Below, one piece after another: positions 1 to 64,000 of a stretch of 64,000 bases of DNA. Position 1 is the first letter of the stretch, and each line of letters starts with the position of its first letter. The notes beneath the pieces are model-generated. The model was not told the origin of the DNA. It did not search any database and was given only the letters and a program-made list of their open reading frames with translations. This stretch comes from Tomocerus qinae (lineage: Eukaryota; Arthropoda; Collembola; Entomobryomorpha; Tomoceridae): contig CM034546.1 of the NCBI GenBank assembly GCA_020055645.1, positions 128,795,875 through 128,859,874 on the forward strand. The letters run 5' to 3'. Made by a program: the position numbers and the translations under genes.

Positions 1-930
1 TGATCGAACAGCTACCACAATTTCATGAATCCAACTCTTTAAGTTAGAATTTATCGACGGTATTTGTTGAAAATCATCTAATTTGAAATTCTTTCGGCAA
101 TCTACAAGTAATGTCTAAATATTATTTAATGTAAACGTATGAATTTTCTTAAGAACTTTGTTATTAGGCTCTTTATTATTTTTTCTTTAGTTATCCGCGG
201 ATTTTTGATTTTGTTGATATGCTCTTGAATAGAATACCTTATTTATTATGAAAAATATGTAAGTAGTGGTAGGAATAATGGATTGTAATTGAGTATCTGT
301 ATTTGTGTCCTGTCCTGGCATAAAAATGAATTGGATATAATGATTTACACTTTACACTTATATAGATAATTATTTAAGATCTGCTGGATACTATATATAT
401 TTATATTTGTTTGCAACTTTGTAGCATTGTCTATCGGATGAATTAAATATACTGGTTTTACTGTTAACAGACTCTACAAATTATACTAATTGATTTCATT
501 TGACAGCATTTGCTTGAGACGTATTTTCATCATTGCATTAAAATGACTATTCTATTCTATGTAATGTGTAGGGCATATTTTCAAATTATAATGGCATTAG
601 TCACCATTTACTTCAATTACGACCTTGTTGGGTTTAACTAGTTTTCGTTAAAGAATGTAGAATTTGCTAGTTTTATTCATTTATTACATCTCTCGCGAAC
701 ACTGAATCTCACACCTCTCTAAAACGATTAAACCTATGTCAATATTTGCGTGTAATTTTTTTTGCCATTTTTTTCTTTGCCAAAGTTCTTCGCAAGGCCC
801 CGCCCGTTGGGCAACTACCCAGTCAGCCCAGTGGTAAAGCCGCCTCTGATAGTTATTGAATATCAGAGAATTCTGATAGTCTTTGTTAATGCCCATCATT
901 CATCAGTCTGTCCGTCCCTCCGTCCGTCCG
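1..930. other. AT-rich non-coding sequence
   Basis: No supportable gene. The longest open frames are short and look accidental. Around 825-870 a stretch resembles a tRNA A-box followed by a short hairpin, but no B-box lies at the right distance, so at most it is a decayed SINE head. Confidence 0.5.
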
Positions 931-937
931 ACGAAAA

Positions 938-1137
938 TTCAGTTTCAGTCAGTTCAGCCAGCATTTACAATTCACACAACACACAATGCAACGCGAAGCA
1001 GCATAGAATAGATACACCTACAACTACAACACACAAAACACACAATGCTACGCGAAGCAGCATAGAATAGATACACATTCCTATTTTTCAGTAGTTTCAG
1101 TCAATTCAGTTTCAGTTCAGTGCAGCCAGCATCACAA
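938..1137. repeat. local tandem duplication, about 59-bp period
   Basis: Two near-identical copies of a block with the core CGCGAAGCAGCATAGAATAG start near 992 and 1051. They are bracketed by similar CAGTTTCAGT...CAGCCAGCAT segments at about 941-963 and 1107-1130. This is simple local duplication with no coding signal. Confidence 0.6.
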
Positions 1138-1580
1138 CATATGACATACTCTGACGAAGAGCGGTATGCGACAAACTGCGACCTCGTTGTTGTTTTTTTG
1201 TTTGTTTGGAATTTGATCTTCAAGAGAATACTATTAACGAGAATACTAAAAGAAACTCATTCTGCCTGTTTTATAAGAATATGATTAACTGTTCACGTAT
1301 AAATACAACAAATGTTATTTTTCATTTCAAAGTTGATTGTTTACTGCTGAATGTTCATAAGTAAAATCTACTGCTTACATGTAAATACTTAATTAGTTTT
1401 GAAATATGAATTCAGTGAATACTAAATATCTGTCTGGCCCAAACCACGACTTCCTTTATTGCTGACTGTTCATAACATAAAAAAGGTAATTTAATATTAC
1501 GTATTGACGATGCATATCATAATATAATATGATTGACTGCTTATGTGTAAATACTTAATTAATATCTTCGTTCCTAATTC

Positions 1581-2069
1581 ATGGAAGTCAAGGAGAATTT
1601 ACCGCAAGGGTTAGTAGGACTACAAATGATGAATGCACACCAATCGTGCAACGGAGGTGCTAAAGAACAATTAGCAGGTTATAATCACCAGGCCATTCAA
1701 GATTCAGAGACAAGAGAAAACAAAAGGGCAGAGGATTCTGCATAAGTAAAAAGGGAAAAGAAAAGAGAAGCTAACAGAGCTTATTATCAATAAACGAAAG
1801 AACATAGTAAGCAAAAATTGATTGATACCAGCTCGCACCAATTACCCAGTCAAAATGAAAACCAAGAAGCAATTACGAGCCGGAATAAAATGATACAAAG
1901 TCCAGATTCAACAGAACAAGTAAGCGCAGAAGATGTTGCTCAATTAAGAAGGGAAAAGAAAAAATCGGCAAACAGAGCTAATTATCAAAAAATGAGAGAA
2001 AAGCGTACAAAGTCACAATTGTTTGAATCTACCTCTGCACAATCCAATATGTTCTCAAGACAAAAATAG
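1581..2069 (+). pseudogene. pseudogene of a basic KREKKR..NRA-YYQ repeat protein
   Basis: One reading frame runs from ATG 1581 to the stop at 2067-2069 but is broken by two in-frame TAA codons near 1743 and 1791. The protein carries two copies of a basic motif: KREKKREANRAYYQ near 1746-1790 and RREKKKSANRANYQ near 1950-1990. Each is followed by a K/E-rich helix. Similar basic repeats with NR-x-YQ cores occur near the N-termini of Helitron-type and other transposon proteins, but I see no helicase or nuclease domain here, so the family is not assigned. The rest of the frame is Q/E/S-rich. No splice signals rescue the stops. Best read as a decayed transposon-derived or host gene fragment. Confidence 0.45.
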
Positions 2070-2162
2070 CAAATACTAGCCACGACGAATTGGCCACACA
2101 AGATCCACAGTCAAGTGAAAAGAAAACCGCTGATCATGTTTGTGAAAAAAGAGAATAACCTA

Positions 2163-2503
2163 GTAAGTAACAGTATCTAAACACGAATAATTCCCAAATG
2201 TTAAAAATTACAAATATGTATTTTTTATGTATGTATGTATGTATATGTATTTTTGTTATCAGATGTTTAACCCAATTTGAACTGGCGGAGTTGCCACAAT
2301 TTGGGGGCTGAAGAAATGTTAGTAAACAACGGGAGAGATATAGTAAGAATTGCTCACGGAAAAGGAAAAACGGATTTACATTTTCACACTACTTTTCGGT
2401 TGTTCAGAATAAATATTTAAAAACATTTTGACCGTAAAACATTAAATTTATTTATTTATTTCAAATTTATTTATATTAACTGATTGTAAGTATAGGTATA
2501 GTT
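2163..2503 (+). repeat. diverged direct repeat, left copy
   Basis: About 340 bases are recognisably repeated in the same orientation at 3089-3356. Shared landmarks in order are GTAACAGT, AATGTTAAAAATT, ATCAGATGTTTAA / ACAGATGTTTTAA, AGTTGCCACAATT, CGGTTGT.CAGAATAAATA and a terminal AACTGATT..AAGTATAG block. The copies differ by several indels. The spacing and direct orientation would suit decayed long terminal repeats, but no primer-binding site or retroelement coding is visible between them. Confidence 0.6.
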
Positions 2504-2754
2504 TCTGGAGAAACCTAGTTTAAGATTATGGTAGCTAAATGAAGGAGTACGACTGTTTAGCTCGAAATCCTTGCCCTTGTTGCATGTGCTAGTCTGGACA
2601 CTAGCGAGCGAATAGGGCAAGTCTTGTGGAATTTCTCGTCTTGCCCCTTTGCTGAGTCTGGGCTCTAAGCTGGCAGGCAAGACGTGAAAGTTCGAAACAG
2701 TCTGGTCTTGTCCCTATGGTTGAGCTTCTCCACTCTTCCCTACACTTTACATGT

Positions 2755-2771
2755 AGTAGATGGGGACAGTA

Positions 2772-2834
<63 letters not shown>

Positions 2835-2862
2835 CAGAGTCATAGTTACTCCCGAAGGAGTA
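2755..2862 (-). rRNA. 28S rRNA fragment (partial, displaced)
   Basis: Read on the minus strand, this block contains the highly conserved large-subunit segment GGGAGTAACTATGACTC, then TTAAGGTAGCCAAATGCC, TCGTCATCTAATTAGTGACG and CGCATGAATGGATTAACGAG, ending ATTCC.ACTGTCCC.ATCTACT. This is the core of eukaryotic nuclear 28S rRNA that includes the R2 retrotransposon target site. One base differs from the usual CTCTCTTAAGG (here CTCTGTTAAGG). Similarity stops on both sides: the expected AGCGAAACCACAGCC does not follow. It is therefore a fragment and not an rDNA unit. It could be an rRNA pseudogene or the head of a 28S-derived SINE. Confidence 0.85.
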
Positions 2863-3088
2863 AAGCCTACTCTCTTTCCCACAGCCAGCCTCTTATACCT
2901 CTTACTAAATGGATAGCTCTAGTTATACGTATCCTGTCTATATACAAGAATAGTTTTCCAGCTGACTTAGATCCACTATCGACAAGTGACTGTGACTAAA
3001 ACTGTTGGCGTGACTTTACTAAACTGACTAAACGGGTATTGTTTGGATGCATTCAATATTATTTCGCAGTTTCTATTTAACTCACTGC

Positions 3089-3356
3089 AAGTAACAGTTA
3101 TACGCGAATAATTTCAAAATGTTAAAAATTGCAAGTATGTATTTTTAAGTTACAGATGTTTTAACCGAATTTGAACTTTCAGAGTTGCCACAATTAGAGA
3201 TAAACGCATTTACATTTTTTGACACTAATGTTCGGTTGTACAGAATAAATACTAAAAACATATTAAATTTGTTTTTTAACTGAATATAACTATAGTTATA
3301 TTTACAACCTCATATTAAATTTGTTTTTTAACTGATTATAACTATAGTTATAGTTA
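3089..3356 (+). repeat. diverged direct repeat, right copy
   Basis: Partner of 2163-2503. Its 3' end contains an extra local duplication (ATTAAATTTGTTTTTTAACTG... at about 3263 and 3314). The 28S fragment lies between the two copies. Confidence 0.6.
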
Positions 3357-3975
3357 CAACCTCTGATATTCACTCTACACCCGTTTGTTACGGTTTATTA
3401 TATAATATCATTATTATCATGGCACCACTACTGGCAGCAGGGATTGGAAATGGAACTATACGTACTGTATGTTACATGGAACATCAGGCAGAAAGTCAGT
3501 CAGATCAGCGCTTCTGTAATCGTGCAATCCCGCTCGCTTGTAGTATGAAAGTAAAAGTGAATATTGAAAGGGAAAAGTGGTCAGAAATTAAAGATTGGTA
3601 AATAAAATAGTACATAAGTAAGGAATAAGGTAGTTAAGATGTTTTTATAATCTAGATATTATTTTACATTTGTGGGCGATTACTTCAGTAAACTAAACAT
3701 AATTTGTCTTGATTATTATTTTATTTGCTTGTCCCTCAATTTCTGATTTATTTGATTATTTTATTGTTGATTGTCACATTTCTGCATGGCATTTTGGCAT
3801 CGCCGTAGCCTTTTTGTATTTCAGTCGTTCAGTCAATTTAATATATTCAAATTTTAATTTTTCCTTTTCAAAAATAGTTTTTAAAACCATTGCAAATGTT
3901 GAATGTTCTATTTATTTTCGATTTGTTTAGAAGCTATGAACCAGAAAGAAGATTAATCCATTCTGCCAATTTGCA

Positions 3976-6485
3976 ATGAGTTTTCAAGAAAACAAAGGAT
4001 TAGCTTCAACACCCTGCAGTGACAGAAAGTCATCTGTACACCGGCCGAAAGCTGTCAATGTCGAAGAGCAGAAAAAAGAAATATTTTCAAAATTGAATTT
4101 CATTGAACTGTGCATCAAAGAAATTAATGGCACTCTTAGGAAAGATGAACATTTCTCAAAGGAGGAAGGGCAGTCGTGGAAATTTCCCCATTTGACATTT
4201 CCTGAAGTGGATGTCGACGCTTACTTGTCATCAATTCGTAAGAAGAACAACAATAAGTCATACGACGATCAGTACAAGAATCTTGTTGAAGTTCTCATAG
4301 ACCGACTGCATTTAGGAGTTAGAAAAACAAATCGATATTTTCAAGAACTAACAGTCGACTTGTTGCATCTGTCTGGAGTTCAACAGCATCTAGTTAGGAG
4401 ACTGACCTAGCGATATTTAAAATCCCGCTAAACAAGGTGACTTTGTTTTCGAAAATAAACGCCAGATCTAGTTAGTGATAAGGGGGTTCCCTTTACAATT
4501 TTCGTCTCAGCGCCACTATAACAGGAAAGTGGAGAACAAGTTGGAGGCAGATTTTGTCTCCCGGAGCCAAAATTTTGGGCCACAGTCTTTTAACTCATTC
4601 AACTGATTTACAACGTAAATCGCAAAGTTCGAATGAGTATAAATATTTTAACTAAACAGCATCATCATCTGGAAAGAAATGTCAAACATTGGCAAAGTAC
4701 AAGAATTTCAGCTGAACTACAATTGCTCTTTGACAATCTGCTTTTTATGAAGTCTGTGCTGTTCAATAAAAAATTGGTAAGGAAGGTGGAAGGTTTATTA
4801 TCTATTGTCTATTTGTAGGTAAAATTATGCTGCAAATACAGAAGTAAATGCTAAATCTTCATTTATTGCTTAGGGAAATTCAACATGTGATTCTGTCCCT
4901 TTAATATTGACTGAAAACACATCAACTGTTCGTCACTCCTCTAATATTCAGGTTGGTTTGGATACCTGTGTTTTGGAACTACCTTAAATATAGGTATGAA
5001 TTGTGCTTACTTTAGAATACTGGAGTTTTGACATCCTACATTGTTTCTGATAACATCTGTCAACAGAAGGATGACTTGGATATCAGCTTTAAGAAGATTG
5101 TTATGTTTCTAAAAGATTTCATACAGTTACTGCCCGACTTTATGGAGGATTTTAAATCGTCTGTTTTGGACATCAACTTGTAAGAATTAAAAATACGCAT
5201 TTAATAAACTAAAATTCAAAATATAAAATATTTTGTAATTTTATTGCTTATCTCGTACAGAGACGAAATTGAATTTTGTTCTGACGCTTCGGAAATGTTG
5301 TGCAAAGCAATGGAATCGGATTTTAAGCAAATACTGGACTATATATGCAAGATCATTGCGTTGGATTGCAGCTGCAGTGACTTGCGGAAGGAATTGGCAG
5401 ATTTAAAGATTAAAATTGATGCAGAATCTGAAGAATACAATTCCAAAGTTAGAGAAAAAGAAGACTTGATTACAAAACATCGTAATGTCAAAATGGCTAT
5501 GGCTACTAATGTCAAGAAAAGAGGTAAACTTATTCAAAAGTGACGTAAACTAAGACTAAGTTATTCAAAAGAAAGTCTTATATACTTACTTGGAAGAACA
5601 ATAATTAGATTGCAGGAGCCAGACGGACCAAAATGACGGGGAGAGATTGAAGGCTATCGAAGAAAGTATTCTGGCATTTCAAGCGGATAATAATGTGATA
5701 TCAAAAGATATTTGTGAAGTGCAGTCAAAATCCGAGAAGTTCAAAGAAGATAATTTGAAGCTGGAAGAGTTGAACAAAAATGAAGAGGCTATGATTGCCC
5801 TTACCGAGAAACAAATTCTGGAGGCAAAACGCTGCATGGAATCGCAATACTCACTTCTGGACAGAAATATTACAACAGTAAATGTAAGTTAACAAATTAA
5901 AGAATGTTAACTATTAACTATTCAAAAATTATATAAAAATAATAAAATATCATTGACCAGAATATTAAAACCCGAACTGAGTATATAATTAAAAGAGAGT
6001 TTTGTAAAATATCATTTACGATCTTTTTATATCAGAATCGGTTGGTTGTTGCTCATGGGAAGATATTGGCTCTAAAGGCTTCTGCCGGAAGTAAAGATGA
6101 AGTAATACAGAAGAAAGATGTCGAGATTCAATGTTTAAAGAAAACACTTTCTGCGAAAAAGCAATTGATACAAGACATGCTATTTAATCCCGAAGTAGGT
6201 GGATCTGAAAACGTAGTTGAAGGTAATTTTTTAGTATTTGAATATCATTTCCTATTAGTCTGACTGATTTTATTTTATATCATACTCATACAGTGTACCA
6301 TACAAATATAATTACAAATAGTAAGTTACCTTTTTATTGTTTCTGTTTCAGAGGCCAGATCTATTCGTGAAACTCTGAAGAAGCAAATAGAAGTAAATAT
6401 GGCTCGAATCAATGCTTTAGAAGACATGAACAGTACTTTAACTGGCGCCATAAAAAACTATGGCAAACAAGTGCATCATGACTAG
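3976..6485 (+). CDS. coiled-coil protein, 8 exons, function unknown
   Basis: Spliced model: 3976-4392, 4660-4776, 4874-4951, 5016-5179, 5261-5523, 5609-5883, 6036-6222 and 6352-6485. All junctions are GT-AG with matching phases, and the total is about 544 residues. The acceptor for exon 6 was placed at 5608 because the later AG at 5615 would break the frame. The N-terminal third is mixed and includes a WKFPHLTFPEVD segment. From about residue 250 onward the protein is rich in E, K, L and Q with heptad-like spacing (for example LRKELADLKIKIDAESEEY and IQKKDVEIQCLKKTLSAKKQ), which predicts a long coiled coil. There is no signal peptide or membrane segment. I do not recognise the family. A structural, cytoskeletal or spindle/axonemal role would be typical of such proteins, but nothing specific supports one. 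Confidence 0.7.
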
Positions 6486-6685
6486 AAATAAATCTAAAAA
6501 GATTTTGAAAAGTCCATTGAACCTCAATTTAAATCCTCTGAACTACTCTGAAGTAAAACTACTGCAAGTATATTTTTTGTAATATTTCCAATACTTTATA
6601 ATTCTAGTCTCTAGCATTTTTCGAAATCGAAAAGTACTGGTGCATAATTTATGTACAGCATATAATATTATTATGCTATTGCTGA

Positions 6686-7284
6686 CAGTGTACAAAATAC
6701 CATTTACTACTTACCAGTGGTAAGTGGTTTTTAATGGTATTTAACGTTAAATACCACTACGTAAAAAGTAGTGGTAAGTGGTATAAATGGTATAAATGGT
6801 AAAAAATAGTTTCATTTAAATTTCGTGTTTGAATTTTGAATAAAATTCGGTGCCAAAGTATGAAATAGCTTAGCAGATGATCATTGTTGTCACATATTGA
6901 TTAGTGTTCATCAATCAGAATAGGTTTCAACCAATAGGGGCGCTAACAACCCTTGCCGATTGAGAAATTAATTGCAATTAAATTAGCATCAATTTTAAAT
7001 GAGTGATACGAAATACAATCTTTTTGTCTTCATTTTTTTATAATTTTTGGTGTACAATCAAATAAATATGATTAATTTAATTGCTTAAGGGGCTAATTGG
7101 AAATATTTCGTAGAAAATAAAGTTTTATAACTTATATTTTAGGAAGTCTAGTGTATCTGTACTCAGCTGTCTAGTCAATCGCTAAAATTTACCATTTTTA
7201 CCATTAAATGCATTTTTACCATTAAGTGCATTTTTACCACTGTGATGGTAAAAAAGGCTAAAAAGTGGTAAATTTTGTACACTG
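6686..7284. mobile_element. hAT-like MITE with perfect 8-bp target duplication
   Basis: The element starts CAGTGTACAAAAT and ends with its exact reverse complement ATTTTGTACACTG. It is flanked on both sides by ATTGCTGA (6678-6685 and 7285-7292). An 8-bp duplication with CAG-type ends is the hallmark of hAT transposons. The interior is non-coding and rich in GGTAAA/TTTACC repeats. A second copy lies inverted at 27586-28167. Confidence 0.85.
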
Positions 7285-7889
7285 ATTGCTGATTTGGTTA
7301 AAGTTAGAAATTAAGGTCACTAATGGTTCTGGCATTCCAGTCACTACCAGCTGTAATAACAACATTAAAGAATTTATTTACAAACCGTTGAAGCTAACTA
7401 AGTGAAGTACTCGCTCTGTTTGAATTCTGTAAGTAGACACATGCATGAGTGTCCGTTGTGTAAACTAAAAAGCACAACTGTGAAAATGTATAGTAATATT
7501 TGTATAATTGATTAAGTGAAATTAAAGGGTGGGAAACATAAGGAAGATACAGTGAAAAATTTAACCATTAAGTTCCAGTCAGGATCTCTAGTAGCTCAAT
7601 TGGCAGAGCCTTTGACTTTGACACAACCAGTGCAAACTTTTTGCTGCGAAACTTACTGTTGACTAGGTTTAAATTAACAATTTACTTTTGTAAGTTAAAC
7701 AGATGTTCTTACGAAATATGGGCTTGCTTATTATGCTTAGCGAGTATCGATATAGTTGTCTTTAAAATTATTGGAAATTAAAAATCGTAATATGTATTAG
7801 CCTGTTATATTTATTGTGAGTATTACATTCTGGTATCTTTAAAGTTACGAAACACTAAAAATGTAGTTAATAAATTCAATTTTATGGCA

Positions 7890-8835
7890 GCAGTGCTTCC
7901 CTCTGCATCACGCTGATAAATAATTGTAGTAGCTTCTGTTAGAGGCCGCCTTGTCCACTTATGTTTAAAGATCTATAAAGAAAAGAAGCAACACTATGCC
8001 ACGCGCGCCATGATCACGTCATTGCTTCTTTAAGTGGCCGTCTGTCAACAGCAACTTTTTTCGCTGCGATTTTTTTGCGCATAAAGGGTAAAATTTTGAA
8101 AAATTTTGGTTTTTCGTTTTGTAAAACTGGTATTGGTAAGTCCAGAAACCTGTTGGTTTTCCGATAAAAGTGTTAACTTTATGACATTTACTAGTGTCAA
8201 ATACTTGGGTAAGCAAATGTTTATAACCATTAACAAGTGACGTACGCAATAATACCCATTGGATATGCAAGTTTATCCATTATTTAAATTTATTCGATTT
8301 TCATTAATATTCAATTGATAATTGTATTAGGGTTTGCTTGAAAATGACCAGTGACTCAGAATCCGATTCTAGCCACAGGACCACAGGAGTCGTTGCCGTA
8401 AAACTAAGAAAAATAAAAGACGCTCGAAACGTCTCGATAAATTGGAGAAATCTGTTCAACAGCTAACTAAGCAATTAAGGAAGAGAAAGGCAAAATACCG
8501 GTCAACTTCCAGTTCATCGGAAACTGATGATAAATCTCGGAGCAGATCTCGCTCACCGTTATCTCATAGTAGAGATTCTCCTTGTTCTCAAACCAGAGAC
8601 AATATTAGCTCGGTGCGATCCGATGCAAATATTCAGAAAGATGCCGACATCACACCCACCCTACCCGACCCAAATAATGGACAAAAAACGCTTTAAAAAC
8701 AATGACGTGATCATGGCTCGCGTGGCATAGTGTTGCTTCTTTTCTTTATAGATCTTTAAACATAAGTGGACAAGGCGGCCTCTGACAGAAGCTACTACAA
8801 TTATTTATCAACGTGATGCCTTCGGGAAGCACTGC
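7890..8835. mobile_element. inverted-repeat element, about 135-bp arms, around an SR-rich ORF
   Basis: The left arm at about 7890-8024 is repeated in reverse complement at about 8700-8835 with only a few mismatches. Shared blocks include GCAGTGCTTCC, GATAAATAATTGTAGTAGCT, CCACTTATGTTTAAAGATCT and CATGATCACGTCATTG. The arms enclose about 675 bases holding the ORF remnant at 8344-8696. No clear target duplication is seen. Long inverted termini around an SR-rich gag-like ORF would suit a deleted DIRS-type (tyrosine-recombinase) element, but no recombinase or reverse transcriptase is present, so this class is only a suggestion. Confidence 0.6.
8344..8696 (+). pseudogene. SR-rich gag-like ORF, frameshifted
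   Basis: An ATG at 8344 opens MTSDSESDSSHR. Within about 40 bases the sensible frame shifts to one reading HRSRCRKTKKNKRRSKRLDK, then a short coiled-coil LEKSVQQLTKQLRKRK, a Ser-rich tract, KSRSRSRSP and a tail ending at 8696. The acidic start, basic middle and RS tract resemble N-terminal gag-like regions of DIRS-type elements and SR-type proteins. The frameshift lies near 8375-8385 (a duplicated ACAGG context). It is wholly contained in the inverted-repeat element and is therefore probably its relic cargo. Confidence 0.45.
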
Positions 8836-9194
8836 TTAATAAAATTACGATCGAACTTCACGTAAGTTCGCTTAATCGTACAATTAATGATATTAGAAGT
8901 TTACTAATGATTTTTAAATATTGTTTTAAATTTTTAAACCTTTTAAAATTGATTTTAAAGTAGAATTATAGTTTTAGTCAAAATATAGAATTTCCAGAAA
9001 AATTAAAATGCATAATAGGAATTTTAAAGTTTTAATTGATTACAAATTGTTATTGTAACTAATTATTAAATTAATCTCAGTTATCAAATATTCTTTTAAC
9101 AGGTTTAAGAGAATAGTGAAAGATGGGAACTTGTAAGTTTATTATCATTATTTCTTTTTGTATGAATATTTCGTTTGTATTTGACGAGAGTGTC

Positions 9195-10576
9195 TTAGCC
9201 TTCAATTTGGATCTCTTCATAATTCGGAATTGTGTCATACAAAAGCTTGTCAATTTTAAAAGATTGCCTTTGATAGATAAAAGGTCTTCGTGGATAAATC
9301 CGGTCGTTAACCCAATTCATAGTGCTCCATCCTTTTGTAGTATTCACGCAGTTCTTGGCAAAGTCGGTCAATGAGTATTTTTTCTCAAGTTGAAAACAGC
9401 CGGTAATGAAAATATCCACGTATGACTGAACAATCGGAAATTCTTTTGTGGGGTAGGCAGTGAATTGGGGTATATTCACGTAGATCCAGTATTGCTTCTG
9501 TCGTGTATATGGCTTATCCTTTTCAGGCTCAACGAAGAATTTAATATTTGCAGAGCTCACCTGAACACGGCAGTAGTAATATTCTCTGTTGTCGTAACTA
9601 TATAAAACAAGACAAGGAATTTTGTATACATCATTTACGTAACGATAATTAAGGGTGGCGTGTAGCGAGATAACTTAAGCATACGCTTTGTGTGTATTAA
9701 TTAGGATTACAGTGTAGCCCGTATTTATTTACCAAAAGTCTAAAATTTCCAAAAAGTGGCGGAAGGTGAACCTCTCGGACTTGTGGCTCAGGTAAATTTT
9801 CTAATAAGTTTTGAGTTATAGCGTTAGCGGGAAATCATATCTTCCCGCTAACGCTATAATTCAAAACGCATTATTTTTTTAATATTTCGGAGCTACAAGT
9901 TGCAGATATTCACCTTCCGCCACTTTTTGGAAATTTTGAAGACTTTTGATAAATAAATACAGGCCACACTCTAATCCTAATTAATTCACAAAAAGTGCAT
10001 GCTCAACTTACTCCGGTAGTAGCCACCCTTAATGTTTGCAAATTATTTGGAGCATATCTGAGATAGATAAATGGGTAATGTTGTTATTGATACCTTATTA
10101 GAGAGGTACTATTTGGTAACTTGAACACCACTGCGTTGAAATCGGCTTCTGGGTAGGGAATGACGCCAAGATAAGTTGCGTCAGGACCATAAGTAAGTCC
10201 CTTCGAGCTCCACTCCCGTTGAAAACCGGAAACCTGAACTGGAATGCTGACTCCTGTGTTATTGTTCGTACTATTTTTTGAACCAGATTCCATCAGGGAA
10301 CCATATCCGATAATGTAATGATCACTTAAGTCATTAGGGAGCGGATGGCAGGCGGCAGCATATTCAGTCTTTTGCAATGTAGAGCTATCGTCAGATTTTA
10401 AGCTGCTCTAAAATGTTTTACTTAATAGATGACTATAATTCAGATAACCAATTGTCGTTTTTAGGAACCGATTAAAAATTAGAGTTTAGATTACTGTTTT
10501 AAGCACTTACCGCATCGGAAAATGAAACGCAGGTGAGTAGCACTGCAAAATAGATGAAACTTTTCAAGTTTGACAT
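9195..10576 (-). CDS. secreted gamma-glutamylcyclotransferase / AIG2-like protein
   Basis: Three-exon minus-strand model: 10576-10511, 10407-10094 and 9597-9195, phases consistent. Exon 1 encodes a signal peptide (MSNLKSFIYFAVLLTCVSFS, ending DA). Exon 2 has the family's opening YIIGYGSLMES, the P-loop-like substrate-binding turn of GGCT folds, then VSGFQREW and TYLGVIPYPEADFNAVVFKL. Exon 3 gives YDNREYYYCRV, whose E-Y-Y-Y-x-R-V strand is diagnostic, then IVQSYVDIFITGC and WVNDRIYPRRPF. GGCT-fold enzymes release 5-oxoproline from gamma-glutamyl amino acids or glutathione. The long form with PIVQSYVD..GC and NDR.YPRRPF resembles bacterial and plant proteins more than animal GGCT or ChaC, so transfer is possible. 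The signal peptide implies export or a vesicular location. A MITE occupies intron 2. Confidence 0.8.
9649..10032. mobile_element. foldback MITE in intron 2, TTAA ends (piggyBac-like?)
   Basis: The ends are TTAAGGGTGGC and GCCACCCTTAA, and long arms pair through ATTAATTAGGATTA, GTATTTATTTA.CAAAAGTC and TTTCCAAAAAGTGGCGGAAG down to a central TAGCGTTAGCGGGAA stem. TTAA at both extremes fits a piggyBac-type target. It lies wholly inside the intron of the AIG2-like gene and should be removed by splicing. Confidence 0.75.
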
Positions 10577-11102
10577 CCTGCGGCTTGTTCTGCGAGAATT
10601 TCAAATACAATTTCTTTATTATTATACTATAATTGTAAAATTTCAGATTTTCTTTAAAATGACTCAAAAAATGATTTTATGATTAATAACCAATATCAGT
10701 TCGATTGGCAATGAGTTTTAAATTGTGAAAATGCACTTCGCATTTACGTAAATAACGATGAAAATGAAAATATTATTGAGGCAACCTTTATTTTCTAATT
10801 AAAAAATAGTTTTGCAGAGAATGTTGGCGATGCTTTTATAAAGGACCTGGTATCACTTATGCTTCGTACTACAACATAGCTGGGGTTTGAAAAATTCGCA
10901 TGCAGAAGATGTTCATGGGTATTACAGTTAAAAGCATTTATTCATTAGACAGGGTAAAGGAGGTGCAGCTTTTACGAAATGACAGAATACTAAATTAATG
11001 AGTTTCTTCACTATTTTTCTATTCCAGCAATACTTGGACGGAATATTAACATTAAAAGTTCATTTTTACTGTTAAAGGTCAATATTATATTGGTATTGCA
11101 CT

Positions 11103-11290
11103 CAGGCACGTATCTAGAAATTTGTTCAAGGGGGGGGGCGGAAGCAAAAATTATACAAAAAATAAGACATATTCGCGCGAAGCGCGAAAAAATTTTGCAA
11201 TTTTTGGCCATTTTTGAGAAAAAAATTCTCTTTTTCTTAGATTTAGGGGGGGCGCTGCGCCCCCCCGCCCCCCTACTAAATACGTGCTTG
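11103..11290. mobile_element. short G/C-hairpin MITE, copy 1
   Basis: The ends CAGGCACGTATCTAG and CTA.ATACGTGCTTG are inverted. The interior has G-runs, the palindrome CGCGCGAAGCGCG and a GGGGGGGCGCTGCGCCCCCCC stem. The flanks TTGCACT and ATGCACT (6 of 7 matching) suggest a 7-bp target duplication. The same family is at 16718-16910. Confidence 0.7.
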
Positions 11291-11299
11291 ATGCACTAC

Positions 11300-13930
11300 A
11301 CAGCTACATCAGAAACTAGGGAATTGACTTTTAGCATTGAAAGTTCGGTTTTAATATTAAAGGTCAATATTTCTTGCAGTTATACTGGTATTACACTATA
11401 CAGCTACATCAGCACTGTTGTGAACTATGTCCACGAACTTTGAAAACGAACAGTCATTTCTTGTAAAATACAGAACATCTTTGAATAAATATCGTTTAAA
11501 AGACGTAGACAGTTGTTTATATTCTTCGGAGGAAGCCTTGCACTACTAACCAAAGAGCAATGATGAATGAGAATGAGGTAATGCACAAAAAGAAATTCTT
11601 GTGCAAATGTTTATGTAAATAAATACTTATCATTGCAGTACCGGATTGAAGAGTTTCACAATTTTTTCCTGTACTACTGTACACAAATACGCTGTACTTC
11701 TGCATTCTATTGTAAACATTTACAGACTTCATGTAACCGAATGCTAACCTTCTAAATGGTCGCTTAGCCTACCTGTTTCATTAACTTGGCTTATAGCTGA
11801 GTTGCATAACTCTGCATAATTATTTACTTAGTTTAAACTTTGTATTCATTCTATTTTTCCTTTTGGATCTATTTTTTGTTATTAATTCTCTGTGTTTTTC
11901 AGCAACACGTCTATGTAGCCATTATATCTATATGATATCATATAACATATTTATAACATATAATATCTATATAACATCAACATAATTAGTTTTCCTTTTA
12001 CCGATAGCGTTATAATAATTATAATAATAAGAGTAGGTAATAAAAGAAATGGAAATGACGCACAGGGAGGTAGGCTCTATTAAAATTGATAGCATGTTAC
12101 ATTCTCACTTAAAAAAATTATTAGCATACCCATCTGAAAGTGGGATCTTAACTGCCTACTACAACAGGACCGGCAGTATTACCTTTTCATTATGGGATTC
12201 ACCACGAGTCAAACAGTCAAACTTATGAGTACATTCGAGTTCAACAGGAGCCAACAAAAAGTGGTGCAGAGCATTAGGTATTCCTCTTTTTGAAGTTTTT
12301 GGCAGAATCATAATTATATAATATTTTATTCATTAACTTCTGTAGATCGTCGTTTGAGTCACAAATTAATTTTTAGGTTGAAGTTATGGTAAATGCATGT
12401 AATAATGAATTATTACAAAAAAGTCTTGCTTAGTAATTTCTGCTTACTGAATTACATCTTAATTACATATTACATTTTTATACTTTTCGGCGAATATGGT
12501 TTGAAATGCATGGCAGATATGATTTTTTAATAAATATTACTTGAGTTATTTTAATTGAGGATTATGTCCATAGTCTATTAAGTAATTAATACTTATCTTC
12601 TTAAACTTGAAGGTTATTTTAGGGTTACCCTTTATACCACATCTAATCGTGACTATTCGATTGGTTTACAAATCAGTTTAATTTTCAGTATCTTTAATGT
12701 TAATTAACTGTTAAGACAATCTTAAGCTGTTATCACATGATGAAGCTGCACTGGACATAGTATTAGGTGGCTTTAGGAGTTCTTTAGGAGTAAAGTCTTT
12801 TAGGAGTGATTCCCTCGTAGGAGTCCTTCCATGTAATCCATTAATTCATTCCAAAATGGAGAAAGTGTACGCAAGGGACTTTATTTTAAACGTAAAATTG
12901 TATACAGATTTCTTAATTCAGTTGTAATATTTACTCTGTGCATAAATGATTAGTAAAGTTAAGCTGGTATTAATTAAGTTAAACGAATTGCTAGAGAAAG
13001 GTAAGTAAAGGGGTTAAGTATATATCTCGCAAATTATCAAAGTAATTACATTTAATTTACATAACTGTCAGACATTGGACCTAACTGCCTCCATCCTAAC
13101 CTACACTAACCCTGTTTCGTATAGGTACGTTAAGAATTCAGACTCGACCTTGAGAGTTCACATTAATCAGGAGATAGCTAAAGTGGTGCAGACTCTAATC
13201 CTTTAGTTGGCTCTTATCAAGTTTCGCCATGCAAATCCCTCCTTTTCCAATTCTCAGCCAAATTCTTTATCTAAATGTTCCAAATCAACTTTTGGATATT
13301 AATTTAGCTCCTCATTTCATCGTATGGTCACGTATGGCTATGAATCTTTTGTTTCTATACGTCATTACATTCTAACCAGATCATTTGCACTGACAATCCG
13401 GTTCCCAAATTATGCGTCTTCTTCTTATATATACTAACTCCCTCAATTTGAAAGATATACATGGCTTAGTCTCCATAAAAACTCCGAGTCCTTGAAAACT
13501 GGTTGCTCAGCAATTGTAAAGCCAACCAGAACACAAATATTTAACTTTCTTCTTATTCTCAAAATTATTCTCAATGCAAATAATATTCATATGGATATGG
13601 ACACTATACTATACTATACTATGTCTACCTACAAGACACCGGCTCAAATATAGTACGCCCAAGTATATAGGTAGTTCACTAACTGAGATAATAATAATAT
13701 GGGTACACTGCATGGGTACATGCAATTTTCATACTTTTGTGTACATTGCGTACACAGTATACATAAAACAACACAATTTATCTTACAACTGACATTTTTA
13801 TATGGATTATTATAATGCGATAAAAATATGCGCACTATTTGGTACCTATAGGTAATATATTATCACATTATCAGTAAAAACTGCATTAGTTTTTACTTAG
13901 TTACTTAGTTACTTAGTTACTTAGTTTTTA
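11300..13930. other. gene-free AT-rich interval
   Basis: No gene is supported here. Open frames near 11517-11732 and 13574-13835 are short, lack splice partners and show no family resemblance. Minor features are a partial duplication of the flank of the preceding MITE (near 11355-11400), a TTTAGGAGT cluster near 12770-12810, an ACTAT microsatellite near 13600 and a (TTACTTAG)n run near 13890-13925. Confidence 0.5.
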
Positions 13931-13938
13931 ATTAGTGA

Positions 13939-14253
13939 GAAAGTCCCCAGGGACTTTCTAGCACCCTTTTTCTATTTTCAAAATGTTCCCGAAGGCAGAC
14001 TAAATAATTGTTGAATTTAAGCAGCGGTCACTATTTTCGCCTCTTTTCTGACCTAACCTAATAAAAGATAAACTATTTTTAATTAGGTTAGGTCAAAAAA
14101 GACCGAAAAATAGTGACCGGCAACGAGGTACTGATTGTTATAATATTATGATGATGATGATTTAGAATTAATTTTGATGATAATAATCTGCCTTCGGGAA
14201 CTTTTTGGAAACATAAAAAAGGATGCTAGAAAGTCCCCGGGGACTTTCTAGCA
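13939..14253. mobile_element. foldback MITE with GAAAGTCCCC ends
   Basis: Left GAAAGTCCCC.GGGACTTTCTAGCA and a following GTTCCCGAAGGCAGA are mirrored on the right by TCTGCCTTCGGGAAC and TGCTAGAAAGTCCCC. A second inner pair, GACCTAACCTAAT...ATTAGGTTAGGTC, flanks a short loop. An extra GCTAGAAAGTCCCC follows at 14263-14276. There is no coding capacity. Confidence 0.7.
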
Positions 14254-15014
14254 CCTGCAGATGCTAGAAAGTCCCCTAGATCTGATTGTATGCTTGTAGG
14301 TAAGTTTGGAAGATTTTCTGAGAATTAATTTATAATTCAATTCCAATTTTAATATTTGTCATCCCTGAGATCGAGTATCGGTTAAATATTTTCAAACAAT
14401 ATTTATACAAGTAGTAAAAAATCCAGCCAGACTAGAATTTAGTATTTACACTAACTTTGTAAGGGATATGACCAGATATGGTTGTTTGGTCTACTTTTTA
14501 TCATAAGATATTATAAGGCGAGACCCAATAATTATTAAATCATCGAGTTCAGAATAGTATGGTGACCTTCCCACTGGACCCATGTAAAGAAAATACATGG
14601 GTAGTGTATTGTTTACTTTCGTCATATTCTAAAACGTAAGTACCTACATTACATCCAGTCTGGGTTATGCAATACACACTCCATGTCCATAATATATAAC
14701 TACATGAAAATTACAGTAGTGTGTACTAGCAAAGTACATGGACTATGGACTACTTTAATCTCTGTGGATGCTGAAGAGTTTAATATATACGCTTTGTTCT
14801 ACCTGTTTATCAACATTGCCTATCGACCGGAATTCTGAACAGCGTCTTTCAATTTAATTGGGAGTCATGAAACTTTCGTCCTGTTTTCCTCGCTTGTCGC
14901 TGGCATTCCATTTGAAAGGAACTGTAATTTCCAAAATATGGAAGCAAATCATATTTTTAACACTTTACACAACTGTAATAACTTATCTCGTGGCTACTGA
15001 CAGTGCGACGTTTA

Positions 15015-16079
15015 TTACGAACGCCACATTACTTTTCTGAATAGACCTCGCGAACAATGGGATTAAAAGATAAAAAGACAATGAAAGCCCTCGCTCGACT
15101 CGGCTCACCGAGGCATATGCGTACCTATTGAAAGAGTGCACAGTGGGTTTAAGTCATAAGAAAAGTGGACATAACGGCGCAGTGTAATGAGTAAGGAGTA
15201 GGGACTAGGAGATGGTTGAAGAGCATGAATTACACATTGTAAAGTGGCACACAAATAAATAAAGCACAAAACACTCAGAAATTAAACAATTAAAATTTAT
15301 TTTTTAATCAATATTTTTAAAAATTATAAAGCGAATTGTTTTTAAAAACGAAAACTCACACAAAAAACATTTTCCCATAAAAGCCAAATATTTCGACAAA
15401 CTCGTACAAAAATTGACGATTTCGTTTAAATGTGAGATGTTTAGACCAGTTCACACATAAAACGAAGTTTTAGTATAAATGCAAATTGTTTGGTCAAACT
15501 CGAACTTAAAATGACGATTTTGCAAAAATACGAATTGTTTCGGCAAACTCGTACAAAAAGCGTAAATTTCGTACAATTGCGAATTGTTTAGACCAATTCG
15601 CAACAAAAACGAAGTTTTCGTATGAATGCGAATTGTTTACACCAATTCGCACTAAAAACGACATTTTCGCAAAATACGAATTTTCTCGGCTAACTCGTGC
15701 AAAAAAATTAAATTCGTATAATTGAGTTTTTTGTGTGAGTTTTCGTTTTTAAAAACAATTCGCTTTATAATTTTTAAAAATATTGATTAAAAAATAAATT
15801 TTAATTGTTTAATTTCTGAGTGTTTTGTGCTTTATTTATTTGTGTGCCACTTTACAATGTGTAATTCATGCTCTTCAACCATCTCCTAGTCCCTACTCCT
15901 TACTCATTACACTGCGCCGTTATGTCCACTTTTCTTATGACTTAAACCCACTGTGCACTCTTTCAATAGGTACGCATATGCCTCGGTGAGCCGAGTCGAG
16001 CGAGGGCTTTCATTGTCTTTTTATCTTTTAATCCCATTGTTCGCGAGGTCTATTCAGAAAAGTAATGTGGCGTTCGTAA
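15015..16079. mobile_element. 1.07-kb perfect foldback element inserted at TA in a coding exon
   Basis: Arms of about 354 bases (15015-15368 and 15726-16079) look identical by eye as reverse complements, with tips TTACGAACGCCAC and GTGGCGTTCGTAA. TA is present on both sides (15013-15014 and 16080-16081). The 357-base loop holds degenerate repeats of a unit containing GCGAATTGTTT and CAATTCGCA. There is no ORF of note. Near-identical arms imply a young insertion. Confidence 0.9.
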
Positions 16080-16204
16080 TAATTTCCCTCAAAAGCAAAC
16101 TTTAATTTCCGTTTTGGGTGTAGTGACGTCACTTCTTTTAGCTTTCAGAACTAATACTGCCTACGACAGGTAAACTCACAATAATAATAATAAACCGTTG
16201 CAAA

Positions 16205-16600
16205 ACGGGGTATAACAGCAGAGGAGTTTCGTTCCAAAGCATCACCAATTGAAATTTATTTAGGTAGTTTAGGTATAACCGTTCTAAAGTTATCGCCAAT
16301 TGAAATTTTCAACCCTTTCCCCCAATCAGGGGATGTGACCGACCCTCCTCATATACAAACTCAGACCTACATTTTACCTCAATATTGTGCTCTGAAAATT
16401 TGAGTAGTTTAGGTATAACCGTTCCAAAGTTATCGCCAATTGAAATTTTCAACCCTTTCCCCCAATCAGGGGATGTGACCGATCCTGCTCATATACGAAC
16501 TCAGACCTACATTTTACCTTAATGATGTATCCTGAAAATTTGAATTGTCTAACTTAAACCGTTCGAAAGTTATTGCGGATAAGGACGGACAGACAGACAG
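16205..16600. repeat. about 140-bp tandem repeat in the bestrophin-like intron 1
   Basis: TTATCGCCAATTGAAATTTT recurs at 16290 and 16430, with partial copies near 16240 and 16565. Each copy is followed by CAACCCTTTCCCCCAATCAG. The last copy runs into a GGACGGACAGACAGACAGAC microsatellite. Confidence 0.7.
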
Positions 16601-16717
16601 ACAGACAGAAAGTGTAAACGCATACATAGGAGTAAACTCCTCTGAATAATGACAAATATAGTTTTTCTATTTCAACCAAACCACAGTGAGTCATTTTACA
16701 ATTGAAACTAACACGAT

Positions 16718-16910
16718 CAGTGCCGTATTTAGAAGTCGATTTCGGAGGGGGCAATGATATCATAGAAAAATTTTGGCTTATTTTGTCTAAAATGAGTCAA
16801 AAATAACCTAAAAATCACATAAAATCGCGCGAAGCGCGAAATTTCCATTTTTCTTGGATTTCGGGGGGGGGGCATTTGCCCCCAATGCCCCCCCCCTCAA
16901 TACAGCCTTG
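16718..16910. mobile_element. short G/C-hairpin MITE, copy 2, with target duplication
   Basis: Same architecture as 11103-11290: CAGTGCCGTATTTAG start, CGCGCGAAGCGCG palindrome, G-run/C-run stem and a CTCAATACAGCCTTG end. It is flanked by ACACGAT at 16711-16717 and 16911-16917, a perfect 7-base duplication. Confidence 0.8.
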
Positions 16911-17029
16911 ACACGATAGACATTCAGTAAATAACATTTTTATAAAATAACACCCTTTTAAGTAGGCTATGAGATTTTTATCAACTTTAGTTTTTCAATG
17001 CAAACGATGTCTCTTACTAAATTTACACC

Positions 17030-17190
17030 ATTTTGGTTCAATTCAGTCCAATAAAGTTCAATTCGGTCCAATAAAGTCCAATTCAGTCCAATTCGGTCCA
17101 ATAAAGTCCAATTCGGTCCAATAAAGTCCAATTCGGTCCAATAGAGTCCAATTCGGTCCAATAAAGTCCAATTCGGTCCAATCTATATAG
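17030..17190. repeat. minisatellite of CAATTCGGTCCAATAAAGTC units
   Basis: About seven copies of a 20-22 base unit, with an internal half-unit AATTC.GTCC, in intron 1 just upstream of bestrophin-like exon 2. A short related run recurs at 19990-20035. Confidence 0.85.
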
Positions 17191-20159
17191 CCCTTTAAAT
17201 TACTCGGGTGCAAATAAATTGTAATTATCTGGTTCTAGATACTATGAGGGTCGTCGTCTTTGGTCCACTATGACACAACATATTCGGACAATTACAAGAT
17301 TGCTTTGGATTGGTGTGAAGGAGCCAAGTGTTCGCGAAATCATCGAGAAGAAAACTGCTCTAAATATCCTAATCGCCTTTGCATACGCAACAAAAAATTA
17401 TTTGAGAGACGGCTATGATTATGATTCGGAAGAAATTAAAAATTTGACAAAGAATTTGCCCAAGTTTGGAAATGTATCGAAGGATCTGCCTGCTGCGACT
17501 GAACTAAAGAGAAAGGAATCTTCCAAAGATGACACTTCTATTGACATTCGGAAGATGAGTGTCAAGCCAGTAGAATCTGATTTTAAAGCCCATGATTGGT
17601 CAACTCCAACTAACATCCCTGTTGAATTGTCATACTATTTGCAGTCCTACATCGAGTATTTGCGAGCTAGGGAACTTTGCGATGGCTCTTTGCTGTGGAC
17701 GATGACTGGGGGTAAGTATTATAGAAAACAATTTAAATATGCAAATTTGTACTCATATGTGGTTAACGTTATTAAATTATTAAATGGGCACCTTCAATTC
17801 GAAATATTAGTATGCTATTAGTATTATACTATTAGTATGATGATTCTAGATTACTTTTTAGTCATTGTTTGTGAAAAAATACAAACATCTTAGTAGAAAT
17901 TATTTTAATGTATGATATGGAATATTCCGCTTTAAGCGAAATAATCTAAACCCGAATGAATGTATCGAATGTCATTTTGAATTGAAATATCCCCATAGAA
18001 CTTAATTATGTGTGATTTTCGATGCACGTCTAATATTAGAAACTTGTGGTTGATATTAAATAGGCAAAATCTTCTGAAATGTAATAACTCCTATTGTCAA
18101 TAGAAAATTGTATGTGAATTTGTGAATTGCGACCGATTTCAAGGTTAAAATGCTTAGTAGAAAGTAAATAAGTAAATACCTCGCTAATGTTTAATTATTA
18201 ATCATAAACAGACTAGCGACAACAAACTAATTTTTGTCTATAAGATTTACAAACATGGCATTCATTCCGATTGACATACATCTGAGAACTGAACGGTTTT
18301 AAAACGTGCCAATATTGATCTGTTTTAATTAACCTGAGTTAAATTACAAATTGTATTTTGTTTAGTTCACTCTGAAGTTGAGTCTGAAGAAAAAAGAGAC
18401 CATACTAAAACATTACGTAACTGATGATCCTATAAAGTATGCGTATTTCGAGTATTCTTCAGAGCCAATCGTAGTAGAGATATAATTCATTCATAAATTC
18501 ACTTGATCCTCATTGCAAAACCTGGCGCTACTTCTTTTTTAGCAATGTATACCTAACAAAGTAATCCTATATACCTACTAACCTTCAGAAATTCAGGTAT
18601 GATTATTATAAATGCCATCGGTAACAATTGTGCGTTGTAGCCAGTTTTACGTCTAAGCATTTGTAAATGAATGAATCTTAACAATAATGTCATAATACTA
18701 TGATTATTATTATAGTAGTTTCCTTTTTAAGATACTTTTCAGAATCATTCAATAGCTACAAAGAATTTTCAATTTGTATAAGATGCAGTAATCATAAAAT
18801 TTTTATAACAGCATGACAAAACTAATAAGAATTATTAACAAAGTGTTATTTAATTTAGCCATTGGAAATCTCATGGATTGCTTCGTTGGATTTGAGCGAA
18901 TTGTTCGGACTCCAATTCCTTTGGCCTATGCAATTCACTTGCACCACGCAGTTTGGCTTTACTTGCTTTGTCTACCTTATCAACTCGTAGCAGATTTGCA
19001 ATGGTGGACGATACCTGCTGTTAGTTTGGCTGGCTTTACACTCTTAGGAATTCTGTGCATCGGATATGAAATCGAAAACCCATTTGGACTCGATGATAAC
19101 GATTTGGTAAGTTTACTAACTGGTTTAGAAATAAATACAACTTACAATTTTATACATAAAAATAAATAGTACCTGTTGAAATAAATTTTTGTAGTTGTGG
19201 ATTAATTTAATTTTAAATACTTAACAGCCGTTGGACGATAGCTGCAAAGTAATTGAAAATGAAATTAAGACGATGACAAGGATTGCACTTCCCACAGTCG
19301 AATCTTGGCTTTGGACTCCAGACAATCAGCCATTGGCTCCAGAATCCCTTTTAACTGCAGATCAATTATCTGAAAAAACTGTCGAGGAAGTTAGACTCAT
19401 TATAGCCAAAGCTGAAGCAATGCGAGATGGATTCCAGATTCCCCCAAAGACGTCCTCTTCCTTAATGTCCTTATTCCGTAACATTAATGAAGATGCAACA
19501 AGACATTAGATAGGCAGGCTCAAATTTTATACACAATATAGTTTATTCAGTACATCAGTTTATTTAGAGGCTTAAAAACTATCCAATATTGAAAAAGTAA
19601 ACTAATGACTTAAGTTTATCTTCAAAAGTATTAAACAATGAGCTATAAATACAAGAATTGAAGATTTGCAATTAAATATACAGCTCTCAATGATAATCTA
19701 ACGTGGAATAACATTGCCAAATGAAGATTTTTATCCTCATAATATCTATTAAGTATTTTTATTTTGTGTTTTACCTTTACCAAATAAAATTATCGTTGAT
19801 TTTCATTAATCAAACTTATTTTCGTTTGTAAAATGTCACTTACAGTTCTAGTAATATTAGGTTCCTTATTTCAGGACATTATTGGGTACCTACTTTTATT
19901 TTTGAGACGGAAATAACCCAGCAAGGATTGTCAGCGGAAGCTTTTAACCTTTGCCTTAGAGATTTTGTCCAAATTTCATTTTAAATGAATTCAGTCCAAT
20001 TCGGTCCAATTCGGGCCAATGAAATTCAATTCGGAATGTTTTATCATGTTAACGTGTTTGTAAGTAGTAATTTTCCACAGCATAGGAATTGCACAGTTCC
20101 TTGCGCTTGTGTGCTAACACAAAGTTTATCTTATGGATTCATACATAAGTTTTTTTCTA

Positions 20160-20450
20160 CGTGCACCTCTAATTCACCGTTATACTATTAGCATGATTCC
20201 AAATTAGTTTTTAACAACTTCTAGTGACAAAAAACATATACACCTCTTAGTAGAAATTATTTCAATATATATGATATTCCTTATTTATTGTGCTTTAAAC
20301 GAGTTATAAAAATATAAAAACATTTAATATTGAAAGTCACTTTGAAACTTGATTGTGTGATTTTCGATGCACGTGGAATTTTAAAAATCTAATTATCAAA
20401 CGTGTGGTCCAATTGCTATTGATATTTAATAGGCAAAATCTTCTGGGATA
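20160..20450 (+). repeat. diverged duplicate of bestrophin-like intron 2
   Basis: This block aligns by eye with about 17790-18080. Shared strings include ATACTATTAG.ATGATT, CTTAGTAGAAATTATTT, TGTGATTTTCGATGCACGT and AATAGGCAAAATCTTCTG. Together with the related minisatellite just upstream it suggests that part of a second gene copy preceded the scaffold gap. No duplicated exon is seen before the gap. Confidence 0.6.
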
Positions 20451-20593
20451 TCTTTAGGATGGGTGGTACGATCTTAACAAAATCTGGAATAATTAGACTA
20501 GTTTTAACCGATGGTGCTAGTATTATCTCTCCATTTATTACCGTTTAGTAATTATCACGTATGACCAAAGGTATCCTTATCAGTTTAGTCTGA

Positions 20594-20693
20594 NNNNNNN
20601 NNNNNNNNNNNNNNNNNNNNNNNNNNNNNNNNNNNNNNNNNNNNNNNNNNNNNNNNNNNNNNNNNNNNNNNNNNNNNNNNNNNNNNNNNNNNN
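20594..20693. other. assembly gap (100 N)
   Basis: Exactly 100 N, the usual placeholder for a gap of unknown size. It separates the bestrophin-like locus from the first satellite array, so the true left edge of the array is not visible. Confidence 0.99.
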
Positions 20694-23600
20694 TATCAAG
20701 AACCAACAATTGTGTGGGCCCTTAAACCTTGCCATTCAATCCAAATGAGGCTTGGAGGTTGTTAATAGGACTAGTAGGTAGTTGATAAAAATTATTTCAA
20801 CCAGTTCTATAGTTTCGATCAAAAGTTATTTAATTCTAAGTGGAAACTAGAACAACAAAATTTAATTTATCAAGAAACAACAATTTTGTGGGCCCTTAAA
20901 CCTTGCCATTCAAACCAAATGAGGCTTGGAGGTTGTTAATAGGGCTAGTAGGTAGTTGATAAAAATAGTTTCAAACAGTTTTATAGTTTCGATCAAAAAT
21001 TAATTAATTCTAAGTGGGAGTTAGAACATCAGAATTTAATTTATCAAGAACCAACAATTTTGTGGGCCCTTAAACCTTGCCATTCAATCCAAAAGAGGAT
21101 GGAGTGTGATTGATAGGACTAGTAGGTACTTAATAAAATTAATTTCAAACAATTCTATAGTTTCGATCAAAATTTATTTAAGTCTTAGTAGAAAATAGTA
21201 CTATAAAATTTCATTTTCAAAGTACCAACAGTTTTGTGGGCCCTTAAACCTTGCCATTCAATCCAAATGAGGCTTGGAGGATGTTAATAGGACTAGAAGT
21301 AGTTGCTAAAAATAGTTTCAAACAGTTTTATAGTTTCGATCAAAAATTATTTAATTCTAAGTGGAAACTAGAACAACAGAATTTCATTTTTCAAGCACCA
21401 ACAATTTTATGGGCCCTTAAACCTTGCCATTCAATCCAAATTAGGATTGAAGGTCATAAATAGGACTAGTAGGTATTTGATAAAAATTGTTTCAACCAGT
21501 TCTATAGTTTCGATCAAAAGTTATTTAATTCTAAGTGGAAACTAGAACAACAAAATTTAATTTACCAAGAAACAACAATTTTGTGGGCCCTTAAACCTTG
21601 CCATTCAATCCAAATGAGGCTTGGAGGTTGTTAATAGGACTAGTAGGTATTTGATAAAAATAGTTTCAACCAGTTCTATAGTTTCGATCAAAAGTTATTT
21701 AATTCTAAGTGGAAACTAGAACAACAAAATTTAATTTACCAAGAACCAACAATTTTGTGGGCCCTTAAACCTTGCCATTCAATCCAAATGAGGCTTGGAG
21801 GATGTTAATAGGACTAGAAGTAGTTGATAAAAATAGTTTCAAACAGTTTTATAGTTTCGATCAAAAATTAATTAATTCTAAGTGGGAACTAGAACAACAG
21901 AATTTAATTTATCAAGAACCAACAATTTTGTAGGCCCTAAATCCTTGCCATTCAATCCAAATGAGGATTGTGGGTGATTGATAGGACTAGTACGTACTTG
22001 ATATAAATTGTTTCAACCAGTTCTATAGTTTCGATCAAAAGTTATTTAATTCTAAGTGGAAACTTGAACAACAGAATTTCATTTTTCAAGCACCAACAAT
22101 TTTATGGGCCCTTAAACCCTGCCATTCAATCCAAATTAGGATTGAAGGTCATAAATAGGACTAGTAGGTATTTGATAAAAATTGTTTCAACCAGTTCTAT
22201 AGTTTCGATCAAAAGTTATTTAATTCTAAGTGGAAACTAGAACAACAAAATTTAATTTACCAAGAAACAACAATTTTGTGGGCCCTTAAACCTTGCCATT
22301 CAATCCAAATGAGGCTTGGAGGTTGTTAATAGGACTAGTAGGTAGTTGATAAAAATAGTTTCAACCAGTTTTATAGTTTCGATCAAAAGTTATTTAATTC
22401 TAAGTGGAAACTAGAACAACAAAATTTAATTTACCAAAAAACAACAATTGTGTGGGCCCTTAAACCTTGCCATTCAATCCAAATGAGGCTTGGAGGTTGT
22501 TAATAGGACTAGTAGGTAGTTGATAAAAATTATTTTAACCAGTTCTATAGTTTCGATCAAAAGTTATTTAATTCTAAGTGGAAACTAGAACAACAAAATT
22601 TAATTTATCAAGAAACAACAATTTTGTGGGCCCTTAAACCTTGCCATTCAAACCAAATGAGGCTTGGAGGTTGTTAATAGGGCTAGTAGGTAGTTGATAA
22701 AAATAGTTTCAAACAGTTTTATAGTTTCGATCAAAAATTAATTAATTCTAAGTGGGAGTTAGAACATCAGAATTTAATTTATCAAGAACCAACAATTTTG
22801 TGGGCCCTTAAACCTTGCCATTCAATCCAAAAGAGGATGGAGTGTGATTGATAGGACTAGTAGGTACTTAATAAAATTAATTTCAAACAATTCTATAGTT
22901 TCGATCAAAATTTATTTAAGTCTTAGTAGAAAATAGTACTATAAAATTTCATTTTCAAAGTACCAACAATTTTGTGGGCCCTTAAACCTTGCCATTCAAT
23001 CCAAATGAGGCTTGGAGGATGTTAATAGGACTAGAAGTAGTTGCTAAAAATAGTTTCAAACAGTTTTATAGTTTCGATCAAAAATTATTTAATTCTAAGT
23101 GGAAACTAGAACAACAGAATTTCATTTTTCAAGCACCAACAATTTTATGGGCCCTTAAACCTTGCCATTCAATCCAAATTAGGATTGAAGGTCATAAATA
23201 GGACTAGTAGGTATTTGATAAAAATTGTTTCAACCAGTTCTATAGTTTCGATCAAAAGTTATTTAATTCTAAGTGGAAACTAGAACAACAAAATTTAATT
23301 TACCAAGAAACAACAATTTTGTGGGCCCTTAAACCTTGCCATTCAATCCAAATGAGGCTTGGAGGTTGTTAATAGGACTAGTAGGTATTTGATAAAAATA
23401 GTTTCAACCAGTTCTATAGTTTCGATCAAAAGTTATTTAATTCTAAGTGGAAACTAGAACAACAAAATTTAATTTACCAAGAACCAACAATTTTGTGGGC
23501 CCTTAAACCTTGCCATTCAATCCAAATGAGGCTTGGAGGATGTTAATAGGACTAGAAGTAGTTGATAAAAATAGTTTCAAACAGTTTTATAGTTTCGATC

Positions 23601-26600
23601 AAAAATTAATTAATTCTAAGTGGGAACTAGAACAACAGAATTTAATTTATCAAGAACCAACAATTTTGTAGGCCCTAAATCCTTGCCATGCAATCCAAAT
23701 GAGGATTGTGGGTGATTGATAGGACTAGTACGTACTTGATATAAATTGTTTCAACCAGTTCTATAGTTTCGATCAAAAGTTATTTAATTCTAAGTGGAAA
23801 CTTGAACAACAGAATTTCATTTTTCAAGCACCAACAATTTCATGGGCCCTTAAACCCTGCCATTCAATCCAAATTAGGATTGAAGGTCATAAATAGGACT
23901 AGTAGGTATTTGATAAAAATTGTTTCAACCAGTTCTATAGTTTCGATCAAAAGTTATTTAATTCTAAGTGGAAACTAGAACAACAAAATTTAATTTACCA
24001 AGAAACAACAATTTTGTGGGCCCTTAAACCTTGCCATTCAATCCAAATGAGGCTTGGAGGTTGTTAATAGGACTAGTAGGTAGTTGATAAAAATAGTTTC
24101 AACCAGTTCTATAGTTTCGATCAAAAGTTATTTAATTCTAAGTGGAAACTAGAACAACAAAATTTAATTTACCAAAAAACAACAATTTTGTGGGCCCTTA
24201 AACCTTGCCATTTAATCCAAATGAGGCTTGGAGGTTGTTAATAGGGCTAGTAGGTAGTTGATAAAAATAGTTTCAAACAGTTTTATAGTTTCGATCAAAA
24301 ATTAATTAATTCTAAGTGGGAACTAGAACAACAGAATTTAATTTATCAAGAACCAACAATTGTGTGGGCCCTTAAACCTTGCCATTCAATCCAAATGAGG
24401 CTTGGAGGTTGTTAATAGGACTAGTAGGTAGTTGATAAAAATTATTTCAACCAGTTCTATAGTTTCGATCAAAAGTTATTTAATTCTAAGTGGAAACTAG
24501 AACAACAAAATTTAATTTATCAAGAAACAACAATTTTGTGGGCCCTTAAACCTTGCCATTCAAACCAAATGAGGCTTGGAGGTTGTTAATAGGGCTAGTA
24601 GGTAGTTGATAAAAATAGTTTCAAACAGTTTTATAGTTTCGATCAAAAATTAATTAATTCTAAGTGGGAGTTAGAACATCAGAATTTAATTTATCAAGAA
24701 CCAACAATTTTGTGGGCCCTTAAACCTTGCCATTCAATCCAAAAGAGGATGGAGTGTGATTGATAGGACTAGTAGGTACTTAATAAAATTAATTTCAAAC
24801 AATTCTATAGTTTCGATCAAAATTTATTTAAGTCTTAGTAGAAAATAGTACTATAAAATTTCATTTTCAAAGTACCAACAGTTTTGTGGGCCCTTAAACC
24901 TTGCCATTCAATCCAAATGAGGCTTGGAGGATGTTAATAGGACTAGAAGTAGTTGCTAAAAATAGTTTCAAACAGTTTTATAGTTTCGATCAAAAATTAT
25001 TTAATTCTAAGTGGAAACTAGAACAACAGAATTTCATTTTTCAAGCACCAACAATTTTATGGGCCCTTAAACCTTGCCATTCAATCCAAATTAGGATTGA
25101 AGGTCATAAATAGGACTAGTAGGTATTTGATAAAAATTGTTTCAACCAGTTCTATAGTTTCGATCAAAAGTTATTTAATTCTAAGTGGAAACTAGAACAA
25201 CAAAATTTAATTTACCAAGAAACAACAATTTTGTGGGCCCTTAAACCTTGCCATTCAATCCAAATGAGGCTTGGAGGTTGTTAATAGGACTAGTAGGTAG
25301 TTGATAAAAATAGTTTCAACCAGTTCTATAGTTTCGATCAAAAGTTATTTAATTCTAAGTGGAAACTAGAACAACAAAATTTAATTTACCAAAAAACAAC
25401 AATTTTGTGGGCCCTTAAACCTTGCCATTTAATCCAAATGAGGCTTGGAGGTTGTTAATAGGGCTAGTAGGTAGTTGATAAAAATAGTTTCAAACAGTTT
25501 TATAGTTTCGATCAAAAATTAATTAATTCTAAGTGGGAACTAGAACAACAGAATTTAATTTATCAAGAACCAACAATTTTGTGGGCCCTAAAGCCTTGCC
25601 ATTCAATCCAAATGAGGATTGTGGGTGATTGATAGGACTAGTACGTACTTGATATAAATTGTTTCAACCAGTTCTATAGTTTCGATCAAAAGTTATTTAA
25701 TTCTAAGTGGAAACTAGAACAACAAAATTTAATTTACCAAGAACCAACAATTTTGTGGGCCCTTAAACCTTGCCATTCAATCCAAATGAGGCTTGGAGAA
25801 TGTTAATAGGACTAGTAGGTAGTTGATAAAAATAGTTTCAAACAGTTTTATAGTTTCGATCAAAAATTATTTAATTCTAAGTGGAAACTAGAACAACAGA
25901 ATTTAATTTATCAAGAACCAACAATTTTGTGGGCCCTAAAGCCTTGCCATTCAATCCAAATGAGGATTGTGGGTGATTGATAGGACTAGTACGTACTTGA
26001 TATAAATTGTTTCAACCAGTTCTATAGTTTCGATCAAAAGTTATTTAATTCTAAGTGGAAACTTGAAACACAGAATTTCATTTTTCAAGCACCAACAATT
26101 TTATGGGCCCTTAAACCTTGCCATTCAATCCAAATTAGGATTGAAGGTCATTGATAAGACTAGTAGGTATTTGATAAAAATTGTTTCAACCAGTTCTATA
26201 GTTTCGATCAAAAGTTATTTAATTCTAAGTGGAAACTAGAACAACAAAATTTAATTTACCAAGAACCAACAATTTTGTGGGCCCTTAAACCTTGCCATTC
26301 AATCCAAATGAGGCTTGGAGGATGTTAATAGGACTAGAAGTAGTTGATAAAAATAGTTTCAAACAGTTTTATAGTTTCGATCAAAAATTAATTAATTCTA
26401 AGTGGGAACTAGAACAACAGAATTTAATTTATCAAGAACCAACAATTTTGTGGGCCCTAAAGCCTTGCCATTCAATCCAAATGAGGATTGTGGGTGATTG
26501 ATAGGACTAGTACGTACTTGATATAAATTGTTTCAACCAGTTCTATAGTTTCGATCAAAAGTTATTTAATTCTAAGTGGAAACTTGAACAACAGAATTTC

Positions 26601-27472
26601 ATTTTTCAAGCACCAACAATTTTATGGGCCCTTAAACCCTGCCATTCAATCCAAATTAGGATTGAAGGTCATAAATAGGACTAGTAGGTATTTGATAAAA
26701 ATTGTTTCAACCAGTTCTATAGTTTCGATCAAAAGTTATTTAATTCTAAGTGGAAACTAGAACAACAAAATTTAATTTACCAAGAAACAACAATTTTGTG
26801 GGCCCTTAAACCTTGCCATTCAATCCAAATGAGGCTTGGAGGTTGTTAATAGGACTAGTAGGTAGTTGATATAAATAGTTTCAACCAGTTCTATAGTTTC
26901 GATCAAAAGTTATTTAATTCTAAGTGGAAACTAGAACAACAAAATTTAATTTACCAAAAAACAACAATTTTGTGGGCCCTTAAACCTTGCCATTTAATCC
27001 AAATGAGGCTTGGAGGTTGTTAATAGGGCTAGTAGGTAGTTGATAAAAATAGTTTCAAACAGTTTTATAGTTTCGATCAAAAATTAATTAATTCTAAGTG
27101 GGAACTAGAACAACAGAATTTAATTTATCAAGAACCAACAATTGTGTGGGCCCTTAAACCTTGCCATTCAATCCAAATGAGGCTTGCAGGCTGTTAAAAG
27201 GACTAGTAGGTGCTTGATAAAAAAAATTTCAAACAGTTTTATAGTTTCGATCAAAAATTAATTAATTCTAAGTGGGAACTAGAACAACAGAATTTAATTT
27301 ATCAAGAACCAACAATTTTGTGCGCCGTAAAGCCTTGCCATTCAATCCAAATGAGGATTGTGGGTGATTGATAGGACTAGTACGTACTTGATATAAATTG
27401 TTTCAACCAGTTCTATAGTTTCGATCAAAAATTATTTAAGTCTTAGTAGAAAATAGTACAACAGAATTTCGT
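20694..27472 (+). repeat. 174-bp satellite array, about 39 copies
   Basis: The monomer contains GGGCCCTTAAACCTTGCCAT, TCAATCCAAATGAGG, ATAGGACTAGTAGGTA, TATAGTTTCGATCAAAA and AACTAGAACAACA. CCTTGCCATTC occurs at 20727, 20901, 21075 and 21249, giving the 174-base period. Monomer types recur in a higher-order pattern: the same variant (with GATGTTAATAGGACTAGAAG) is at 21251, 22989 and 24901, which is 10 then 11 monomers apart. Because 174 is divisible by three, short frames stay open across monomers; these are not genes. The right array at 42555-49310 is the same family in the opposite orientation. Confidence 0.95.
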
Positions 27473-27585
27473 GATTCGGGAGACTACTAATTAATTTATC
27501 TACCATTCTTATTTCCAATAATTTTTTTAAATGTGATAAATATAATCAGTATTCTTGGTGAAAGAAATGAGTTTTGTTTAAGTAG

Positions 27586-28167
27586 TAGTGTACAAAATTT
27601 ACCACTTTTTATTCTTTTTTACCATCACAGTGGTAAAGTTGGTAAAAATGCATTTAATTGTAAAAATTATATATTTCAGCGATTGATTAGATAGCTGAGT
27701 ACAAATACACTAGACTTCCTAAAATATACGTTTTAAAACTTTATTTTCTATGAAATATTTCCAATTAGCCCCTTAATCAATTAAATTAATCATATTTGTT
27801 TGGTTGTACACCAAAAGTTATAAAAAAATGAAGAAAGAAAGACTGTATTTGGTATCGCCCATTTAAAATTGAAGCTTATTTAATTGCAATTAATTTCTCA
27901 ATCGGCAAGGGTTGTTAGCGCCCCCCATTGGTTGAATCCTACTCTGATGGATGAACACTTGTCATTTTGTGACAACAATGATCATCTGCTAATCTATTTC
28001 ATACTTTGGCACCCAGTTTTATTCAAAATTCAAACACGAAATTTAAATGATACTAGTTTTTACCATTTATACCATTTACCACTACTTTTTTGGTAGTGAT
28101 ATTTAACGTTAAATACCATTAAAAACCACTTACCACTGGTAAGTGGTAAATGGTATTTTGTACACTG
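27586..28167. mobile_element. hAT-like MITE, second copy (inverted relative to 6686-7284)
   Basis: TAGTGTACAAAATTTACCAC at the left and ATTTTGTACACTG at the right match the ends of the first copy in reverse order. The interior aligns throughout, for example ATGATCATTGTTGTCAC on the opposite strand. No target duplication is recognisable, and the left tip has a C-to-T change. It sits about 110 bases beyond the satellite edge. Confidence 0.85.
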
Positions 28168-28169
28168 TG

Positions 28170-29143
28170 CTTATACTTGTATGTGTATTAGTGTTAAGAT
28201 ATGGCAAATTATGGTAACAATTGGGAAAGATCTAGTTACATTCCAATCCAAGATTTTGTCAAATACTTTATAAAAACTTGAAGTAAACGGAACAGCGGAA
28301 TAATTTTGTTATGTATCGTTTGATCTTGGTAGTAAGCGAAGACAGAAAAAGCAGAAAAAGACCAAATTGATCAAAGTCATTTGTACCTGTGATGAAGGCT
28401 TTAAATTGCCTACATATAGTTATTTATTTATAAGACATTACACGGGGTAGATTTCTTTCTAAAAATTAATTCCCATTAAGCCTAAAGCCATCTTATTGAT
28501 GTTTTAAAAAAATGGTTATGAATTTAAGGACATTCTCATTAATTGAAAGGCATTTATATAAAACTAGCCGGTCACAGGGCCCAAGCCCTGTTATAAATAA
28601 AGCTAGTGTGTGTGTATTCCAGGGCAATATTGCAAGATGGATAGAATGTATTTCAGAAACTTATTTCCGTCACCCACCTGGTGCGTGAGGGGAAGCAGTT
28701 TATTTGCTTGGTCGGATAAAACAGATTAACACTTGGCAGCATAGACGTAAGTTGTAGGTAAACATCCCATCCAATGCAAAAGATGGAACATCCAACCCCA
28801 TTCATCCCATCATCACCAAACACCCAAGAAAAGATCAACATCTTATCCAGCGCACCACCAATATTCAAATAAAGTAATCCATCTAATATAGCCCAACCCC
28901 AGTTTCCAAATAAAGTACCATTACAGCCATCACCAACACATCCCTTTAAGCCAATTCATACACCTGGATGGGAATGTTGGGTATAATGGATGGGATGCTT
29001 ACATCTAAGCTTGGCAGTATACATAATGATGAGTCAGAGTAACGTAGGCGTAACATTATACCCCAAGTCAAAAATGTGACCATAATGGGTGACCAGAGTA
29101 AGTACCGATAGTCATAATAAAATTCCAACACAAAAATATTGGC
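28170..29143. other. no gene seen; C-rich low-complexity stretch
   Basis: Between about 28740 and 28990 the plus strand is rich in CCCATCC/CACCA motifs. This opens minus-strand frames that have no recognisable domain or splice partners. Confidence 0.4.
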
Positions 29144-29151
29144 CCTTGGTC

Positions 29152-29818
29152 CAGGGTTACCAGATTTTCGTCAGCCAATTTAAGTATCCTGACCAACAAA
29201 AGCCATTTACCAACCCATTTGGCGCTATCATAAGTGCGCAGCTAACAAATTTACGGTTTTTTGAAAAAAAGGAAACAAAAATAACGTAAATAATGTATTT
29301 TAAAATTAATATTCGTGCATAATAATACAGACTCTGAATATGCATTGTATTACAGATATAAGTGAGGATATCGGTAAAAAGTACAATTTTTGAAGTTGAA
29401 TTTTGAAATTCAACTTCAAAATTTACAATAATGATTTGACGAATTTTGTTTCATTTAGCTTAATGGTTAAGTGACAGTTGAGGAAAAGAAGCTTGCTTTT
29501 ATCCTCCACTGATAAAAGTGATTAATATATTTCCATCGAAATTGGAAGAGATTTTTGAAAACTTAACTGGATCGGTTAACAACGAATATTGAAATTCGCG
29601 CGAAGGGCGAGAAAATTTTGACATTTTAACTTATTTGAACGTTAGCAAATTGTGTTCTAATATTTAAGGATGAGATTATTCCTTTTTTACCGATTTTAGC
29701 TCATTTAAGTATATTTAAGTATAATTTAAGTATTTTAAAATACTTGCAAGTATTTTAAGTATGGGGTCTAATTTAAGCATTATACTTGCCATTTAAGTAT
29801 ACCTGCCTGGTAACCCTG
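29152..29818. mobile_element. hAT-type non-autonomous element with 8-bp target duplication
   Basis: The termini CAGGGTTACCAG and CTGGTAACCCTG are inverted. The flanks are CCTTGGTC at 29144-29151 and again at 29819-29826, an exact 8-base duplication. TTTAAGTAT repeats lie near both ends. The interior has no intact ORF. Confidence 0.9.
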
Positions 29819-29829
29819 CCTTGGTCGTA

Positions 29830-31486
29830 ATAAGCTGAAGTTTTAGAAAATTTTGTTTTTTTTGATTTGGAATAACTAATTACATATACTACCGTTGTAT
29901 AGTGTCAATGCAAGGAAAATGTCAACTTCCATGACATTCATGACTATGACCAACGAAAATGGAATCACATTAAAGAAATATTCTACATTCATAAATATTC
30001 ACCCACCTAAACTTTTTAAGGGCTACTTTTACTCTTCCTAATCCTATCTTCATCACGATTTGTGACGTCATATGAGAAGTTATAATTTTATGATAATAAA
30101 TCTCTTTAACACATAAGTGGCAGATTCAAAACGTACACATTTGAAATAAAAATAGTTTACCACTTCATCCCGCTCTGAATATTTTCTATTTAAGAATGGA
30201 CTTAGTTTTTCTATTTAAGACGTAAAACATTTTTAACCTCCTATTAGCTTAAAACCATTTGCGAATTGAAAAAAAATAGTTTTATTATGAATAGCCAATT
30301 TTTAAACTTTCCTTTAAACTTTAAACTGTATAAAATAAGGTCACGACACGGTGTATTAAATTGAAAGAAAGAGTATCAACTACCACGTCTCACAACAGTG
30401 ACTTTCATAATTTTATCACCGCGCAAGCGTGTATGCATAAAACCAAGTTCTATCTGGATGGAATTTAGCATTTTCAGCAAATAAACCAAATTGTGTTGCT
30501 AATACATTTTGAAATAACGTTACGGTGGCCGAGAAATAACATTCATAATTTCAAAACATCCGTACACACAAACATACAACATACATACATTTCGATGACG
30601 TTTATATTATAGAGTGATTTATAACGCCGTATTCGTAAAGTACGCCAGATTTTAATTTAAAGTCTTATTCGCTAAATGTACCTGTAAATTGTTATAAATC
30701 CTTCCATTCCAATTGTAGCGTTTGTTGAAACCCTTTAAATATGGAATTGATTCAATACGCTTTCTGAAATAGATTAGTACGGTATTTACCAAAACAGTTA
30801 CAGGTTTAGTCAAAAGGTATATATTTCTGAGTGTCAACAACGTGGTTACCATCAAGCCACCATATTTAGGCTTTAGTATTTGCTTCATTTTGATATTTTT
30901 GATAAAAAGATCTTCAATATCAAGTATTAACCAATTTTAGGCCCTTGTATTTTGCCATTCTATCAGCAGGTAATAGATAATTATGGGGATAGTAGATATC
31001 GGGAAAATTAGCAGTACTTTCAGTTTATAAATTCGGTAGGCCGTAATTTACTTTCAAATGCCGCGTGGCTTGCCGTCAAGTACATACATATACATTACGA
31101 ACACTGTATCAGTACTGGGAAACTAATTGAAATATAATGTCTAACATTTTGCAAAGCTTAATAACAACTTACATTTAGTGTGACCTTTCAGTTTTCAAGG
31201 CTTGCAGGTCCTGTTATTGGTATATAATTATAATAAAATCATTTGGTAAAATGATGAAATGATATGATAATGTGAAAATGATTTATTTTTACTAGATAGT
31301 TTGTAATTTATACAAAAACTTCTAACACACTAATAAATTTACGGTATTTACGCCAAGCAGCCAAATCTAAAATGCGTAATTTCAATTTACGGCACACTCG
31401 ACACCTTGAGTTCTCTATAAGAACCTTAGAGCTATGGAATACCTTAGATTAAGGTATTCTATGAAATACTTTATTTTGGATAATCA
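29830..31486. other. no supported gene; one diverged satellite monomer
   Basis: A minus-strand frame at 30652-30888 starts with ATG but shows no family resemblance. At about 30917-31000 a single sequence (ACCAATTTTAGGCCCTTGTA, then TTTTGCCATTC and GGGGATAGTAG) resembles one decayed copy of the 174-bp satellite, 3.5 kb inside the array edge. Confidence 0.4.
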
Positions 31487-31760
31487 TATCGTCTGCCTAA
31501 TATTACAACGTAACAAGCCATTTCATCATGACTGCTACAAAGTAACAAACCATTTTATCATGGCTGAGACAAAGTAACAAACCATTTTATCATGACCGCG
31601 ACAATGTAACAAACCAATGTATCAGGAGTTAGGTTTGTTACATTGTCGCAGCCATGATAAAATGGTTTGTTACTTTGTCTCAGCCATGATAAAATGGTTT
31701 GTTACTTTGTAGCAGTCATGATGAAATGGCTTGTTACGTTGTAATATTAGGCAGACGATA
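31487..31760. mobile_element. palindromic foldback MITE, left copy
   Basis: Ends are TATCGTCTGCCTAATATTAC and its reverse complement. Each arm holds three tandem units of about 32 bases (AAGTAACAAACCATTTTATC + ATGGCTG.GACA). The loop is a few tens of bases around AATGTATCAGGAGTTAGG. TA bounds the core on both sides (31487-31488 and 31759-31760). Confidence 0.85.
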
Positions 31761-33416
31761 TAAATACAATGCCTTGCTATATGTAGTTTCGTTTGTATAA
31801 ATTTTAATTATCCATCTTCAGTGCGATTAAATTCTATTTTGAGAAAACTTCAAACGATGGTGTCAATTATTAAAAGTAACTTGCACAACGTGTGGTGTAT
31901 ACCTGCATGGTTAACTTGGGTGAAGAATATATTTAGTTTTGCATTACCGGATGCTATACCTTGATGTAGTCATGCAGGTTTAATTTTGCGTTCAATAACA
32001 ATTCCATAAATTTTGACCTAAAGGCGTATTTGATTTAATTGAATATTTTAAGACAGTTTCATAATTTTGGTTAAAAGATGTTGATTTTGTACTGAAACAA
32101 CCGACAAAACAAAGTTGAGGTAAAATATGTTGGCTGTTAAGTCATTGTCAATAGAAATAGTAACGATTTTGGTACACCAGGAAGCCTAAAAGGATTCAAT
32201 CTTGGATTATTTTAGATTATGGTAACCCAACCTATAACCTAGGCTTTTTTCTGAACTTATGGTGCGGCTACATTGATTTGAATTATTTATCGCTCGTTTT
32301 ATGTTCGCGATTACAATTAAAAATGCACCTATGAGGGAATCTGGACGATTCTCTAGTATCCAGATTTTTCAAATTGCCGATGCCGTTTTGGTGTTGGGTA
32401 TATAAAACAAATTTTTAATTCGGAAAGGGAATAAAAGTAAAGTACTTTAATTAAGGCAGTAATTTAAGGCATTAAAGAATAATTTTTTATCTTTTGTCTA
32501 ACCCTAACCACTCTAATAACAATTAGTCAAAGAAAATTCTAAACGTAAAAAAGTATTCATAAAATATTTGAAATTAAAAATATATCGTGATATCATCTGA
32601 ACCAAATACATTTTAAGTTGCTATTAATAAATTAAGGTTACAGAACATTTTATCCTTTAAATAACATAAAATTTGAAAAGTTAAAAGGTATCAGCAAAAC
32701 ATCGTCAAATCAGCCGATTCAGGCAATTTATTTCGGCCGATTCCGGCGTATCGGTAAAAACAGAAAATAAATAAATCAGCGGCCAATTTATCTTCCCTAA
32801 TTAACATGAATTGTATTCTGTATGTCTTTTACAGATTTGAAAGTTTGTAACATATATTTTGGGCTACAGGTCTCAGCAGACCAAATATACACCTATATTT
32901 TTATTTCTCTGCAAACGAAGAAATAAACACTATAAATTCAAATTACTATTATTTCAAAGTCACAAGCTGTGTTTATTTGTAAAACTTTAATTAGAAACCG
33001 TTTAAAAATTTAAATTGAAGAAACTTAGGCTTATTATATGATGATTAATGAATATAACTTTTAAAATTTCTTGCTTAGATTTTTGTACGGTAAAAAAATT
33101 TGGTTTTCACATGCCTTTATGTCAATTACTGCACGGAATATAATGATATAATACTAACTTGTGGTGAAAAATTTTTCCCCACATGTTATCAATGATTTTT
33201 AATTATAATAATGAAACACATTCGAGTTTTAATTCGGGAAATAGTTGCTCATTTTACATTTTATTTAAATGAAATTTCTATTGAAGTAATTTAAACACCA
33301 CTTATTTTACCTTCTACTACAATGAAATAGGTAATTTTAATTTTCCGTAATAAAAAACTTCAACTTAAAATTTTAATTTAATTTTAATTAAACTTTTTGT
33401 AAGGTAAGTAAATTAA
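31761..33416. other. no gene seen, 3' flank of the transposase gene
   Basis: AT-rich, no sizeable open frame. It probably belongs to the transposon body or its insertion site, but I could not identify a terminal inverted repeat pairing with the other side of the gene. Confidence 0.4.
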
Positions 33417-36400
33417 TTATTTTGTGACACATTGTCCCTTATCTTTGTTTTGGCGTTGGTGCTTTTTGATGACATTAGTTACATAATTTACCAACTGGCT
33501 ATCAGTTTTATACAATACTGTTAGGTCTTTACTTTCACTCGAGAAATGAAGAAACTTTTTCAACATAGAAATACGCAAACCAGATATGAACTCCTTGTTA
33601 TTAGGGAAAACAGGCTGCACCCCAAATTGAACAATTTTTTCAATTGTTCTTAAAACATGGTCACCGCATTCATAACCTTTACTTTGCTTGGGTACAGACA
33701 CAGTCTTTAATGGCTCCCATTGTTGTTTCCCGTATTTTTTCTCTAACAGTAATGTAAGTTCTTTATAGAAATTTCGTTTTTCATTTTTGTTTATGAGATT
33801 TGGAATGGAATCGTAGTCATATATTTTAAATTTAGTCAAATCAACAGCCGCTAAAAACCAGTGATTAAAATAGAACAGTGGACATAGCAGGAGCCAAATA
33901 TTGTTGGGTATTTTGGTTAGCATTGATTCTGTGGTTTTCATTTATTTATCTGGCGAGTACCAACAAAAATACGTGTCCGTGACATATACTCTTTCCATTT
34001 TATCAACATGATCCATTTTGATGACATTAATATAGGCATTTAAAACCCGATCATTCATCCATTGTGTTCCGTTTTTTTCTATAACTGATAATATGTCGTT
34101 ATCGTCAATAACAATTCCGTCAATGTGAACTTCAAAAACATATTTTTTCGTCTCTTCTTTTTCGTCTTCAGAAATGTCAATTATTTCAGTTTTCGAAACG
34201 CATTTTTTTTGGTCATTACTTATATTTGAGGGAGCCGAGCGAAGGTATTTACTTACACGCTTAGACCTTTTGTCTTGTTTCTTTTGAGACCATATTTCTT
34301 GTGAATTTTCTGCTTCTTCTTTCAAAATTTTTCGCTTTTTAACAACAGCAGCCTTGCTTTTCCATCTGTTACTTTGTTCAAATTTACGTAACATTCCTAA
34401 AGTGATAACTTGATGTTCCCTAATAAAATCTGCAGTATTTAAATGCCTTTGCACATGTAGTTGGTTTTTTGTGTTGGAGAAATAACTCTCAACTGCATTA
34501 TTTGTGTGATGTGTAAAATTACTATCGAGTAGAATTCGTGGTGTCATTGCTCCCCAAAAACAATAATATGCAATGTAAGTATTTTGCAGGATATTTATAA
34601 GCTCGATGCAATGATACGGATTTTTGTTCGTTTCGGTTTGACACATTTCATTTGATTTTCTGGTGGCAACGAAATACTTGTAAAAAGGCGACTTCAACCT
34701 TAGAGTTTTAATATTGTTATTTTCGTTAAAGATGTCATCAATATTGTTAGCTTCGTGTGCATTTTTCTCATCTAAAATAATATCGACATCAGTTTTCGAA
34801 AACGTTTCAAGCAATTGGTTAATATCTTTGGAGCTCATGTTTCGTGATCCAAAAAGACGGATTATGGCATTACATACGATTTGAAAGTTTTTAAGTGATC
34901 CAGATTGGAGTAAAGTGACAAAACTTTTAATGCCCACGTCCTTTATTTTCTTTGGAACACCTTTTTTTGTTAGCAAGTTTAGGTAACTTCGAATAATATG
35001 CGCCGAGCAAAGGAAAATTACTATTTTACTTTTTGGCCATATCTCCCAACATCTTCTCATGTAGATTGATATCTCTTCCTTGTTCCATGCTAAAAGTAAC
35101 ATAAATAAATTGATTTTAGTATAACATTCCAAACCACATAAGCTTTTTAAAAAGCATAAAATGTATTGCATTCATAACATTATCAATAATAGTACGTAAT
35201 ATTCAGTTTACATATATATATATATGTCAGTTTACATATTTTTTAAACACTTTTGGAATTTTAATTGACAACGTAATTACAACAACTAGTATTAAATGTT
35301 TGTGAGTCAACCACAGTGCCAAATTCTTAGCAAAGCAGTCTTTTATATTTTATACAAACTTTTGTGTATAATTTAACTTTCTCCTCAAGATGTTGTAATG
35401 CAATAGTCAACCAATCATTATCACATCAAGGATTTATACAAGTAACATAACCTTTTACTTTCATAGACTATTTTTTGTTAGAAATAGAACTAAATATTTC
35501 ATGGAACGCAAAAATATAATTCAGGAAAGGTCATCCTCTGTGTATACAAATACTATTTTTGTCTGTTCTTTTGTTCGGAAATCCCGGTGCACGATAACTA
35601 ACGGTGGTTTGAATTAGATTGTTTACATGTTCAGAATATAATATTAAGCTAAAATAAAGGCCAAGTTTGTATATGGGTAAGATTAGCCAAACGCCGATTC
35701 AATGGAACAAAATTTTGAAAATGTTTACCTACCTTCGCTAACGCTGTGCAGAAGGCAAAATGAGAAGTCAATGCAGACCATTTTTCCAATTGATGACATC
35801 CTTTTTACTTTTTTCATGTCATAAAACAATCTATTTAGACAGCTGGATACTGCTGGGACATCGTGGACATTTAATAAAAATTCGGCTAACTGCAAACTGC
35901 CATTTGTATTTGGAAATCTTGCCATTATGCTGTAAAGAAAAGTCTTTTTAGATTTTCTATTGACTTTTGAGCATATACTTCCTGTACTGTCGAAATACAG
36001 ATATGCGTTACTAGTGGGCTTGTTAAGGTCGCAATAAATTCTTAGAGCACTCTCCCTGTAAAGTCCACATATCAATGGCTCGACGCTGTAATATTGAATA
36101 TAGCCTTTAACAGCTCCATTTGGATTAATTGTATCCATCATTTCATTTTTCAATGTTCCTATATCTTCGTACAGGGAGTCACTGTTTCTGAGTTTCTTTA
36201 AACCTTCGTGCTTTATTAATCTTAATTGGGACTCGCTTTTTTGACAATTATTCATGTGGAGGTGTTTGAAATGAGACACAGAAGCATAATTTTTTATTGA
36301 AATTTTTTTGGCACTTTCATGTTGTAATAAATCTAACATTGTTAACCGGTCTTGACATCTTAGCTGACGGCCTGTGTGCCTTTTTTGAATTAAAGAAAAT

Positions 36401-38511
36401 TCTCCTTTGGTTTTCACTATTGCATCTACAGGGTGTCCTGGCACTGGTTTTTGCATCACATATATATTGAATGACATCTCACAGTCTCCGCCACACTTGC
36501 CTCTAAACTTGCAAAAATATTTCTTTTTTCCAAGGACAACTTTATCACGGGCATTAAAAGAACATGGATTATTCACATACTTATTAACAATGGAGGGCCA
36601 AACACCGTTATGGAATTTATTTTTGTTGTGCATTGATGTCCAGTCTTCAGGAGATATTTTAACCGCATATTCTTTGGGTGGGTCGTAACACAAATTTTCT
36701 TTTTTGATATTTGCTGTTGCACATAATGTTTCTGTGGAGAAGTTCAATTCTGGGTTGTCATTAAAAGCTGTTGACTCAATTTCGTTGCTTGTAATTGATT
36801 CTTCGTCAGTTAAATTATGTAAACTGTCCGTTAATTTGTTTTCCTCAAAGCATATAGCTTTTTCAAATTTGTGATTCGTGCTGTCGTCGATTGCAATGTT
36901 TTGTTCTCCAACTAGTAAGGATGGTAATAATTCATTGTCTCGGTTTTCCTCTAATGCGTTTTCAAAAGATTTATGCGGAAGCATTTCGTTGGGTGTTTCA
37001 TGTTCGGTACCAAGGTTGGAAGATGGCGTGCAATTTTCCTCTGGGTTATTGTTAAAAGTTTTGCAAGAAGGACATACGTAAAAATCTTGACCGTAATAAT
37101 CGGTTACACAACACTTATTGGAGTAGTGATACCATCTAAGAAGAATTAATTTGGATTAATAATATTACATAGCCCGGTAGTACTGAAAATGCATAATTAT
37201 GCATATTATTTGGAAAGTGAGTTTTAGGCAATTCACAGTATATATTTTAAAATTAAGTTGAAACATATCTGGGAATAATTATATTCATTTTTTTGCATTT
37301 GCAAGTCCAACTTCAATAAAAATGTATAACTATTTTATTAAAGGTCATTAACGTCTAAAAATAAAAAAATAAGTTCATATGAAGACCATTATAATATATC
37401 TATTTATCAATATTTGGATGATACTAGTAATATTCTTCTAATTTTTTTTCATTTTAAAGCTTTTCACTACTTAATACGTTTATAGTTTTAATGAATACTT
37501 TAGAAACTTAAAAGCAATATTTAATTATAATATTTAAATATGGCTTAACATTTTTGATTCAAACCTTTGATTAAATTCAAAGATACTATGGCCATTGAAA
37601 AACAATACATACTTTTGGCAATCCAAGATACTGCATTGTACCATGGGGAGATCTCTACTCCGAAATACCTCGTTACAAATGCAATGTCGTTTCCTTTTGG
37701 ATACAAGTGGTGTGAACAATATTTTGAGTTTTCTCTCGCGTTTAGGACGTGGACTAAAGTTGCATAAATCTTGTTCTACGTCTTCACTTATCATTTCCTG
37801 CTCTCCACGAACTACTGGCAAGTAAATAAAATGATATTTATCCTTAAGTTAAAAGAATATAAGTTAAACTACTGTTAGATTGTCTATAGAAGATGTAGCT
37901 CTGTAAACAATTACTAAGCATTAATTATTAATTACTAAGTTTTTTGACTTACTGATTGGGATATCGCAATTCAAATCGTCTGGTTTATCATTTTTATTTA
38001 AGTTCACGTCAATTTGGTTTGATTTTGTAATGTCACTGTCAAAGGTTTCATTAACTTTTGTGTCACACAAACTATTTACAATTTGCTTTCTGGACTCAGA
38101 CGCCAACACTTTACGGATTCTCAAATCGTAAATAACATTGCATGGTATTTCCTGTTCCTCCGAATGCATTATCAGCCGTTTCAAAACATGGCGATTTCTT
38201 TCCTGTTTCGATCGGAAATGAGCTATTGCAGCGTTTTTATATTCTTTTATCTGCGGCCATGAAAATCCTCTGTCCATCAAGGTTGCAGATATTTGTCTAA
38301 GAATGTTAATATTCCGTTGGGACACAAATTTTAAGTTTGCAGCTTTTTTAATTAATTGTTTTGATTTTCGAGATTTGATTCTCTCTTCATGGCGTACTTC
38401 AAGATTAATCCATGTATGCTTTTTCAATAAATTTAAAGGATCCCCTTCAAAGTATCGAAGTATAGTCGGTAATGTATTGTTGCCTTTTTTCCTAGATAAT
38501 AAATAATACAT
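33417..38511 (-). CDS. PHD finger + MULE-type transposase + Ulp1-like protease (one in-frame stop)
   Basis: Four-exon minus-strand model: 38511-37953, 37814-37613, 37135-35733 and 35089-33417, with matching phases and about 1,278 codons. The first exon is basic and helical. A PHD-type zinc finger is built across the exon 2/3 junction: CIC, MVQCSILDC, then WYHYSNKCC and YVCPSC. Exon 3 continues to the transposase core with YFDSTGSICSKV (first Asp), FLYSIMARFPN and VCIDFSFCLLHSVSE (second Asp). Exon 4 has FLCSAHIIRSYL, the C-x2-H signature of MULE-class DDE enzymes. Its end is a Ulp1/C48 cysteine-protease domain: W-MNDRVLNAYI, NHWFLAAVDL (catalytic His), IYDYDSI (Asp) and YECGDHVLR (catalytic Cys). 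A TAA at 33942-33944 interrupts the protease domain in frame; everything else is open. MULE-Ulp1 fusions are known, and NOF is the Drosophila relative. The added PHD finger could target chromatin. Possibly recently inactivated, or a readthrough protein. Confidence 0.85.
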
Positions 38512-41500
38512 CGTTTACGTTTTTAAGAAATTTGGACGAATTCTGGTAAAGTTTGCAATGGAAATATCTATTTTCTATTCAGTCCTGGGTTGGGACTATG
38601 AGGGTATAAAATAAAATCAACATCGAATAACATTTTGCATGGCGTAAATATAAATTTGTAATCACTATAAATACTATGAATGCCCAGAAATATATTTTGC
38701 AGGAATACATGACATGACATGACTAACCGTAACCGTGTGCATTTACGTATTACATAAATACAAGTCGACAGTGTATATTTAGGCTAAGTTTTTGCTGTTT
38801 ACAATGATTTTCAATCAAATCAGGCAATAATACCAGGCATTAATCTTGATGCCAAGTAAAATTCAGGCATTAGGCTTAATGCCGGGCATTATTAGGCATT
38901 AAGCTTAATGCCTGAATTTAATTATTGCCGTTACCACTTATACCACATCAAGTAGGAAGAAATATACATGGATTAAAAGTCTGTGGTTATAATAATAATT
39001 ACGGTCTACTAACAAAAGCAATTGCTAACCATTGTTTTTCTGCAACATCTTGACTATAATTGATGGGTTGGTTGTTACCGTCGTTATCTATAAGCCAAAT
39101 AAACATCAAATGTTTAAATATATTGACAGGTGTTCAATTGAGAATTCTTGTTGGGTAAAGAGAATAACATAAATAAATATATAGAATTAAGAAACAAGAT
39201 GATGGGTCTCAGAAGCCTGAACTCTAAGCAGGAACTGTTCACATCAAACTTACCCATGTCTGTTATGTCAAAGGTCGCAAATTCAAATAAGTAATGTCAT
39301 ACAGCATGCAGGCCTTTTCCACATCCATTTTTTTAATTTTAGCAAAAAGTCCAAATCTTCGTCTGGTCAATTGTTAAAGGGACAAATGATCAATGCAATT
39401 GAATGACAGCGTTATTTTATATTAAAAAGGCGCTCCCTCCAAAGATCACACAGGTCTTCACTTATAGTTTAAAATGTTGCGATTATGGGTAATCGTCAAT
39501 CGTAGAATTTATTATTCAGTATCACCAAAGCCAGACTAAACCTTTTCATATGATTTTTATTAACATTTATTTTTCGTGTTCCGGATTTTCTCATAAAATT
39601 TTGTTGACAAAAATTAATGGTGCAATAAATCTCCTAAATAAAATGCCCACGTTGTCACTTAGTATTACTAAAAATTTGGGTTTTGATTTAATTATCTATA
39701 TCAAAGCTAGTAATAAATTTCAGAATTTCATTTTAATAGGTAGACCTACATCTCTGGTACTTTAATTATTATGTAACAAGGTGTGCTGGTAGTGGGAATT
39801 GAAATTCTCTCAAAACCACTTACAAGGAAAACGTACATGCGTTCTTATGCTATTGAGTAATACTCCATGACTCCTCCACCTTTGGTCCAATTAGTGGTTC
39901 TGAGAGACGTTTAAGTATAATCATAGTATGCTTGTACTTAAAAATCTTAAAAGGTATGGATAGTATACCTTGTTAGGTAGCCATGGTATTTAAATACCTT
40001 GTCTACATCAATATGTAAATTCTGAAACTTAGTTCCCAATTAATGTCCCGCTTTTGGAAAAACTGGGCGTAACAATATAATCCAACATACTGTACAATAA
40101 ATAGTTTTATTACGTTTTTTATTAGAAAATGGGCGAAACTTAAAACATTAGTAAGTCTACACAAAGAAATACATGTTCGTTCAAATTTCTAAGCGCCTAT
40201 TTAAAGATGAATAGCGGAACAATATTGATAAAGGTCTGTTAATTCGTAAAATTAATTTAAATATTGGTTGAGCTACAGCATCAATATTTACTTTAAATAA
40301 AAGTTAGTACAATTTTATGAAAGTTTTCGGCTTTTATTGGTAAGTTGACATCATTTGCAACAAAAAATTGTGCAATCTTTTACAATTCTTCTATTATTGT
40401 GTCTCTCAATTAAAATAAATGCTTTAAATTGTTAACCTCTATAACCGTCTAGTTGTTTAAGATAATTATGCTAGCCTTATCCCTATATTAAATTTTAATG
40501 TTCTAAGGCTTAAAGTAAATTAGTGGCCGAAATTGGAGATAATGAGGTGCACCACCTGCACCTGCAATCTTGTCGAAGAGGGCTGCATCAAAGAATATTG
40601 GTTTGGAAAATTCTGCAAAAAATAGGTTTTGCATGTAAATTCTAGAATAAATTATTTTGAAAATCTAAATCTAGTAATATTATATGGGTTGATTGACATT
40701 AGTTTACGCAATGTAGATTAAACCCAATAATTGCAGTCCGCTTCACGTTAAGGATGTGTATTTGGTCCATCAAAGGTGAGTAAACCTGTAACGTAAAGAT
40801 ATTTCAAAATTTTATTATATAGTTCTAAAATGGCTTTTAATTTTTTATCGTAAAATGGTAAAAATGAAGTAAACCAACTTAAAGTGGTAAAAAAATCTCT
40901 TTCCTCTTTTCATTTAGAAGTAAAAATTGTCTCCTCCTATTTTGCTTTTGAGTGATGAAAACCTTAATTCAATTTAGTTAAACTGGAGTTGTCCTTTTTA
41001 CTATTATTTCTATTATTTACTAGCTTATTCAAAATAATTACATTTCAAAAAGTATCATTACTAGAATATTATTTTATTTGAATTATTATCTTCATTTTCT
41101 ATAACACTTTACATGACATGATCCAGAAGACCTTAGCATATATGACTACAATCTTGTTATGCTATTTTGTTAAATCTAGAATGGTTTACAAAAAATTATG
41201 ACATAGACTGGAATCTTAACAAGCGAACAAATGTTCCGTTTATACCAATTTATTAATCATTGGAAATAAATTGGCTTATTATCAATAACCGGCCATTTTA
41301 AAATGTCAAGAAATATTGATTTAAAGTGTTTAAGGATTAATTAAAAATGCATTGGCTATATCAGGCTGCAAAGACCTAAGAGTACAGCCTGTATACTGTG
41401 TACACCTATAATACTTTACATAATATAAATGTATGAGCAAAACTATTTTATGTTATATGCTTATCTTATATTATGTCCAAATATAGTTTTAAGAAAAACG

Positions 41501-41702
41501 AAATTTCAAAGGCAATTTTAACAAAGGGGAGGTATTATGGATGAACAAAAAATAATTTTATGTTAAAAACAAGTCATTTTGTAACAAGTCATTAGTCGAA
41601 ACTAGGTGAGATAATATATAAGTCTTCTAGATTGTACCAAAATAGTACAAAAGCCAATAGAATAGAAAAAAATATCGTAATATACCGAGTAAAAATAGAA
41701 AA
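38512..41702. other. no gene seen, 5' flank of the transposase gene
   Basis: AT-rich with short accidental frames only. At 38820-38935 a cluster of AGGCATTAAGCTTAATGCCT palindromes occurs. An upstream non-coding exon or promoter of the transposase gene could lie here, but I see no clear signal. Confidence 0.4.
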
Positions 41703-41912
41703 TATCGTCTGCTTAATATTACTAAGTAAAAAGCCATTTTATCATGGCTGCTACAAAGTAACAAGCCATTTTATCATGGCTGCGACAATGTAACAAACCT
41801 ATCTCCTGACACAATGGCTTGTTACATTGTCGCAGTCATGATAAAATTGATTGTTACTTCGTAGCAGACATGATAAAATGGCTTGTTACTTAGCAATGTT
41901 AAGCAGACGATA
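41703..41912. mobile_element. palindromic foldback MITE, right copy
   Basis: Same family as 31487-31760: TATCGTCTGCTTAATATTAC at the left and GTTAAGCAGACGATA at the right, with two 32-base units per arm instead of three and a loop AACCTATCTCCTGACACAAT. TA is present at both edges. Confidence 0.85.
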
Positions 41913-42554
41913 TGTTATTCAGTATAAATAAATTTAAATCGTGGTATTAAAACACTAATATATAAAATGGAAATTATTTCACTTGGTCAAAAATATAAGG
42001 TTGTACGATTAAAACAATATTATATTAAACTAGTAGCCCCCAGCATGGGTGACTATTTGGAAAGGTAGGAATCCAGCATAATCATTTGTATCAGTTAATT
42101 TCGAAATAAACTGTTAACTGCTTACTATTAACCCGTGATAGACTTATTATTATGCATATAGGCGCTTTGCGCTTGCAAATTTCAACCAAAAGCCGCAAAG
42201 TCCATGGCATAAAGTAAAGTTACATAGAGACATACAAACATCCATGAAACATATTTGGAAAGATCTATTTCCAAATATGATGATGGGATTTGGGATGATG
42301 GTAAGTCACATATGAAAACAACACTAGTATGCATCAAAATAAGTACATGCACAATAGAAGGTTTTCCTAATATACCTGTAGATACCTAGTGTTGTTTCCA
42401 GTTTTTTCTTTGTCAAAAATTTATTTTGTTTTTTGTGTTTTTCATTAATATATTTGTAATAATAATTTTACACGTGCCCGTCCAGAGTGTTTGGGTTTAA
42501 ATATCTCATTCCAAAGGGAAATTTTAACTAACTCACTACCAGTATTACTAGTCA
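41913..42554. other. no gene seen, spacer before the right satellite array
   Basis: AT-rich, with short non-recognisable frames only. Confidence 0.4.
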
Positions 42555-45500
42555 CCAGCAATGCTCATTTGGATTGAATGGCAGAGTTTGAAGGCCCACA
42601 AAAATGTTGGTCTTTGGAAAATTAAATTCTATTGTACTAGTTTCTACTAAGCTTTAAATAATTTTTGATCGAAACAATAGAACTGTTTGAAAGTACTTTT
42701 ACTAAGTACCCTCTAGCATTATTAGTCATCTCCAATTCTCATTTGGATTGAATGGCAAGGTTTAAGGGCCCACAAAATTGTTGGTGCTTTGAAAATGAAA
42801 TTCTGTTGTACTAGTTTCAACTAAGACGTAAATAATTTTTGATCGAAACCATAGAATTGTTTGAAACTAATTTTATTACGTGCCCACTAGTCCTATCAAT
42901 CACAATCTACCACATTTTAATTGAATGGCAAGGTTTAAGGGCCCACAGAAATGTTGGCACTTTGAAAATGAAATTCTATTGTTCTAACTTATACTAAGAA
43001 TTAAATAACTTTTGATCAAAACTATAGTAATGTTTGAAACTAATTTTATTAAGTACCTACTAGTCCTATCAATCACACTCCATTCTCATTTAGATTGAAT
43101 GGCAAGGATTAAGGGCCCACAGAAATGTGGTCCTTTGAAAATGAAATGCTGGTGTACCAGTTTCAACTAAGACCTAAATAATCTTTGATCGAAACTATAG
43201 AATTGTTTGAAACTAATTTTATTAAGTACCTACTAGTCATACCAATCACACCCTGTCCACATTTGGATTGAATGGCAAGGTTTAAGGGCCCATAAAATTG
43301 TTGGTGCTTGAAAAATGAAATTCTGTTGTTCTAGTTTCCATTTAGAATTAAATAATTTTTGATCGAAACTATAAAACTCTTTGAAACAATTTTTATCAAC
43401 TACTTCTAGTATTATTAACATCCTCCAAGCCTCATTTGGATTGAATGGCAAGTTTTAAGGGCCCACAAGATTGTTGGTACTTTGAAAATGAAATTTTATA
43501 GTACTATTTTCTACTAAGACTTAAAAAAATTTTGATCGAAACTATAGAATTGTTTGAAATTAATTTTATTAAGTACCTACTAGTCCTATCATCCACACTC
43601 CATCCTCTTTTGGATTGAATGGCAAGGTTTAAGGGCCCACAAAATTGTTGGTTCTTGGTAAATTAAATTTTGTTGTCCTAGTTTCCACTTAGAATTAAAT
43701 AAATTTTGATCGAAACTATAGAACTGGTTGAAACAATTTATATCAAGTACGTACTAGTCCTATCAATCACCCACAATCCTCATTTGGATTGAATGGCAAG
43801 GCTTTAGGGCCCACAAAATTGTTGGTTCTTGATAAATTAAATTCTGTTGTTCTAGTTCCCACTTAGAATTAATTAATTTTTGATCGAAACTATAAAACTG
43901 TTTGAAACTATTTTTATCAACTACCTACTAGTCCTATTAACACCCTCCTAACCTCATTTGGATTGAATGGCAAGTTTTAAGGGCCCACAAGATTGTTGGT
44001 ACTTTGAAAAGGAAATTTTATAGTACTATTTTCTACTAAGACTTAAATAAATTTTGATCGAAACTATAGAATTGTTTGAAATTAATTTTATTAAGTACCT
44101 ACTAGTCCTATCAATCACACTCCATCCTCTTTTGGATTGAATGGCAAGGTTTAAGGGCCCACAAAATTGTTGTTTCTTGGTAAATTAAATTTTGTTGTTC
44201 TAGTTTCCACTTAGAATTAAATAACTTTTGATCGAAACTATAGAACTGGTTGAAACAATTTTTATCAAATACCTACTAGTCCTATCAATGACCTTCAATC
44301 CTAATTTGGATTGAATGGCAAGGTTTAAGGGCCCATAAAATTGTTGGTGCTTGAAAAATGAAATTCTGTTGTTCTAGTTTCCACTTAAAATTAAATAATT
44401 TTTGATCGAAACTATAAAACTGTTTGAAACTATTTTTAGCAACTACTTCTAGTCCTATTAACATCCTCCAAGCCTCATTTGGATTGAATGGCAAGGTTTA
44501 AGGGCCCACAAAATTGTTGGTACTTTGAAAATGAAATTTTATAGTACTATTTTCTACTAAGACTTAAATAAATTTTGATCGAAACTATAGAATTGTTTGA
44601 AATTAATTTTATTAAGTACCTACTAGTCCTATCAATCACACTCCATCCTCTTTTGGATTGAATGGCAAGGTTTAAGGGCCCACAAAATTGTTGGTTCTTG
44701 ATAAATTAAATTCTGATGTTCTAGTTCCCACTTAGAATTAATTAATTTTTGATCGAAACTATAAACCTGTTTGAAACTATTTTTATCAACTACCTACTAG
44801 TCCTATTAACACCCTCCTAACCTCATTTGGATTGAATGGCAAGGTTTAAGGGCCCACAAAATTGTTGGTTCTTGATAAATTAAATTTTGTTGTTCAAGTT
44901 TCCGCTTAGAATTAAATAACTTTTGATCGAAACTATAAAACTGGTTGAAACAATTTTTATCAAATACCTACTAGTCCTATCAACCACCTTCAATCCTAAT
45001 TTGGATTGAATGGCAAGCTTTAAGGGCCCATAAAATTGTTGGTGCTTGAAAAATGAAATTCTGTTGTTCTAGTTTCCACTTAGAATTAAATAATTTTTGA
45101 TCGAAACTATAAAACTGTTTGAAACTATTTTTATCAACTACCTACTAGTCCTATTAACATTCTCCAAGCCTCATTTGGATTGAATGGCAAGGTTTAAGGG
45201 CCCACAAAATTGTTGGTTCTTGGTAAATTAAATTTTGTTGTTCTAGTTTCCACTTAGAATTAAATAACTTTTGATCGAAACTAAAGAACTGGTTGAAACA
45301 ATTTTTATCAAATACCTACTAGTTTTATCAATGACCTTCAATCCTAATTTGGATTGAATGGCAAGGTTTAAGGGCCCATAAAATTGTTGGTGATTGAAAA
45401 ATGAAATTCTGTTGTTCTAGTTTCCACTTAGAATTAAATAATTTTTGATCGAAACTATAAAACTGTTTGAAATTAATTTTATTAAGTACCTACTAGTCCT

Positions 45501-48500
45501 ATCAATCACAATCCATCCTCATTTGGATTGAATGGCAAGGTTTAAGGGCACACAAAATTGTTGGTTCTTGATAAATTAAATTCTGATGTTCTAGTTCCCA
45601 CTTAGAATTAATTAATTTTTGATCGAAACTATAAAACTGGTTGAAACAATTTTTATCAAATACCTACTAGTCTTATCAATGACCTTCAATCCTAATTTGG
45701 ATTGAATGGCAAGGTTTAAGGGCCCACAAAATTGTTGGTTCTTTGTAAATTAAATTTTGTTGTTCTAGTTTCCACTTAGAATTAAATAACTTTTGATCGA
45801 AACTATAGAACTGGTTGAAACAATTTTTATCAAATACCTACTAGTCTTATCAATGACCTTCAATCCTAATTTGGATTGAATGGCAAGGTTTAAGGGCCCA
45901 TAAAATTGTTGGTGCTTGAAAAATGAAATTCTGTTGTCCTAGTTTCCACTTAGAATTAAATAATTTTTGATCGAAACTATAAACCTGTTTGAAACTATTT
46001 TTAGCAACTACTTCTAGTCCTATTAACATCCTCCAAGCCTCATTTGGATTGAATGGCAAGGTTTAAGGGCCCACAAAATTGTTGGTACTTTGAAAATGAA
46101 ATTTTATAGTACTATTTTCTATTAAGACTTAAGTAAATTTTGATCGAAACTATAGAATTGTTTGAAATTAATTTTATTAAGTACCTACTAGTCCTATCAA
46201 TCACAGCCCATCCTCATTTGGATTGAATGGCAAGGTTTAAGGGCCCACAAAATTGTTGGTTCTTGATAAATTAAATTTTGTTGTTCAAGTTTCCACTTAG
46301 AATTAAATAACTTTTGATCGAAACTATAGAACTGGTTGAAACAATTTTTATCAAATACCTACTAGTCCTATCAACCACCTTCAATCCTAATTTGAATTGA
46401 ATGGCAAGGTTTAAGGGCCCATAAAATTGTTGGTGCTTGAAAAATGAAATTCTGTTGTTCTAGTTTCCACTTAGAATTAAATAATTTTTGATCGAAACTA
46501 TAAAACTGTTTGAAACTATTTTTATCAACTACCTACTAGTCCTATTAACATTCTCCAAGCCTCATTTGGATTGAATGGCAAGGTTTAAGGGCCCACAAAA
46601 TTGTTGGTTCTTGGTAAATTAAATTTTGTTGTTCTAGTTTCCACTTAGAATTAAATAACTTTTGATCGAAACTAAAGAACTGGTTGAAACAATTTTTATC
46701 AAATACCTACTAGTTTTATCAATGACCTTCAATCCTAATTTGGATTGAATGGCAAGGTTTAAGGGCCCATAAAATTGTTGGTGCTTGAAAAATGAAATTC
46801 TGTTGTTCTAGTTTCCACTTAGAATTAAATAATTTTTGATCGAAACTATAAAACTGTTTGAAATTAATTTTATTAAGTACCTACTAGTCCTATCAATCAC
46901 AATCCATCCTCATTTGGATTGAATGGCAAGGTTTAAGGGCACACAAAATTGTTGGTTCTTGATAAATTAAATTCTGATGTTCTAGTTCCCACTTAGAATT
47001 AATTAATTTTTGATCGAAACTATAAAACTGGTTGAAACAATTTTTATCAAATACCTACTAGTCTTATCAATGACCTTCAATCCTAATTTGGATTGAATGG
47101 CAAGGTTTAAGGGCCCACAAAATTGTTGGTTCTTTGTAAATTAAATTTTGTTGTTCTAGTTTCCACTTAGAATTAAATAACTTTTGATCGAAACTATAGA
47201 ACCGGTTGAAACAATTTTTATCAAATACCTACTAGTCTTATCAATGACCTTCAATCCTAATTTGGATTGAATGGCAAGGTTTAAGGGCCCATAAAATTGT
47301 TGGTGCTTGAAAAATGAAATTCTGTTGTCCTAGTTTCCACTTAGAATTAAATAATTTTTGATCGAAACTATAAACCTGTTTGAAACTATTTTTAGCAACT
47401 ACTTCTAGTCCTATTAACATCCTCCAAGCCTCATTTGGATTGAATGGCAAGGTTTAAGGGCCCACAAAATTGTTGGTACTTTGAAAATGAAATTTTATAG
47501 TACTATTTTCTACTAAGACTTAAGTAAATTTTGATCGAAACTATAGAATTGTTTGAAATTAATTTTATTAAGTACCTACTAGTCCTATCAATCACAGTCC
47601 ATCCTCATTTGGATTGAATGGCAAGGTTTAAGGGCCCACAAAATTGTTGGTTCTTGATAAATTAAATTTTGTTGTTCAAGTTTCCACTTAGAATTAAATA
47701 ACTTTTGATCGAAACTATAGAACTGGTTGAAACAATTTTTATCAAATACCTACTAGTCCTATCAACCACCTTCAATCCTAATTTGAATTGAATGGCAAGG
47801 TTTAAGGGCCCATAAAATTGTTGGTGCTTGAAAAATGAAATTCTGTTGTTCTAGTTTCCACTTAGAATTAAATAATTTTTGATCGAAACTATAAAACTGT
47901 TTGAAACTATTTTTATCAACTACCTACTAGTCCTATTAACATTCTCCAAGCCTCATTTGGATTGAATGGCAAGGTTTAAGGGCCCACAAAATTGTTGGTT
48001 CTTTGTAAATTAAATTTTGTTGTTCTAGTTTCCACTTAGAATTAAATAACTTTTGATCGAAACTATAGAACTGGTTGAAACAATTTTTATCAAATACCTA
48101 CTAGTCTTATCAATGACCTTCAATCCTAATTTGGATTGAATGGCAAGGTTTAAGGGCCCATAAAATTGTTGGTGCTTGAAAAATGAAATTCTGTTGTTCT
48201 AGTTTCCACTTAGAATTAAATAATTTTTGATCGAAACTATAAAACTGTTTGAAACAATTTTTAGCAACTACTTCTAGTCCTATTAACATCCTCCAAGCCT
48301 CATTTGGATTGAATGGCAAGGTTTAAGGGCCCACAAAATTGTTGGTACTTTGAAAATGAAATTTTATAGTACTATTTTCTACTAAGACTTAAATAAATTT
48401 TGATCGAAACTATAGAATTGTTTGAAATTAATTTTATTAAGTACCTACTAGTCCAATCAATCACACTCCATCCTCTTTTGGATTGAATGGCAAGGTTTAA

Positions 48501-49310
48501 GGGCCCACGAAATTGTTGGTTCTTGATAAATTAAATTTTGTTGTTCAAGTTTCCACTTAGAATTAAATAACTTTTGATCGAAACTATAGAACTGTTTGAA
48601 ACTATTTTTATCAACTACCTACTAGTCCTATTAACAACCTCCAAGCCTCATTTGGATTGAATGGCAAGGTTTAAGGGCTCACAAAATTGTTGTTTCTTGG
48701 TAAATTAAATTTTGTTGTTCTAGTTTCCACTTAGAATTAAATAACTTTTGATCGAAACTATAGAACTGGTTGAAACAATTTTTATCAAATACCTTTTAGT
48801 CCTATCTATGACCTTCAATCCTAATTTGGATTGAATGGCAAGGTTTAAGGGCCCACAAAATTGTTGGTTCTTGATAAATTAAATTGTGTTGTTCTAGTTC
48901 CCACTTAGAATTAATTAATTTTTGATCGAAACTATAAAACTGTTTGAAACTATTTTTATCAACTACCTACTACCCCTATTAACAACCTCCAAGCTTCATT
49001 TGGATTGAATGGCAAGGTTTAAGGGCCCACAAAATTGTTGTTTCTTGGTAAATTAAATTTTGTTGTTCTAGTTTCCACTTAGAATTAAATAACTTTTGAT
49101 CGAAACTATAGAACTGGTTGAAACAATTTTTATCAACTACCTACTAGTCCTATTAACAACCTCCAAGCCTCATTTGGATTGAATGGCAAGGTTTAAGGGC
49201 CCACAAAATATTTGGTTATTGAAATATGAAATTCCGTTTTTTTAGTTTTGCTAATAATGAAACAGCAAATATATAAATAGCTTTTATCGAAGCTATAAAA
49301 CGGTATGAAA
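42555..49310 (-). repeat. 174-bp satellite array, inverted copy, about 39 copies
   Basis: Reverse complement of the 20694-27472 family: GGATTGAATGGCAAGGTTTA + AGGGCCCACAAAATTG, TTTTGATCGAAACTATA and ACCTACTAGTCCTAT recur every 174 bases. The inner edge (42.56-43.6 kb) is more diverged, and the middle is homogeneous with higher-order repetition: one variant recurs at 45850 and 47241 (8 monomers apart) and again at 48110 (5 monomers). The outer edge decays after about 49215. Confidence 0.95.
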
Positions 49311-50640
49311 CTATTGTTAGAAGCGTCCTTTACACTTGGAATAACGTTTGGAATTAGTTCTGAAATCTCCCTTATGCAGAAGCATTTTGGGATATGTTTT
49401 GGAAGCCACCAACGAATTGCTGCACCGTTTTGAAAATTGTGTTGTAACTCTCCTCTACACTTGGAACATTGTTTGGATTTAATTCTGAAATCCCCCCTTA
49501 TTTAGAATCGTTTTGATATTAGTAGTAGCATTTTGGTATATATTTTCGAAGCCTCTAACTTATGCCGCACCGTTTTGGAATTTGTGTTGGAAGCTTCCCC
49601 TACCCTTGGAATAACGTTTGGAATTAGTTCTGTAATCTCCCCTCACGTAAAAGTATTTTGGGTTATGTTTTTGAAGTCTCCTACATATGGTGCAACGTTT
49701 TGGGATTTGCGTTGGAAGCCTCCTTTACCCTTGGAACGACTTTTGGAATTGGTTCTGAAATCCCCCCTCATGTGGTAGCATTTTATGACATGTTTTGGGA
49801 GGCTCCCACTTATGCTGCACCGTTTTGGAATTTGTGTTGGATGCCTCTTTGGAATTAGTTCTGAAATCCCCCCTCATGTAGTAGCATTTTGGGTTATGTT
49901 TTTGAGGTCTCCCACTTATGCTGCAACGTTTTGGAAATTGGCATTGAAAGCCTCCTTTACCCTTGGAACGACTTTTGGAATTAGGTCTGAAATTCCCCCT
50001 CATGGAGTAGGATTTTATGATATGTTTTGGAAGTCTCCCACTTATGCTGCATCGTTTTGGAATTTGTGAGGGATGCCTCCTCTACACTTGGAATAACGTT
50101 TGGAATTAGGTCTGAAATCCCCCCTCATGTAGAAGCATTTTGGTTTATGTTTTTGAGGTCTCCCACTTATGCTGCACCGTTTTGGGATTTGTGTTGGATA
50201 CCTCTTTGGAATTAGTTCTGAAATCCCCCCTCATGTAGTAGCATTTTGGATTATGTTTTTGAGGTCTCCCAATTATGCTGTAACGTTTTTGAAATTTTGT
50301 TGGAAGCCTCATGTACCCTTGGAACAACGTTTGGAATTAGTTCTGAAATCCCCCCTTATGTTGAAGCGTTTTGGGATATGTTTTCGATGTCTCCCACTTA
50401 TGCTGCACTGTTTTGGAAATAGCGTTGGCAGCCTCCTCTACGCTTGGAACAACTTTGGAATTAGTTCTGAAATTTCCCCTCATGTGGAAGCATTTTGGGG
50501 AATGTTTTGGAAGTCTCCCACTTATGCTGCACCACTTTGGAATTTGTGTTGGAAGCCTCCTGGAAGCCTCGTCTACCCTTGTTTGACCGTTTGTAATAGG
50601 TTCTGATATCCCCCCTCATGTTGTATTTTGTGTTGCCCAT
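49311..50640. repeat. about 126-bp degenerate tandem repeat, roughly 10 copies
   Basis: CTGAAATCCCCCCTCATGT and CTCCCACTTATGCTGCA recur roughly every 126 bases, with one or two shortened units of about 103 bases. 126 is divisible by three, so frames stay open on both strands. The apparent proteins are by-products and show no conserved domain. Unrelated to the satellites on either side. Confidence 0.9.
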
Positions 50641-50679
50641 CTTTGGCAAGATTCTGGATTTGGGTTTGGGTCTAACTTA

Positions 50680-53250
50680 ACACGCCTACGTATTACAAGT
50701 AATTAACCAACCCAATTGGTACTGTTAACTGGTTAACATGATTGAATCGTAACCTATAGACTTTGATTGACAGTATTAATACATTTTACCACATTTAACA
50801 TGCGTTTTCTAATTTACAACCATTTAGCCATGATTAACCCATTGGATATACAGGTGTACGTATTACAAGTAATTAAACAACCCAATTGGTACTGTTAACT
50901 GGTTAACATGATTGAATCGTAACCTATAGACTTTGATTGACAGTGTTCATACATTTTACCACATTTAACATGCGTTTTCTAATTGACAACCATTTAACCA
51001 TGATTAACCCATTGGATATACAGGTGTACGTATTACAAGTAATTAACCAACCCAATTGGTACTGTTAACTGGTTAACATGATTGAATCGTAACCTATAGA
51101 CTTTGATTGACAGTATTAATACATTTTACCACATTTAACATGCGTTTTCTAATTTACAACCATTTAGCCATGATTAACCCATTGGATATACAGGTGTACG
51201 TATTACAAGTAATTAACCAACCCAATTGGTACTGTTAACTGGTTAACACGATTGAATCGTAACCTATAGACTTTGATTGACAGTGTTCATACATTTTACC
51301 ACATTTAACATGCGTTTTCTAATTGACAACCATTTAACCATGATTAACCCATTGGATATACAGGTGTACGTATTACAAGTAATTAACCAACCCAATTGGT
51401 ACTGTTAACTGGTTAACATGATTGAATCGTAACCTATAGACTTTGATTGACAGTATTAATACATTTTACCACATTTAACATGCGGTTTCTAATTGACAAC
51501 CATTTAACCATGATTAACTCTTTGGATATACAGGTGTACGTATTACAAGTAATTAACCAACCCAATTGGTACTGTTAACTGGTTAACATGATTGAATCGT
51601 AACCTATAGACTTTGATTGACAGTATTAATACATTTTACCACATTTAACATGCGTTTTCTAATTTACAACCATTTAGCCATGATTAACCCATTGGATATA
51701 CAGGTGTACGTATTACAAGTAATTAAACAACCCAATTGGTACTGTTAACTGGTTAACATGATTGAATCGTAACCTATAGACTTTGATTGACAGTGTTCAT
51801 ACATTTTACCACATTTAACATGCGTTTTCTAATTGACAACCATTTAACCATGATTAACCCATTGGATATACAGGTGTACGTATTACAAGTAATTAACCAA
51901 CCCAATTGGTACTGTTAACTGGTTAACATGATTGAATCGTAACCTATAGACTTTGATTGACAGTATTAATACATTTTACCACATTTAACATGCGTTTTCT
52001 AATTTACAACCATTTAGCCATGATTAACCCATTGGATATACAGGTGTACGTATTACAAGTAATTAAACAACCCAATTGGTACTGTTAACTGGTTAACATG
52101 ATTGAATCGTAACCTATAGACTTTGATTGACAGTGTTCATACATTTTACCACATTTAACATGCGTTTTCTAATTGACAACCATTTAACCATGATTAACTC
52201 TTTGGATATACAGGTGTACGTATTACAAGTAATTAACCAACCCAATTGGTACTGTTAACTGGTTAACATGATTGAATCGTAACCTATAGACTTTGATTGA
52301 CAGTATTAATACATTTTACCACATTTAACATGCGTTTTCTAATTTACAACCATTTAGCCATGATTAACCCATTGGATATACAGGTGTACGTATTACAAGT
52401 AATTAAACAACCCAATTGGTACTGTTAACTGGTTAACATGATTGAATCGTAACCTATAGACTTTGATTGACAGTGTTCATACATTTTACCACATTTAACA
52501 TGCGTTTTCTAATTGACAACCATTTAACCATGATTAACCCATTGGATATACAGGTGTACGTATTACAAGTAATTAACCAACCCAATTGGTACTGTTAACT
52601 GGTTAACATGATTGAATCGTAACCTATAGACTTTGATTGACAGTATTAATACATTTTACCACATTTAACATGCGTTTTCTAATTTACAACCATTTAGCCA
52701 TGATTAACCCATTGGATATACAGGTGTACGTATTACAAGTAATTAAACAACCCAATTGGTACTGTTAACTGGTTAACATGATTGAATCGTAACCTATAGA
52801 CTTTGATTGACAGTGTTCATACATTTTACCACATTTAACATGCGTTTTCTAATTGACAACCATTTAACCATGATTAACCCATTGGATATACAGGTGTACG
52901 TATTACAAGTAATTAACCAACCCAATTGGTACTGTTAACTGGTTAACATGATTGAATCGTAACCTATAGACTTTGATTGACAGTATTAATACATTTTACC
53001 ACATTTAACATGCGTTTTCTAATTTACAACCATTTAGCCATGATTAACCCATTGGATATACAGGTGTACGTATTACAAGTAATTAACCAACCCAATTGGT
53101 ACTGTTAACTGGTTAACACGATTGAATCGTAACCTATAGACTTTGATTGACAGTATTAATACATTTTACCACATTTAACATGCGTTTTCTAATTTACAAC
53201 CATTTAGCCATGATTAACCCATTGGATATACAGGTGTACGTATTACAAGT
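50680..53250. repeat. 170-bp satellite array, about 15 copies, with a dimeric pattern
   Basis: CAGGTGTACGTATTACAAGT recurs at 50851, 51021 and 51191, a 170-base step continuing to 53231. Two monomer types largely alternate: one has CAGTATTAATAC and ATTTACAACCATTTAGCC, the other CAGTGTTCATAC and ATTGACAACCATTTAACC. This gives a 340-base higher-order unit. The monomer contains the inverted motif GTTAACTGGTTAAC. Copies are almost identical, so amplification is recent. It ends 60 bases before the JmjC start codon. Confidence 0.95.
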
Positions 53251-53312
53251 AAGTTAATAATTGCTGTAATTTATAATTTTATTTTCAAAATTATTTAGAG
53301 ATAAAAAGTAAA

Positions 53313-56148
53313 ATGAACGCAAGGGAGCAATCTACGTCAACAGGCCGAACTTTGCGTGAGATATGTCATAATATTTTTTTATTGCGTAAATGTTACTTAT
53401 TAATAGATGCTTATTCATGAATTTTACAGGGACTCGCCAACCAAAGTCTTCTATGACGTCGCCACTCGGTTTCGGTTCAGTTACACCATTGAATAAACCT
53501 GAACGTAAGCATTCTTAGAGAATGCAATACTTTTATTTGAGCTGTTAAAAGTATTCACTAAATTATCGTCTTTTCACAGGCTCGAAACAAAGAACAAAAT
53601 CTTCGAAAAGGTTGAGGCCTTTGGACACCGATTCAGATTTTGAAGAAGATATTCCTCGGCTTCGTATGGTGAAATTTGACAAAGGATCGGTAATTTTTCA
53701 TACCTTTAATTTGCTTTTAATTTTTAAAGTATGTGAGTTTGCCGTATATGCCGCGTGGCATAAATGCTATAAATTGATATTACGGCATTTGTCATTTCGT
53801 TAACGGTAGTATTTTTAAAGTATTTTTAGCCATAAGAAGCTATAATTTCAAAGGTATTCATAAACCAATGATTTCACTTAATAATAAGGACGGAAATATT
53901 GCAGATAATAAGTGAAATGGGAATTAATAAATTACTAATTACAATACTTTTACTGTCTACAGGACGGATTCAAAGGCTTCCAATCTCCAGTGGAAATGAA
54001 TTTACGGGCTGGGGCTGACTTACTAGGCGAATTAAATGCTGCTCTCGAATTGAAGCAAAAAAAGGACAATGACTTTTTCAATGGAACAGTTTTTGGAGAA
54101 GATTCTACACTACGTGATATTGATATCACAAATTTGTTTGGCCCCAATGAGATTGCAGAAGCTCACGTAGACATTTCGAAAGAGTATGGCAAAGGATGTT
54201 ATCATATTTCGAAACCAGGCGCCGAATCAGTAAATCTAAAAGCGCTTGTTGATTCTATGTAAGCAGTTTCTTTATTTTATTTTAGAACCATTGATGAAAT
54301 CATATTAATAAAGGTATTATCTGATAGCATTGAATCAAATAAGAACATCGGGCATTCTTTAAATGAACAATCGTCTGTTGGCGAAATTAAAGCAATATTC
54401 CAGGAGGCGTATGATCTCGCCAAGACGGATCCTCTCCAATATGTTACGCAGTACGAAGGAAATCGGCCGTCAACACATCACCTCACCACCAATTGCACGA
54501 GGAAGACTCCGTATGCCAATTTATTCAAAACTATTGATCTTATTAAAATGGCTGCTTTGGTGAATTCCATGAAACTCCCTGGAATAGCCACTCCTTTCTA
54601 TTTGCTGGGTCAAAGACTAACGTTTTCGGACCTACATGTAGGTATGGTAGATAAAATTAACAAGTTCATAAGAGTTAAAGATTGGCATTGATTTATGTAT
54701 TATTTAAACTTATAAATTTTTATTTTCAGAGGATGCGTTTTTTCCTTCGATGAATTTGTGTTTACGTAAGTTATTGCGAAATTGCGCGTGTTTTGGATTC
54801 CAAGCAACTGCCATTTTCTACTTAGTTGCAATCTTAATTACAATATTTACTGTTTTGTACCTATAGTTGGAGCTAAGCTATGGTTGATAGTGGATAAATC
54901 CTGCAACCGAAATTTGGAACAGGCAATGTACAATGAATTTCCTGATTCGGTAATGAGGTGCAACAAAGGAGTGCGCCATAAAGGATTTTTTGCAACACCA
55001 GCGTTTTTAGACGCAAACAACATAAAATACCATTTTATTTTACAACGACCTGGGCAAATAGTATACACCCAGCCAGGTAATAGTTACATATGATGATGTA
55101 TAGCTAATATATGATAACCTCTACCGTAAAATGACAAATATTAGTTGCTATGAAATTAAAGTTTGTTAAAGTTATCAAAATTTAATTTCGTAGCAACTAA
55201 TATTTATCATTTTACGATGGAGGTGCTCATAGTGTTTAATGACAGGTGTATACCATAGCGTCGTAAATGTCGAAGGATCGCTTTGTATAGCCCAAAACGT
55301 GTTGATGGAAGACAATATCAACGATTTGATCGCCTTCCAAGAGTATCGGCCTTGCTGTAAAGACAAGTAAGTTGCTCATTGACAGAATTTGCAGGAGTAT
55401 TTGGATTAATTTATTTCTTTTAAATCTTGTCAGTGACAGATACCTGGGTGGAGTAATTGATACTCTAAAAGACAAAGCAGCAGAACTTATTAAAGAAGCT
55501 TATTATGAATTAGAAACCCAACTTTCTTTGAGTAAGTAAATAATTACATATTGTTGTATGAAATGGAAATTATTTTATTGAAATTATGTGATTTATTTTC
55601 AGAAAATTCTGTCACCCCTAGACTACCTGGTGGCACTGAAGACGATTTAACTGACCTGCCTACGACCTTGCAAACTACCACCCCTTCATTGAATGTTAGA
55701 GGTTGTGTTTCATTTCGTTTTAATTTAGTTATTGTTGATTTCAACTTTGAAACCGCCGAGTTGAATGTAAATTGAATCATGTTATTTTTTCATAGGAAAT
55801 GGCATAGAGACAAACCCTATTGGCAGCAATCTCTCTTCCGCTGTTGAAACTGAAGAAGATTTAACTGACAAAGCGGAGCCAATGGAACCTACGGCCCCTT
55901 CCTTTGATGTTATAGGTAGAGTTTCATTTGCTATTATTTGTATTCAGTTTTGAAAAATGGTAATATTTCCTATTTTTGTAGTTAATCGATGTCGCACATC
56001 TTCTAACTGGGTAGGGTGTTGCGAAAGTGATAATTTTTGCCCTCGTCATCGTTTCCCTTCAAGTTGTGGATACCGATCTGCACGCAAACAGGCGGCAAAA
56101 AATCATGATACCAGGTTACATATCCGACGTGCAAAAAGCCTAGAATAA
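53313..56148 (+). CDS. JmjC-domain protein with Cys/His-rich C-terminus
   Basis: Twelve-exon model: 53313-53355, 53430-53504, 53580-53689, 53963-54258, 54286-54641, 54730-54765, 54867-55076, 55246-55366, 55434-55531, 55603-55701, 55796-55915 and 55982-56148. All junctions are GT-AG with matching phases. The JmjC core reads PGIATPFYLLGQRLTFSDLH then V-E-D (the H-x-E iron ligands, split over a phase-1 intron), SMNLCLLGAKLWLIVDKS, FILQRPGQIVYTQPGGVYHS (third iron ligand His) and VVNVEGSLCIAQNVLMED. The 2-oxoglutarate/Fe(II) oxygenase fold is therefore complete. The C-terminus has two copies of an acidic linker (EDDLTDLP.. and EEDLTDKA..) and then a zinc-binding module CRTSSNWVGCCESDNFCPRH ending in SSCGYR. 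Probable histone or protein lysine demethylase. No Tudor, PHD or ARID domain was seen, so it is not a standard KDM4 or KDM5. Confidence 0.8.
55118..55223. mobile_element. small inverted-repeat insertion in a JmjC intron
   Basis: CCTCTACCGTAAAATGA and AAATATTAGTTGCTATGAAA pair with TTTCGTAGCAACTAATATTT and TCATTTTACGATGGAGG around a short loop. The whole hairpin lies in intron 7 (55077-55245) and looks like a tiny MITE. It makes the nearby AG at 55223 a tempting but wrong acceptor. Confidence 0.7.
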
Positions 56149-56936
56149 GTTAAACATGATATATTTCAAATTATTTCGTCGGTTAAATGCAAAATTATGG
56201 TCTGTCTTCACTTTTAGATTGGCTGTGGAAATGACCTCAATCCATTTTTTACTTGGCACTAAAAATGTTCTTCGTCCATTCCCTCCTTAAATATTAGGCC
56301 ATTTTCACTGCCAAGCGAACAATGCATTGAGACCATTTCCACTGCCAAACGTAAATTGGAGAGAGATTATTTAAATGTAAATGTAATCGCAGCAATGATT
56401 CTCAACAATATGAATATTTTATATATAATTAACATAGTTACCAATTAGATTTTAGTCAAAGTAAATATATATACAAGCTAAGTACAAGCTGAATGAGTTA
56501 ACTGCTACTGTGCAACATATGTTTTCTATGTGTTCGGTTACTGGTAATTTTAGTTTTTCTCTCTTAAAAATACTGATGTACAACACTAGGATCTCAAGAT
56601 ATAAATATCTCAAGATATAAATATCTCAATATATAAATATCTCAATATATCTCAATGTATGTGACTACATAACATTTTGTAAATGCGTTTCCTATTTTGT
56701 TTATTAAATGTTTTTTCTCAACCTTTAAATGCTTGTTTAACCGAATGTTTTTAGCTGAATTCAACCATCAGTTTAGTACAATAAATTGAGATATTGGTCC
56801 AAACTATAGAGTCATACTAAATGTCATTCGACAAATACATATCCGCGAAACTTGAATTGTAAGTCAAGCAATTTATCTTTATCGGTAGTTGGTAACTGTT
56901 TTCATACTTTTCATTTATTTTGGACATTAAATTAAA
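56149..56936. other. intergenic, AT-rich, between JmjC and AAA genes
   Basis: No gene. A (CAAGATATAAATATCT)n-like microsatellite runs from about 56590 to 56660. The AAA gene promoter presumably lies at the 3' end of this interval. Confidence 0.5.
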
Positions 56937-58556
56937 ATGCCAAGAGATATGGAGTACTTATTAGAACTTGCTGATATTGGTGAAATATTGGAAACTGGGG
57001 ACAAATCCAACGATACCGATTCTGCTCAACAGCTATATATATCTGGAGTTTCAAAAGTTTTGGAACTAATTAAAGGTTTACTCTTGTTTATTCTATTCTT
57101 TCTGAAAATAATAATTAACAATATAATCAGTTCTGAAAATATTTCTTCTCATAGGACATGGCATTGCAGAAAAAGAACATCTTGGTCATATACTGTTGGA
57201 ATGTTCAAAGGCTCTGAAGCGATTGGCTGATTCAATCTGTCACAGTAACGAAAAGACGGTTGGAACTGAATCCGTAGAAAAACTTTCTTTCAACAACGGT
57301 ATCTCGACAGGGGCCGCAGACGGTAACAGTAACAAATGTTGGGTAGTAATTAATTAATTATTACTGTAAACACCTAGGTAACAAATTATTATTAAAAAAT
57401 CTTTAGTGATGTTGGATAAAGAACAAAAGCCAGAACCTGAAGAGAATACTTTATTGTACAACTATAAAATGTCTGATATCATTGGTATGGAAAATGTTAA
57501 AAAGGTGTTTTGGCAGACCTTCATCTTACCAAAACTTGCGCCGCAGCTATTTCAACATTCGTCATCATGGAAGTCAATTCTACTTTTTGGGGTGACATTT
57601 AGAAACTAATCCAACTTAATATTATATTTTGTAGCATTAACATGAATGCCTGAAGTTAACTCATCTACGACATTATATCTAGATTTTACCGTAATATTTA
57701 TAGGCTAGTGGAACAGGAAAAACTTCCGCTGTATGCGCCGCCGCGAATGAAAGCAATTGGAATTATATAGTAGTTGTTCCAGCAGATTTAGTGTCAAGTC
57801 TTTATGGGGATTCTGAAAAACAAATAAAAAAAGTTTTACAGCGAGCTCTGCCAAAACGTCCCTGTATTATAATATTCGATGAGGCGGAATCACTGTCTCC
57901 AAACAGAAAAGACAACACTTCCAACCACGACTTACGATTTTCAAACCAGATGCTATTAACTTTAAGTGAAGCTGTTGAAAAATACGAGGATATTGTGACC
58001 GTAGCCATAACCAATACCCCACAAATATGCGATAAAGCTTTCATGAGAAGATTTCAAACTAAGTGCTTTGTTGCGCTACCATCTGTCAAGGAAAGAAAAG
58101 AATTGTTCAAAAAATATCTTGGAGTTCATAAGCATGATTTAAAAGAAAAGGACTTTGATGTCCTTGTTGAGGAATCTCGTAAATTTAGCGGTGACGACAT
58201 AAAATGTTTAACAAAATGTATTTTTTTGGAAGAAGCTGAAAATTATGTCTACGCCTTGCAGAAGAAAGGTATTCCATCAGAAAACATCTGCAATCAACCA
58301 AACACAATGGCTCTAAAAAAGGTAATTACTCAAAACATCTACGACCCTACTTAATTGAAATTACGTTTGACAACTTGATAATGATAATTCGCAGAAAAAT
58401 ATTCTGCGATTTGTCAAGAAATGGAAGGCATCGTTATCCGAAGAGCAGGATGATCAGCACTTTACAGACTTGCGCAGGCAGTACGATACAAGTGACTTTG
58501 GAAATTGTCACAATTCGAAAACAAGATGGACATCAGATTTAAATAAGCTACAATAA
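56937..58556 (+). CDS. MIT + AAA ATPase, Vps4/katanin-like (meiotic clade)
   Basis: Five-exon model: 56937-57075, 57155-57322, 57407-57591, 57704-58321 and 58395-58556; start ATG 56937, stop TAA 58554-58556; phases match, about 424 codons. The N-terminal 75 residues form a MIT-like three-helix unit (AQQLYISGVSKVLELIKG..., LLECSKALKRLADS). The AAA module begins SDIIGMENVKKVF. Its Walker A is GASGTGKT, split by an intron after the first Gly; Walker B is CIIIFDEAESL; the sensor region is VAITNTP, followed by FMRRF carrying the arginine finger. A C-terminal helical tail ends QYDTSDFGN. Vps4-type ATPases disassemble ESCRT-III, and MIT binds its tails. The sequence is divergent: GASG replaces the usual GPPG and DEAES replaces DEIDS, so it may be a specialised paralogue. 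Converges with the innexin gene, with 232 bases between the stops. Confidence 0.85.
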
Positions 58557-58788
58557 GGTCAGGTATGCAATTTCATTCTAGTAATCTATCATCTTTTATT
58601 ATTATTATTGTGTTGTCCTTGACACTAAAATTTCAATGTTATTTAACTAAATAATATTGTCATTTTACTTATAAAAGCTTTACCTGTGTAATCTTTTTCT
58701 TAATTATTTTGTTAATTAAACAACAAAACAGACATGATTAAAGTGTTGACATTTATTGAAATTTTGTACGCCGTTGTAGCTAATGATT

Positions 58789-60220
58789 TTAGTCGAAAAG
58801 ACTGTCCAGTTTCCTTAAAAATGACCTAAACAGTGTAGTGCTGATATTCCGTTTTATCTGCATAAGCATCTGTGGAATAAAATATGTTAATATATGTTTT
58901 AAAATGGTATAATGCCAAAATAATGACCAAAACAATTAAATACGAAATACCTGAAAATCACCGATTCCTCCCTTTCTGCACAATTTGTAGACCAATTTCC
59001 ATTCTGTTATTTTGTTCTTAAGAAGTAGGGGTCGAATGACGCAAAAGTTTGTAAACACTAGAGTGTAATATCCAAGGTTCAAGAAAGATAATAAGGCCAA
59101 TAGGAGTAGTATAGTCCTAAATGAACAAATCAAGCCTTTAATTTTTGAATATAAACAAATGGCTAAAATAACAAATTATATTAGCGGATTTTTAACAATT
59201 TTCTTCACTGCACTAACCAGGTCACAGAAAAAAGTATTTCGTTATCCCTACTTCCAGAAACAGAGCAAACTGCAGATTCTATTATTAGAGTTCCTGATGG
59301 TCCATAATGGTCAAAATAGCAGTATACCGTTGTGGGAATAACTTCATTGACATCATTCACGTATTCGACAACAATCCCGTATCGTACGAAATATCCCATT
59401 ATTAGCTCGTATATGTTCCTTATGTTTGTAATTCTACTGTTTACATAAGTTAATCCAAAAAGCAAAAAATGACCATTCAATAACCAATTGTTTATAAAAA
59501 AATTCCCTGCTACAACCAACAAATTCAACATTTCACAACAGAAGTAGCAGTAGAAATAATAGTTTTGGTTTTGATATTCCTCTTTAAGTGACTTAGCCAT
59601 TTCGTTTAAAAAATAATTTTGTCTACTTTTCTGTTCCTCATTGTCAGGATGTTGTAACTCAAATACCCTTTTTAAAAGGTTTTTCAACTTTGACGACTCT
59701 AAGAATCTCCAAATGTAGTAAGGGACAGTTAGAAATAATGCTTGAACAATTAAAAAGGCTACGGAATATTTTTGATATCTGGTAATATCAAACCTATAGT
59801 ATATACGCTCTGGATCAGGGACATTTGTCAGTGTTGGGGCTTGCCAATATTTTCTTCCTTGGGTGTTTACAATAGAATTTTTCGTATCTGCGTATAAAAT
59901 TACGTAATAAGGGAATAAAAAATTGTGTTAATGTATATTTATATAGAAAATGACCTTAATAAATTGTCACCTGGTATGTCTTTTTCTCTGTAAATCCCCT
60001 GAGCTTCGCATATTGCTTGGAGTTCCTTAGGTTCGTAAAAATTTCCTCTGCAGGTTAGATTCTGTGCTTCACCAAAACCAATTACTATGGCCGCCGTTAG
60101 AAGAAGGCTGCAGAAACCGACCTTATAGTGCATAAGAAAATGAAAGCCGACAATTCTTTCAGTTTTTAAGGGTTTAAAACTTGAGAACGTTTGTTGAACG
60201 AATGATAAAATGGATGACAT
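58789..60220 (-). CDS. innexin (gap-junction channel subunit)
   Basis: Four-exon minus-strand model: 60220-59971, 59887-59218, 59116-58951 and 58869-58789, about 388 residues, the usual innexin length. TM1 is VGFCSLLLTAAIVIGF. Extracellular loop 1 has the two required cysteines (NLTC...AIC). TM2 follows YRFDITRYQKYSVAF and ends in VPYYIW. The cytoplasmic loop is helical (LKNLLKRVFELQHPDNEEQ). TM3 lies around MLNLLVVAGNFFINNW. Loop 2 has VYCYFDHYGPSG...AVC, again two cysteines. TM4 is TILLLLALLSFLNLGYYTLV, then GIGDFQ and a C-tail MLMQIKRNISTTLFRSFL, matching the family's GDWFLL.LGKN....F..FL. The family motif YYQWV at TM2 is altered to YQKYSV. Innexins form hexameric or octameric gap junctions and hemichannels in protostomes. 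Head-to-head with the coiled-coil gene. Confidence 0.92.
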
Positions 60221-60520
60221 TGTAGTTAAATTTTAAATTTTGCTTCGTTTTAAGAATTTGTTTTAGGCTGGATACAATAGTGTATAAAATGATTTAGTGA
60301 GAGAAGCCAGTCTTACTTGGTGGTTGAAAAGCAAATAAATGGCACTACTATATGACTCATCCATGAGTATGAAGAAGGCATCATGTTTCAACAGACAGCC
60401 TTGAAAATTTGCTGAGTAAGATTATTCTATCATGCACTGATTTACTTGCTGTTAGATTCACATACATAAGTTTTAGGTTTACCATTACACTGTATTATAT
60501 TCTCAAAAAACCGGCGAAAA

Positions 60521-63500
60521 ATGTCGTGTCAAATGGTAAAACATTTATTATTGTACAAATTGGTACTAGTTTTCTGTGACAAAAGTGGTAAAATTAATTA
60601 AATCTATTTTGATAGGAAAATTTGGAAGAGGAGCAGAGAAAGGTAGAGGTTAACCAAGTAAAAGTAAGTTTGTGGATTGTGACGTCCCTATCAATGGTTA
60701 TAGAGTTAATTTGTTTATTTTTTTTGAAACAAAATTTACAGACTAATGACAAACTGAAGGTCCGAAAGACCACAAAACCCCAAGAGCATTTGAGACAGGA
60801 ATTAGAAGAACTCGACAAAAGCCACGAGGTAAGTATCATTTTAATTAACAATGACTAGTGATAAAAGAATTGAGTAACTGGTATAAATTTTGGTAGTCTA
60901 ATTTGAAAGTAAAACCGAGTGTTCCGGAAAATGTACCAGGAACATCAACGATCTGGGAATATGATGACGTAAGTAAGAATTTATTTTGCGATCTGAAATA
61001 TTTTGCTTCATGTAACTGCGTCCTATTAAATTTGTTTGTTGTAGGATTTTAAGGAACCAAAGATGCGAAATTCTGCAAAGACACAAGACCAATTAAAACA
61101 AGAGTTAAAGGACATAAAGAACAGCCACGAGGTAAGTATCATTTTAATTAACAATGACTAGTGATAAAAGAATTGAGTAACTGGTATAAATTTTGGTAGT
61201 CTAATTTGAAAGTAAAACCGAGTGTTCCGGAAAATGTACCAGGAACATCAACGATCTGGGAATATGATGACGTAAGTAAGAATTTATTTTGCGATCTGAA
61301 ATATTTTGCTTCATGTAACTGCGTCCTATTAAATTTGTTTGTTGTAGGATTTTAAGGAACCAAAGATGCGAAATTCTGCAAAGACACAAGACCAATTAAA
61401 ACAAGAGTTAAAGGACATAAAAAACAGCCACGAGGTAAGTATCATTTTAATTAACAATGACTAGTGATAAAAGAATTGAGTAACTGGTATAAATTTTGGT
61501 AGTCTAATTTGAAAGTAAAACCGAGTGTTCCGGAAAATGTACCAGGAACATCAACGATCTGGGAATATGATGACGTAAGTAAGAATTTATTTTGCGATCT
61601 GAAATATTTTGCTTCATGTAACTGCGTCCTATTAAATTTGTTTGTTGTAGGATTTTAAGGAACCAAAGATGCGAAATTCTGCAAAGACACAAGACCAATT
61701 AAAACAAGAGTTAAAGGACATAAAAAACAGCCACGAGGTAAGTATCGTTATAATTAATCATGACAAACACATTACTGCAGTAAATAACTGAATAGCTAAT
61801 GAATAATTTTGGTAGGCTAAGAAGCATTTAGAAGAAATGAGGCGCTTCCCGGAAAACCAGAACATATTTGAAGACAAAAAGACACAGGAAAATGTACCGG
61901 AAATATCAAAAAATGGCAGAAAGGAAGACGTAATTTCGAGCAGTTATTTTTGTAATACAAATATTTTGCTTTATATCACTGCCCTATAAAATGTATTTGT
62001 TTTAGGGCTTTACGGAACAAAATGTCCAAAATCTGAAAGAAAATGAGTTGCAGAAAAATGAAAGCAGTAGACAAAAAATGAAAGTAATTAATATACCATT
62101 GAAAAACAAAAATAGCATTAAACATGTAAATACATCATTGAGTATGACGTTTTAGGACAGAGACAGGAACGAGAACGGTCAAACTAATAATATCTTTCGG
62201 AAGTTGAAAGATAAATTGACAGGAAGAAAACGTTATGAGGTACCACTGCAAAATTAATATTTACGTAATTAATGTTGGAAAGCTAATTTTTTGAGGTCAA
62301 TCGCAGGTGAGTACTCCACAAGCAAGTCAAGAACTGGACAGCAATACCAAGGAAATGCAGAAAGAACGATTGGACGAAATGATTCCTGAAGACAATTGTG
62401 GGCTTCAGATTGTACGAATAGACTTATGGGGGAATGAAAACATCTTAGATTTGGGTGTCGAAGACCCAACTGCCAAACAACGTGAATACGAAATTTCTAG
62501 AAATTCAGACGCAGTGGTACGCGAAATAAGTAGGTCCAAAGCTTACCGAAAAGAGCAGACTGAGTTATATAGAAAAATGAAGCAAAAGGCGTCAGATGTA
62601 AAAACTGCAACAGACAATTGCGAACTTGATTCTCAAACAGTACGTAAAAATCTTGATAATATTATTATAAAAGGCGATACACATCAATAACGGAAATAAT
62701 AATAATAAATAAATATTGAGGATAATTTACAGAAAAAGGAGGAAGTCTCAAATAACGACTCGATGCGGCAAGACAGCAATACAAGTGAAGATTCCTATGC
62801 TTACGAAAATGTAATTATTTTAATATACTTCCTAATAATATGCAGTTTCAGGAAATAGTTACAAACGAAATGGAAATTTTATTTAGAAAATGATGCAACT
62901 GGAAAACTTGGATCCAAAGGTTGATGTGCTGGAAAACGATTTAAAGGATTTAATATGCCGCACTGAAGTATGTTTTTTGTACCATCTATTAATATAATTT
63001 GAATGAAAAGTGAATTGTTTAAAGGCAAAATGAAAGATTTTTTATCCGATAATGAGATATAAATTTATGCAAAATTTATGGACTAAAGGATAGACAATGT
63101 AATATATAATAATGGATATCAAACCATGAAACGCAAGAAACTAAATGATTACGTTACGATTGTATATTCAAATTTTAGTATTCACTTGTTATGAATTGAA
63201 AAATGTAAATTTTATTTTTGTAGGAGATGCTGAAAAGACAAAAAAATTTACTTGATCATATAAACAGTGAACGTGGGGAGAAAGTTTCTCCAATGCCCGT
63301 GATTACAAATGAAATCATAGCTGAAATGGATACATTGAAAAAAGAAATTGAGGTAGTTGTATGATTATCCAATTTAAAAGTGAAGAGTGACAACCATGGT
63401 AATATGTATAATATTTGTATCCATAGGGCATTGAAAAAGAGACAAATAAATTCGACGAGCGGAAGGCGGATGACAATGACATGGAAGTAAGAAGAAATAA

Positions 63501-63525
63501 TGAAAACAGTGTTTGTATTAAGTAA
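60521..63525 (+). CDS. coiled-coil protein of many phase-0 exons, with a triplicated exon pair
   Basis: Exons: 60616-60663, 60742-60828, then three copies of a pair (60897-60968 + 61045-61131; 61200-61271 + 61348-61434; 61503-61574 + 61651-61737), 61816-61929, 62006-62083, 62156-62239, 62307-62639, 62733-62810, 62887-62967, 63224-63352 and 63427-63525 (stop TAA). Every exon is a multiple of three and every intron is phase 0. A possible first exon is 60521-60535 (MSCQM), but this start is a guess. The product, over 500 residues, is very hydrophilic and rich in E, K, N and D, with coiled-coil stretches such as QDQLKQELKDIKNSHE and TNEIIAEMDTLKKEIE-like segments. No known domain. The exon at 60742 is an older relative of the 87-base exon in the triplicated pair (same length, similar -L.QEL..L..SHE end). 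Confidence 0.75.
60829..61737 (+). repeat. 303-bp tandem triplication inside a gene
   Basis: Three copies (60829-61131, 61132-61434, 61435-61737), each with an intron, a 72-base exon, an intron and an 87-base exon. They look identical except for about one base (AAGAACAGC versus AAAAACAGC), so the duplication is very recent. Each copy adds 53 residues in frame. Could also be an assembly artefact. Confidence 0.95.
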
Positions 63526-63579
63526 AAATGTTTAAACCAAATAAAATATAAAAGCGTTTAAAAGAAATTAGTCAATGAC

Positions 63580-63890
63580 TAAATAAATGACTTTATTTCG
63601 CGAAATATTTCACCTCAGTTTTGTTGAAAAGGGAAATTAATGAAATAAATACAACAAAGTGAAATAAAGTCATTTATTTCACCCGTCTAAGGTGAAATAA
63701 AGTAAATTTCAAATAATTTCTTTATTTCAAATAATTTCTTTATTTCAAATAATTTCTTTATTTCAAATAATTTCTTTATTTCAAATGATTTCTTTATTTC
63801 AAATAATTTCTTTATTTCAAATGATTTCTTTATTTCCAATAATTACTTTATTTCAAATAATTTCTATATTTCAAACAATTCCATTTTATC
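63580..63890. repeat. 18-bp minisatellite TTTATTTCAAATAATTTC
   Basis: About nine copies run from 63706 to 63870 with scattered changes. They are preceded by GAAATAAAGTCATTTATTTC inverted motifs at 63580-63690. Lies just downstream of the coiled-coil gene stop. Confidence 0.9.
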
Positions 63891-64000
63891 TCACTTTTCA
63901 AGACAAAGTCATTGAAGTGTCAAATAAATGCCAACCCTTATTACATAGTTAACTTAAAATTAACATGTTGATTGACACAAACTGAAACTGAAAATAACTT

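Follow-up and report, generated by a model that had tools for sequence, protein, structure and literature searches.

A TA-flanked foldback DNA element with perfect inverted arms in exon 1 of a Bestrophin_2 gene of Tomocerus qinae

The described elements closest in build to the one reported here are the aphid mariner-like elements of the LTIR (DD40-41D) clade, with the MITEs that go with them. In the available part of PMC5490172, the pea-aphid members of this clade have terminal inverted repeats (TIRs) of 460-466 bp, and the MITEs derived from the clade measure 411-441 and 790-822 bp. The Drosophila virilis foldback element Tetris also has long inverted arms, together with internal tandem repeats and no conserved ORF, according to the accessible text of PMC4079207. 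A DNA transposon in a coding exon has been documented in the sodium channel gene of Myzus persicae, where 8 of 148 field clones had a heterozygous 2,076-bp MULE (PMC8201860, in the part available). For another aphid, a count across three gene families gave 27 TE fragments lying in coding sequence; the excerpt of PMC9783078 describes most of them as non-interrupting and so gives no sign that disruptive exonic insertions are common. Finally, SOS splicing (Zhao et al., Nature 2026, as presented in the citing papers PMC13247085 and PMC13155455) is outlined in the available text of these papers as an excision of transposons from mRNAs followed by RTCB ligation (PMC13247085), which in animals is set off by terminal inverted repeats and is spliceosome-independent (PMC13155455).

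The locus described here lies in a window of 64,000 nucleotides, by which we mean the whole stretch of T. qinae DNA that was analysed (contig CM034546.1, positions 128,795,875 to 128,859,874). Among the proteins encoded in the window are an innexin and an AAA ATPase, which identify its host as an animal. The original prediction placed a foldback element inside a coding exon with a TA on each side, and this was confirmed. The element and its borders are composed as follows.

15013-15014, no strand: left TA, target-site duplication
15015-16079, no strand: non-autonomous foldback DNA element of 1,065 bp, delimited by arm and border analysis, the single copy seen within the window
15015-15368, plus strand: left inverted arm of 354 bp, starting with TTACGAACGCCAC, 100% complementary to the right arm
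15369-15725, no strand: core or hairpin loop of 357 nt, with ~7 degenerate tandem units of ~49 bp
15726-16079, minus strand: right inverted arm of 354 bp, ending with the reverse complement of TTACGAACGCCAC
16080-16081, no strand: right TA, target-site duplication

Before trimming, the inverted pair at 15012-15368 and 15726-16082 is 357 nt long on each side, 100% complementary and spaced by 357 nt. The length of 1,065 bases and the TA on each side agree with what had been predicted, but the element is not the simple palindrome it was taken for, its middle third being an array of ~49-bp units. With long inverted arms flanking a loop, 15015-16079 has the structure of a foldback element, and the TA duplicated at its borders is of the kind that a Tc1/mariner-type MITE leaves as its target-site duplication. 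The palindromic ends permit four readings of the borders with a 2-bp duplication; we prefer a TA duplication and a 1,065-bp element because TA targeting is common among transposons. TA accounts for 9.5% of the dinucleotides in the window, which puts a TA on both sides by naive chance at ~0.9%. No duplication longer than 2 bp was found at the element ends over 14 end offsets and lengths of 2-12, which does not fit a Mutator-type foldback, in which the target duplication is ~8-11 bp. An assembly artefact was dismissed by argument alone, since a chimeric fold-back would have copied the flanking DNA and would not have produced a unique core with TA flanks. The element contains three AATAAA and five ATTAAA motifs, eight polyadenylation-like hexamers in all. 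A search of Rfam at the gathering threshold returned no match. A separate small hairpin with 46-nt inverted repeats (85%) and a 3-nt loop is located at 14025-14119, just upstream of the bestrophin gene.

Most likely the element is a DNA transposon which is non-autonomous, targets TA and belongs to the long-TIR MITE/foldback kind. Its status as a transposon, or as a repeated element at all, we infer from its anatomy, as no second copy was seen. Allowing up to three mismatches, the 13-base end matched the window five times, two of these being the element's own ends, against a chance expectation of 8.04, and blastn of the element against the window gave no other real match. Two patterns retrieved no copy from viral_contigs, and genome_contigs yielded a single 18-bp match, in a Udaeobacter MAG contig, which did not extend and was taken as chance; both collections are unlikely to hold insect repeats. 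The search for further arm copies and empty sites that had been called for thus returned none from the window or from these two collections, where insect repeats are hardly to be expected.

The resemblance to the aphid LTIR elements and their MITEs consists of the TA duplication, the long inverted repeats and the MITE-sized derivatives without a functional transposase, while the printed termini differ and a tandem-repeat core is not mentioned in the available part of that report (PMC5490172). When the termini of the element were compared with the 15 aphid mariner TIRs printed there, all 15 scored no better than shuffles (in the lowest case 99 of 500 shuffles were as good), although the host's own elements may differ from those of aphids. 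A Tc1/mariner-type transposase is most plausibly the mobiliser, but with termini that match no printed aphid mariner TIR beyond shuffles the superfamily is a guess. Tetris is similar in its long inverted arms, internal tandem repeats and lack of a conserved ORF; it differs, in the accessible text, in having duplications of 8-10 bp and repeats in the arms (PMC4079207), whereas the present element has a 2-bp duplication and repeats in the core.

Other repeats were noted in the same window. Two 6.7-kb arrays of a 174-bp repeat at 20694-27469 and 42552-49248 are inverted relative to each other, are ~87-91% identical in the alignments listed, and flank minus-strand ORFs at 33417-38511, one of which has a Ulp1/C48 peptidase domain (PF02902). 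The two arrays and the ORFs between them have the appearance of one foldback transposon of ~28.5 kb whose arms are made of satellite; a gap of 100 N adjoins the array on the left. Inside this giant inverted structure, tandem arrays of 32 bp form head-to-head pairs at 31505-31742 and 41720-41891, the two sites being mutual inverted copies (172 nt, 89.5%). Homogeneous tandem arrays are located at 50687-53257 (170-bp units, 15.1 copies, 97%) and 60820-61764 (303-bp units, 3.1 copies, 99%). The heptamer TAGGTAC, a motif that may be linked to aphids, is enriched in the window together with its complement (20 occurrences, the figure for ten simulated sequences being 4.7). The longer TAGGTACCTA does not occur there, and TAGGTACC, with 2 occurrences versus 0.8 expected, is barely above expectation.

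The gene that harbours the element has four coding exons, the first of them in two parts.

14867-15014, plus strand: exon 1 of the Bestrophin_2 gene, first part, from the ATG to the insertion, based on the joined reading and its Pfam match
16082-16169, plus strand: remainder of exon 1, up to a GTAAAC donor, based on the Pfam match of the joined exon and on splice-site analysis
17239-17711, plus strand: exon 2, up to a GTAAGT donor in phase 1
18844-19106, plus strand: exon 3, with an uncertain start; of the two acceptors, 18843 keeps the phase but is weak, and 18811 scores better but does not keep the phase with the strong exon 2 donor
19228-19509, plus strand: exon 4, including the stop codon

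Joining 14867-15014 to 16082-16169 gives a single open frame of 78 residues, MKLSSC...ATDSATF-NFPQKQTLISVLG...TAYD. Residues 10-78 match positions 10-77 of the Pfam profile PF25539 (Bestrophin_2) with E 1.8e-11, and since the match crosses the junction it bears out the prediction that removal of the element plus one TA joins the exon halves in frame. With the insert retained, the frame reaches a stop ~8 codons beyond the insertion point, inside the element. Restoration of the frame is in itself weak evidence: 314 of 961 arbitrary cut pairs near both borders also gave an open in-frame join, and any target-duplicating insertion restores the frame when it is removed with one copy of the duplication, so that restoration is expected here. 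It fits an insertion into a once-open exon and, given how often arbitrary cuts are in frame, is no sign of a removal mechanism. In BLAST comparisons the joined protein is 27-33% identical to four bacterial relatives. Gaps of up to 6 columns interrupt this alignment in the loop behind the junction, so that homology does not place the join to the residue; it is the TA duplication that places it.

With the acceptor at 18843, the joined exon 1 and exons 2-4 encode a 417-residue protein with no internal stop. An alternative join of exons 2 and 3 gives a 429-residue model which scores 211.6 bits against PF25539 (gathering score 27; profile positions 10-287 of 288; E 2.3e-62). The first 236 residues of the bestrophin model match solved bestrophins (best E 2.6e-6), and the match to PF01062, the usual animal bestrophin type, has an E of 7e-4 and lies under its cut-off. 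Judged by these profile matches, the gene at 14867-19509 is of the bacterial/fungal Bestrophin_2 type and not of the usual animal type, and a horizontal acquisition is possible. NCBIfam returned one match only, below its cut-off, and of 12 stretches in viral_contigs that fit the pattern for relatives of the joined protein none was confirmed.

The most plausible explanation for these observations, with a probability of roughly 0.7, is that a long-TIR MITE/foldback transposon mobilised in trans inserted at a TA in exon 1 of the Bestrophin_2 gene and disrupts this allele. The non-autonomous element would have been moved by a TA-targeting transposase supplied in trans, would have entered a TA in the first coding exon and duplicated it, and would have left the remainder of the gene open. 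A read-through transcript would then meet the stop ~8 codons past the insertion and thereafter the eight polyadenylation-like hexamers, and its 357-bp hairpin could be a Dicer substrate. The insertion is probably fairly recent. The 354-bp arms show zero differences, which corresponds to an age of at most ~1.5 million generations at an assumed mutation rate of 2.8e-9 per site and generation and without gene conversion; gene conversion between the arms could mask a greater age. A very recent transposition that knocked out the allele had been proposed; the knockout is the best-supported reading, but "very recent" is not borne out, as identical arms allow ~1.5 million generations. The insertion may be heterozygous or polymorphic, or the animal may be able to do without the bestrophin gene; that the gene is open apart from this disruption might also reflect tolerance of the insert. 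The MULE of M. persicae is comparable as a DNA transposon which brings premature stops into a coding exon and was found in one allele; in the available part of PMC8201860 it is 2,076 bp long with imperfect repeats of 109 bp, compared with 1,065 bp and perfect arms here.

Other explanations differ from disruption by insertion in the state of the gene or in the fate of the insert. The element may have struck a gene that was already a pseudogene, or the gene model may be wrong, and it is the join of exons 2 and 3 that bears on this. The donor of exon 2 (GGGG|GTAAGT) is strong and in phase 1; the higher-scoring acceptor, 18811, requires phase 2 and breaks the frame with it, whereas the in-phase 18843 ranks at the 9th percentile among scored AG sites. 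A microexon that would repair the phase was sought, and 22 mechanical phase-fitting candidates gave 4 that passed the donor filter and none that was convincing. A second defect in the gene is possible, since exons 2 and 3 keep the phase only if the weak acceptor 18843 or another donor is used. With 18843 the coding sequence is nevertheless open throughout, and exons 2-4 score 116.9 Pfam bits by this route and 114.9 via the alternative donor and 18811, both above the cut-off; the gap is too small to decide how exons 2 and 3 are joined. The claim that all other exons are open consequently stands as regards internal stops, given the in-phase join, but has to be qualified for the ambiguous splice phase between exons 2 and 3, and we regard a previously dead gene or a wrong model as very unlikely. 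Slightly less probable again is that ordinary splicing treats the insert as an intron, using cryptic GT-AG sites and yielding an internally shortened protein. Among donors in 14868-15199 and acceptors in 15900-16167, five in-frame, stop-free GT-AG pairs do span the insert, with donors at 14883, 14924, 14975, 14990 and 15003, contrary to the initial view that no usable pair flanks it. Sites were ranked with a rough matrix, GT sites being scored over positions 100-20000 of the window; by this measure the cryptic acceptors at 16095 and 16123 lie at the 73rd and 86th percentile, compared with the 64th-77th for the gene's own when the doubtful 18843 (9th) is excluded. The cryptic donors, however, lie at the 16th-87th percentile against the 98th-99.7th for the gene's own, and of the 78 residues that exon 1 encodes the five options would cost 13, 18, 18, 35 and 58. 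The initial view is correct in part, as the donors are weak and 13-58 residues would be lost.

Removal of the insert at the level of RNA or DNA was also considered. Loss in some cells or from the RNA had been put forward at the outset as the other alternative; SOS splicing, a published route to the latter, had not been named there. It has been described in worm and human cells, and in T. qinae it would require that the arms pair in the transcript, that the hairpin is excised independently of the spliceosome and that RTCB ligates the ends, so that the allele yields some functional mRNA. The predicted fold of the transcript (1,116 nt) is one unbroken stem of 357 contiguous pairs from 15012 to 16082, with an MFE of -718.4 kcal/mol, and it extends 3 nt past the element at either end; by prediction, then, the inverted repeats pair as in an SOS substrate. 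The likeness to SOS-spliced mRNAs lies in these inverted repeats within the mRNA, which here are known from the DNA (the comparison draws on the available text of the citing papers). Exact loss of the element and one TA yields the family sequence, and the rest of the gene is open given the in-phase join of exons 2 and 3; an otherwise open gene is, however, expected equally from a young insertion, and excision of the element with both TAs kept would shift the frame, so that loss of one TA is required. The anatomy appears suited to SOS splicing and would offer a clean natural test of it, which is different from evidence of removal, and we consider such removal unlikely. Programmed or somatic DNA excision resembling that of ciliate IESs, which the original prediction had brought up, is hardly credible. 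The insert is TA-bounded and would leave one TA after removal, but TA-targeting transposons account for these flanks, the innexin in the window points to an animal host, and in a comparison by eye the ends differ at two positions from the Paramecium IES end consensus; nothing but the TA borders speaks for it.

If this is an ordinary disruption by insertion, the locus adds a further case to the known exonic transposon insertions and points the way to a hairpin family that awaits classification. There is a small chance that T. qinae instead holds a near-perfect natural SOS substrate outside the worm and human systems, which keeps a channel gene functional despite an exonic transposon. The prediction from SOS splicing is sharp, a single junction from 15014 to 16082, and if the mRNA proved to be healed in this way, this would be evidence that genes in natural populations are protected by RNA-level excision.
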